Position numbers and translations under genes: made by a program
Shown: positions 1 through 64,000 of the stretch, one piece after another
Layout of the letters: every line of letters begins with the position of its first letter
Position numbering within the stretch: position 1 is the stretch's first letter
Assembly: GCF_963678975.1 (NCBI RefSeq)
Contig: NC_089279.1
Location: 36,289,933 to 36,353,932, forward strand
Source: Dysidea avara
Taxonomy: Eukaryota; Porifera; Demospongiae; Dictyoceratida; Dysideidae
Reading direction: 5' to 3'
DNA length: 64,000 nucleotides
The notes under the pieces: generated by a model
Databases searched by the model: none
The model's input: the letters and a program-made list of their open reading frames with translations, nothing else
Told to the model about the DNA's origin: nothing

Positions 1-1018
1 ATGGGGTTAGCCTCTAAAGCTGTTATTATTATTGTTAATTAGCAAAGCCCACTAGGGGCAACACGCTAATGAGCATTACAATCACATATATTATATTACT
101 TACAGCGTTCTTAAATGTTTCAAGATCTATTGTGTCGATGTTAGGAATTTGAAGGGAGTTCCATTGAATAATTGTTCGAGGGAGGAAGGAGTATTTGTAC
201 ACATCAACTCTTGTTTGCAATTGAGTTAGCTTGAGAGGATGTTGAGCACGGGTGGAGGACACTGGAGTTGGTGACGGTAAGCAATGATCAGGTATTGCTA
301 GTAAGTTCCTGACAATCTTGAATAGGAAGGTGAGTCTAGCAATTGTTCTTCTGTTTTGAAGTGTAGGCCATTCAAGACTGGTTAACATGTCTGTGATGCT
401 ATCATGGTTTTGGTTAGATCTGTGCCAGGGTTTGTTCAAAATGAAACGAGCAGCGTGGTGTTGAATCATTTCTAGTTTACTAATACTAGTGTGATGATAG
501 GGGTCCCAGATGGTTGAGCAGTATTCTAATGATGGTAAGAGCAATTGTTTGTAGACGTGTTCTTTAATTTCTGATGGTGCATTGTGGAGATTTCTTTTTA
601 AGAATCCAAGGAGTCAATTTGCCTTGTTACAGATGTAATTGTGATGTGAGGATCCCATGATAACTTGTGGTGGAGACGGATTCCAAGGTAATTGTGTTCT
701 AATACTGTAGCCAGTGGAATGTCGGACATTTTGTATGTGAAAGTACTCTTGTTATGGTGTGTTGTTATCTGTAAAATTTTACATTTGGAGATGTTAAATT
801 CCATCATCCAGTCAGTTGCCCATCTTGTCAGTGAGTTTAAATCATCTTGAAGTATTTTATGGTCTTGTGGTGTTTTAATGGTTTTGTAAATAAGGATATC
901 ATCTGCAAAAAGACGGATCTCACTTTGGATGTTGGCAATGATGTCATTGATATAAATCAAGAATAGAACTGGTCCAAGAACAGACCCTTGGGGAACACCT
1001 GTAAATGTGACAGCATGT
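1..1018 (-). mobile_element. LINE fragment A: 3' half of reverse transcriptase ORF and 3' tail
   Basis: On the minus strand, 1010-598 encodes the end of a non-LTR reverse transcriptase. It opens with a GVPQGSVLGPVLFLIYIND stretch followed by the catalytic FADD box and a LGI..H.KLSW thumb motif. After a frame break, 544-35 continues with the usual carboxy-terminal part (LEYCSTIWDP, IQHHAARFI, TRVDVYKYSFLPRTIIQWN). The 3' end has a short (AAT)n tail at 18-45, as in L2/CR1-type LINEs. The 5' part, with the endonuclease and RT fingers, is missing, so the copy is 5'-truncated and dead. Confidence 0.85.
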
Positions 1019-1640
1019 ACACTGCACGTTTTTCACTTTTCAATGTTCCAGTGACAGAACTCAGTCTGGCAGAGGCAGACTCTCACGTGAACGAGGGTCT
1101 AGAGACTCTATAGCATACAGGATTTGTGCACAATGACAGCTACATACTTTAATTTGTGCATGCGTGGTGTATGTTGGGTTGCCTTGTGTGGCCAGACCAA
1201 TTTGGTAGGGAGAAGAAGGGATCTATATAGTACAGTTCAAATCTTGGTTTATACTGGTCTTGACACTACCCATTTACATGTAGTGTTATTACATGGCAAT
1301 TTAAATTAGTTGTTTCATGGGCTTGACTGACCCAGGTGAATAACCACCTAACATATTTTCAAAACCTAGCTCAAAAATGCACTATATGTATATGGCTGCA
1401 AATGAGTTGCTGTCTCATTGATACCATACCCCATTCTTGTATTTTGTTTTTATACTTTTATATGCCGACCTAGATTTGTTTCCTGTTAGTGCAGTGATGT
1501 ACTATTATCATGCTATAATAAATATTTGTGACAAAATCAGTCTTATATATACACAAGCCTATCTTCATATGGACATCAATACAGCATTTTAAAAATGTGT
1601 ATGCATCACTTTGTATACTGTACTTTACCTACACTGCTGT
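1019..1640. other. Intergenic, nothing recognised
   Basis: AT-rich sequence between two LINE fragments. The only open frame, 1124-1309 plus, has no recognisable motif and looks like chance. Confidence 0.5.
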
Positions 1641-1900
1641 ACTATTATTATTATTATGATAATTGCAAACCTCGCAAGCGAGTATGTAAGTGCAATATAT
1701 GTACAAAATTAATTAATATTAAGTAAGTAAGTAAAAGAGTCAGTTGAAGTAGCGTTAACTATTTCAGTTGGTAATTTGTTCCATAATGCAATGGTGGCTG
1801 GGAAAAAGCTAAACTTGTATGGATCAATCCGTGTAAAGGGTACAGTAAGTTTGTAATCATGGCCTCTACAGTAATTCCTGGATTGTAGTTGATATAGTTA

Positions 1901-3028
1901 GGCCACACCAAGTCAAACCTTAGTTTCTGGTCACCCGCCCGCATGGTAAACCTGGAACCCTAGTTTATGAGGACTATTATTATTATTACAGGTGCTTAAG
2001 TGCATGTGACCCAGCAAGACACTTATTTTTTTACTGCAAAAGATCGAGATACTCTAATAGAGCAGTCAGGGATTCCAATAGAGCAGTCACACTACTCTTA
2101 ACTCTAATATTAGGTATATATGCCACACTAATAAAATGTTTCTAACTATAGCTAGTTTTTTCCTTGATTATATAGCTGTTCAGATTATAACTGTTACTAA
2201 TGCTTCTGTAACCAAAGTAATTTCAGTAGCATTAACTACTAGCCCATGCAGGTGGGCCATAGCTTTAACTTTATAATTCAAATGTAGTCATCTAATGATT
2301 AGTCTAGTAACTTCAAATTCCTTATCACTGAACACTGCAGGGGTATGGAAAGCCGGCAACATTCGGTGAGCTTAAACTTAAACTTTTCCATAACTAAAAT
2401 TAGATTGGCAAGTAGAAACCCTTATAGTTTAAACATTCCCAGATGATCACTAAAAAACACTAGTCTGGAGCACTCAATGATTCAAAACTTTGACAGTTAC
2501 TTTTCTCAAGGTTTGCTGAATAGAAGGCTGGAAACACATAGCTAGTGGGCTAAGACTTCACATTTGAATGAAGAATTTCTGATGTGAAAATAGAAGTTAA
2601 ATTTCATTTTGGATCATGATCATTTGAACAACTTAGCTATAAGTCATAGTAATACTTTCCTGACATAGCTAATGAGACATTTATTTCACTTGGAAAGCAT
2701 AAGTAGCTACATGAGCAAAACATTTCCTATAGTATATTCTAAATAAATAAATAAATATACTTAAATGCTATACATCAGTGTATAGCTAGCCATGATCCAT
2801 CAACAACTTTCCTAGTGCATTTTTTGCCGAAGCACAACTACTTATGTTGTTGGTTAAGTTTGACTAAAAACAAAATCAACATGAATTTGCTAAATTGAGT
2901 AAATAATAATATCATACAGTATATTGTCACAGTAGAGTCTATAGTCCTGAAGTCCTGATCATCCGCCCGCCCGCATCCATTTGTAGGCTTGGGAGTGACC
3001 AGAAACTAAGGTATGACTTGGAGTGGCC
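1901..3028. mobile_element. 1.1 kb TIR element in LINE B, TSD TTA
   Basis: The ends are inverted repeats: GGCCACACCAAGTCAAACC at the left, and the complement of GGCCACTCCAAGTCATACC at the right. Both continue into TTAGTTTCTGGTCAC and a CCGCCCGCAT box. TTA flanks both sides (1898-1900 and 3029-3031). The RT reading frame of LINE B resumes across the element. No transposase is visible inside. The three-base TWA duplication suggests a PIF/Harbinger-type non-autonomous element. Confidence 0.75.
2044..2096 (+). repeat. Dispersed CTCTAATAGAG motif, representative copy
   Basis: The sequence is GAGATACTCTAATAGAGCAG followed by TCA, with a second degenerate copy just downstream. Closely related copies occur near 4663 (-), 6332 (-), 17003, 18098, 22232 (-), 25410, 31075, 35062, 35773 (-), 36250, 38530 (-), 44962, 56778 (degenerate) and 59130 (-). 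The 11-base core is palindromic except for its central base. Some copies lie inside MITEs, others stand alone. Confidence 0.7.
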
Positions 3029-3478
3029 TTAGGTAGTTTTAAGTCTATTATATGGTGGGTAATCTTATACATCATTTGTAATCTGAGAGTATCTCTACGG
3101 CTGTGCAGGCTGTTCCATCTTAGTGTATTTATCATCTCAGTAACACTACTCGTATATCGGTAATCGCCATTTACAAATCTTGCTGCTCGTCGCTGTACCG
3201 ATTCCAGTTTATCGATGTTACATTTAGTATGGGGGGCCCAGGAACAAGCAGCATATTCTAAAATTGGTCGAACATACATTAGATAAGCATCAGATTTCAT
3301 TTCACATTTACATGAAGACAAGTTCCTTTTTAAGAAAGCTAGAGCACTGTTTGCTTTTTTACACACCGAGTCAATATGCTTGTTAAAATTTAGCTTGCAG
3401 GAATCGATGACAATTCCCAAATATTTAGCTTCATTTACATTTTCAAGAAAGTGATTATACAATGTATAGGAGAAAGTA

Positions 3479-3680
3479 CCATACACAAGGAAATTTTGAT
3501 GCAAGAAAAATTTGACGAATTCACATTTCAGCAGATTTGATGAATAAAGTGTTGACGAAATTAAAAAATTGTAGACAAAACCTGTACTTTTAAAGACATT
3601 TGACGAACTTAAGTTTGATGAATTTAACTGATTCGTCGATTTTGTTAATTTTTTCTATTGTCAAAATTTCCTTCGTACGG
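3479..3680. mobile_element. Short MITE in LINE B, TSD TA
   Basis: A 202 bp hairpin-like element with TIRs related to CCGTACGCAAGGAAATTTTG, flanked by TA on both sides. It is rich in the subrepeat TTTGACGAA. It is the same family as 11902-12094 and has no coding capacity. The TA duplication suggests mobilisation by a Tc1/mariner-type transposase. Confidence 0.8.
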
Positions 3681-3878
3681 TATGCAAGGTGACTAATGTA
3701 CTGTGAATGCTAGCTAGCTATTGGCCTTCTTATTCCAAAGATACCTATCTGTACGTGTCTTAATACGATACAACAGACAGTCATCTGCAAATTAGGCGAC
3801 AAGTAGATTTAATACAGCTGGGAAAGTCATTTATAAAAACAAGAACAGTAAGGGTCCCAATACAGAGCACACTGGTAA

Positions 3879-4301
3879 GGCCAGGCCAATTTGATGGACA
3901 GTTTATCGTCCGGGATATTTGAAAAAGTCATGCGGGTGGGAGGTCATTTTTCATATTTCATAATTTTTTTAACATGGAAAAACATTTAAAAAGTAGCTTC
4001 ACACAGTTGCTAGCTACTTTAACAATGATTGCAGAGCTTATTTGATTACGTCACTGTTAATACTTAGCTATTCGTTTATACAATCTCTCTTTAGAAATCC
4101 ATTTATTGAATGTACTAATAAGTCCAGGCTGGGAATAATCGTCACGTGTGTTGCACACAACATGTTTTAATACACAAAAACGAGTTCAGAAGCGTAAGCA
4201 ATGATTATCACGTGAGAAATAATGAATTATGAAATTATTGCTCTATTCCTAAAAACCCATGCGGGCGGTGACGATAAACTGTGAATTAATTTGGCCTGGC
4301 C
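3879..4301. mobile_element. MITE in LINE B, TSD TAA
   Basis: A 423 bp element whose ends are GGCCAGGCCAA and its complement TTGGCCTGGCC. Both continue into a related ACAGTTTATCGTC stretch and a GCGGG box. It is flanked by TAA at 3876-3878 and 4302-4304. It separates the fingers from the palm of LINE B. The GGCCA-type ends with a TWA duplication match the elements at 1901 and 14199. Confidence 0.75.
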
Positions 4302-4620
4302 TAACGTTGACAGCTTCTGAAATAGAACCATCACAAAAAAACTTACTATTTACGGTTGTTAAAAAAGACCAAATACAGTTAATTGTCTCTCTGGTAATTC
4401 CATAGTACCTTAACTTTAACAGCAAGAGTTTATGGGAAACCTTGTCGAATGCCTTGCTGAAATCCAGTAGTATGCAATCAGTTTGTGCTTTGTCATTTAA
4501 ACTGGATGCTAAGTCATGGACAGTTAATAGTAGTTGAAGATCAGCAGAATGTTTTTGGTAGAAGCCAAACTGATTGGTTGAGAGGATATTGTTACATTCT
4601 AAATGCCCCATCACATGCAA

Positions 4621-6687
4621 TTAAATAATGTGCTTGAGAGCTGACTGTTTTATTAGAATATATTTTGTGACTGCTCTATTAGAGTATATCAAATCAGTAA
4701 AAATAAGAGTACTGTACATTTGATATCAAATGCAGCATTATGCATAGTGTGTTCATGTTTTGCTGTACGTATTTCTTACATTCACATTGCTTTAAAATCT
4801 TGTATTATATGCTGGCATAATACTTGATGCTTTTGCTAGCTTGTTAATATACAATCATGCCATCATAATTGGCACAAGCACATTAATTTTTAAAAGATAT
4901 TAGCGTTTATAAAATACAAGTGCACCTGTAGCTTATAGCAGTACCTTCCTATTGTAGTTACTACACAGTAAAAAGAAAGTGTTCGAGCACCCCTACATCT
5001 ATTCTTAGATGGCCTTCTGTAATAAAGCACATTTTATCTGTGCTTGGAAGCTACTGAGTTACACATGTGTACAGTACTTATGTATTTTGTACTGATATTA
5101 AACATTAACATGTTTAACCTTTTATTAATTAAAATAGTACGAAGTATGCAACCATTGAAATCACTACAGCAGATCTTTGGTGACAATCAATTTCACCATT
5201 GCCAAAGTTTCTCAAGTAGTGGAACAAAGAATTAAGCATATTACTAAATGGTGCAGTGTCAGTGTAAGATTCTACTCCACTGTATTTGCTTCGTATGTAG
5301 GTCTACCTAGTATGCAGTTGCTCATCAACTCGCTATGGATGATCCACAGTCAGAGCTCAGAAATGTACTGTTTTGGGTTTCTTTTGTGATTTGTTAGAAT
5401 GTCCGCATCAAGTTTGTGAGTGTATACCAGGAGACAACTAAAAAGGAAAGAACAAAAAAACATAATATAGTGAGGCTAGACTTTAGTGACATCACACAAT
5501 GCACATGTGTGTTTTTCAGTTTGCTGTACAGATGTAAAAAACTGCACTATAGCTGTTTGAAATTACAGCTGTTGATTTACACACAATATGTCTCATGTTT
5601 GAAAATTGTTGACTCTTAAAACTGGGAAAAAACTGTGATGATTTATTGCCATTGACTTTGAAAATTGTAGCAGCCTGCTGCTGAGTACTGACAGGGTAGC
5701 AAAAGGTAGAAGCAGTACTTTCAAGTATTAATTAAAAATTCTCATTCACTTTAAACTTTTCACACTGATACAGTAGATAGGTAGGTGTTCATTGACACAA
5801 ACTGGAATCATTTTGCACTTTGTAATTCAACTGTACAGCCTCTGACTCACACATTGCTCTACAGGACTAAGGGACCTGTGAAATAACTTTGAAATCTCCC
5901 TTATCTGGACCTCTTTTATCCAGGCCCAGACAGTCCAAATTAGTCACATGCATGTGGCCTGTAGTCTATTGACAATAAGATGTTTACGTGTTAGGTGGCT
6001 TGTTGATTCTAACTACCACTTGGTTGCTAGGTGATAAAAAAATTTACAACCCAGGGGAGTGACCACGAATGCTTTGTAGTTACTTCCCCTTCTACCCACT
6101 AAAATGTATAGTAGCAATAGTAACATATATTGCAGAACAGTTAGCTTTACTATATTAGCCAGTTACGGATATTTCTGAGATAAGGACAGTATACCAGACT
6201 ACCTGGATAAGAGAGGTTCCACTGTACCTGCTATAAAATAAATTACATGGATGACTCTATAGCAAATAAAATTCTTCAATTATCCCTGTTGCCTCTCTAT
6301 AATGTTGATGATTCTATCAGAGTAATTTAATATTGACTGCTCTACTAGAGTATCTTGATCTAAGTTACCAATATTAAAATTCCTTGAGGGTGAATTAAAA
6401 GCATGCAACCAATAATGCAAAACTGGCAATCAAGCTAAACAAGTTGCTCTACCTTTGAGTTGGGAGACCAGGCAGCAAATTTCTAGAACTACCCTTGTGT
6501 GTAGCTAGTTGACAAGTTTCAGAATTTCATCTTTGCAGGCAAGTCCATATTATATTGTTTGGTTGGGAAATTTGACTAAATAAAAAGTACTGGTCTGGCA
6601 AGAGCACTCAAATTGTGGCCTGCTGAGATTCATATGAATATTACAACAAGCTATTTTATTAGTTTAATTTTGTGTATTGATCTGTTA
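4621..6687. other. Intergenic; one possible pogo-like MITE
   Basis: No gene is supported; the small open frames at 5044-5619 overlap one another and lack motifs. Around 5897-6228 there is a weak inverted pair: a stretch with TTATCTGGACCTCTTTTATC at the left, and CTGGATAAGAGAGGTTCCAC at the right. This resembles the ends of Tigger/pogo-type MITEs. Two copies of the CTCTAATAGAG motif lie at about 4663 and 6332. Confidence 0.4.
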
Positions 6688-7107
6688 TGTACCTATCAAT
6701 GTAATCCCCGACTACCACTAATACGGGCTGAGGTGGGGGAAGGTAGGGATTTGCATCACTGAAAATTACAATTCCCCACCTACTGGGGACATACTGGCAA
6801 TGCAAACCATGACCAAGTCTCGACTTGTAGCCCCCGGAAATACTGGGGCTAGGAGGGGATTCGTACGGTTGTGTGGCGTTGGTCTAGTGATGAGTTAGTT
6901 CGAGTGGATTCTAGTACGAACGTAGTAGCTAGCACCCGAGACACTCCTTCCTAATTAACCTGAAAGCACACACCTTAGCTGTCTGAGTGAATTTCTTTAG
7001 TGAAGATAGATCCCCACTATGTCAGAGAAATTTAGCGATCAATTCCCCCACCATCCCCTACCCTCAGCCCGTATCAGTGGTAGTCGGGAATTACATTGAT
7101 AGGTGCA
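6688..7107. mobile_element. MITE with CACCTATCAATGTA ends, TSD TTA
   Basis: The TIRs are about 45 bp, with terminal sequences TGTACCTATCAATGTAATCC and the complement TGCACCTATCAATGTAATTC. They continue into CCCGACTACCACT and ACGGGCTGAGG. TTA flanks both ends (6685-6687 and 7108-7110). No ORF. The outermost 14 bp match the otherwise different elements at 13870-14168 and, in degenerate form, 10362-10605. This suggests cross-mobilisation by one transposase. Confidence 0.8.
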
Positions 7108-7820
7108 TTACAGTCCTGTAAAGCATTAATAAACAACTAAATAAAACACTATAGTCCAGTCATTTTATGGTTTAACCTTTAACTAATTGCAACACAAATG
7201 GTTTCAACAGTTTCTAGCACAGAAAAATGTGCTCTATAACATATCAAAAGTCCCGGAAAATCCCATAAGGGGAAGTGACCTTTTGCATGACCTTTTTTGC
7301 CATTTTTAGCAAAAAATTAGGATTTGTGCTTCTATTTCAGCTGTACATTATCCAAACTATTTATATTTGGTATCAAATGATTGCTCTCACTATAAGGAAC
7401 AAGATGACACTTGTTTGGTATCCATAGCTTAATCTGTTCTAAAGTTATCATCATTTTACTGGACAAAACTAATATTATTTAGTCCCGCCCACGCACTTAA
7501 TTAAATTTTGGTTTAAGCTATTTATTTGCTTGTCTAATGATAGTTTTCCCATGGCAAGGGACTATTTTCATAACAGAGGGTCATAATGAAGACTATAAGG
7601 TACATGTGTTACCATGGAAACCGAGAAATAGCATAGCTTTATATACAATTCGGTTGTTTTCATTCTCCATTGTCATGAAGATGGATTTAATTCTTTACAA
7701 CTCGAAACCTGACATTGTACAAGTTAAGTTAGGTACATACACAATGACACACGTTAACCATGGCCGTGGTAGGGGAAAATCTATTCCCTTGTGTATATAA
7801 ATGGTAAGTTTCGCTTTCAT

Positions 7821-8858
7821 TCAGCTAGTGTTGGTATCTGAATCATCTTCTTCATGGATTGAGGTGTCTGAGTTGGTGCAGCCTGTTCCCTTGCAGTTGC
7901 CACAAACAGAAGAGCATTTCACCTTGTATTTCTTGCAAGTGCATCTCATGCTGCTGCAGCCAGTGTGGCAGTTACATCTAATCATTTTCAACAGCTCATC
8001 TGGAGCAGGTGATAGATCAGTTAGCACAGGCATCAGTTTACCATCATAGTCTTTCTACCCCCATGCAGTTGGCTGCATTTCACTGGCATCACCTTTCCAC
8101 TCTTGTGTTTGGAATTATACACGGAAACTGTGATATTCAGCAGCAGCTGAAGTAGGTGGCAAAGTTTGTGGAAGAACAACTGTAGTGTTTTTAGCTACCT
8201 ATTCACAAAACGCTTGTATTGGAGAGAGTTTAATCCTTCCTTTGGACTTCCACTGTATAAATCCACTAGTGCTTGCTCTCCTGCAGCCACGGTGTCATTT
8301 GGTGTAGATGCTACTGCACTGAACACTTTGGCCTGCATTTGAAAGTATTTACTGGACTTTACCTTTCCCAATGTCATATAGCTGTGGTGTTGTGCCACAT
8401 CCAAGTATTGCATGTAGGAAGAGAATGTTGTATATAGCATATAAAAGCCAAGTTTCTCTTTGACAGCAGTTATGTTCCACACCCTGGGTTTCATAGTGGC
8501 TTTTTTGGCTCTGATTTGAAAAATATGTTGTGTGATTCCAAGCAGGCATGATAACACAGCAATACAAGAAGATCGGTGTCATCACCAACTAGCACAGTGT
8601 CTGCTACTCTGGCTAATTCTACTGCTTTTTTGTAATGTACAATCATCACATCAGCATCTCCTGAAGCATGGTATACTTTACAATTTCTTTCCAAGAAGCA
8701 GCTAAGCATATTAATGAACTGATACTTGTTGGTGCTGTTCAATAAAAAGTACCCTTCTTCATGTTCAGCTTCGTATCTTTGGTGAATGACACAGCTACTC
8801 CAGAGTACCCTTTGGCCCTCCTCAGATGTACCATATCTTTTGTTGATGACCTCTCACA
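7821..8858 (-). pseudogene. PIN-like nuclease/CXC protein, left palindrome arm, truncated and frameshifted
   Basis: Reading down the minus strand from the spacer: a VHLRRAKGYSGVAVSFTKDT segment; then NSTNKYQFINML and SGDADVMIVHYKKAVELAR; then VLVGDDTDLLVLL, an acidic cluster typical of XPG/FEN-type PIN domains; then LHAILGCGTTPQLYDIGKGK, AAGEQALVDLYSG and GLNSLQYKRF; and last a cysteine-rich tail with MIRCNCHTGCSSMRCTC spacing ending at 7821. At least three frame breaks occur and the amino-terminal half is absent. The same family is present at 41880-43833. I know this architecture as an abundant 'uncharacterized' family in invertebrate genomes. The nuclease role is inferred from the acidic motifs. 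Confidence 0.7.
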
Positions 8859-9810
8859 TGTCATTCACCAAAGATACGAAGCTGAACATGAAGAAGGGTA
8901 CTTTTTTGAACAGCACCAACAAGTAGCAGTTCATTAATATGCTTAGCTGCTTCTTGGAAAGAAATTGTAAAGTGTACCATACTTCAGGAGATGCTGATGT
9001 GATGATTGTTAAAAAGCTGTAGAATTAGCCAGAGTAGCAGACGCTGTGCTAGTTGGCGATGACACCGATCTTCTTGTATTGTTGTGCTATCATGCCTGCT
9101 TGGAATCACACAACATATTTTTCAAACCAGAGCCACTATGTAACCTAGGGTGTGGAACATAATTGCTGTCAAAGAGAAACTTGGCTTTGAAATATGCTAC
9201 AAAGTTCTCTTCCTGCATGCAATACTTGGATGTGACACAACACCACAGCTATATGACATTGGGAAAGGTAAAGTCCAGTAAATACTTTCAAATGCAGGCC
9301 AAAGTGTTCAGTGCAGTAGCATCTACACCAAATGACACCGTGGCTGCAGGAGAGCAAGTACTAGTGGATTTATACAGTGGAAGTCCAAAGGAAGGATTAA
9401 ACTCTCTCCAATACAAGCGTTTTGGTGAATAGGTAGCTAAAAACACTACAGTTGTTCTTCCACAAACTTTGCCACCTACTTCAGCTGCTGCTAAATATCA
9501 CAGTTTCCGTGTATAATTCCAAACACAAGAGTGGAAAGGTGATGCCAGTGAAATGCAGCCAACTGCATGGGGGTAGAAAGACTATGATGGTAAACTGATG
9601 CCTGTGCTAACTGATCTATCACCTGCTCCAGATGAGCTGTTGAAAATGATTAGATGTAACTGCCACACTGACTGCAGCAGCACGAGATGCACTTGCAAGA
9701 AATACAAGGTGAAATGCTCTTCTGTTTGTGGCAACTGCAAGGGAACAGGCTGCACCAACTCAGACACCTCAATCCATGAAGAAGATGATACAGATACTAA
9801 CACTAGCTGA
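8859..9810 (+). pseudogene. PIN-like nuclease/CXC protein, right palindrome arm, mirror copy
   Basis: This is the reverse-complement copy of the left-arm pseudogene. 8950-9160 holds the PIN-like core with GDDTDLLVLLCYHACLE, but a deletion has removed part of the VHYKKAVELAR segment. 9163-9432 holds AAGEQVLVDLYSGSPKEGLN. 9598-9810 holds the carboxy-terminal CXC tail, MIRCNCHTDCSSTRCTC through CGNCKGTGCTNS. The last ORF differs from the left-arm version at only a few residues, which points to recent duplication or gene conversion between arms. Frameshifts make it non-functional as a full protein. Confidence 0.7.
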
Positions 9811-10361
9811 ATAAAAGCGAAACTTACCATTTATATACACAAGGGAATAGATTTTCCCCTACCACGGCCATGGTTAACGTGTGTCATTATGTATGTATCT
9901 AACTTAACTTGTACAATGTCAGGTTTCGAGTTGTAAAGAATTAAATCCATCTTCATGACAATGGAGAATGAAAACAACTAAATTGTATATAAAGCTATGC
10001 TATTTCTCGGTTTCCATGGTAACACATGCACCTTCTAGTCTTCATTATGACCCTCTGTTATGAAAATAGTCCCTTGCCATGGGAAAACTATCATTAGACA
10101 AACAATAAATAGCTTAAACCAAAATTTAATTAAGTGCGTGGGCGGGACTAAATAATATTAGTTTTGTCCAGTAAAATGATGATAACTTTAGAACAGATTA
10201 AGCTATGGACACCAAACAAGTGTCATCTTGTTCCTTATAGTGAGAACAATCATTTGATACCAAATATAAATAGTTTGGATAATGTATAGCTGAAATAGAA
10301 GCACAAATCCTAATTTTTTTGCTAAAAATGGCAAAAAAGGTGATGCAAAAGGTCACTTTCC

Positions 10362-10605
10362 CCACTATGGGGCATTTGACGATCGTTCAGTAAGCACCCA
10401 AATATTGTTTGTTGTAACTTCCTTCGCTATGTCAAATCCCGAGTAAATCCCGCATTGCAACTGGGGCCAACGGTGGGGATTTGACACGATAGGTTTGCCC
10501 TACTATGGGGCATTTGACATTCGGCTGTGTCAAATCCCCACTATAGCCCCATATATGCCCGAGGGGGGGGGGGGGGGGGGGGTAGTGGGGCAATACATTG
10601 ATGCT
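10362..10605. mobile_element. Truncated MITE at palindrome edge (same family as 13870)
   Basis: From CCCACTATGGGGCATTTGAC onward this matches the interior and right half of the 13870-14168 element, including GGGGCCAACGGTGGGGATTTG and a terminal GGGGCAATACATTGAT. The left end is replaced by the palindrome right arm. A run of about 20 G lies near 10563. The palindrome breakpoint therefore falls inside this MITE. Confidence 0.75.
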
Positions 10606-11407
10606 ACAAACCTACAAGGTGATAAAGTATTAAATGGACCAACTTTATTTTCCCGAGTTAATCACTCTGGATCTTCGTACAGTGTAGTGGCATGCCAGTC
10701 TAATTTTCACTTTGTCAGTCAGTCAGATAATCCGTCACAAGCTTACAAATTCTGCTAACGGGAAAGGTGTAGAGTTGGGATTTCGTGCCAATACATGGCG
10801 TTTGAATTTCTCCGGCTGAAATGAGTGAGCTCGTCATACTATGCCAGCCGGTGTGCTAGGACTGCAGCACAGACTTTGGCTGATGTAAGTAACTGTGACA
10901 CATTGTATTTGTACTAAAATATTCACAATATAGTTCTACTGGATTGTGGGCAAATTTATTGGAGTACAGTTGTGGCATGTGCGATGATGCTCGACGAAAT
11001 ACTTCCATTGATAACTGGTAGCAATCAGTAATGAAGTAGTTATGTAGCTAGTTACATAAGCTGTAATAATACAACACCGTATGTTGGCTAGCCCATCATT
11101 GGGTCATTAGCCTTTTGTGCAATCATGAACAATGTCGAGTGTTTTGTGGGGGTGTCTGTCCCCCCACCACCGTCTGGCTAGCTACGCCCCTGACTCCCAG
11201 TGACAGCGGACAGTATTATATTCAATAATGCTGTCACTGAGAGTATTGGCACCCAGGGATGAAAAGTGAAACACGTGCAGTATACAAATTGTCACATTTA
11301 CAACTGAAAAGGTAACTCCATACCTCACATCCTTAGTTACAGATGAGATCAGTTCCTCTCGTCGCCAATGACAGCAACATTGATCTTAATAAACGCGCAG
11401 CAATTAT
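10606..11407. other. Intergenic with fragments only
   Basis: No gene. A possible fragment of a C/G-ended MITE lies at 11145-11180 (GGGGGTGTCTGTCCCCCC). Otherwise unremarkable. Confidence 0.5.
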
Positions 11408-11860
11408 TTCCATTTTTTATTTTTATTTTATTTTTATTTTAACTGCTTTTTAATGCAGGCAAGGCCTGCATTAATGGTCTGTGGGCAACTGGTGTCCACA
11501 GCCAGAAAAAGTATACGTACAACTTACAATTACAATTGAATGTATAAAATTACAATCAAATTAAGTTAGCTGGCTAAGGTTATTACATACATTTACATTT
11601 GGTATATAGTTGAACTATCCTATAATTTTAAAACTTACATGTGTATTTAATAATAAACTTACTTATATAGCTAAGTACTTATTTTAAGAGAGAGCAAGAA
11701 GAAGAAAAAAAAAAAAGATTAATTACTGCTGAAGTTTGGTGGGCGAGGAGACTTGGAGCAGGTACTACAAGGGCAAACAAAGTGCATACTGTGGGGATTG
11801 TCAGAGTTAACATTAAAGGTCATGGACTCATCCGAATGAAAACAAGCCTAATGAGTCACG
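11408..11860 (-). mobile_element. LINE 3'-end fragment with hairpin and TAAAA tail
   Basis: On the minus strand this ends in a hairpin, AATGCAGGC-CTT-GCCTGCATT (11453-11473), and then a (TAAAA)-type tail at 11408-11447. A second small stem, CTGTGGACACCAGTTGCCCACAG, lies just upstream of it. A 3' hairpin plus short tandem tail is how several LINE clades end. No RT residues are readable in the remainder, so the assignment is moderate. Confidence 0.45.
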
Positions 11861-11901
11861 CATAGCACCACAGATGGTTCATCTACAGTCACAAGCAGCT
11901 A

Positions 11902-12094
11902 CCGTACGCAAGGAAATTTTGACGTCAAAAAAATTTGACGAATTTAGACTTCAGCAGATTTGACGAATAAAATGTTGACGAAAATCAAGAAATTGTAGGC
12001 AAACCTGTACTTTATAAACATTTGACGAATTTTAAATTTGACGAATTAAACCAATTCGTCAAATTTTTTGACGTCAAAATTTCCTTGCGTACGG
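11902..12094. mobile_element. Short MITE, second copy, TSD TA
   Basis: A 193 bp element. Its TIRs are nearly perfect over about 40 bp: CCGTACGCAAGGAAATTTTG continues into ACGTCAAAAAAATTTGACG, and the right end is the complement. TA flanks both sides (11900-11901 and 12095-12096). It is better preserved than the copy at 3479. The two share the interior AAATTGTAGGCAAACCTGTA. No ORF. Confidence 0.85.
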
Positions 12095-12189
12095 TAATCA
12101 GCAATTAGTATTTACAAGCATAAGCGCCTGTAATATTATTATACTGAAGGATTCGCAGAAAATTAAAACGCAAAAGCAGGTGAATTGTT

Positions 12190-12390
12190 AAATATCGTCG
12201 ATGTTTAGCAAATGTCATCAATGTTTAGTAAATGTCGTCGATGTTTAGTAAATATTGTCGATGTTTAGTAAATGTCATCGATGTTTAGTAAATATCATTG
12301 ATGTTTAGCAAAAGTCGTCGATGTTTAGCTAAATGTCGTCGATATTTAGCAAATGTCGTCGATGTTTAGTAAATATCGACGATATTTAGT
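12190..12390. repeat. 20 bp minisatellite, about 10 units
   Basis: Head-to-tail units of the form GTCGTCGATGTTTAGCAAAT, with drift at a few positions (GTCATCGATGTTTAGTAAAT and similar). The period is 20 bp with one 21 bp unit. No reading frame runs through it. Confidence 0.9.
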
Positions 12391-12399
12391 TTAGATCTC

Positions 12400-12833
12400 A
12401 ATTTTTGGGGTTTTGAGACAAATGGCACCCATACAGATCTCTATGAGTAGAAACTTTAGATATTACATTGTTGCCTATAGAGGATGTTTTGCAGGTGAGG
12501 TTTTATTAAAGGACATGAATAAAATTTTGGAAAGACTGAACAGTAGATCAGAGTTGATACTCCATCCATCTAGATTATCTACGTCCTTTTATTTTGCAGA
12601 TCTAGACTGTCATTTATATCAGTTATAGTCTTAAAGCATTTTGTGTTGTCTGCAAATAGTAGTAATATTGAAGTAAATACATGGTCTGGTAGATCATTAA
12701 TGCAGACAAGAAACAGTAGAGGGCCCAAGATGCTGCCCTGGGGAATCCCTGGCAAGACTGGTGGGAAATCAAAAAATTGAGAGAGAAGACCATCATGATT
12801 ATGATGAATGTGTACAACAAAAAAAAAAGACAA
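12400..12833 (-). mobile_element. LINE fragment C: RT palm and thumb
   Basis: The minus strand reads PGIPQGSILGPLLFLVCIND, then LLLFADNTKCFKTI (the second catalytic Asp of FADD is replaced by Asn), then after a frameshift LDGWSINSDLLFSLSK and ISKVSTHRDL. The order matches a non-LTR reverse transcriptase. The FADN change and the frame breaks show an inactive remnant. Both ends are truncated. Confidence 0.75.
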
Positions 12834-13130
12834 GTATGTGAATCCTCAGACTAACATGCGACCACAGATCTGATCTACACAGTAGTCAGTTGTGGGCATG
12901 GCAAGGAAAGAAAAAGTGTAACTACATGCGTACGTACATACATACATACATACAACAAGAAAAAGCCCTATAAGGTAACTATAAAATCTAGTTCAATCAG
13001 TCTGGGTCGATAGTCCATTCCTTACAGTTCCTCCCAAAAAAGATCCTCTGAGATGCAGAAATTGATGCCCCAGCCATTTCATTCAAAACAGCTCTAACAC
13101 TGGCTTTTGAAAACAATAAATCTTATTTCA

Positions 13131-13677
13131 TTAAAAGGTGTTAGAGAACTGTTCCGCTGCTTCAGCCGGAGTTAAATCATCACTGCCCAAGGAGAAATGA
13201 AGCCAACCCAATCTTTCACAGAGAGTTTCATAATTTTCATTCAGTAGTGTCCAACACGGCGAGTTAGTGTATTGCTGTGAGGAGGTAGTCTGGTGACAGC
13301 CGCATTCAGCACCTGTGCAGATGGAATGCAATTACATTTGAAAATACGCGCGAAACACTTGGACAATTTGCGGTAACAGAGCGCGACAGTTACTGTACTT
13401 GCACTTAAATGACGTCTATGTATTTCCTCTACAGACCCTTACATTTGTGCTGGTTGTGGAAAAGACATAAGAAGCTCACCATAATCAGTGGGCAAATCGG
13501 AAATAACGTCATAGAATGTTGTTAATTGGTCACTAAGCGATCTGATTGGACGCACCAGTTTTTCGTAAGGCTGGCACAGGTACTGAATGCGGCTGTCACC
13601 AGACCATCGCGCTACGCGCGCGGGTCGGCTACGCCAGACTAGTGAGGAGGTTGAAGCGGACGCCATCTTGATCACGT
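13131..13677 (-). pseudogene. Small ORF of unknown function split by a MITE
   Basis: The minus strand has a start in good animal context (AAGATGGCG, ATG at about 13677) encoding MASASTSS. The frame is then broken by the element at 13286-13641. If the element and one copy of the target duplication are left out, the frame runs directly into QQYTNSPCWTLLNENYE and on through ERLGWLHFSLGSDDLTPAEA to a stop near 13131. That gives about 57 residues. I do not recognise the family. It may be a first exon, since a second frame with NEMAGASISASQRIFFGR lies further downstream at 13090-12990. Confidence 0.4.
13286..13641. mobile_element. MITE with TAGTCTGG ends, 9 bp TSD (hAT- or Mutator-like)
   Basis: A 356 bp element starting TAGTCTGGTGACAGCCGC and ending CGCCAGACTA, directly flanked by GTGAGGAGG on both sides (13277-13285 and 13642-13650). 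The right end contains the near-palindrome TCGCGCTACGCGCGC. Compared with 14427-16777, the left end has lost about 35 bp between two short TCTGG repeats. A duplication of 8 to 9 bp points to the hAT or Mutator superfamily. No ORF. Confidence 0.85.
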
Positions 13678-13869
13678 GCAAATTTATCTTTACGCACTGC
13701 ATGTTGACGGTGTACGAGATAGAATTTAAACCATAGCCATACGCTGCTAGATATACCAAGTCGATTTAGTTTTAGCAATACTGAGTTGATTATGAGGCAC
13801 ACTGTCAAATGCTTTACGAAAATTCAAATAAATAACGTCAGTTTGGTGGTTAGTATTTATCAGTGTTTA

Positions 13870-14168
13870 TGCACCTATCAATGTATTCCCCCCCTCGGGC
13901 GTAAGTGGGGCTTTACAGGGGGAATTGACACGAAACTGCTGTCCCACTACGGGGCATTTGACGATCGTTCATTAAGCGCCCAAATATTTTTTGTTGTAAC
14001 TTTTCTTCGCTATGTCAAATCCTGCGTTGCAACTGGGGCCAACGGTAGGGATTTGACACGATAGGTTTGCCCTACTATGGGGCATTTGACATTCGGCTGT
14101 GTCAAATCCTCACTATAGCCCCATATATGCCCGAGGGGGGGTTGTGGGGCAATACATTGATAAGTGCA
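13870..14168. mobile_element. MITE with CACCTATCAATGTA ends, TSD TTA
   Basis: A 299 bp element. It begins TGCACCTATCAATGTA and ends in the complement TACATTGATAAGTGCA. It is flanked by TTA at 13867-13869 and 14169-14171. The interior carries repeated GGGGCATTTGAC blocks and a G run. It is the full-length relative of the truncated copy at 10362 and shares only its tips with 6688-7107. Confidence 0.85.
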
Positions 14169-14426
14169 TTATTAGCTATACTTGGTTGAAAAGGATAAGG
14201 CCACTCCAAATAAATTCTCTGTTTTCCGTCCTAGACTCAGGCATATTTGCATGCGGGCGGGTGGTCCATTTCCATTATTTCATTATAGTATTGTCAGCTT
14301 TTCAAGCCATTATATTTGGCAATTGGCAAAACCATAAAAAGCTGCTTATAAGCTTGTTCTTTCCTTTTTAAGTTGCAAAATAGCACAAACGTGAAGTCTG
14401 TGCCGAGGTGGCAGCACTGCTGACAC

Positions 14427-16777
14427 TTAGTCTGGCGTGTCGACCAGCGCGCGTAGCGCGAGGGTCTGGTGACAGCCGCATTTAGTATCTGTGCAGATAG
14501 AATGCAAAAATACGTGCGAAACACGTGGACAATTTCCGGTAACAGAGCGCGACAGTTACTGTACTTGCACTTGAATGACATATATTAACCCTTACATTTG
14601 TGCTGGTTATGGAAAAGACATAAGAAGCTCGCCATAATCAGTGGGCAAATTGGGAATAACGTCATAGAATGTTGTTAATTGGTCACTAATCGATCTGATT
14701 GGACGCACCAGTTTTTATTTTATTTTAGAAGCACAAATTATAATAGCGACGCCCTAACAATATATTAAATACAAAATTCTAACTAGCTTAACTACCAAAC
14801 TAAGTACTTTAACTACAAAACTAGCTACCTTAACTACAAAACAACCTTAATTAATAACTTAGTTCAACAAGTCTATGCCATCTTCTGGGCATAAGCCATA
14901 ATGCCTCAGGATCATTTTGGCATTATATCGCCAGAGAGTAACTGACAAGCGCTGCAGCAATTGTTTCCTTGCAAACTGTCTGGGAATACCACTTTTAACA
15001 GTGGTACGGTCGGCAATCGAGGATAAGGTTGATAAAGCAAAGGGTATCCAAACACCAAACGACTCGCAAACCAGGGGAAAAAATTCACCACCATGGTTAT
15101 TAACAGTTTCCAAATAATGGTCATCCTTAGCCTCCTCACCGGCAGCAGCAGCTACCCCAGCCTTAGATGCAGCAGCGGAAATAAAGGAAGGCTGAGTTGT
15201 GCACCTGACAGAGAGGTCAAAGTAAGCAGGACGGCCTAGAGTAAAATCAGGATGGTAAATGTCCCCAGGACGAGATTGATCAGAGGCAATGCTTTGCTCA
15301 CGGAGAACACCAGGGTGATCTTGCAGTAGAGCATGATGTACTATAGAACAAGAGCATCATGGCGTTGGATACGTAGTGGGCCATGAGAGCAACCAAGAAG
15401 ATGGTCACCAAACTGATCTATGACAGACAAACATGTACAAAGTGGTAACAATGGGAAAAGAGGAACACCCAACCATAAACGGACAGCGATAACAAACTCA
15501 TGTGGAGAAAAGGCCAAACCCAATGTTGGTTGAGGGATGGCCTTCAGCCAGCCACTGCTGACACCAGAGGAGTGAGCAACAGCACGTAAACGAGCCTGGT
15601 CACGGATTGTGGAGGTGTTGAAAATGCTTGCAAATAATTGATCATCAAGGGAAGCCTGTAAGTCATTTTGGGAAGATAAGTTAGAAGGCAAGATGGATAG
15701 ACTTTGGAAATAGGAGATAGCACAATTTTCACCTGGAAAAAAGGAAGTCACATCAAAATTTGGTGCTAAACGGGACACCAAAATCCGGGCTGAGTTACAG
15801 GAACCCAAAAAGGCTGGGTGTGAAGAGCGTTGGGACTCACGCAAACCCAAGCCTCCTAAACGGAATGGCAAAGTAGCTTGAGACCAAGCATTATCAGAGA
15901 TGCTACAGCACAAAATTCTACTAAGACAGTTGCGTAGGTTAGAGTCAAACACAGATGGAAAGCAGCCTAATGATGAAGAAGGGACACAGCGCAATATGTG
16001 AGTGATCTTACAAACACTGAGACAGCTCCTAAGCAAATTCAATTCAATTTGAGGATCTCCAAGTTCTGCAAGCTTATCCTGAATAGATGCAGTTTTTTCA
16101 AGTTTACTAGACAAAAAAGAATCAAAAAAAAGTAGGTGGTCCCCACACAGGAGACCCTAAAAGCTCCAAACCACTGCTTTCGGGATTAATTTGTTTTATT
16201 GCATGAGGAAATTCAGGGAAAGAGCTATCTCCAGAAGGCCAATACAACTCACATTTGGATAGATTGATATGCAAGCCAAAACTTGGCCCAGACTGAGTAA
16301 AGCATGATAGTAAAGCAAGGAGAGAAGACCTAGACCCAATAAAAGTGCCATCATCTAAATACCACAAACTTAGGAGACAATTTTCACTAAGAGGATTTCG
16401 GAGGATTGGAACCAAGAAACTGAAGCAAAACTGATGAGAATAACAGAGGACCAAGTGGATCACCCTGCTGTACACCAGTGGAAGCAAGAATACGACGGTG
16501 GCCAAAACGTAATTCTGCAGGCTGGTTATAACACCAGTACACCCAACAAGATATTTCAGGAAAATCCTTATAAACACGGCTGAGAAAAGCAGTGCGGCTG
16601 CATTCATTAAAAGCATTTTTCATATCTATCTTCAGAAGAGCTAGTGATTCATCACCACCCAGCTGAGATAGAGCATGACGGACAGCATGAATAGCCCATA
16701 AGGCTTGGCACAGGTACTGAATGCGGCTGTCACCAGACCCTCGCGCTACGCGCGCGTTGGTCGGCTACGCCAGACTA
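14427..16777. mobile_element. Middle MITE of the nest, 8 bp TSD GCTGACAC
   Basis: The left end is TTAGTCTGGCGTGTCGACC and the right end GGTCGGCTACGCCAGACTA. GCTGACAC flanks it at 14419-14426 and 16778-16785. The interior at 14460-14716 matches 13290-13560 of the sister element almost base for base. At the equivalent of position 13565 the LINE 14717-16702 has been inserted. This copy keeps the full left terminus lost in the sister copy. Confidence 0.85.
14717..16702 (-). mobile_element. LINE D with R2-type endonuclease residues, 5'-truncated
   Basis: The minus-strand protein reads in order: LLKIDMKNAFNECSR; STGVQQGDPLGPLLF; the catalytic WYLDDGTFIG; a thumb with LRCVPSSSLGCFPSVFD; and ATLPFRLGGLGLRESQRSSH. 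The carboxy-terminal domain has CTCLSVIDQFGDHLLGC, then RIQRHDAL, SRPGDIYHPDF and AYFDLSV, then LVCESFGVWIPFALSTL and QLLQRLSVTLWRYNAKMILR. A C-x-C..H-x4-C cluster followed by RHD and PD..D is the pattern of the restriction-like endonuclease of R2/NeSL-type LINEs. There are two or three frameshifts (near 16120-16620 and 15345). An A-rich tail lies at 14717-14733. Confidence 0.8.
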
Positions 16778-16933
16778 GCTGACACGTGGGCCGACACTGT
16801 TTTAGAATAACCGGAAAATAATGGAAGAATACGGAATAATGGAATAATTTAGAGCTGACAGTAACCAGATGCGGGCGGTGGACGGGAAACAGAGAATTTA
16901 TTTGGAGTGGCCTAAAGCATATTACCACCCAAT

Positions 16934-17248
16934 GGCGGATCCAGGATGGGACATTTGGGGCAAATGCCCCCCCCCCCCCCTTCAAGAAATTGCATACAAG
17001 ATCGAGATACTCTAATAGAGCAGTCAATTACTCTAATAAAGCAGTCACAATGTTCATGAGGCAGTGTAGCTTACCTATGAAGCTATAAATAGGATTTTAT
17101 TTTACATAACAGACGTGATATAATATATTTGGTAAAGGATAACTATAGTTATTATTGTTGTGACCTTTTTTTTTTTTTTTTTTTTTTTGGTCTTCAACTG
17201 TTTTTCAGCAAGGTGCCCCCCCTCTTTCCAAACTCTGGATCCGCCCCT
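16934..17248. mobile_element. MITE with GGCGGATCCAG ends
   Basis: The left end is GGCGGATCCAGGATGGGAC, the right end the complement (CTCTGGATCCGCCCCTG). C-rich blocks (CCCCCCCC) sit just inside each end, and one CTCTAATAGAG motif pair lies at 17003-17050. A T18 run is at 17165. Isolated right ends of the same family recur near 17511 and 17648. No ORF. Confidence 0.65.
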
Positions 17249-18324
17249 GCCACCATTATTACACTCACCTGAAATCAAAAATGAAAACGACTGTCAAACT
17301 CTCCTATATATAGCACCTTCGTATGTACTAAGCGCCTCTAAAATAATTGCTGGTATTTAAGACTTCATAGCCTTTTAAATAGCTTTTAAGACATCACAAA
17401 GGCCATAATGAGAATAACCAGCCTGCTAAGGAGTGATTATTGCTACTTAAAGTACAGCAACTAGTGCTCTCCCCAACCACCTACAACTTGTGCCCCTCCC
17501 CTTGCCAGCTCCCGGATCCGCCCCTGGTAACTGTTTGCAATTGTCAAAAATTTTAAATATCTAGCTTCTCAGTGCCCCTCACCCCCCATGCACCCCCTGC
17601 ATGCTTTATATAGCTACCTAATATCCATATATGGTCATGATGCACCCCTTGTTAAACCCTGGATCTGCCCCTGATATATCATGCACATGTAACTATATCT
17701 AAGTGATGTAGTTTGGGTAACTACTGACACAGGATTCCATCAGTATACTATATGTATATCACTCAGTTACATATACATCTTAATGTAATTATATGATCAC
17801 AAACATTAATGATGAAAGCATACCATCTCCAGACAGCATATGTCCAATCATGAAGACTTCTCTGCTCTATATACTATAGTTTGCAAGTCCTTTAATTGCT
17901 ATGCATGGTATCAGCTGTAGAGGACAGCTAATGCATTTCTGAAATTCTGGAAACCTCTTAGGCTAGCCATTTTGAAATTGTACTTACATAGTAGGTTTGC
18001 AGCGGTTACAAAGTTTATCAAAACCACAGTTATAACAATACAAGTTCACAATGAACACTAATTTCTCAGGAGCAGGGTACACGGCACATATCATTCAAGA
18101 TATTCTAATACAGCAGTCAGGAGAACTCTAATAGAACAGCCTAATATATAAAGAGACTTCTTCAGAATTAAGGGTTTCTGTATCAGTGGCAATTCTAGAC
18201 TTGAGGGAACAGCATGTAAGGCTGTAATATAATGTAGGAACAACCCCTAGAAACTGCAGGAATTTTAAATTGATGCTAACTAACAATGCCAAATTTGAAG
18301 GTGGTCTTATTAATGATGGTAGCT
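17249..18324. other. Intergenic, MITE end fragments
   Basis: Single GGATCCGCCCCTG-type ends lie at about 17511 and 17648, and a CTCTAATAGAG pair at about 18098. No gene is supported. Confidence 0.5.
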
Positions 18325-18890
18325 AGGTCCCAAACATAGCTAAGGTGTACTTCATGATCTCATTAGTAAGACCACCTCATTATAGTGACCATGTATACAG
18401 TAAAAACAAACTAGTGAAGGTCACTACTAATGTCTGCCACAATACTCACTAGTTTTGTGTAGTGACGTTCACAACTAATTTTGTAGTGACAATAGTAGTG
18501 ACAGTCACTACAATAGTAGTGAATGTCAAAAAATAGTGAGTATTGTGGTAGAAATTAGTAATGAAATTCATTGCTAATTTTTTACAGTGTGTCATGTAGG
18601 TCCCAAACATAGCTAAGGTGTACTTCATGACCTCATTAATAAGACCACCTCATTGTAGTGACCATTTCAAGTAGGTCCCAAACATAGCTAAGGTGTACTT
18701 CATGACCTCATTAATAAGACCACTTCATTATAGTGACCATTTCAAGTAGGTCCCAAACATAGCTAAGGTGTACTTCATGACCTCATTAATAAGACCACCT
18801 CATTATAGTGACCATTTCAAGAAGGTCCCAAACATAGCTAAGGTGTACTTCATGACCTCATTAATAAGACCACTTTAATTTTGTGACCAG
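18325..18890 (+). repeat. 75 bp tandem repeat array, forward
   Basis: Five units with an exact 75 bp period, where TCCCAAACATAGCTAAGGTG recurs at 18601, 18676, 18751 and 18826. The first unit is separated from the others by a MITE (about 18393-18595). The unit continues with TACTTCATGACCTCATTAAT and AAGACCACCTCATTATAGTG. The same unit recurs reversed at 22285, 28825 and 29410. It lies about 600 bp upstream of the first membrane-protein gene. Confidence 0.9.
18393..18595. mobile_element. Hairpin MITE inside the 75 bp array
   Basis: The TIR of about 50 bp has ACAGTAAAAAC and CACAATACTCACTA at the left and the complement, ending TTTTTTACAGTGT, at the right. It is rich in TAGTGA/TCACTA. Sequence resembling one arm recurs at 45415-45500. 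It interrupts the array between units 1 and 2. Confidence 0.65.
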
Positions 18891-19493
18891 GCAATGTTCC
18901 AAAAACACTATAATTATGGTGTACTCATTAGATATGAGTCTCATGGGTACTTCAAATTAACTACACATTAGTTCATTTAATTGAAGTACCTATGGGACAA
19001 GGAATGTGGTCACACTAGTACAACTATTTGACCAATCTCATGCAACTTTAGTTTCAATTTTCAGTTTTAAATTTCCAGTATAGGCTAAATTCTACAGCCA
19101 TGACATGGGGCTGCAGGGATAACTGCCCCTGTCATTAATATAACCATACAGCTATTATGTGATTAATTTGATAAGTAAACAAGAAAACAACACTTCCATA
19201 AAGAGTATATTAGGTAGACAGGCCACCCAAATGCTGATGTAGCTCACATTCTCGTTATGATAACATGCAGTGTGTTTGGGTGCATGTGTAGGTAGGTGTG
19301 TACTGTTTAGATAACTGATTTGTGTCTGCTGATTCACTGATATAAATGTGTCATGCATGCATAAACTATATGCATGCACATATTAGTGTACAAGTAAGTA
19401 TAACTGTATATTAGCTCTGTGGATGCACTACATGTGTATAGTAGGCATTCGTGGCTCTTAAGCTCTTGCTAGCTATATAGTACATCCATTTTC
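18891..19493. promoter_or_regulatory. Upstream region of gene A
   Basis: No gene. This is the 5' flank of the membrane-protein gene starting at 19494. A similar flank, with ACACC(C/T)ACC runs and TGCATG repeats, precedes gene B at about 22900-23215, so the duplication included upstream sequence. A TATA-like TATATAG lies at 19474. Confidence 0.35.
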
Positions 19494-20679
19494 ATGTCTG
19501 ATAACATGTACTTACTACTGATAGTAATGATATTATTGTGTCCTTGCAAAGCTCTGGGATTTGATGATTGCATTGAAAGAGGTGATAATTGTGGAGCAGC
19601 AGAACCTGTCAACTGTACCAAAGACTATGGTGAGCTGGAGTCATACATCTTGAACCATGATGAGATTATGGACAGTCTGAAAGAAGCTTTTTTCAGAACT
19701 GGTAGAGATCCCTCACGGTTTGTTAGGATCAGATATGTCTTCCTGTTGACTGGAAATAACACCAATGATTGTTCTATGGCAAACAAGACTGAAGAAGTGT
19801 ACATATGGAGTGATTCACCAATTTACCTACTTGGTCCAAAACCACTACTATTTCTTACATTGTTTGCCATCAACATAGCTGAAATAGGTGTCCGAGTACC
19901 TCTACCATGTCTGTGTTATGGTCAGGATGACAGGCTCCTCTCCAGGCTAACTTATCTGGTAAGTGCCAGTACATGCAATTGTATCTTATAGCTAGCTACG
20001 TAGTTACTGATGATGCATATCGGCTGGCCAGAGATATACTGAGCTTGCTAGCTCAGCCGTGCATGAGGCATATAGACTAACTAAATCATACATGCTGGCA
20101 TAGCTGATAGCGAAGATATTGGTGCATGACTACTCGGCCTTGGGGGCGGTGCCATTTATTACACAGGCTATTCTCCACAGTGAATTTTCAAAACGTTTAT
20201 AGACCACTAAAACAAGCACACTAATACATACAGGCAGGCCCGGGACCCTGATCGCGCACGGCCACGGCACGTATATAACTAATACTGTGGGATTCTACTG
20301 CATGATCTCCTGAACGGCCAGCATGCAGGCGTAATACAAGCTATGCAGCGAGGCCTTCGAGGTCTACTTGATTCTTGACTCAATTTAATGCTGCAGCGGT
20401 GACACCGCGGGGTTGGCTTTGATGATGCTATAGTAGCTAGCTAGCTAGCGGCTACTTCCGAGTTATACATGCACGAACTTCATGAACAATTGGAGTGTTA
20501 TTGATATGCAGTTTGCGGTCACAGTCGTAACAATTAGTGCTGGTCACTGTAAAGCATTAATACAATGCAATACAATACAATTTATTAAACCACTGTCTCG
20601 CATCCCATACAGTAGCTACACCTACATGGTATATAATACATAGTCCAGACTGTGTTTCTACGTCGCAAATAAGGGAAAT

Positions 20680-20718
<39 letters not shown>

Positions 20719-22036
20719 CAACAAAAACAACAACAAAGAAAGATAAATCAACAGTAAAGTTGCAGTCCAGATTGCTTGTGCAATTACAAAAACATCTAAT
20801 TTAAAACAACTAAATTGTGAAAAAAGTCAACAATGGCTAGTTTGAAATTGAACGGGTAATGTGGTCAAGAAATGGTTGCAGTAATATTGATATCGATGCA
20901 TGTCAGTTGACTTGTAGCAGTGGAATATGGAGGAATGGAGGCTTGCATATGCATAATACAATACATTTCATTATGAATGTCTTCACTGTTGTAATATTAT
21001 ATGCAACTGTTCCCCATTACAGATCAAAGTGTATCCAGCAAATCAGTTTACTGATGGAGATTCTTTACAGTTTATCAACAAATACTTCTTTCACGCAAAG
21101 GGACTGGATAATGATAACTATAAATCCATTGTAAATATTATGAGAATAACAATACCATTTACACTAACACTAGCAACTGTATTCATTGCTCTATCCAACA
21201 AATATGTCTATCCTAAACTTTATTCCTATACTAAGCGACTTCATAACATGCAACACTCAGATGAAGAATTCTTTAAAAGCAAGGCACACCTTCCAGCACA
21301 CTTATTTACCAGTCTTTTCTTAAACTTTGGACTTCTTTCATTCCATGTTGTATCAGTTGTGAATAATATAAGATACGGCAATGAAGTTCTGGATAACGAA
21401 AACTATGATGTTGAATCTACTACCTACGAGGATCACCAGGCCATAACAATATTCCATGCTGCATGGTCATTTATCCCTATTGCAGGATTGTTTGTCACAG
21501 GAATAACATATGTTGTATTTAAGTGTTATTACAAGAATGACAATCTAATGGTCCTTACAGCATCAGTATCAATGACAGGAACTATTGTTTATTTGGGATC
21601 ATATTTCATGCCTTACATGTTGCTGGCTTTTATCTATGATCCGCTGCAAACTGCTTTTATCTATTTAACCCTGATAGCCTTTGGTCTATGCATCTACTTT
21701 TACAGTTTTGGATTCTTTCAACTCAAGATGGCCACTATGTATGCAGGTTCGCGTAAGTGGCGTGATGCTGGAGAGAACATGAAGAACCTAGCAATGGCAT
21801 GGGGGTCATCAGCCACAATCACTTATTTCTTAGGTGTCATTATATACATACTCGACTTGGGTAACTTTCACGACTTCATGTCAGCACAGAATCTACTGCT
21901 ACCTCTGATGGTCGGCTTGTTTACTTACCTTGTCCTGAAGCCAGCTAACAAAGCTGTGGAACAGATGAATATCAACAATGGAGCAATAAATGCTACAATT
22001 GACACTCAAGTGTTAATGGAGTCACAATTATATTAA
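19494..22036 (+). CDS. Gene A: secreted-N-terminus multi-pass membrane protein, unknown family
   Basis: Two exons, 19494-19958 and 21023-22036, joined in phase 0 across a 1064 bp GT-AG intron; 492 residues. The protein starts with a signal peptide (YLLLIVMILLCPCKALG). Residues 22-155 form an extracellular domain with about six cysteines, N-glycosylation sites (NCT, NNT, NKT) and the conserved blocks AFFRTGRDP and INIAEIGV. About seven hydrophobic segments follow, beginning MRITIPFTLTLATVFIAL and ending AQNLLLPLMVGLFTYLVLKP. The short tail ends ESQLY. The topology resembles a seven-pass receptor, but I recognise no receptor signature and assign no function. Gene B downstream is a paralogue with the same intron position. 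Confidence 0.85.
20681..20735 (+). repeat. CAG/CAA microsatellite in intron of gene A
   Basis: About ten CAG units run into CAA/ACA units. It lies in the intron, so it is not translated. An (AATAC)-type run at 20561-20580 sits next to it and may be the tail of an old retroelement. Confidence 0.8.
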
Positions 22037-22284
22037 GTGTTAATCATGTTGTAGTATAGTCTAACTGTTTAAAAGACTTTGTAATATATTAGTTGTCTGT
22101 ATATAGCTAGACAGTGACAGAATTTGTTTATTTATTTTTATTTATTGTTTGTTTCTACAACATGCAGGGGTGAATTAAATCCTTGCAATTTTTAATATTT
22201 CATTGGTATATTGTACATCACTAGCTAGGTGATTGTTCTATTAGAGTGGTTAACACTGTCTAACTACCTACTTGACGTGGCGAG

Positions 22285-22575
22285 GTAGTCTTATAAATGA
22301 GTTCATGAAGTACACCTAATTTGCTATGTTTGGGACCTACTTGGCATGGTCACTATAATGAGGTGGTCTTATTATAATGAGATCATGAAGTATACCTTAG
22401 CTATGTTTGGGACCTACTTGACATGGTCACTATAATGAGGTGGTCTTATTAATGAGGTGATGAAGTACACCTTAGCTATGTTTGGGACTTACTTGACGTG
22501 GTCACTATAATGAGGTCATGAAGTAAACCAGTTACATTTAAGACCACCTCATTAAAGTGACCTATATAGCTGTCA
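22285..22575 (-). repeat. 75 bp tandem repeat array, reverse
   Basis: Three to four units of the 75 bp repeat, now on the minus strand. On the plus strand one sees AATGAGGTGGTCTTAT and CACCTTAGCTATGTTTGGGA. The array begins about 250 bp after the stop of gene A. Units are more diverged and partly deleted compared with 18600-18890. Confidence 0.85.
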
Positions 22576-23215
22576 AGTATAGATTTAAAAGTGTTCCAAG
22601 ATCTCGTTAATTGACACCATGCAAATAATTATAAGGCATACGATCTCAAGGTCTCTCATGAGGTACAAACTGAGTAACATATCAGACAAAAAATGTGGTC
22701 TCAATAATTGACCTTATTATGATCTGATTCAGCTTCAACCTTTCTGTTTCAATGTATAATGGTTCTGCTTGAAGGTCTACAGCCATGAGTCCTTTGTTGT
22801 GCATAATGTATCAGCAGTATCAGCAAAAATGTCCCTGCCATTCACTATAGCTACAGCTAATGAGATTTGAAGAGTAAACACAGAAAATAACACCTCCACA
22901 AAAGGATGTCAGGCCACTCAAATATTATCAGACAACAAATTAGTTGTCTAAACAGTACACACCCACCCACACACCCAAATAGGTACACACAATGCATGTG
23001 GTTTTTGCTAGTTACATCATGCACTCATCAATATTAGCTGTTATAGTTTATAGAACATATCTGTACATGCATGGCATTGCATTGCATGCATTCAAACCAT
23101 CAAGCATGCATGTCACACAGCACATGCAAACAAGTAGCTAACACTATTCCAGCAGTATATATACATGTGTACTGATAGCAGACCTTGCTGATGACTTGTA
23201 TGTTCTTTACTAATC
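22576..23215. promoter_or_regulatory. Upstream region of gene B
   Basis: No gene. The last 300 bp resemble the flank of gene A in arrangement (ACACCCACC runs, TGCATG-rich stretch, TATATATA at 23157). Confidence 0.35.
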
Positions 23216-26200
23216 ATGACTGATATTGTGTACTTATTGACAGTAGCAATTTTACTGTGTTCTTGCACAGCTCAAGAGGAAGATAATTGTAATAGAACTA
23301 CCATCCAGCAGTTTTGTAATGCTCAAGGAACAGATAATTGTAATGGAGCCATCATCCGAGGCTTCAGTGAGCTGCAGTCATACATTATGACCGATGAAAC
23401 AATCATCACAAACTTGACAGAAGCATTTTTTAGAACTGGCAGGGATCCTTCACAATTTGTTAGGATTAAGTACACCTATGCAAGTAATGAGACTGGTTGT
23501 TCTCATTTGAGAAACATGACAGCAAGTGAAACATACATTTGGAGTGAATCACCAATTTACTTACTCGGTCCAAAGCCATTACAGTTTCTCACATTGTTTG
23601 CTATCAATATAGCTGAAATAGGTGTTGAAGTACCTCTACCATGTCTGTGTCAGCGTCAAGTTGATGCATTACTCTCTAGACTCACCTATCTGGTAAGCGT
23701 ATGCTGCATGTGATTGAGTTACTAGATAGGCCCATTAATAGAGGAGCACTAGCTGATATGATATAATGTCGCTTGATCAAGTATATAGGTGAAAACCGTG
23801 AAGTTGCAGCTGACCGCCGCGAAGCCTACCGCCAGCTAGTGCATGAACCGCTGAGCTAGCTACTGTAGCTACCGGTACGAGTCCCGCAGTTTTGGTTAAA
23901 ACAAAAAAAAAACTGAGTATAAGTTATGCAACAAAAAACGGGCAGGTTGTAAATTCTTCTTGCAAGAATATCTTGTTATAGCTACCGTTTTCCATACCTT
24001 GGCAAGTATGATCCTGTAAATCCTACTGATAGCATCAGCTAGATATACAAAACGCCTACCTGACTTTAGGGCGGTGCCCACTGTGGAACGTATTTCCGTT
24101 TTACGCACCGTTATATTGTTAGCCCCTCAGGCAACAATACATAAATAAACAATAGTATATATACAAGTGGTTTTCCTCGACTGACTCATGCGACCACTGA
24201 CGACAAAATTGGCGTGACAAGGAACAGTGACGTAACTAGGCTAGCCAAGCTAGGTGTGATCTACCGAAACAATCTGGTGCCCAGATTATTTATTATTTTA
24301 GTATTTAGCTATTTAAGTCTGCCGAATAGTATCTTTTAGTCTTCCTGTCCGGCATACAGGTAGTGGTACTCCAAATTATTAAGCTTTACAGCATGGGTAC
24401 AAATAGTGCAATTATAACCGCAGAAAAGAAATATCAGTCCACGCTGAGAGTCCACTAGCTTAAGTTTCTTCTATATTGTCTGCTCTCAAGTCAGGCTTAG
24501 ACTAACTGTTGAATCTTCTCTCCCCCACAAGGCTCTTGACCATGAGAATTCTATGTCCCCCGAGGACTGCAGGCATCTTCAACATGGTTGGGAATACCTG
24601 CTTTATGAACACCATTTTTTAATCTCTTTTGGACTCTGCCTCTGATGCTAAAACAAAGGCTTGCCTATTGTCAGTTTCCTCAGAGTCTGGTGGGTAGTTT
24701 GGTGCTCTCCCTGTACCTCTCTTGGCACTAAGCTGGATAATGAGTCTTTGAGGATTGCTACGTCTTGGTAGTCCTATCATTGTCGAACAAATGTGTGTTT
24801 GTGGTAGTAAAGTTGATGTTTTGGTACTCACAGTTTGTCAGTGGAGGCCATATTTCACAGCACGCTGATTCATTGTGATTGTGCTCTGGCATCTGGAGGT
24901 GTAGCTGTTGTTTTGGAGCCTGTCAGTGTGTGTCATGACGATGGTAAGAGGCCAGATGGCACATTATTGATTCCTTGGTGGCAGGTCTTACCCTTGTTCT
25001 GGAACTTTACCTGTTCAGACACCCTTGCCCCATCTAATATTCTTCCGTAAGTGGTGCCAGCCTCTGCGAAGTATTCTTCTTTAACTCCATCTTTTTACTT
25101 CTCCCCTCTGTGTGTTGAGACCCTAGGTGCTTGAGGATCATGCCCATTTGGGAGATAGTGGGGCCACCTAATATTTGATTCAGAAGGTTGCTATTGATGT
25201 TCAATGTGGTGCAACAATTTCATCATCACAGGATTGGGCAGAGTTTGCTTCTCTGCCCATAGTTTGAGCAAGACAAAGACTTTCTTTTTAAATTGAACTT
25301 CTGTATTTGTAATAAAAGATTATTTATTTATGAAAAAATCTGGTACCCCACCAGAAGTGTTTATCTCTATATATGCATGACTGAGATGCCCTATAATAAT
25401 AGGACAGTATACTCTAATAGAACAGTCACATGTGGTACTTAAAACAGATAAAAGCAGTGTACCAATCTATTATTATTATTATTATTATTATTAATGCTCT
25501 ATAAGTGTGTATTTACAAAGAAGACTCATTTTAATTTATAGCAAATTAATGTACAGTTGGTATGCAGTGGCCATCTTCATTCACAGCACTGTTCATTATC
25601 ATCAATCAACCTGTTTCAACCAGAAACTCCTCGATGATACTTTGATTTCAGCATTGGGAAAGATATTCCAAGCTAGACACTGTCCACTACAATTTACTTG
25701 TGTGTTTATTTGTAGCTTTCCTTCCGTTGTTCTGGAATCTGGATCATTGTACCATTGTATCAGAGTGCTATCAACTGTGCAACCACTGCTAGCACCCTTA
25801 GTTTTAATAATTGTTGTAACCTATAGCTATTAAAAGATGGCATGACCCCAAACTCTGGATCATTATATCTATTTCTTCCACACAATATAATTACGTTCTA
25901 CATTCTTGAGGCCATGCAAATATCTTCACCTATGAATGTGCAATTTTCACCCTGTATGTGACAATCTGTAGTTCTACAAATGGCGAACCATGTATCCTTC
26001 GATACAATTGAGGAACTGTGAGCCTATGAGATACCTTGTAAAAGTACAAATTTGTATGGCCAGAAACCATTAACATGCAGTTTAGAAAACTCTAGACATC
26101 ACCAATCCTTAAGTAAATTCCTCGCACTTTAAATAATTGGTGAATGACTACGTACTAAGTCACGTGAGACCACAGACAAAGTGTATTAATTTTTATTATG

Positions 26201-28226
26201 GTAACACAGTTGAAGAATTTGCCAATAAGAATTCTTGCCAATCAGACCATGTATATAATGTGGTATTCTTGTAACCACCAGGCCTAGACCTACTAGTGTG
26301 CTGTACCTGATCTCTCAGTAGAAAAGTACCAGAGAGCATGGAGTAATTTTTCTGATCTGCAGAAACGTTTACTTAAATAATTAAAAGATTCTCAGTATAC
26401 TTCAGTACTTTTCTTGTGTAATTTTTTATAAACTGTAACTTTTGTGTTTTGCACTGTGTATTGTATAAGCTGTGTATATATACGTTGTGTGGTATAGAGA
26501 GCACCTTTGCAGGCTTAGCATCCTTATTGTGTATCTGTATAAACTGACCTCTAATTAGAGCAAAGTCAAGTGCTGTAGAATCTCTAATCAAGTAAGTAGC
26601 TAAGGTTCCAGAGTCTAATACCACCAGGTATACATATTGGTAATCTTTCTATACAAACTAGTGGTGACTGCTTGTAGGCAGGAGCCACACACAGTCATAC
26701 AGGTCGTGTAGTTGACATAGCAATGAGATATTTAACAGCAAAGAAGGCTATAGAGCAAACAGAGAATCAGAAAAATGATACTAAGACTACGTATGTTGAA
26801 TTTAGAAAGAACTGTGCTGACTTGATGTCTTGACCCACAAATGACTTTCAGTTTAGGCAATATTGCATGTAGCATCACATGAGCAGGTTCAGGCCAAGAT
26901 AATTATGACAAGCATGCTGGTAACACTATCATTATAAGTAAATCAGTTCATGCATGGCAGATATGCTTTGGACATGTACAGATCCATAGCAGTACTTGAC
27001 TTATACATGTCCACAGAGGTTATAGCACTGATTTGAAACAAATTTTCTTAATGTTAATAAGACACAGGGTTTTAGAAAACATCCTCTGACTTATACAGCT
27101 ATTGTGATCAGTCAATATTATTGATGAATACAGAATCAACTGTATTGTATAGCACATTTACACTGCAGTAGTTACAACTTGATGTCTTCACTATTTTCCA
27201 TTACAGATCAAAGTATATCCAGCAAACCGGTTTACTGGTGGAAATTCTTTACAGTATATCAACAAGTACTTTTTTCATGCAAAAGGAAATGATAATGACA
27301 ACTATAAAGCCATTGTAAACATCATGAGAATTACAATACCATTTACACTAACACTTGCATTGATGTTCATTGCTCTATCCAACAAATACATTTATCCCAA
27401 GATGCATGCTTATGTTAAACAACTTCAAAATATGAAACACTCAGATGAAGAATTCTTCAACAACAAGGCACACCTTCCAGCACACTTATTCACCAGTGTT
27501 TTGCTGAACTTGGGACTCTTTTCATTTCATGTTGTATCAGTTGTGAATAATATAAAATATGGCGATGAAGTACTGGAAGATAGGGAATACACCCTAGGTG
27601 GTGCCACCTATGATGATCACCACTCCATACCTATATACATTGCTGTTTGGTCACTGATACCAGTCATTAGTATATTTTGCATGGCAATAATTTATGTTCT
27701 ATTTAAAAGTATTTGCTACAAGAATGTCAATCTAATGGTCCTTACAACATCAGTATTAATGACAGGAACTATCATATATTTGGGGTCGTACTTTATGCCT
27801 TTCATGTTGCTGGCATTCATCTATGATCCGCTACAAACTGCTTTTATCTATTGTACCCTGGTAGCCTTTGCTATATGCATCTATTTCTATTGTTTTGGAT
27901 TCTTTCAGCTCAAGGTAGCCACTATGTCTGTGAGTACGTGCAAATGGCGTGATGCTGGAGAGAACATGAAGAACGTAGCAATGGCATGGGGGTCATCAGC
28001 CACAATCACCTATTTCTTAGGTGTCATCATATACATACTTGACTTGGGCAACTTTCATGATTTCATGTCAGCACAGAACCTACTGCTACCTCTGATGGTT
28101 GGCTTGTTTACTTTCTTAGTTCTGAAGCCAGCTAACAGAGCTGTGGAAACGATGCGTCAAGAAGACAATGAAGCAATGAATACTACTGCTGACACTCAAG
28201 AGTTAAAGGAGTCACAATTGTATTAA
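23216..28226 (+). CDS. Gene B: paralogue of gene A, multi-pass membrane protein
   Basis: Exons 23216-23692 and 27207-28226 join in phase 0; 498 residues. The signal peptide is followed by an extracellular domain with a small internal duplication (DNCNRTTIQQFCNAQGTDNC) and conserved AFFRTGRDPSQFVRI and SPIYLLGPKPLQFLTLFAIN. The membrane region is close to gene A, for example WRDAGENMKN, AMAWGSSATITYFLGVIIYI and DFMSAQNLLLPLMVG. The tail again ends ESQLY. The intron is 3514 bp against 1064 bp in gene A, enlarged partly by a retroelement at 24500-25090. Both copies are open throughout and the membrane region is the most conserved part. Function unknown. Confidence 0.85.
24500..25330 (+). mobile_element. 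Retroelement carboxy-terminal fragment in intron of gene B
   Basis: In shifting frames the plus strand reads LDHENSMSPEDCRHLQHGWE, then CVCGSKVDV, then ALASGGVAVVLEPV, then DDGKRPDGTLLIPWWQVLPL and NFTCSDTLAPSNILP. A C-x-C..., RPDG and D-F-T pattern followed by SDTLA is what I associate with the endonuclease-like carboxy terminus of an invertebrate LINE, comparable with LINE D. Several stops break it. A TTATTTATTTATG run near 25320 may be its 3' tail. Confidence 0.55.
25091..27206. other. Remainder of gene B intron
   Basis: Contains a CTCTAATAGAAC motif at 25410 and a (TTA)n microsatellite at 25470-25495. The small ORFs at 25507 (+) and 26373 (-) carry no recognised motifs. A pyrimidine-rich TTTTCCATTACAG acceptor ends the intron. 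Confidence 0.5.
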
Positions 28227-28824
28227 GAGCTAAACACTTTGTACTGCATACAATTAACTGTATTTTTCACTGTATAGCAGCCATACTAGTTGGTCTGATA
28301 GTTTTTATATTGTAACTATACAGTGACAGAATAACAAGTGACGTTTGATTACGTATGTTGTAAAGCTGGGACTTAATTATAGTGGTCTCTGCCATTACGT
28401 ATAGTAATTGGGTGATATTGCCTTTTTGATAATCTAGATTCCTCTTTTAAAAATTATCTCGATTTTTGATTAAATCTTGATATCTGATTTACTGATAGTA
28501 TACAATGTACCCCTATGCATCAAGGCATGCTACAAGGTCTCTATCAACCATGATGGTCATTTTGTTTGTCAACAAACTCAAATTCTTAGTTTTCCTATGT
28601 CTATAGGAACTTTAACAAAACCAAATCAAGTCTATATTAAGGGTGGGGCATAAAACTCATGTCCCAGCTGCACTATTATCATGCTCCACCAGCAAAATCG
28701 ATGTTTGCTACTTGACAAGGTATAAAATGGATTAGTGACACATATCTAGATTATTGAAAAATATACCTACATTAATTGATTAATTGCCCAACACTAATAA
28801 TTATGTACACATCATAGTAAAAAA
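28227..28824. other. 3' flank of gene B
   Basis: No further gene. No canonical AATAAA is obvious within the first 150 bp after the stop. Confidence 0.4.
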
Positions 28825-29075
28825 TTTGGGACCTACTTGACATGGTCACTGTAGTGAGGTGGTCTTATTAATGAGGTCATGACTCTTGAAGTACACCTTA
28901 GCTATGTTTGAGACCTACTTGACATGGTCAATATAATGAGGTGGTCTTATCAACGAGGTCATAAAATACACTAGCTATGTTTGGGACCTACTTGACATGG
29001 TCACTATAATGAGGTGGTCTTACTAATGTGGTCATGAAGTACACCTTAGCTATGTTTGGGACCTGCTTGACATTA
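28825..29075 (-). repeat. 75 bp tandem repeat array, reverse, first part
   Basis: About three units, in the same orientation as the array at 22285. The array stops abruptly at the mitochondrial-like segment at 29076 and resumes at 29410. Confidence 0.85.
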
Positions 29076-29409
29076 ACTTGTGTTAATTTATAAATACTTT
29101 CTTACCACCCTCCGGACCCAATACTTCAAATCCTCCACATTCAAAGAACTTATATAAATGATATCCTAATCACATACTCCCCTTAGATATAAAATTATTT
29201 ATAACCAAATTAAAATACCAAGCTTCATATAAAAATATATAAACCCCGCAGAATACTAAACGACTAACTCCTAATAACCAACCACAAATCCCACCTACCA
29301 CAACAAAGACAAGAGGTAAACTATTTTCAAACATAGTTGCAAAACTCAATAACTGCCCGGACATTAAAGGCTCTATTGCACTAAATCCCAATATTATACT
29401 TCCCAAACT
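29076..29409 (-). pseudogene. nad5: NUMT: mitochondrial ND5-like segment
   Basis: The minus strand encodes a hydrophobic protein, GSIILGFSAIEPLMSG... with FVVVGGICGWLLG, then EAWYFNLVINNFISKGSM. There it meets TGA. Read as Trp, as in sponge mitochondria, it continues WLGYHLYKFFECGG and FEVLGPEGG to a TAA. The WYF...NNF, LGY..YKF and G.EVLGPxG pattern matches the end of NADH dehydrogenase subunit 5 as I know it. The third codon positions are T/A-rich. It is about 330 bp, lies between units of a nuclear 75 bp array, and is not expected to be expressed. The identification as ND5 is by motif recall. Confidence 0.7.
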
Positions 29410-29628
29410 GGTGGTCTTATTAATGAGGTCATGAAGTACACCTTAGCTATGTTTGTACCTACTTGACATGGTCACTATAATGAAGTGGTCTTATTAATGA
29501 GGTCATGAAGTACACCTTAGCTATGTTTGTGACCTACTTGACATGGTCACTATAATGAGGTGGTCTTATTAATGAGGTCATGAAGTACACCTTAGCTATA
29601 TGTTTTGGGACCTACTTGACATGGTCAC
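29410..29628 (-). repeat. 75 bp tandem repeat array, reverse, second part
   Basis: Three units in the same orientation and phase type as 28825-29075. The two blocks read as one array split by the NUMT. Confidence 0.85.
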
Positions 29629-30094
29629 AGACAGGATTTCCAAAGAAGGTTTTCAATGTCAGCAGGACAGAGAAGAATAATCTTAAAATGAGCTTAGATT
29701 CTCTCCCAGTGATCAGTGCTTTACAAGACTTACTTCTTTGCATTACACAACATGTGAAGAAAAAATATCTTGTTGGTTATGATATGTATACAAGGTTAAG
29801 CACATGATCATTAACAAGCAACTACACACATTTATATGTGAGAAAAAATCAAGAAGGAATTACTATAGTGACCCTTATGGGCACATTTGACACATTAAAT
29901 ATTTAGTTCTGTAACACAGCATTATAAGTTTAACTCCTACCCATTTAAGGATAGAATAAACCATAGATACCTTGAATTACAAGAAAAAAATTAGAAATAT
30001 TTGAAAAGTGTTTTCTGCTATTAACAGCAACATGCTAGTTTCAAAAATTCTAATTGCTGCAGGCACAACACTAAGGGTTATTTCCAAAATTCGG

Positions 30095-31921
<1,827 letters not shown>

Positions 31922-31922
31922 C

Positions 31923-33214
31923 CTCTTTGCGCACGCGTCCCGACAAGGTGAGTTTTGTATCGTTGTTGTACTTGATAATCGTGCTTTGTATGTTGTTGTA
32001 CATACTTTCACCAGTGAAGTTGTATATGTTATTTGACTTTCTTTGTACAATTGTATTGTTTGAGAAGAGCCCGGGTTTGTTATTAGTGCTGTTTATAAAC
32101 TTGTTCAAAGGAATCGCTCAATGGGGGCCTACAAGTATCTAGAAGAGCTGTACAAGAAGAAGCAAAGTGACCTGTTAAGGTTTTTGCTGAGGGTACGGTG
32201 CTGGTACTTCAGACAGTTGAGCAAGATCCATCGTGCCCCGAAACCAACACGACCAGATAAGGCACGTCGTCTGGGCTACAAGGCGAAACAAGGGTACGTG
32301 ATATATCGTGTGAGGGTACGCCGTGGAGGAAGGAAGAGGCCGGTTCCTAAAGGTGCTACTTATGGTAAACCAACTAACCAGGGAGTGAACCAGTTGAAGT
32401 TTCAAGCCTCGCTGAGATCAGTGGCTGAGGTATGACTCTAAAGGGGATCACTAGTAGATACAGACACTCACTGTAGGCAGATCTGCAACCACAGTCAAAC
32501 TGTAGACTGCTAAATGAGTTACTTTGAGCCTTCTTAAACCTGTACTATTTAACTCTTTTAGTTCAAATGTCTAACACAGTATTTATGGCCAATCAATTTT
32601 CACCATACATTTTGTGTGGGGAGGCCATAAAATGCGGTGTCCAACAGACCTTTCCCGAACTTATAATGTAGCCAAACCATGTATGTCTGCTGTTGACATC
32701 TTTGCTACCACTAATCATCTGGTTGAGTGAAATGTTAACTCCCTTGAGAAATATTCCACTTTTAATTTTTAGCTCAGGATCCAACTCAACCTTTTACATA
32801 CTATGCGTCTCCTGTGCCTTGTATAGGTTTAATGAGAATTGAAATTTGTGGACACACCAACATGTTCGTCATATTTGATATTTGCAGTTATTACTGACAT
32901 TCTCTTATCCACAGGTCAGGGCTGGCCATCACTGTGGTGGACTAAAGGTTCTCTCCTCCTACTATGTGGGACAAGACTCCATCTACAAGTTCTTTGAAGT
33001 AATTATGGTGGACCCTGCCCACAAGGTCATCCGAAGGGACCCACGTATCAACTGGATCTGTAATAAGTCTCACCGTGAGATGAGAGGTCTAACTGCAGCT
33101 GGTAAAAAGTATCGTGGACTTGGTAAAGGTCACCGAAGAACAAAAGTCAAAGGAGGATCTCGTTATGCTAATTGGAAAAAGCACAATACTCTGTCATTGC
33201 GTAGATACCGTTAG
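31923..33214 (+). CDS. RPL15: Ribosomal protein eL15 (RPL15)
   Basis: A component of the large cytosolic ribosomal subunit. Coding exons are 32121-32429 and 32915-33214, joined in phase 0 to 202 residues (the human protein has 204). Near-invariant family blocks are visible: [71 protein letters not shown] and [14 protein letters not shown] non-coding first exon probably ends at 31947 (CCGACAAG before GTGAGT), with a 163 bp 5'UTR intron to 32110. The pyrimidine stretch CCTCTTT at 31922-31928 fits a terminal oligopyrimidine start, the growth-dependent translational control element of ribosomal protein mRNAs. The gene looks intact and single-copy here. Confidence 0.97.
32582..32631. other. Inverted repeat in RPL15 intron
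   Basis: TTTATGGCC at 32582-32590 pairs with GGCCATAAA at 32623-32631. Introns of ribosomal protein genes often host snoRNAs, so this stem was examined. I see no convincing C/D boxes and only a weak ANANNA after the stem. It is recorded as a structure only. Confidence 0.3.
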
Positions 33215-34314
33215 AATTATCCTATGCACTGAACTGTCTTGAAATGTACAAGCAATTGAATACATTGATTTTGTTGTCAAGTGTAATGGTACGGTTATTA
33301 AGGAGGGATGAATAGTAAATGATTTGTGAAGGCATAGTTGATAAGCTTGTCAAGTGGTCTTCATTTAGACATCAAGGACGCATACATTAGGTAAATTGCC
33401 AAGTGGTTGTCTCCGGTGCCTTAATTGCAATGATTATCGATTAAAGGGGCAGTACTCCAAGCCATACAAGTGCTGAAACCATGAGCGATTGTGGTTTGTA
33501 ACAATTCTTACTTCCATACAGCCTGCTACAATGACTTGGAATCATTTTGCTGTGAAATTACAAGTCTAGACAGGTTATCTAAACCAAGTAGAAGATTGTA
33601 AACGGCGTGAATGCTCGAAGGTAATGCAACGGCATGGAGCGCTTGGAAATGTAGCCACAAGAACGGTAGCGCCAGCCCATTGTAGACCGTTAAATAACTC
33701 AACAGGCTGGTTTACTACAAGTTCTTGTCAGTGCAACAATCGTGACAACAGTACAAGCTTGTACTAGCTGCTGCTGCTGGCGCCTGGCTGAAGCGGCTGT
33801 TTGCAATCAGCATGGGGCGAGGCTTTACGGAGCAGTTCTATTCACTACCAAACAACGATGTGAACTGCAGGGGATATACCTTATGTCATGCTTATGTGTA
33901 AAACAGTACAAATTTATACCATTACCATCGCTTTGTTTACACTACAAGTTTGCCATTTCGTGGCGTGATGTAATAAAACGCAACAAATTATCACGCGGGT
34001 ATGCAGAGTAGTACAGCTAAGCTCTCTGTTTCCTAGTTTGATAACATTGTCAACCCTGATGAATGAGCTATGAAAAACTCAATAAGAAAATGGTTGAACA
34101 GTTTGGACAAATAATACCCCCCCTAGAGGAAGGGGACACTTTCAGTTTGTGACTGATTTTCTGACAGAGTTCTGAGGAGTTCAGAAAAAGATGACTATAT
34201 TGTAAGTTGGTGGAGAAAATAGAACAGCAGATAGGCCATCATAAAAATCAAGTTGCTCAATCAGATAATAGGTACAATATTAACAGCAGTGTGTAACAGG
34301 CTGATAGCTATTAA
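33215..34314. other. 3' flank of RPL15, nothing recognised
   Basis: No gene is supported. The ORF at 33742-34011 has no motif. Confidence 0.45.
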
Positions 34315-34316
34315 GG

Positions 34317-34660
34317 CCACTCGAACAAAATTCCTTGTTTCCCATTTCATTGACTTCAAAAACAATTGCAGGCGGGCGGTTCATATTATTCATTATCCAT
34401 TATAGATATTTCCACTTATTTTCGAAATTCATAACTAACTTACAGGAAGAATACAGTAGAAATGTTAAAATAAGAACCTGAACGTGAAAAGCTGGACTTT
34501 CTGAATGCTATACTAGTTACTGCTATGCAATGAACTTCCATCCTAATAGTGTGAACCCTGAATCTTCCCATGCAAAATACTTGACAATATTAGGCCACTC
34601 CAAGAAAATTCATTGTTTCCCATTTCGTCCCGCCTGCATGTAGATTCTCTTCCCACATGG
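34317..34660 (+). mobile_element. Two same-direction GGCCACTC MITE ends
   Basis: TAAGGCCACTCGAACAAAAT near 34315 and TTAGGCCACTCCAAGAAAAT near 34589 both continue into TTGTTTCCCATTTC and a G/C box. They lie in the same orientation about 275 bp apart, so they are two partial copies and not the two ends of one element. Confidence 0.55.
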
Positions 34661-34734
34661 TCATCATGATTCAGTATTGCTGTCAACTGAACATTTATTT
34701 ATTATTTATCCTGTGACCATGTCATACAGTGGCA

Positions 34735-35010
34735 ATCTGCATCATGTTGTTGATGAAAGTGTTTTGGGTCGATCTGAAGACTTGCTTGGGCTTAGTTTTA
34801 CCTAACCAATACTGCCTCATCGTCGTCAAGGAAGTGAGCCTGATTTTTGGGTGATGTTTTTTCATGCACCACACCCACTCCTTTGTGGTCCCATCATACA
34901 GTATGATACACAAAAGAGGGCAAAGGTAAGTCCATAATGTGCATCTGTGGTATGCCGAAAGGTACCTGTCAGGCTGAAGTGATGTGTAGCCATACCGGGT
35001 GGGGGGGAGG
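34735..35010 (+). repeat. Permuted copy of the 600 bp dispersed repeat
   Basis: The order of blocks is swapped relative to the copies at 36855 and 52210. Here TTACCTAACCAATACTGCC and a TTTTTGGGTGA block come first, then ATACAGTATGATACA, then GGCAAAGGTAAGTCCATAAT and TATGCCGAAAGG. A permuted order suggests the family once existed as tandem copies or a circle. Confidence 0.55.
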
Positions 35011-36001
35011 TGGCAAGGGGAGCTCCAGCCACCCTTGTGATTTTCTGATTGTAAAAAGATCAAGATACTCTAATAGAGCAGTCACAGTATTCAGAGAAGC
35101 AGTGTAGTAAACTATGCAGTTGTAAATAATTTTAATGTGCTATATTAGTGATACAAATAATGTATAATAACTATTAGTATTTGGTGGATGGCAGCCATTC
35201 TTAACAGGTATTAACCTTTTTTTTTGCTCTTCAACACTGTGCATGCCCTACCAATTTATATAGTTGTAAAGCAAACAGTAGGGATCAACTGTGTTATTAT
35301 ATTTTTTGTGAGAAGGTGTAAACTTAATATACAGTACTGTATTATAATATTATGGAGATGTGGTACACTTTAGCGGTTAGATCAGAAAACAGCCTAACAA
35401 TACCTCCACGCAGTATCGGTGAAGTTATGACCAAAATACTTCCAGTAAGTTGCTACTTCAGACTCGGGACCGCAAGGGTCTGGTGCTATAGGCAGTTTTT
35501 GTGTGTAAAATTAATAACTAAATTGTAATATTTTCTGAGCTAGTGCATGGTTGTTATTAAACATGTGTTAACTGTGTGTAGGGATAAGTTAGTTACAGTG
35601 ACGATTTCCTTGAGTAGTTAGTTGTACAGTGTTGCCCTTTATGTGCCATATAGTTGTGATATCCAAAGGACAGCCACTTAAAAATTAGTATTTGCATCAC
35701 CATATAATACTGTAGCTTCCTAAATGGAGAGTTTTTCCATAATAATGCATCAATTACTGAGGGTATGTGACCATTCTATTAGAGTATTGTGATCTTGTAT
35801 GAAATACTTCTTTGGTTTAACATACGGATGGGTGGGGAGTGGGAACATTCCCCTTGTGTCTCCCTTTTCTCCCATCTTTGAGGCCACTACTGAGTTTGGT
35901 TGCTTTCTTTGAACATAACTATTAAATGATGTTGTAAGTTCAAGTTTTGTTGTGGCTCAAAATGTGTATTGTAGAGGGGGAGGGGTGCACTTGCTCTCTG
36001 T
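35011..36001. other. Intergenic
   Basis: CTCTAATAGAG motifs at 35062 and 35773. No gene supported. Confidence 0.5.
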
Positions 36002-36852
36002 CAGGCCTGTAGCCAGGGGGGTTTGGGGGGTTCTGAAGAACCGCCCTCTTGGAAAAAAGGTCCTCGATTTCAGTAAAAAGGTCCACAATTTTAGCAAAAA
36101 GGTCCATAATTTAACCAAAAGGTCCACAATTTTAGTATACAAGTCCAAATTTTCAGGAGCAAAAGTCTATTAGCTACAATTTACTAGATACCACTAATAA
36201 GAAGCTAAATTAAGTGCTCGTTCAGTGTTCGTATTAAATGCAATGCAAGATCGAGATAGTCTAATAGAGCAGTCAACCACTCTAATAGAACAGTCATAAT
36301 TACATTTTCTTTTATAAGCTACTTAATTTACATGTAGATTGTCTAAACCGAGCTTTCATTAAAATATAAGATTTTGGTGGACAAGCCCCTCCATGCAGAG
36401 CCCACGAATAGCATCCATGCTTCAACTCCATGCAATGTGTAAATTTCAAGGCACCCTTTGTTCTGCTCCACTGCCCCTGTTGATCATGGCAGAGTGCTCA
36501 ATCTTTCCCATTCTTATTCACTGTGACATTCCAATATATTATATTTAGACACATGCATGTGCAGACGGTATAATTACAGTAGCAGTAGAGATGTTTTTTC
36601 AGATATATATCATCCATACAGCTGGTCTTCAGCTTACCTAAAAAATTGCTATTTTTATTGACTGAAATGCCACTAAATTCAACCTTTTAGTATCCATTTT
36701 CAAAAAGTTTCCTGGGGGGTATGCCCCCAGACCTCCCTAGTTTCAGCATGCTGGATGTGCACACCATAATATAATCTGAAACATGTCATATAACAAGGTC
36801 CACTTTTCTTCTAAAAGAACCTACCCAGATAAAAGTCTGGCTACGGCCCTAA
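36002..36852. mobile_element. MITE with GTAGCCAG ends
   Basis: The left end is CAGGCCTGTAGCCAGGGGGG, the right end CTGGCTACGGCCCTA. Inside the left end is a short tandem of GGTCCACAATTTTAG units. A CTCTAATAGAG pair is at 36250-36300, and CCTGGGGGGTATGCCCCCAG at about 36711. No transposase. Confidence 0.55.
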
Positions 36853-36854
36853 TT

Positions 36855-37203
36855 ACACTTCGCTTTCAGCTATGTTCACCCCGTTACACAGCGTCAAACA
36901 AAGAACAGTGTTAGAATCATCTCTGCAATCAGTCCAGTCACCACGGAAAATACGGACGATTCCCGTTTACAAACGTACTGTAGGGAAGCCATGCATTACG
37001 CTACTGCGAATCGACACCTTTGGCTGTCAGCAAAAAGAAATGGGACACAGAGGAGGACAAAGGTAAGTCCATGATGCGCGCATTGTACGTACTGCGGTAT
37101 GCCAAAAGGCACATCTCGAGACGAAGCGACGTCGAACAGTGAAAAAATCAAGTCCGCAGCCTTTAAGCCATTATCGAGTTACACTTGCCTGAAGGCAGGC
37201 AAG

Positions 37204-37234
<31 letters not shown>

Positions 37235-37443
37235 TAGAAAATTCCATTGAATATATATATTTTTAATTTCGTAACAATTTATTGGAAGCCTTTAGGATTG
37301 TACTGAAGGCACTTTTGGGCTTGGTTATACCTAACCAATACTGCCAAGGTGACAGGATGGAGTTGTGAAGCTGGTTTTTGGGTGAATTTTTTGGCTAGGA
37401 AAACACAAATCTCCGTGATCCCTAATACCATACTGTATGATAC
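36855..37443 (+). repeat. 600 bp dispersed repeat, copy 1
   Basis: Colinear with 52210-52803 over its whole length by eye. Shared blocks include TTCGCTTTCAGCTATGTTCA, GGACAAAGGTAAGTCCAT, GTATGCCAAAAGGCACATCT, GGCACTTTTGGGCTTGG and GAAGCTGGTTTTTGGGTGAA. Both copies keep an open frame reading RTIPVYK.TVGKPCI and GCQQKEMGH.GGQR that ends at a GTAAGT donor. This could be relic exon sequence. A (GGCA)n run at 37192-37233 is longer here than in copy 2. Confidence 0.75.
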
Positions 37444-38067
37444 AAAGTTTCTGATTAACTATACCTTAACTCTCAGTGGCACTATCTGACATTGTTAAAA
37501 TTTTAAAATACTTATACAAAATGACACGTCGATTAAGTAAAAGTGATTAGCAACTAAAAGAGCTGACGTCTGGTGCAACCAAGAACCATTATTTGCAATA
37601 ATATTCTACATTCAGTCTTGTTGCATTGTTTTCTACACTCAATAAGTTGGCCAAATTACTAGTTAAAGGAATTAATTAGGACAATGAATGTACATAGAAC
37701 AGAAGTCACCAAAGGACAAATATTATAAATCTTATTAAGTTTATTAACTGCACCAGATATCACATATTTTAGTTGTCTACTTTCAAGATGTACTATAGTT
37801 CTTTTCCTATGGAAGCTTGCACAATATTTATATAGGAGTCTATACTGCCACTTTGAAATTTTGTTTGTTGTTTTGCAATAGCAATAACCTTCTGCATCCA
37901 TGATACATTAGAGTAAAATAAATTAAATAGGTTAAAGAACCCTAATTACGACTGGCTTTGGGTTTTTCTTATCTTTTCGTGTATCATTTCTGCTACGGCA
38001 TGCACAACCAAGTTACAGGTGTGTAAAAGTTTTATATTAAAATTAAAGAAGTTGTGATTCCTGTATA

Positions 38068-38069
<2 letters not shown>
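37444..38069. other. Intergenic, nothing recognised
   Basis: AT-rich; the minus ORF at 37659-37901 lacks motifs. Confidence 0.45.
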
Positions 38070-38115
<46 letters not shown>

Positions 38116-38128
38116 GCACACACACACA
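38070..38128 (+). repeat. (CA)n microsatellite
   Basis: CA run with two CG interruptions (ACGCACGCAC). Confidence 0.95.
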
Positions 38129-38296
38129 ACATCAGATTTCCTTGTCTGCAGCCACTGCACACCACACTTGCATGTGTCTTGATTCCAACATTATGTGTGA
38201 GGTAATGTACTATTATTTATGATATACTGTTCCCCTAGGAATGTTCAGATGATGGATTACTGATTGTATAATGTTACTACATGTATGGTATATATC

Positions 38297-38673
38297 AGGG
38301 GCGGAGGAAGTAATTGATATGAGGGGGGGCTGGGCTGACCCAGACTTATGGAAATGATCTCACGCTACATTGTCTCTGGTTTGGTAAGGTGAGACCAAAA
38401 AAAAAAAAAAAAAATTCACAACCAGCTGACAATAGCTGCCCACCTCACCAGTTTCGAATTATACTGATAAAATACATAAAATCCTTACATAGCTCACTAC
38501 ACACTGCTCTAATACTATGATTACTTTATTAGAGTGACTGCTCTATTAGAGTATCTCGATCTTGATCACGGTTTTCAGCCCCACTCCAAGAAGCATGATA
38601 TCTTTCTGAGGGGAGGCTAATCAGCAGATCGAGGGTGGGCTTCAGCCCCCTAGCCCCCCCTTTGCGCCGCCTA
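38297..38673. mobile_element. MITE with GGGGCGGAGGAAG-type ends
   Basis: The left end is CAGGGGCGGAGGAAGTAATT, the right end GCCCCCCCTTTGCGCCGCCT. An inverted CTCTAATAGAG motif with GATCTTGATCACGG and TTTTCAGCCCCACTCCAAGA lies inside. The latter block recurs at 56738-56765. No ORF. Confidence 0.5.
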
Positions 38674-40506
38674 TGGTTATATGATATTAATTGTTGCTGG
38701 AGTAGTTTTGCTGATCTTTACTGGTGTCCCACTGATCTTTCTTAGTGACCGACTGATCAAGTCACTAGAAACAAGTAGTCTGCAACAGAAAGAACTGAGT
38801 AGTCTGAAGGAGGTGATAATCCAGAGCAACCTTGACATTGCCTTTCTTAGCAAGTTGATTCATTGGCCAATGGTGTTAGAACTATCTTAAAAGATTTTAC
38901 GTGGTAATCAGATAGCACCAGTGATTTTGAATATCTCGTGCTTGCAGCAAACATACTGAGGGAGTGAACAGTGTTGGGCAAGTTACTTTGTAAAAGTAAC
39001 TAGTTACATATTACCATAGATCTACGATATTTCATATTACTTGCAACTGAACTATTTAGTTACAGTTACACGATATTACCCATAAATAAAGTAACTATAA
39101 TAATATTACATAATTATTATATTACTTTGTGTCCACAGCCTTAAGCTGTCATGTGTGAAACTACCACTTTATCACGTGACATGATTGCGTTGTTAGACAA
39201 TGTGCAAATCTTGGTTATAAGTAAGAAGCTGGTGAATAAGCTTCATTCAGTAGGCTTTGTTACTTCATTGTGGCTAGACGTTACTCAGAGGATAAATAAT
39301 GAGATTAGTAGCTTCATTATTTGTAGTAATAATATTATGTAATATTAGACTCGTTACAGTAACTATATTACTTAGGTAACGCGTTACATTTGTAAGTAAA
39401 GTAACTTGAGTTATATTACCTGTTTTATAGCATATTTCGTTATATTACTTAGTTACCACAAAAGTAATAATATTACGTAATGTATTACTTATGTAACGCG
39501 TTACTTCCAACACTGAGAGTGAACCATTCTTTATGGTTGAAGGAGGATGCAGTATGCGTCTGGTGACAACTACTCGTTGTTTCCAGTCATTTGGTTTACC
39601 ATGCATTCTACCTAACTGAATATGAAGTTGCTAACTGCACACTAGTATCTACGGATTCTATTATGATAGGAACTTCTCAATCAACATAACAACAGTGGCC
39701 ATGTCACAGTCAAATTCGATGAAAGGTCTGGAGCAGGATTTAGTGATCGTATGTATACCACTCCATCATTGTGTGCCATAACTATGTCAAGGATGATACT
39801 TTGTACTTAAAAATCTCTTACCATGCTAACTCTACCACCTCGGTTCCTTTTTCTGCGAGACTATCATCACCCCATGCTGTAGTGGAATTAATAGCCACAA
39901 GGTTTATAGATGATTTTAGTATGGGTTTTCACTCCTGGTTATACCGGAAATTGTAGTATTCATCAACTTATTTAATGTTTTTTTTCTGTGAGCTTTACAC
40001 TCCCTACAATATTGGGGTGTATATTACTGAATGCCATATGTAACTTTGTGCTGTTATTACTCGCTGAATTGGTCAGGGCAGTATTTGTATTGATGAGATA
40101 TTTGATAAAAGGACAGTGGAAGAGAAGCTTTGTACAACATTTTCAAAACACAACTGTCACACATCTGATTCTACAAGTGCTGTTGGCAATAATGCATGTG
40201 CTACTGAGAGTGGTATCCACCCTGTTCCACACCAGTCGTGTTGTGCTCACTGCTGCTCTTAAAGATATGGTGAAGACTGTGTTAGTGATGTTCCTGTTAT
40301 TATTGCTGTCAGGTGAACAATCAGGAATGATCGATAAAGATTTACTGTTATTTGCAGCATTGAGAGTGTCCATGCACAGTGTTTATGTTTGCTATGTCAG
40401 TAAGCACTTACCAAATGTCAATAAAATTATTATGATAAATCCTGTGTGGACTGTTGAGGCAATTTTGACATACGAATTATTTATGTGGCTTAATGTAATA
40501 TTCTGA
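38674..40506 (+). pseudogene. Multi-pass membrane protein gene, probably broken
   Basis: The clearest part is 39988-40506. It is an open frame of 172 residues with four or five hydrophobic segments (ILGCILLNAICNFVLLLLAE, THLILQVLLAIMHVLLRVV, KTVLVMFLLLLLSG) and ends in a stop. Upstream, 39771-39956 encodes KISYHANSTTSVPFSARL in another frame. 39630-39720 reads YYDRNFSINITTVA. 38681-38890 has a membrane segment (LIVAGVVLLIFTGVPLIFL). A hAT-type MITE lies between. The frames do not join cleanly, so I infer a degraded gene, though unrecognised introns are possible. A diverged copy of 40225-40370 lies at 50685-50835. Family not recognised. Confidence 0.4.
38969..39515. mobile_element. hAT-type MITE with CAGTGTTGG ends, 8 bp TSD
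   Basis: It starts CAGTGTTGGGCAAGTTACTT and ends GTAACGCGTTACTTCCAACACTG, read as complement ends. The flanking 8-mers are GGAGTGAA (38961-38968) and AGAGTGAA (39516-39523), one mismatch. The interior is packed with GTAACT/AGTTAC and NGTAACGCGTTAC palindromes. MITEs with CAGTGTTGG ends and an 8 bp duplication are common in fish and invertebrates and are attributed to hAT transposases. Confidence 0.8.
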
Positions 40507-41517
40507 TTGTAAAAGTGCATTGCATTGTTGCATGCGGTTAGCCTGTTTAACAGCATGTATATATAAAATCATTAGAATTTGTATTGCATGAATTTAAGTC
40601 ATGCTATACTGAGCTGTATACATTTTAGAGTTTGTAATGATAGGTAATGTATACTACACATGCTATTGCTGGAGTTTTAAAATTGTTCTATACATCCCTC
40701 ACCATGCAGATTTAGGTGCTAAAAATCAATATTTAGTGTTCCATTAGGTAATATTGCTGTCTGTACCCTCCAATAAGGTGTCTAATTATTTCAAGATAAA
40801 CTTTGTATCTTGAAATATATATAGATAACTTGGCAGTGGCAAATCCACATGTTTGACAGCTAGGAGACTTACAGAAACTGCAATTATAATTAACACCCTT
40901 GGTTGCAAATTGGCACAGTGGATTATACCCTTAATGTCCAATATAAGAAATGCTTGAACTATTATTATTAAGTTATAAGTAGCTAGCTATATAGTGTAAC
41001 TTTCCCCAATATCACACAAACCTGGCAGAGCCTAAAGTGATATATATTATGATTCATGCATAATGTTGGCCAAGCAAATAAAAGCCATGCAGCAATAACA
41101 CATACATAAATTATACATAGTCAACATCAAAGATCAAGTTACAAATGCTTATTGAAATGTGTATTGAATAACATGCATCCAGTCTTAGGAATTCTGTAAC
41201 TGGCTAGTTAGCTCAGATATTTCTGATTACACATCTTTTCAATTGTTGCAAAAATTGTCTTGCAAGTTGACCAATGATTAAGCTGAAACAACTCTATAGC
41301 TATATACTCTGTTGCACAAGAACTTGTGTTTATAGTACCACAACCAATTTATAACTGTGATCTTTGTAACTATGTGCTGTTCTGGAAAATATACCCATGA
41401 AAATCCCTTTTAGCATAATGCATAATGTGATGATATACTATATCACAGGAATGTTGTTGCCAAATTGATAATATATACACACACTATAATGACAAGATCA
41501 AGAATAGTTTTTGTTTC
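40507..41517. other. Intergenic, nothing recognised
   Basis: AT-rich with no supported ORF or repeat. Confidence 0.45.
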
Positions 41518-44194
41518 TAGTCAGGGAAATTTTAATATAATCTAGGAATAAATTCCTTACCAAGAAATTTTTTTACCAATGTGTTTGTAAAGGTGTCTAC
41601 TAACCCTCCTCAAAAGATTTAAACACAACTCCCCTAGAGGAACCCGTGACAGCTGCTGGAAGTTGGACTACCCATGAGCCTTATTTGGAAATATTTAAAA
41701 TTGTCTGATTGCTGTAAGCATAGTGTGAAATGTCAAACTACATAATTCAAACTATATTGCACCCTTTCAGGGGTAGATTTATGGGGGAGGCTAAAGGCCC
41801 CCCCATAAATTTTAAGGGCCGGTTGTATTGTCAGCTAATGAAGCAACTTGAATCTTTGCCTGATTACAAGAAGATTTTTGAAAATTTCACTGCCTATTGT
41901 TCGTTACTCTTGCCATGATTGGTCTGGCACCTGGTGTGACATCTGTATTGAGCAGAGGCTAATGAAGGAAGCCAAGTCAGAAGGTGAGTTGAGCAGAGGT
42001 AGGATGAGGAATAGTGATTCTGGACACAAGTGCTGGGTGCAAACACTAAACCATTTCGTAGATGTCAACCAGCGCATGGAGGTGGTGTCAAAAAGCATTG
42101 TCCACTCCACAAAGATCTTGCCAAAACATGAATGAAAAGAGATGCTGCACGTGCTCTCACATGGCTTGAAGAGAATAATCCTTTTAACCATGATCGAGAC
42201 AACCAGTTGCTTGTGTCATTCTCAACAGGATTTACTAGCACTGCAAATGATGGAGTCAATGCAGAGAGAGCAGCTGAAGTAGGGAGGGAGATGCAGAAGA
42301 AGATGGATGCACAGCCAGTAACCTCAACCATGGAAGTGATTTCAAGGTACAGGCCTTATCATTACTCAGAAAGATTCCTAAGCTCAATGAGAGGAAGATT
42401 CACCTTAACTCGCTTAGGTTGTTCAACCGACTGATAATTATTGCTTAACGAGATATGTCAATTGAGGCAAGCTTAGAGTATGAACTGACTCCCCTGCCTT
42501 TGTCCTTGTTCAGTAATAAAGATCATAAAATGACTGAACACGGCAAACAAAGCAATTTTTTCCAACACTAGCCTGAAAGTGTTTACTGACCCACTCGACC
42601 TCACTGACCAACCTTGCTCCAGTCTGGTAGTGGATGGTGGATGGCTTCTTTACATGGTGAAGTGGGAACAAGGCTATACTTTGCAGGAGATTGCTGACAG
42701 TTACCTGAGCTACGTACAGTATTTTGGCAGGTACTCTCAGAAGATCACCATGGTGTTTGATGGCTACAGCAGCTCACCTAAAAATCATGATCACATTAGG
42801 CGTACAAAGAACCCTGCTGTGATGTACAGATTCGACCGAATATGATGCATTTGACACCAAGGGCAAGGGCAAAGTTTCTAAACAACATTCATAACAAGAG
42901 TGAAATCATCCATCTCCTCTCTTCAGCATTCCAGAAACATCAGATCACTGTAGAGCTAATGATGCTGACACTTCAATTGTGAAGGTTGCATTGGCTGCTG
43001 CTAAGGATGACTCTGTTGAGGTCAGTGAACCCCGTGGATGGTTGCTATGTTGTTATTCTATTTCTTATTATTTTCAGGTGCAGGCAGAAGATGCTGATGT
43101 GTTAATAATACTAATACACCATAGTTCATACACCAATCATCCACTCTTCTTTACCACGTCAAAGGGTTCTTATGATGTCAGGAGAATTCAAGAATCTCTG
43201 TCTGAAAGACAGAGGCGCTACCTGCTATTTTGTCATGCCTTTACTGGTTGTGATACTGTTTCTGCCATTGCCAGCCATGGGAAAACCGCTCTATTTGACA
43301 GGTTTTGTGCTGGGGACATTGATGAACACATGGACACCTTCCCTGATGTACAGGCTAGTAAGGATGTGATGATCAGGAGTGGCATTTCAATTTTCCAGCA
43401 CATTTACCATGCACCCGGTACTGCCTTAGCTACATTTCGATACAGCATGTTCTCATGAAAGGCAGCAGCTGGGCTAATTAAACCAGAAACTCTACCTCCA
43501 ACAGAGGGTGAAGCTGCACAGCATTCTCTCTTTGCCTATCTACAAACCCAGGACTGGATGCTATTGCAGAGCATGTCTTTGGACCCCAGTGGCTAAGGAT
43601 GGACATTATGGAGTAATGGCTATGAGCCAGTTCCAACATTAGACCCTATGGCACCTGAGGAACCTTTAAAGTTCATAAGCTGTAATTGTAAAGGAGATTG
43701 TAGCAACCGACGGTGCAGCTGTAAGAAGAATGATGTCAAGTGCATCTCAGCATGTGGAAATTGCAAAGGAATTACATGCGAGAATTGCATTGATGATGGA
43801 GAGTCTGGAGAAGACCCAGACATTGACTTATGAGACAATAGACATTATTAAACTAGTCCTTAAGAAATACACAAGTTATAAAAATAATTTACCAACTAAT
43901 AATAATAATAATGAGTGAATGTGGTCTTTTCATAAATTTCAGGAGTGGTTTAAAGTTTGCAATGTATACATATTAAACCACATGATTTGCTGTACTAGCA
44001 GCAAATCAACCATTTTCAAATAAGGTCATGGATAGTCCAACTTCCAGAAGCTGTCACGGGTTATCCTAGGGGAGTTGTGTTTAAATCTTTTGAGGAGGGT
44101 TAGTAGACACCTTTACAAACACATTAGTAAAAAAATTTCTTGGTAAGGAATTTATTCCTAGATATGCCAAATATCTGCTAATATTCCCTGACTA
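41518..44194. mobile_element. 2.7 kb TIR element carrying a PIN-like/CXC gene
   Basis: The terminal inverted repeats are about 180 bp: left 41518-41695, right 44015-44194. The tips are TAGTCAGGGAA and TTCCCTGACTA. Inside, both arms share GGAATAAATTCCTTACCAAG, GGTGTCTACTAACCCTCCTC, TTTAAACACAACTCCCCTAG and TGGAAGTTGGACTA. The TIRs enclose one gene-like unit on the plus strand and little else. No DDE transposase or RT is visible. The target duplication is unclear (CTAG or CTA at both sides is possible). The gene may be the element's own mobilising protein or a passenger. Confidence 0.7.
41880..43833 (+). pseudogene. PIN-like nuclease with GTW-IEQ module and CXC tail, near full length, frameshifted
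   Basis: Segments in order on the plus strand: GTWCDICIEQRLMKEAKSEG and LSRGRM (41930-42005); WLEENNPFNHDRDNQLLVS with STGF (42160-42240); RDMSIEASLEYELTPLPLSL (about 42450-42510, another frame); LVVDGGWLLYMVKW and ITMVFDGYSS (42620-42775), the first acidic motifs of a PIN/FEN-like fold; QAEDADVLIILIHHS (43082-43126); LFCHAFTGCDTVSAIASHGK (43228-43287); and CNCKGDCSNRRCSCKKNDVK with CGNCKGITCENC (43681-43790). Motif order matches a family annotated only as uncharacterized in many invertebrates. At least four frame breaks make it inactive here. A metal-dependent nuclease role is inferred from conserved Asp residues. Confidence 0.7.
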
Positions 44195-44602
44195 CTAGTT
44201 CTATAGTGGAGTAAAACCATCACCTATTGTCCATTCATGAATAGTGCATGTGTATAGCCGTATAACACTGTGAAAAAGGTGGGGTATAATATGGTATTTC
44301 CAGTGGCTTATTGAATACAAATAAGCCTTAATATAAATCCTGTATTATACTCATCTTATGCTTTAGTATAATCCATACTATACTATTGTATATATGGCCT
44401 TTCAGTTTATTTACCACATTACCTGAAATAGCTTATATCTAACACTATACCATCACATATGTGGTTTCAGTATGTTTAACACATTAACTAAAGCCTTACA
44501 TGTGATTGTTAGTATACTACAGGTTATATCAAGCTTTTTTGTATTCAATAAGCCACTGGAAATACCATCTTATATCCCTCATTTTTCACAGTGTTGTTGT
44601 AC
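44195..44602. other. Spacer with a large weak inverted repeat
   Basis: GGTATTTCCAGTGGCTTATT at about 44293 is mirrored by AATAAGCCACTGGAAATACC at about 44548, with related CACTGTGAAAAA ends at about 44268 and 44592. The element of about 330 bp has TIRs of 45 bp or more and no ORF. It is a further MITE. Confidence 0.7.
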
Positions 44603-44636
44603 CAACTCTTGGTCTGTACTGTAGGCACTTGAATAT

Positions 44637-44764
<128 letters not shown>

Positions 44765-44883
44765 AATAATTTCAGAGGCAATAAAACTTATCAGCAAACT
44801 AAAAATTGCTTTAAATGAAGGTGTGGAGTCTTATTTGTGAATTTAATGCACTATGTTGGAAACATTTAATACTTGAGTACATT

Positions 44884-45058
44884 AGACCCTCAGTTATCCA
44901 AACCCCAGTGTGTCTGTCTGAGGCAATGGTTTGGATGACTGAGCCCATGCAGAACTCTATTGAAATACTCTAATAGAACATACACATTTATAGAACAATC
45001 ATTTCAATTTCAGATAAACAAGAGTACAGATAAACAAAAATTGAGGGTCTACTGTACT
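44884..45058. mobile_element. Pogo/Tigger-like MITE
   Basis: TAGACCCTCAGTTATCC at the left and TTGAGGGTCTACTGTA at the right form short TIRs. A CTCTAATAGAAC motif lies inside. TIRs that read as 'CCTCNNTTATCC' are typical of pogo-type MITEs. Confidence 0.55.
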
Positions 45059-46070
45059 TTAACACACTGTGTATAAGTATGTCATCATTGCTTATGTGGT
45101 CATGAAACATGTTGTCACATAAAATAGGAATGTCTAAATGAGTACGTCATTGTTGACACTATAGAGAGTACTTGACTACTGATCATTACACTTCATAGCA
45201 TCCAATATCATACTATGCTTTCTATCATCAAAGACAATGACCATACAGCTGCTTGAAATTTACACAACTAAACAAACTGCTGTTATAATTATATAATCAG
45301 TTAGCTAATCATCAAATCTGTGCAGTTTTTAAGTGTATATATAGGAAGTATGTGTTTCATAGCAAAGTACATCAGTAGTTGTTTTATTACCAAAGTAGTG
45401 GATGTATTGGTAATATAGTGATCATTACAGTAACTATAGATAGTGCAAGTCACTATATCTGCCACAATAATCACTACTTTTGTAGCAATAGTTTCTATAA
45501 TAGCACCTCAATAATATATGCATCACTCATCATCAGTCATCACTTCACCAGTGTCTGGTTGTGGTTGCTATAACAACACAAATTCTGTGGGCATTCCATC
45601 TAGCCTGGGAAAAAACAGACAAACTACAACATACCCTGTACTTCCCTGTTTAGCTGTTTAATGGTGGACTTGTCCTTCCTTCTCTTGACAGCAGCTCTCT
45701 CTCTGTCACTTTCTGTTGACTGTGACCCTGTGTCACATCACCGTAGTAACAGTGTGATAGGTAGTGTCCTTAGGAGAACTTGTGACCATTCAGTGGGACA
45801 GTGTTTGTAGCCGGCTATCAACATAAATGGCTGCTCCATTAATGTAAATTTGTCCAACTAAACTAATAGCTAGTCAGTCAAATACTGCAATTAGTTGACC
45901 ATTATTGCTGACAATACACTACATACAGTGGACACCTCTCTATAACAGACACTTTAAGCTGATCTTACCATGCTCACTGAATACTGAAAAAGCTAGCTAG
46001 ATTGCTATATTAGTATTATCTACAAATCAATGCAAGCTGTGTAATGTGTTACTCCGCTTACTCGAACTAG

Positions 46071-46795
46071 CATGCGATGTGGACAGTAAACGAATTATAG
46101 TAGCTACTCTATCCAGAGATAGTATGTATCCTGGTATCCAGAGGTATCACAGCTATGCCAATCTATCTCAGGCTATGGGGACTTGAAGCTATACTGCTGC
46201 TGCCAGACAATTTTTACAATTCACTAGTTAGTGGAAAAGAGATGGCTAAAATAGGGAATGGACTGGCTCCTTTGGATTCCTAAGTATACATTTAAAGGGC
46301 AATCATAATCATTGAAGGGGCGTGGGGGCGCGAAACCAGCTCAGTGGCGCTTATACTAGTATGATGGGACGAGCCTTATACCTCACCGTACCGAGTTAAT
46401 ATTCGCTTTCTTGTCTCCTCTTCCTGAGACTGTCGGCTACTCTCTGACTGGTTAGCTGACCGACAGGTTACCGATAGATCCCCAACCTCAGTCTGGACTA
46501 AATCATCGAAACCTGCTCAGTCATATCATCATAACCGGGAGGTATTTTATCCGATTTCCAAGGAGATTCCAGCCAAAGAACGCGACATAGTGTAACACAG
46601 GAAAAACTAGATAGATGCTAATTTCATCTTTTTGCATCTAGAGGGTGTGGCTTAATATTTCACAAGTTTAGGTGCTATAGTCAGCTCATACACTGGTGAG
46701 TCCATGGTGTAATTGATGGTCATGTGCACTATGATCTGTACATGTAATAGGTCCATTGTTCAGTGCTCAACGTGTGTACACGTGATAAGGAGCTG
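46071..46795. promoter_or_regulatory. Upstream region of the NLR gene
   Basis: No gene. Contains a G-rich stretch (GGGGCGTGGGGGCGCG, 46316) and a TTTCACAAG region. An in-frame TAG at 46748 precedes the chosen NLR start. Confidence 0.35.
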
Positions 46796-49438
46796 ATGGA
46801 TCAAAGAGATCATGAAGGACTAAACCAGTTTAAAACACCTGAGAAGGGTCAGTATACTAATTCCTGGATATTATAGTGTATACAGAATCCACATACTACA
46901 GCTACCAGTACCCCACTACTAAAGGATCTTCATATCCACATTACTCCAAATTATGCTGCTCATTGGAGAATGATAGGAGCACTACTGGGTTTACCCAGTG
47001 GAACACTTGACATCATAAAATATGACAATTATGATGAAGCCAGGCCTTGTTGTGATGCTGTGCTGGAAGTGTGGCTTGAAGTGGACTCCTCTGCTAGTTG
47101 GGAGAAAGTGTTTAAAGTTATTGAGTCACCTGCAGTGTCTAGTGATCAAGGTATAGTGTATGTGTGTTAGTTGTATGATTTTATGATGTTGATTTCTGTA
47201 GGAATCTCCGTGTTGTCCGACAGGGTGAGACAACTTAATATACAAACACGGTTTGCTGTTGATGAAGATTCTTGGCCACCAAATCAACCTAGGGACTTTA
47301 CACCACTTCTTTTAGTTCATCATCAAGATCAACACACTTTTGAGCAGGCAACTGCACTGCAATTAGCTGGATCCATCCAATCAGGTAGACCTCATTATCC
47401 ACCAGGAATCCATCAGTCAATGAGAGAAACACTTGATAACAGTAAGACAACTAAACAACTAGTTGATATCTCAGCTCCACTACAAGAGAGTGACAATGCA
47501 CATCTTATTTTAGTTGAGGGTTTGCCTGGTATCGGCAAATCTTTGTTATTACAAGAAATTGCATACAAGTGGTCAATAGGAAAGTTGTTACAAAAGTTTG
47601 AATTAGTTTTCCTTATCCAGTTGCGTAGTCCAGCTGTGCAGCAGGTGTCACTTGTCGCTGATCTTTTCCACTTGGTCTGTACACAACAGACAGATGCCAC
47701 AGAAATTGCCACTGCATGTAGCAAATACCTCTTCAATAACCATGGCAAAGATGTTGTTTTTCTGTTTGATGGCTATGATGAATTCCCAGAACACCTACAG
47801 AAAGATAGTTTAGTTGCTGATATACTGAAACGTAAGGTGTTACCTCATTGTGGCTTGATAGTGTCATCTCGTCCACATGCCTCGGTGAGACTCCGACAAC
47901 AAGCGACCATCAGAGTTAACATCTTGGGCTTTGCTGAAGAAGAACGAAAGTTATACATTCAACAGTCCCTGAATGAACAGCCACATGCAGTCAAAGAACT
48001 CATTGAGTATCTTGAGGGTAATCTGACTATCAATGGCCTCTGTTTCATCCCCTTTAATATGGTGATCTTGATTTATTTGTACAAACAGGGAATTCCCCTT
48101 CCCAGCAATCCTACACAGCTCTACAATTACTTCATCTGTCTTACCATCTGTCGACATCTTGCCAAGTCTGGTCAACCTCTTGATAACACCATCACTGATC
48201 TAGCCAAACTCCCCGAGCCCTATAATACAATAGTTCAGCAGTTATCAAAATTGTCCTTTGAGGGTCTTAATAACAACAAGCTAGTCTTTACCTTGGAGGA
48301 GATGAGAGCAGCTTGTCCTAGTGTTGAAGCTATTGAAGGTGCACTCAACGGGTTTGGACTGTTGCAGGTTGTTCAACACTTCAGAAAAATGATGACATTT
48401 AATTTTGTTCATTTTTCCATTCAGGAGTTCTTGGCTGCTTACCATATCACTCAACTTCTACCAAACGAAGGGCTGCAAGTGTTCAAAGACAAGTTCTGGG
48501 ACGATCTTCATTCCAACATGTTTGCAATGTATACGTCACTTACCAAGGGACAGCAATCTGCTTTTAAACAATTTCTCTCTGGTGGGGATGACATGATTAC
48601 CATTGCTGAAATATTCTTGAAGAATCAACTAAAATGTCTTCGACTTTTCCGCTGCTTCTATGAGGCGAATGACGAAGCTTTTTACACTTCTATACAACAA
48701 GGAAAAACTTTCGATGATAAAGTAATCAATCTTGAGAAGACTAGCCTAACCATTTATGATGTTGAGTGTGTTACACTCTTCCTTACCTGCTCACCCCACA
48801 AGGAGTGGAAGAAGCTTAACTTGCATAACTGCCATATCCAAGGTCATGGCTGTTGTGTTCTTCATCGCGAACTGACACGATGTGACATCACTATAAAAGA
48901 GCTCAACTTGCGGTTTAATGGCCTCACAAAATCTTTCTCCTCCTCCATCAGTCACCTCACCAACCACTGTAGAGTGGAAGTGCTGGAAATTAATGGTAAC
49001 AACACCATTGGAGAAGACCCTGCTCTCTACAACATGTTGTCCCATCCTTCCTCTAGGCTAGTGAGGCTATACATGGTGGACACCAGCTTATCAACATATT
49101 CAGTCATTATCCTCTTCACTGCACTAGCAAAAGGAAACAAACTGCAGCAGCTCTATATTGACAAAAATCCCTTTACTAATGAAGCTTGTGATGTCATTGC
49201 TACTACAATGAAGACCAACACATCTTTAATCTGGCTAGGGATGAGTGTCAGCAAGATCAGTGGAGAGACTGCTCAACATCTAGCACAAGCCCTCCAACAC
49301 AACAACACACTACAAGGGCTACGGCTACCCAGTTATGCTGAAGATGTAAAGAAGATAATTAGACTACTAGTAGAAGAAGTTAACGAGAAAAGAGAAAGTA
49401 GAGGATGTCAAACAAAACTTAACATTTATTATTGGTAG
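46796..49438 (+). CDS. NLR protein: DEATH-NACHT-LRR
   Basis: Cytosolic pattern-recognition receptor of the NLR type. Exons 46796-46847, 46902-47150 and 47202-49438, with introns of 54 and 51 bp, join in frame to 845 residues. An upstream in-frame stop supports the ATG. Residues 20-95 form a Death-fold domain (WRMIGALLGLPSGTLDII, CCDAVLEVWL). The NACHT domain has a P-loop GLPGIGKS (about 207-214), a Walker B VVFLFDGYDE (about 285-294) with the extended acidic motif, and IVSSRPHA as sensor 1. VHFSIQEFLAAYHI marks the end of the NACHT-associated helices. Leucine-rich repeats follow from about residue 630 (LNLHNCHIQGHG, LNLRFNGLTKS, LYIDKNPFTNEACDVIA). Amphimedon carries a large clade of such genes. 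No lesion is visible. Confidence 0.92.
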
Positions 49439-49964
49439 CCACTTTTCTTATTTTGTACTATTAATTTTTATGACTGTATTGGCTGCAACCCATGCCATGT
49501 TGTTCTGATTTTGATAAAAGTTTTATTAACCAGTGTGAACTGTAAATGTTGAGGGCCAGGTTTAATATTATGCTGGGATTCATCATGTTGTAATAATTAT
49601 GAAGATTTGAGATTGTGCAAGTATTACAAAGATCAGGAGAAAATTGGTTAAGTTTTGTAGAAACCTTTTTAATATAAACAACTGCTCAGGTATATAAAGT
49701 TTGCAATGGCTAAACTATATACACCAATATTAGTCCTACAGTTCTCTGTAGACAGTTATGGTCATTGTGTAATATGACTATATACCACTAAGTGAAGATA
49801 TTGTAGCTGTAACTCAAATGGTGCCCCAGCTAGTACATAGAATTTCAGCCACTAAATAAATCCTATAAGCCTCCAGTTAAGCTGTCCCCTATTCTGTTAG
49901 TTTAGCTACTACACTGTACTTGTACAGTTGTATGGCTGCTATAAATATTGGTAAAGAGTTATGG
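49439..49964. other. 3' flank of the NLR gene
   Basis: No gene. AATAAA-like signals lie near 49854. Confidence 0.4.
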
Positions 49965-50640
49965 TATAGTGGCATAGCCCACAAAATTGACAATATTGTG
50001 CACTTTTTCATAAAACCATGAAACTTTCCACATCATTCCTCATGACATGTAATTTTAGATATAGTGCCATTGCTGACCTTTGGTGACTTTTATGGCCATT
50101 TTTGTGCAGAAAATTGATCATTTCGTCTTTAACTCCCTGAGGCAGTAATTAACTTGTTAAAACATGATAATAAACAAAAGACTTTGCTGATATATAGAAA
50201 CAACTTGGTTTTATTTGAAGTCAATAAGTGATTTCATTACAAAGTTATGATCATTTTTACTAGCTACAAAATTGGATAAATTTATGCATAATTATCTGCT
50301 CACAGGTAATTCACACCTTGAGGGCAGGTAAATTTATCAAATTTTGCAGCGATCACAACTTTGTAATGAAATCACCTATTGACTTCAAATAAAAAAACCA
50401 AGTTGTTTCTATCAGCAAGATCTTTTGTTTAGTATCATGTTTTAACAAGTTAATTACTACCCCAGGCTAGGGAGGTAAAGACAAAAATGATCAATTTTCT
50501 GTACAAAAATGGCCGTAAAAGTCACCAAGTCAACTCAGCAATGGCACTATATCTGTATTGAGGACTACTATTTATGTGGAAAGTTTCATGGCTTTACACA
50601 ATTTTTTGGTTGTGCCGTTAAACTATTGTTACTATTACAA
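49965..50640. mobile_element. Foldback MITE, arms about 300 bp
   Basis: The left arm (about 49970-50265) and right arm (about 50340-50635) are reverse complements along their length. Examples are GGTGACTTTTATGGCCATTT against the complement of AAATGGCCGTAAAAGTCACC, and AAACAACTTGGTTTTATTTG against the complement of the AAATAAAAAAACCAAGTTGTTT region. A short AT-rich loop lies between. No coding capacity. Confidence 0.8.
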
Positions 50641-50684
50641 ATGTAACCACATGCACCAGGCCACAGATAGCGATACCCACCCTA

Positions 50685-50840
50685 TATAATTATACTGGTC
50701 ATGTTTTGCTCACTATACTAGCTACTGCTCTTAAAAATATGGTGAAGACTGCATTAGTGATGATGCCATTACTGCTTTACTTGAAAAAATTGAACAGCCA
50801 GTTGCAGGAGTATTCAATAAAGATCCAATATTTGCACAGT
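50685..50840 (+). pseudogene. Diverged fragment of the membrane protein gene at 40 kb
   Basis: GCTACTGCTCTTAAAAATAT and GGTGAAGACTGCATTAGTGA match 40251-40300 (ALKDMVKTVLVM) closely. GAACAGCCAGTTGCAGGA...AATAAAGAT parallels 40315-40345. The frame is broken. It shows the 40 kb gene was once duplicated near here. Confidence 0.55.
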
Positions 50841-51114
50841 GCTTATTCTAGGGAATCATCATGATGAAAGCTACTTTTATTTTGCTGAAGTTAATAATTA
50901 ATTGCTTATAGTAACTATAGTAACTTTTGTGTCACCATAGAGTAACATGTCTGCTCTACTGCTTTAATAAATTTGTCTTTGTAATGTATAACATGAACTC
51001 CAAACAATTTTTTTGCTGTCATTATAGCTTAGATGTATTCAACTGATTATGGTACAACATTTACAACACATTGTTTCATTATAGACACTACAACACCACA
51101 TTGCTACTGCTAGA

Positions 51115-54100
51115 CTAGTTGTACAACATCAAGATATTTACATATCCACATGTCTTACAATTGGTATATACACATTTTGAAAACTGAAATATAACACTGA
51201 CATTCTTCACCCATCTTTTGACTGCTTTATATGGCTTCAGATCTCTTAGGTGTAACTGCTGCTTTCCACAACTTGTCCATCTGTCTGTGCGTATTCCTAT
51301 AGTGGATGATGACATGGTAATTGAACACACATATGTGCCCCACTGAGCAAAAATCCAACTAGTTAGCATGATTCTGTTTTCGCATTGAAATAGATTGGGT
51401 ATATTGGGTAATTACCACTTTTTTGTTGCTAAAGAAGTAACTTAAAGCAAACCACTTCGAACCACAAACAATGCTTAGAACTGTCTTCTTAACTGTTTTA
51501 TGTGTATAGTATATATATTTCCTTAGGAAATTCTTTGCTGCATTTTTTCACATATAAGAGGCCGGGACACATACCCTTTCGGTTCTAAGGGATACACAAT
51601 TTTTGGTAGCCTATAAGGCACACAACGCTGTTTTTCAGTTACTACAACACCCACATAATACCCCGGTCACACCTCTAATCACTATGTACACTACTAACCG
51701 TAGACCAGAGTTAGTTGCGGTCGTGCTCAGTTCTTGTTGTTTACTTCTCTCTAGTGACTTGATGTGGTCAATAGCCTTTTGACAGTGTTCCTGTTGTCGT
51801 GCCAACTCCTGGTCAGTAGTGTAAGCACTAGAAGGCACATTCAGTATAATTATATATACAACAAGTTGGATCACAGAAAAAGAAAGTAGGGGAAACAAGG
51901 GAGGTCACCTATATCTGCAGATATACTAGTGAACATTTAATCCCTATACCCCAAGACCATGACTGAATTAGGGATTAAATGTTCACTAGTATATTGTAGG
52001 TTAGGCAACCTCCCTTGTTTCCCCACTTTCTTTTTCTATGATCCCTAATCAAACTTAAAATTTCTAATTTTCCTTAAACTTGTTTGCTTACATTTTTGTA
52101 ACATTATTATGACTGGTTAACCCACGCATACTGCATCAAAAGAAAGGATGGCGCCTGAATTAATGTTTTCGTCTGAACGCACGCACCAGCAATCAAAAAC
52201 TGCTTTGAAAGTGTAGTGGTCAGTATGCTTCGCTTTCAGCTATGTTCAGCCCGTTACACAACATTACAAATGAAGGACAGTGTTAGAATCGTCTCTGCAA
52301 TCAGTCCATTCATGATCACCACGGAAATACGGACGATTCCTGTTTACAAATGCACTGTAGGGAAGCCATGTATTGCGCTACCAGGAATCGACACATTGGG
52401 CTGTCAGCAAAAAGAAATGGGACACAAAGGAGGACAAAGGTAAGTCCATAATGCGTGCATTGTACGTACTACGGTATGCCAAAAGGCACATCTCGGGACG
52501 AAGCGACATCAAACTGTGAAAAAAATCAAGCCCATGGCCTTAGCTGTTATCAAGTTACACTTGCCTGAAGGCAGGCAGGCAGTTAGTCAGTAGAAAATTC
52601 CAATTAATACATATTTTTTAATTTTGTAACTATTTATTTGAAGCCTTAGGATCATACTAAAGGCACTTTTGGGCTTGGCTATACCTAACCGATACTGCCA
52701 AGGTGCCAGGATGGAGTTGTGAAGCTGGTTTTTGGGTGAATTTTTTGGCTAGGGAAACCCAAATCTCCATGATCTTTAATATACAGTACTACTGTACTGT
52801 ATGATAATTTCAGAGGGAAAAAAACACATCAGCAAATTAAAATTTGAATAATTTGTATTATACTATTAATTGAATTAGGGCTGAAAAAAATCTTGGATAT
52901 GTGGTAATGATTTTGGTAATTGGAGAATAAAACTGGTACTCAAGTGCTGGTTAAGATAAGTGGCTCATTGTTTATCTCTAATGCATTGTCATCAAGAAGT
53001 GACAATAACAACGAAGGTGTGACATTTGATTTGTGGAATTTATTGCACTTTGTATGCATGTCAGTAACATTCACATTGGTAATAAGCAACCCGTTGAGTG
53101 AAAACCAATCGTTTTCACAAAATATAATTTTGGTATAAAAATGTATTGAAATACACCACACATGTTACATAAAAAATTAAATTACTTTGAATAACGTTCA
53201 AATTACTAAAACCTATACATTGGATTTGCCCTTTCATAGAGAGATATATATAAGAAAATCTTTCAATTTCCTGTTTCTACAGCAAAAGGTACATGCATTA
53301 AGGGAACTTGTTCACGATGCAGTAGAAATAAAGTTTACCATCATCATTTCTTTGCTTCTTCTTTGTCTATACTGAGGAGCATATTATAGAAAAATCACTG
53401 TACCTTGATAAATAATCTGCCAGCTCATGGTGAACAGGTTCCATCTTTGTAGCTTGTTTCATTCACGAGTTATGATTGATTTATTAAGCACTTGTAATTT
53501 ACTTGATGCATTGTTGCTGTACAAATCAAATTTTATTGCTGTTCCAATTGTCTAGTGCTATAACTCCAAGCAAAAGACTGAAACTTTGGTTATCCACTCC
53601 TTTTTTACTATGCACAACAGAAAAGCAATAAAATGGAATGCAAATGACCAGTTTTTGCTTAGCCAGTTGCACATAATATAGTTAGAGTGTCTGTTGCTAT
53701 TGTGAACTGCTCATGGTCCAGTATAAAGCAAATGAAGTATAATATAGGTGATAGATCACAATATAGCTATAGTATTCATGAGTATTTGATAGTTAAAACT
53801 AGAGAGTACTCAAATCCATGATCTTTTCAGTCTTACTCTGATTCACTTCAAGGTGTCTACTATCACCATGCTTTTCACACAAGGCAATGAATGTTGGCCA
53901 TACAAACAAGTACAACTGCTTTGATATTTATACAACCAAGCAAACAAACTAGAAGCTATATAAGCAACTTAAAGTTTTAGAAAACCATTTTCTGATAATT
54001 TATACCACATCTGTACCAATGTACAATTCAGCACAATAATAAATAACTAGTAAAAATTACAATTGTATAATGTTTGTCACAATAGTTTTATTTTTGTAGC

Positions 54101-57100
54101 AATGAAAACTAACAATAATGCACTACTTGATATAACAATAATTATATAACAATGACTACATCACTTACTAGTCAACCTCGTCAGTCATTACTTCACCAGT
54201 GTCTGGTTGTGGTTGCTATAACAACACTCATAAAAAGTGTCATAGAACAAACACTCGTCACAACCTGTACTCTTCCCTTTAGTTGTTTAATGGTGGACTT
54301 GTCCTTCCTTCTCTTGACAGCAGCTCTCTCTGTCACCTTCTGTTGACTTTGAGCCTATGTCACATCACCATAGTAACAGTGTGAGGTTGTAATAGGTTAT
54401 GTCCTTAGGAGATCTTGTGGTCTGATATTGCAGCTTGAGACAGGAATGGTGAACTTACATGCTAAATAAATATTATCTATATATCTACAGGAAATTTTTG
54501 GGAACACTTGTGAGTTATAAACAGAAGAGTGCTAGGAAAAATAATTGTTTGTTATTCGTTGCTTAATATTGCTTCACAGCCGGGCCATTAAACTCTGGTT
54601 GCTTGTTGGTTTGTACTGCAGAGTTAACCCAGTCCCTGCCTTACTGGACTATTAATATGATCCACTCAACACAGCAATTTTCCCCAGTTTTTCTTTAATT
54701 GTGCATAATCACAAAAGCTTCTTTTTATCATGGGAGTCATTGATTTTTGGCTCAAAAGGTGGCACCTTTCTAGTAGCTGTCACTACCTTTAAAAAATAAT
54801 ATTTTAAACGGATACCCTCTATATATAGAACTACTTACTTACATAGTCAGTCAAGAAAGCACTGTACGTAAGTATATGTTAAAGCATTGCCGCGAGTACT
54901 ATATGAAAAATAAAGTATGAGGCGCACAGCCGAGATGCTAATAAAGCATGAGGCGAAGTCAAGTGCTTTATTAGCATAGCAGCCAAGCGCCCAGTGCTTT
55001 ATTTTTCATATAGCACGAGCAAGGCAGTGCTTTAAATGATTTATGGAACTTTCTAGTCATGTAGCTTCACCATACACTAGGACTCGTAATTAACAAGCGT
55101 TGCACGAATTATTAGCAGCCTGAACACACACAAACTAGTTTAACAAAGTAACTCACACGTAGTTCACCATAGCTTGGCATGGTAGATGTTCATCGCGTAT
55201 TTTGGCAGGTTTTGCTCACAACCCACAATCGATTTTATTGTGAGTCACATGGTGAAGTATTTCCGTGATATCTCCAGGACTTGTCCGTTTACATTAACAA
55301 ACGTAACAGCAACGTTACCTTCTCCCACCCATCATCGAAGCATTTAGGTATGCCTATAAAAGCAATCCAGTGGTAGAAATCGTATTGGCTGGGGTGATTG
55401 ATCACTCAGCGTGGCGAGGCTATCAGCCTTCACTGGCTTGGGTGATTAGTCATACTGGTGCAAGCCCTGCAGGCTATTAGCCTGCACTAAGGCAAGTGGG
55501 CAACTGTGCTTCATTGCCCACAAAGAGTGCTTTATTGCACCGCAAAGAGTGCTTTATTGAATGAATAAAGCACTCTTTGCAGTGCAATAAAGCACTCTTT
55601 GTGGTTGATGAAGCACTGTTGGCCGGCTGAGAGTGTACTTTATGAAATTTAAAGTACACTTTCTCACCCGCGCAAAGTTCTATAAGGTGTAATAAAGCAC
55701 TCTTTGCAGTGCAATAAAGCACTCTTTGTGGTCAATAAAACAAGCATAAAGTGTACTTAATGAAATATAAAGTATACTTTTCCCGTCCATGCAAAGTTCT
55801 ATAAGTAAAGCTTAAATCTGTGCTTAAGTACACTTTGGACATTGCACTTGTGTCACTTAACAACTTTAGCTTGTTACCAAGTCAGGATATCACTAGATAT
55901 TACTCAGGACTCTTCAATTACTAATCAATATCAGACCACGCACTACACCAGTGAAACATCACCAACCACAAAACACTAACAGGACCACATAAAATTGTTT
56001 TATGCGCTCTTGTTACAAATACTGACCAGTTGTGCTAGAGTATCCCTCTCCACTGCTGTCTTCTCAGCCTGTGATGTAAAATGACATCGTTAGTAAGTGA
56101 TGTAATTATTATATTAGTTAGTATAGCAAAAAGTGATCTTTTATGATTAAACTTAATCAATAATATAATAATTGTGGTTATTAAATACAACAGGTTTTGA
56201 CTACAGATAGAGCTTTACGAGAGTGTTAAAAGAATCAAAATTCTTGCCAGTGTTTATAGGCTATCAACGTCGATGGATACCCAGTCGACACCTCTCTATA
56301 ACAGACACTTTTAGTACACTCAAACTAAAAGCTAGATACAGTATATTCAATAAAGACCAGAATGTATCTGGCATGCATTGTCTACAAATCAATGCTGTAT
56401 AATGTATTACTCAAGCTATCATGATATGTGGACTAAAAACCAATACCTGTACTATAGTTTTGGATAGTTCATTGTGTATGAACATCTCCCTATCCCTAGA
56501 CAACTCCATGTTCTCTTGTAGTTGCTCCATCTGTTCCTTCACCTTCCTGTTAGCTTGGTGTAGACTAGTACACTGTGACTCCAACTGGACAATGATATCC
56601 TTTGCCTCTGGAAATAAACAACTTTGTTTGATGACAGTGATTGTCTTAGCAATAACAACTAAATATGAGTTTGGTGTACACATAGGCGGTGGAGGAGGGG
56701 AGTGGGTGGGTGGCAGAATGATATCTTACCGAAATTATTTTTCTTGGAGTGGGGCTGAAAAGATCTAGCTCAAATCCCTAATAGAGCACTCAAGGCCTTC
56801 ACAAAAATGTGTTCCTAAAAGTGGAACAAAAATAACCTGGAATGGGAATCAAACCAGTTACCTCTTACTTTGAGAGTTGGTGTCTTACCACTGCACCAGG
56901 TGGCTACAGGCTGTTTTGTTCTGCTTATAAATGCTATACGTTCATTAACCCTTCAACAGCTAAAAGCTTTGCTAAAAGAAGTATTCATTAACTATTCTGT
57001 TTTAAAATAATCTTGACTATAAGTTGGTTTCAAATTGTACCTATAAAATTGCTATAAGTTAATTTCGGTGAACTTTGAGACATTGTGAAAGTTAAAATGG

Positions 57101-60100
57101 CTACAGCTGGGGGCTGTGGCCCCAGACCCTCTGCTGCCAGAGATTCTATACTCTGGTCAGTCCCTCTCACATCAACTACTTCTTCCGCCACTGGGTGTAC
57201 AAATCAAAGACTGTGCTGTAAACCTTAATATGCATATATTATATTTACCTGAAGTGATGCTGAGTTAACTCAAACATGAAGAAACTGACCCTGATAGCTA
57301 AAATTTCCTGAAGGATACATGGACCGATATGGAGAGGAGGAGAAAAGGATGTCACAGGCTAAAAAGGGTTCAAGAAACAGACAATGAAAGACAAGTAAGG
57401 TTCAGCACAAAATAAACAATTACGACGTTTTATTCCAAAATGGTGCAGTAAATATATTCACTAGGTGCAGAGAGTGACAGAGTTAGGAATGCTGTAATGA
57501 CCAGTAAAGAACAGGAAGCCACACCTCAACTAAGCAGGGAAAGATGCGTAACATTTGTATACCTGACATCTCAATGTAGTCTCACAATAAATGCTTGATT
57601 CTATTCAATCAACAGTTCTCTATCACCATGTAGCTAGGTGTTATTATTAAAACCTACCTAATTTAGTACAACATAATACTGAGAGTTAGATATCTACTCT
57701 CTCTGATATTAATATTATGAGCAACAGACAGTGGTCCTTCACTCATTATACTGATCCTATAGCTAGTTACCATATGCACATGTGTATCTATAGCAAGTCT
57801 TCTCATCCCCACAATGCTTTTAGTACCTGTCTAGTAAATATACTGAAGAGAGTATCCTGCTCTCATATACTCCTGAGTTTGCCCTTGTGTCTAACAATTC
57901 TGCTAGCAACCAAGATACAGTGGTCCCTCGATTATCCAGCCATTGATTATCCGAATTTTCAAGTATCTATGCTACATAGACATAGGCCATTCACATATGT
58001 GGCTGTCCTAAGCCGGCATTGCGAATGTGGCACTGTACCAGTGATGTTTACATTATGACTGCCTTATGCATCATTACCCACAACACCTTGCCATTACATC
58101 ATCACTTTATGATTCAACCTTGTACAGGGGTTATGAGAGTAGGATGCTCTCCTCAGTTACACTATATTATAACCTCTTGATAACATGGCACAACCCTAAT
58201 CAATCAATGATCCCTTTGCCTCTAATATAAACATCCTTATTTGGTAAAAAACATTTTATATGGCAATGTAGAATGCTAGTACGTAACTTGGCGCAGTAAG
58301 AAATACTTTACTTCACTAACAGTGTCAACTATCTTTAAAACATTAATAACACAAGGAGTTAGAACAGAAATCCCAGGCAGTAACTTGAACCAGTCCCAAC
58401 TGGAAAGCCTACAATTTGAAAGGAATCATAGCTGGGAACTAATTCCCTGTCTAACCTGTACTCCCAATATTTAAGTTTATGTGTATAATCCTTTATTGGC
58501 TCTGTATAGCTGGTGCAAACTGATATTGTTTATATTTAAACACAAATATAGTTTGTTCACTTTCACCTGAGCCCTAGTTTCTTGTTAATAATTCTTGTTA
58601 CAAGGGCCAGCTGCTCAAACATTTAGCATCACTGTGAAGCCCTTCAAATGCCAGAATTGTTTATCAAAAAAGGGCTTTGATATAGGCAAGAACAAGTGAG
58701 TTATGAGGCTTTAAAAATATCCCATACAATTAGTATGGATGATTCAGACATGCAAACACATTTACAACATGAAAACATGCTTGTTCCAGTACAAAACCAT
58801 TGGGAGTAAACACATGTTCACCTTTGATAATACTATATTTGGCAGGAGCTCAGGTAAATGTGTACAGACTATATATAGTACTGACTACATTAACAAGGTT
58901 ATAGCTACCTGTTAACTTTTTCAATAGTGATTTCTTCTCTCTCTTGAGTGACTGTTGTAGTAAAGTATAATCTAACAGTTTGGCTTCATCATCATTACCT
59001 TCAACTTGTCAGACTGAGCACTAGTCACTTCTTCATGAGTAGCCATTAGTTCATTCAGCATGCTATAGTAGGGGACAATCCCGTAATATTTCATCTACAC
59101 ACATGTACAGTAGAAATAATAATTTTGACAGTGACTGTTTTATTAGAGTGAAGTGGACATTCTTAGTTATCCAGACAATAACAATAACTATAAGATAAGG
59201 GGGTATTTCCTCATCAGTGTTGTGTGTTCTAATAGAGTAATTGACCAGAATTCTGTATACAATTGAATTACTTGGAGAAATATGGAACACTTACCATAAA
59301 GAAAGTTTGAAAGAAAAGAAGGTAAACTTGTTCTGTTTGATACATGGTAAATTTGCAACAAAATCTTGCAAATTGCCTTGCATGCCAAAAACTAGTATAT
59401 CTGAACACTTTTTACCAACTCCAGTAGCAACAGTGTCATACCGTGTACACACGTATCATATAATTGTTCAGGTACTAACCCATGACATCAAGTCCCTGTG
59501 GCGTAATGGATTAGCGCATTGGACTTCTAATTCAAAGGTTGTGGGTTCGACTCCCACCAGGGACACATGTATTTTTTTTTTTTTTCAAATGTATATGGCA
59601 AGTTAGAGGTCTACAAAACTAAAAGGCACAAGTTCCACCACATGACCAGTATACACAGATATTATTTTTAAGTTAATAATGTAGAAAAACTGTGACTACT
59701 AGTAGGTCACTGTTTCATCACTACTTTTCTTTCAAAAATTATTTCTCTGGTCCTACAGTAAGATAGTGCTGAGCAATAATTTTATTATTTACATAAACCA
59801 CATATTTATGTTTTGGTATTGATTTCTTGATCATCGCAATACCATGGATCCTAATCATAAATTACTTACACTGTATATGAATAGATATGAATTGCTAAAA
59901 CAGGAATCAGTTTATTTAACACAAATCTGTCCTTAAAGTGAAACGTTAGTTGTGGATACCTATAACCGTGGGTATAAGTGACATAGAACTACCCACTCAA
60001 CGCTATAAACAGCCATAAGGATAGGATACATTTCTATGGTTACCCACATGTTCTACACACTAACATACTGACCCTTGCAATTCCTTGATAGACTGCTGGT

Positions 60101-60515
60101 GGTCATGTAGTGATATCTGATGAGAGATGGTCTCATTGGCAATTGCTAGTTTCTCCTCCAAACGTTTCTGCCTCTTCTCCATGTCCCCAAGTGTGGTGAT
60201 CAAACTGTCCCTGTCATGGTATGCCCTCTGCAACTTGCGGTTCATCTTGGACACTGGTTAACACAGGACAACATAGTCACGAGGTAATGATGACATGCTG
60301 CTCACGTTCAAACTTGTGATCTTGCTGCATCTCCTTGATCACTTGTTGTTGTCTCTCCAGTTCCTTCATCAAAATGGTGTTCTCTTCCAATGAAGACTTC
60401 TGGTGACTTGTACCTCTCTTACTCCAGCTACACAACCACCACAACAATTGATGTGTGTGTATAGTGTGTCATAAACAGATAAATGTGTGGATACATGTGC
60501 ACTCACTAAAATCTC

Positions 60516-60614
<99 letters not shown>

Positions 60615-63600
60615 CACTACACTACATACACACATGTACACGGATATTACCAGCTATCAGACTGACTGACTGACAGACGATCATCCACTGGTACTGACTG
60701 GATATAACACAAGATAATATTAACAATATATATGTCATCTCAGGATACCTTAGGATAATGTGATATACTGGTGACACGTCTATTATTACTCATCACTAGT
60801 TGTTCATCATCTGTTGGTTGATCACCTTCCTGTAATGATGATGTAATGTGCTGTCATTGTGTACTAGTAGTAGCACAAGCTGTTACAGACCAAACTGATT
60901 TTCTCTATGGCCAATTATTTATTTTTATTAGTGCACACCCTTGAAAATGATTTTGCATAGAGGTTAGCAACAGCTAGAACTATTATTATTATTGCAGTGT
61001 GTGTTACATTAGAGATTATTTTGCGTATTAATTACTGTATAGTAAAGAACTTCAGCGTTAAAAACTTTAGCGAATTTGGCAAATAGGGTTTCAATCACCC
61101 ATCAATCTTTAATTACATGATCAGATATAGCGAGACCACATTCCGTCGCTGAATTGGTCCTGCAATATTTCAAACCACTAGCAAGAGATAAGAAAGAAGG
61201 CACAGTTCATCGTCCTATGAGGGATTCAACCAAATGCTTTGGTATATGTGATGGCCTGCTACACTGCTGGAGACTGAATTCACTGTAGTAACAACTAAAT
61301 GTTGCACTCGACATTCATAACCATTGAATGACACAATACATTTATTAGCACTTGCCTTCAACAGTTGATCGTACGTTCGATCAGATAATGCATAAATCAA
61401 GAGGAATTAAGATGGAGCCCCCCATTCTCCAGCTTTTTCTACCAATTTTTCTATAGCAGGTTTTTTCCAAACTTTTTTTACTACTGAAGTTTTTTTACTA
61501 TACGGTACATGGATCTTACTATACAAGTCGTATAAACTTGGAAAGGAGAGCGGCTTCAGTAAACTAGCACACATCTTATACTAACATAATGTTCCTCACT
61601 GTAGTGGTCAGATCAGATATTTCATTTGAAGAGTCCATCACACTATCGCTAACAAGCGATTGTTGTTCTTGTTGATGGAGCTGATTACTGGATATCTCTT
61701 CATTTAGCTTCTCAACTATAACAACAACAAGCTAAGTGCAGCTATTATGGAGCAGTGCTAGAAACAATGGTCAGTCATTGGCTGATTAAGGTCTCACATA
61801 ATTATGGTCAAATACACTACTGTACATTTTAAATTCCACATCATTTCCTATGTCCATAAGACTCAATTAGCTCCCAGCCACTGATTGTCTACATACAAAC
61901 TGACTGTTACAACTAGCACGGGGGGGGGGCATTACTTGTTAGTTGTAACATCTGATTCTCCACCTTTAGAGAGCTCACTTGTCCTTGTAACACAGGAACA
62001 GCCTCTCCTATATAGCAGTATATTACTGCAGTGTTATAGTGTACATGTAGTGGAACCTGTCTATTAATGGACTTGCCAAACCTAGGGTGAAAATTTATAA
62101 GTAGTCCAGCAATACATTTTAACCTCTGAACCTTATTATGGCAAACACACAATTTAGTGGTCTCAAATAGTCCATTATAGAGAGGTATCCACAGTGTTAC
62201 ATACTACTGGTATCATTCCTAAGAGTGTTGTTCTCTTTCAGTAGACGAGAATTATCTGATTGTAGCTTGTCCTTATCTGCTGAAATGCTGCTCAGCTCTA
62301 GTTTCAACCCTGCTTCTCTCTTTTGCATCAAGCCAAGCATGTCTTGATATAGGCTGGTAGGATGTTGACCTTGATCAACAGTCCTGCCTCCTTGATCAGT
62401 AATTCTGACTCCTTGATTATGTTGATCAGTAACCATGGAATCTCGGTGATGTTCAACAGTAGTTTTAACTCCTTGATGATGTATACCAAGATCAGTGGTC
62501 CTGCTCTGATGAATCAAACCCCCTTGATAGTGTTGATCAGCAGTCCTGACCCCTTGATTGTATAGTTCAGTGGTCGTGACTCCTTGATGTTGATCAAAGC
62601 TACTACTAATAGGCTGATGTTGACTAACTGTTACTGGTACATTTACACTTTGGGGAGGTCTACTAACACTTTGATCAAGAACAGCACCAGTCACAGGATC
62701 AAACCTGTTGACACTGCTAGCACAAGGCATTGACTGGCTGTGCAATACAGTAGAGATGGGTGGCTGTCGTTGATGAACCATTGACGGTAATTGCTGCCAT
62801 GACATATTCTGAGATATTGCATTGTCCTGTAGTGACTGGTGTTGTAGTGTAGCATTAGTGTCATTAGTTAACACAGGCTGTGATGACATCATATTAAAGA
62901 TGGGTTGTGCTTGATCCACAGGTAGTGGACTACCAATAGGAGTGGCTGCATACAAGGTGACACTACCATCCAAGGTAGTTCCCCTAACCAGAAACTCATC
63001 CTTCCTTAAATGGTCATCCTTGTTAGGGGTGCTATGTCTCCTCTTCCTTACACTGGAGTCACTGTGATGGTGTCTGACATGTTTTCTAGTTCGTTGATGT
63101 CTTCTTTCTGACAATGATTTTGGAGGGAGGTAGGAGATAGGTTGAAATGATTTGTGTTTGTGATGTAGCCCATCTTCATCTGATCCACTACTAGCAGAAG
63201 ATGACCCCTCACTACTGAGTTGCTGTTGGTGTTCATGGTCAATAGACTTAACACTGTCATAACTGGCTATGACTGGCCTATGAGGACTATCCAATATACT
63301 GTACAATTGGGGGCTACATGATGGTAACAAGTTTGTTACATCATCATTGTTTGTCTTCTTGTGTTGTAAACAACTATACTCTACCTCGTCTGGCTGAGTA
63401 GCTGTTGACTGTAATTGCTGTTCTTGCTGTTGTTGTTTATTGCGTACCACCTTGGTGTAGAGTTGCTCAGGGTCAAGCAGTGTTGGTGATGGCTGTTTAG
63501 TAGAGCCATCATCATCCTGAGGCTGATCATCATGTTTTGAGGTGTTATCCCTAGACTGAAACAATGAGAAAAAATTGTTGTCAGGTGGTCACTGGAGGTC

Positions 63601-63934
63601 TTGCTAGTATAAAAGGCCAAGTTTGGTGTCTGAGGGGTTTTAGCAAGGCCACATAATTAGTTCCATAAGATGGTACAGTTTAACTTGTGTTCAAAACAAA
63701 ATCACAAGTGGAATAATACATACTGTATAATCTGGCAAGTATGATACACACACACCCACGTATGCACGCACGCATGCACGCATGCACGCACTCACACACA
63801 TGTACACACACACACACGTACGTACATACACACAGTAACACTCACTTCAAGACTCACTGGTGTGGAATGTGGTTGTTGTTGTGTGGCATGAGATGAAGTG
63901 ATTGTTTTGTTATGACTCCCCACCACAGAGTAGC
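51115..63934 (-). CDS. Coiled-coil protein, multi-exon, 5' end beyond the window
   Basis: Minus-strand exons: 63846-63934, 62205-63555, 61936-62007, 61600-61715, 60769-60829, 60651-60693, 60306-60427, 60073-60253, 58999-59062, 58909-58951, 56447-56607, 56027-56068, 54265-54354. All have GT-AG borders and all phases match. Exons 51706-51827 and 51115-51296 (TAG stop) belong at the end, but one linking exon is not identified. The first 450 residues are low-complexity: Gln/Ser-rich, a basic RRHQRTRKHVRHHH stretch, and repeats of the type HQGV.TT. From about residue 455 the protein is heptad-rich coiled coil (LELSSISADKDKLQSDNSRL, KQMEQL-like segments, EKRQKRLEEKLAIANETI). The family is not recognised. 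A cytoskeletal, Golgi or centrosomal scaffold is plausible but unproven. Confidence 0.75.
51869..52045. mobile_element. Short palindromic MITE in intron
   Basis: GATCACAGAAAAAGAAAGTA with GGGGAAACAAGGGAGGT at the left is mirrored by ACCTCCCTTGTTTCCCC and ACTTTCTTTTTCTATGATC at the right. Inner arms GGATTAAATGTTCACTAGTA also pair. It is about 175 bp and lies just upstream (in gene direction) of exon 51706-51827. Confidence 0.8.
52210..52803 (+). repeat. 600 bp dispersed repeat, copy 2
   Basis: Colinear with 36855-37443, see there. It lies in an intron of the coiled-coil gene on the opposite strand. The (GGCA)n part is only about three units long. Confidence 0.75.
54896..55035. repeat. Palindromic AAAGCAC repeat
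   Basis: ATATGAAAAATAAAG near 54901 is mirrored by CTTTATTTTTCATAT near 55005. GCTAATAAAGCA is mirrored by TGCTTTATTAGC in between. Intronic, no ORF; a foldback MITE. Confidence 0.65.
55480..55790. repeat. Nested direct and inverted copies of a 22 bp unit
   Basis: The unit CAATAAAGCACTCTTTGTGG appears at least four times forward (55560-55740) and twice inverted (55510-55560). Larger blocks with AAAGTACACTTT palindromes lie around it. A paired AAAGTTCTATAAG recurs at 55674 and 55792. Confidence 0.75.
56833..56903 (-). repeat. tRNA-derived sequence (SINE head or tRNA pseudogene)
   Basis: The minus strand has an A-box-like TGGTGCAGTGGTAAGAC, a B-box-like GGTTTGATTCC, and an ACCTGG/CCAGGT acceptor-like pairing. 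The anticodon arm CTCT/AGAG has a loop (CAAAGTA) without the invariant U33, so it is not a working tRNA. It lies in an intron. Confidence 0.5.
59492..59565 (+). tRNA. tRNA-Arg(UCU)
   Basis: 74 nt. Acceptor GTCCCTG pairs with CAGGGAC; discriminator A. The A box is TGGCGTAATGGATTAGCGC. The anticodon loop CTTCTAA (anticodon TCT) is closed by TTGGA/TTCAA, and the B box is GGTTCGACTCC. A T-run terminator starts at 59573. No intron. It decodes AGA and sits antisense inside an intron (59063-60072) of the coiled-coil gene, an arrangement compatible with independent pol III transcription. Confidence 0.95.
60519..60612 (+). repeat. (CA)n microsatellite
   Basis: CA run within the intron between the coiled-coil gene exons 60651-60693 and 60306-60427. 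The overlapping open frames are artefacts. Confidence 0.97.
62038..62192. mobile_element. Pogo/Tigger-like MITE in intron
   Basis: TAGTGGAACCTGTCTATTAA at the left and a CCATTATAGAGAGGTATCCAC end at the right form imperfect TIRs. It fills most of the intron between exons 62205-63555 and 61936-62007. A related end (GACACCTCTCTATAACAGAC) occurs at 45935 and 56285. Confidence 0.6.
63748..63833 (+). repeat. Degenerate CA/CG-rich microsatellite
   Basis: Mixed ACAC, GCACGCATGCACGCA and ACGTACGTAC units. It lies in the intron upstream of exon 62205-63555. Confidence 0.85.
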
Positions 63935-64000
63935 CTGTAATAATAGTTGTGTAATGAAGTGGAACATTAGGAAGATGGATAACACATCACCATAATAGAC

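Follow-up and report, generated by a model that had tools for sequence, protein, structure and literature searches.

A decayed inverted-repeat transposon in the sponge Dysidea avara, probably of the Academ superfamily, and its relatives with a fused XPG/FEN-type nuclease

In the window, i.e. the whole stretch of 64,000 nucleotides of Dysidea avara DNA that was analysed, a gene for a PIN/FEN-like nuclease with a cysteine-rich tail lies between long inverted repeats, which raises the question of what kind of mobile element this is, if it is mobile at all, and whether the nuclease itself could be moving it. An earlier note on this DNA had proposed a possible new class of element, moving by a nuclease unrelated to DDE enzymes, with a conventional transposase acting in trans as the alternative. 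It now seems very probable that the window element derives from an Academ transposon of the AcademX type, a DNA transposon with terminal inverted repeats (TIRs), of which it would be a decayed, non-autonomous copy with an internal deletion.

The element ends and the gene between them

The tips of the element are located exactly at 41518 (TAGTCAGGGAA) and 44194 (TTCCCTGACTA), where the earlier note had also put them, which gives the element a length of 2.68 kb. The left TIR (41518..41692, + strand) was delimited by reading of the sequence, comparison of the arms and genome-wide pairs, and the right TIR (44012..44194, − strand; its end is given here as read on the + strand) by comparison of the arms and by the flanks, which are TTC and CTA, so that this copy has no 3-bp target duplication. 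Over 138 nt without gaps (41540-41677 against 44026-44163) the arms are 96% complementary, and when aligned with gaps they extend over 153 bp at 95%. A separate 332-bp stretch with 63-nt inverted arms (44264-44595; 92%), which resembles a small hairpin element, begins 69 bp past the right end.

What the repeats enclose is a broken gene, truncated to the 3' part of a longer one. With the 1041-aa relative P0001 as the reference for its coordinates, the region 41817..43827 (+ strand) corresponds to residues 382-1040 (tblastn, open reading frames and stop count), matching in three frames and with one stop in 357 aligned codons. There is indeed a gene between the TIRs, as had been claimed. In the relatives, the nuclease forms the 3' half of a protein of ~1000-1600 aa, and the N-terminal half, with its D/D region, is missing from the window copy.

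The nuclease core (42619..43458, + strand; reading, open reading frames, tblastn and profile) is of the XPG/FEN/EXO1 type, with the motifs VVDGG, VFDGY, NDAD, AEDAD and GCDT, and contains a 57-bp GT-AG intron (43021..43077, + strand) that was found by reading and is shared, at the same length, by copy L034. A family profile of 46 rows matched human EXO1 with an E-value of 9.7e-7, and the alignment has the acidic 5' nuclease motifs in order and a GCD turn, in agreement with the ordered metal-site motifs and GxGK-like turn of the FEN/XPG/EXO1 superfamily; a second profile, of 56 rows, matched the same protein at 7.1e-5. The PIN/FEN-like assignment was therefore borne out by the HMM-type check that had been proposed for it. 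Among the rows having the column, 55 or 56 conserve the nuclease acids, with one row carrying E for D. The cysteine-rich tail (43648..43833, + strand; from the open reading frame) is likely a CXC (Tesmin/TSO1-like) domain, as it had been read before, with Pfam TCR detected in 2 of 26 family members (best E 0.0032) and some relatives named Tesmin/TSO1-like CXC in UniRef. In a profile search of the PDB, the tail gave an EHMT match that is not significant (E 6.3).

The part that is missing from the window copy is best seen in other proteins. P0001 gave 67 protein matches, and residues 430-1510 of the fused protein of locus L042 gave 345, with a cover of at least 80% in all but 5 of the 120 that were listed. 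In an alignment of 56 rows, hand-chosen among the relatives, D445, D448, D617, H643 and E892 (numbering of P0116, the L042 protein) are invariant in every row, and because of these residues the N-terminal half is interpreted as a putative RNase H-like DDE transposase core. Searches of the PDB with the 46-row and 56-row profiles returned no chain matching this half, and Pfam gave nothing for it beyond a weak DUF6589 (PF20231), which scored 24.7 bits against P0138 (below the cut-off of 27; E 1.2e-5), a protein listed with PF20231 in a precomputed table, and which appeared weakly in 4 of 26 family members (best E 0.007). None of the 8 proteins for which bits are shown had any Pfam match at cut-off, and the best E over the 26 members was 0.0032; a search of viral contigs with P0001 gave no match. 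The proposal of a new class that moves by a nuclease unrelated to DDE enzymes finds no support in this architecture, in which the nuclease is fused C-terminally to an invariant D/D/E half in all 56 rows.

Copies in the genome and the probable loss of autonomy

When the left TIR was searched against the assembly (550.8 Mb in 108 contigs), 40 of 93 candidates were scored as matches; 34 of these face each other in 17 convergent pairs and the other 6 are single ends, an arrangement that is not expected of a chance repeat. The 17 paired elements of the window family span 2154-5950 bp. L027 shares its flanks with L025, and L033 (which has also lost its right tip) with L031, so that each of these pairs represents one insertion that was later duplicated, leaving 15 independent insertions. 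Exact identity of the 3-bp flanks was found in 11 of these 15 two-tip insertions (ATA, TAT, TAA, GTA, TAT, TAT, TCA, AAA, TAA, TTG and TTC), the exceptions being the window copy, L024, L028 and L029. By chance, such a match would occur at 1.9% per site (from the trinucleotides of the window), which gives a binomial P of ~1.5e-16; this value is uncorrected, because the duplication length of 3 and the tip were read off the same flanks. Duplication lengths of 2, 5 and 8 bp did not fit the flanks of the copies when compared by eye.

These results, which were obtained by the genome search that the earlier note had suggested, confirm that the TIRs are real, that the element is mobile and that the gene belongs to it. 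Nor does the TIR occur across the genome only without the gene, since at least part of the nuclease region is retained in 13 of the 17 paired copies. For L026, a query of 200 bp of joined flanks (40 of 1106 candidates scored in the genome) revealed no empty site, because its right flank is common to another repeat and the matches cross the junction by at most ~13 bases; the joined flanks of 11 copies, compared with the sequences retrieved in the analysis, gave no junction-spanning match in 41 rows. Where two copies share flanks (L025/L027, L031/L033 and, by one flank match, L036/L040), they are on the same contig at a distance of ~80-220 kb, which suggests that the D. avara assembly contains segmental duplications.

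In four of the 17 paired copies (L021, L024, L025 and L027) the nuclease core is not alignable, although the TIRs are present. Two of these, L021 and L025, are independent and have target duplications, which shows that an element can do without the nuclease in cis. With tblastn (E 1e-4), none of the 17 paired copies matched residues 1-381 of P0001. All of them lack the D/D region, and since the window family nevertheless has TIRs and duplications, it is probably a non-autonomous, decaying derivative that is moved in trans. With nuclease-less copies that carry duplications, the conventional transposase in trans, which had been offered as the alternative, turns out to be the better half of the original statement.

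More than 200 codons could be aligned in 12 of the 17 copies; 7 of these have stops in the nuclease stretch, and their summed pN/pS of 0.74 leaves room for some constraint, either before or after the deletion. Elsewhere in the genome, the broken locus L043 joins residues 5-179 of P0001 (47% and 69% amino acid identity) to an 80-bp CXC-coding segment with 90-98% DNA identity to the window family, and this join of both halves suggests that the progenitor of the family may have had both; no TIR was seen at this locus. As a candidate helper in trans, an intact N-terminal half of the close family was searched for in the genome and none was found (96 of 96 candidates scored).

Intact relatives, classification and proposed mechanism

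A genome search with P0001 gave at least 70 matches (44 of 808 candidates scored), and several of those listed lie in open frames of 1475-1556 codons. Four loci were analysed, three of which (L041, L042 and L044) have intact open reading frames between TIRs with 3-bp duplications, in elements of 5.3-6.3 kb. L041 encodes 1550 aa in an element of 5395 bp (duplication TGG) and L042 1522 aa in 5308 bp (TAC), while L044 has an open frame of 1479 codons, 1471 from the first ATG, in 6339 bp (CAT). The fourth, L045 (5788 bp; TAA), is a near copy of L044 that has a stop; the two are 99% identical in one stretch of 4.57 kb and 97% in another of 1.03 kb, with ~550 bp missing from L045 at the coding 5' end. 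The duplications of L041 and L042 are weaker than those of L044 and L045, because their tips had to be assigned from the flanks by reading, beyond the arms that were computed. The tips of the relatives start with TAGT, once with TAGC, and between families they differ past the first 3-5 bases (TAG or TAGT). Under the 11-base terminal rule of Repbase, the termini alone would not place L044 together with the window family.

The second nuclease locus in the window belongs to the L044/L045 family. Here two 3' halves of an element of this other family of the same kind are arranged as a palindrome (7152-10371), with arms that are 92-100% alike: the left arm (7152..8856, − strand) runs inward from the true tip TAGTCCAG and has 88% DNA identity to L044 as well as nuclease/CXC peptides, and the right arm (8859..10371, + strand; 87% DNA identity to L044) is an inverted second copy of the same half that stops 110 bp short of the tip. 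The inverted-repeat build that the earlier note saw at 7270-10361 was read correctly, but the locus starts at 7152, represents another family than the one at 41518-44194 and is not one gene between TIRs. Immediately to its left, 6682-7113 has 67-nt inverted arms (84%). Other features of the window are reverse-transcriptase-like open reading frame pieces, recognised by eye, at 35-960, 2959-4620 and 15341-16616 (four pieces had no Pfam match at 1e-3), two tandem gene pairs that look similar by eye at 19494-22036 and 23216-28226 (two larger open reading frames, no Pfam match at 1e-3), and an NLR-type gene at 47171-49438, whose 755-aa open frame has a NACHT domain (E 2.5e-25) and an NLRC4 HD2 below cut-off.

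The filing under Academ rests on the nuclease, the length of the target-site duplication (TSD), the length of the element and the DDE-like residues, rather than on alignment to a Repbase entry. The nuclease of AcademX is specifically XPG-like, and an XPG-type nuclease is what the profile matches to EXO1 and the conserved acids indicate here. The 3-bp duplications are shared by 11 of the 15 independent window-family copies and by L041, L042, L044 and L045, the window copy itself being without one. In the published descriptions, as far as these are available, Academ is counted among the DDD/E superfamilies (PMC9587614), AcademX has TSDs of 3-4 bp and a nuclease (Kojima 2023, PMC10045372), and curated bivalve Academ elements have a mean length of 5565 bp (PMC10294476), which compares well with the TIR-bounded 5.3-6.3 kb of L041, L042 and L044; the likeness is drawn from these descriptions and not from Repbase sequences, and the window copy differs in being truncated and non-autonomous. 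AcademH, although placed in the same superfamily by the published classification, has TSDs of 9-10 bp and a helicase, where 3 bp and a nuclease are found here. A DDD/E transposase together with a nuclease also occurs in KolobokE, KolobokD and KolobokP (described in the available part of PMC9587614), but the nucleases there belong to the lambda-exonuclease-like, DEDDh and His-Me finger types, and none is XPG-like. With the 5' nucleases FEN1, XPG and EXO1 themselves the family shares all acidic motifs in order, but here these are joined, within a transposon, to a half that resembles a transposase and to a CXC-like tail. In the accessible portions of the open-licence literature, no description of this particular transposon family was found.

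A full-length element (~5.3-6.3 kb) would accordingly be expected to encode one protein of ~1500 aa, with a Cys/His N-terminus, a DDE core, an XPG/FEN/EXO1-type nuclease and a CXC-like tail. The DDE core would cut at the TAG tips and insert with a 3-bp stagger (the duplication being observed and the chemistry predicted), the nuclease may trim or resolve flap or branched intermediates, and the Cys regions may bind TIR or target DNA. The window family would have lost the D/D region while keeping the TIRs and the nuclease half, and its at least 15 independent insertions would have been made by a transposase supplied in trans.

Whether the same plan of DDE core, XPG-type nuclease and CXC tail could instead represent an undescribed superfamily outside Academ depends on how its likenesses are weighed. 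The lack of Pfam matches at cut-off in the 8 proteins (and a best E of 0.0032 over 26 members) would fit such a superfamily, as would an Academ membership that does not come from alignment to a Repbase entry, but it is unlikely, given that the AcademX nuclease, the 3-4 bp TSDs and the Academ length of ~5.5 kb are all matched as far as described in PMC10045372 and the available part of PMC10294476, and that so abundant an animal family would presumably not be absent from Repbase. That the PIN/FEN nuclease is itself the transposase, of a new class unrelated to DDE, is very improbable. It is true that the 17 paired copies have no D/D region while the nuclease region survives, in part at least, in 13 of them, and that the nuclease acids hardly vary across the family; on the other hand, the N-terminal D/D/E half is present in all 56 aligned relatives, the four TIR copies without a nuclease core include two with duplications (L021 and L025), and the nuclease stretch has the stops and the pN/pS given above. 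In addition, FEN/XPG enzymes are flap nucleases that are not known to have strand-transfer activity.

A gene with a spliceosomal intron between TIRs, at a locus with no complete transposase, could also be read as a nuclease gene of the host that was picked up by a non-autonomous transposon unrelated to it. This is hardly credible, and already contradicted, since a like gene fused to the N-terminal half sits between TIRs in separate families and the fused L042 protein has 345 matches, with the cover given above.

Distribution across phyla and meaning

The closest relatives of the window family identified in this analysis come from fish, hagfish, a coral and a crab. Taking the best stretch for each protein, P0007, which represents the window family, shares 79% of its residues with a protein of Aldrovandia (362 aa) and 75% with one of hagfish (364 aa), and among further fishes 79% with Dissostichus eleginoides (310 aa), 68% with D. 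mawsoni (365), 68% with Larimichthys (319) and 69% with Nerophis (236), with similar values for Seison (81%, 244 aa), Chionoecetes (77%, 211), Paramuricea (78%, 185) and Priapulus (77%, 74). Proteins of Sycon, Ephemera and Patella are 23-31% identical to it, and those of two other families in its own genome 32% (L042) and 30% (L044). In a tree of 33 rows (2 of 35 were left out for low cover), the window family groups with the fish, hagfish, octocoral and Seison rows, apart from L041 and L042; the fork that joins it to those animals has a support of 88/99, is not starred and is drawn open. The four Dysidea rows require three changes, and they form a single group in 0 of 200 bootstrap trees.

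A protein identity of 68-81% across phyla, versus 30-32% to two other families of the same genome, is a strong lead towards horizontal transfer. It is quite possible, although the balance tips slightly against it, that the family crossed between animal phyla fairly recently (sponge, octocoral, Seison, crab, priapulid, hagfish and several bony fishes) and that a single polypeptide would supply it with two nucleases for transposition, the DDE core acting on the ends and the flap nuclease completing insertion or excision, so that the 3-bp duplication would reflect nuclease processing. A record named as a bacterial metagenome-assembled genome (Sedimenticola sp.) contains a relative (P0139) with 51% identity to the L042 protein, which is probably animal DNA in the bin.

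What was supposed to be a new class of mobile element becomes, very probably, a placed member of a little-studied known type. New are the sponge relatives with intact open reading frames, the sister locus with its palindrome and the pattern across phyla. The three sponge relatives in which intact frames, TIRs and duplications come together are testable, and their fused flap nuclease offers a direct route to the question of why some DDE transposons carry repair-type nucleases.
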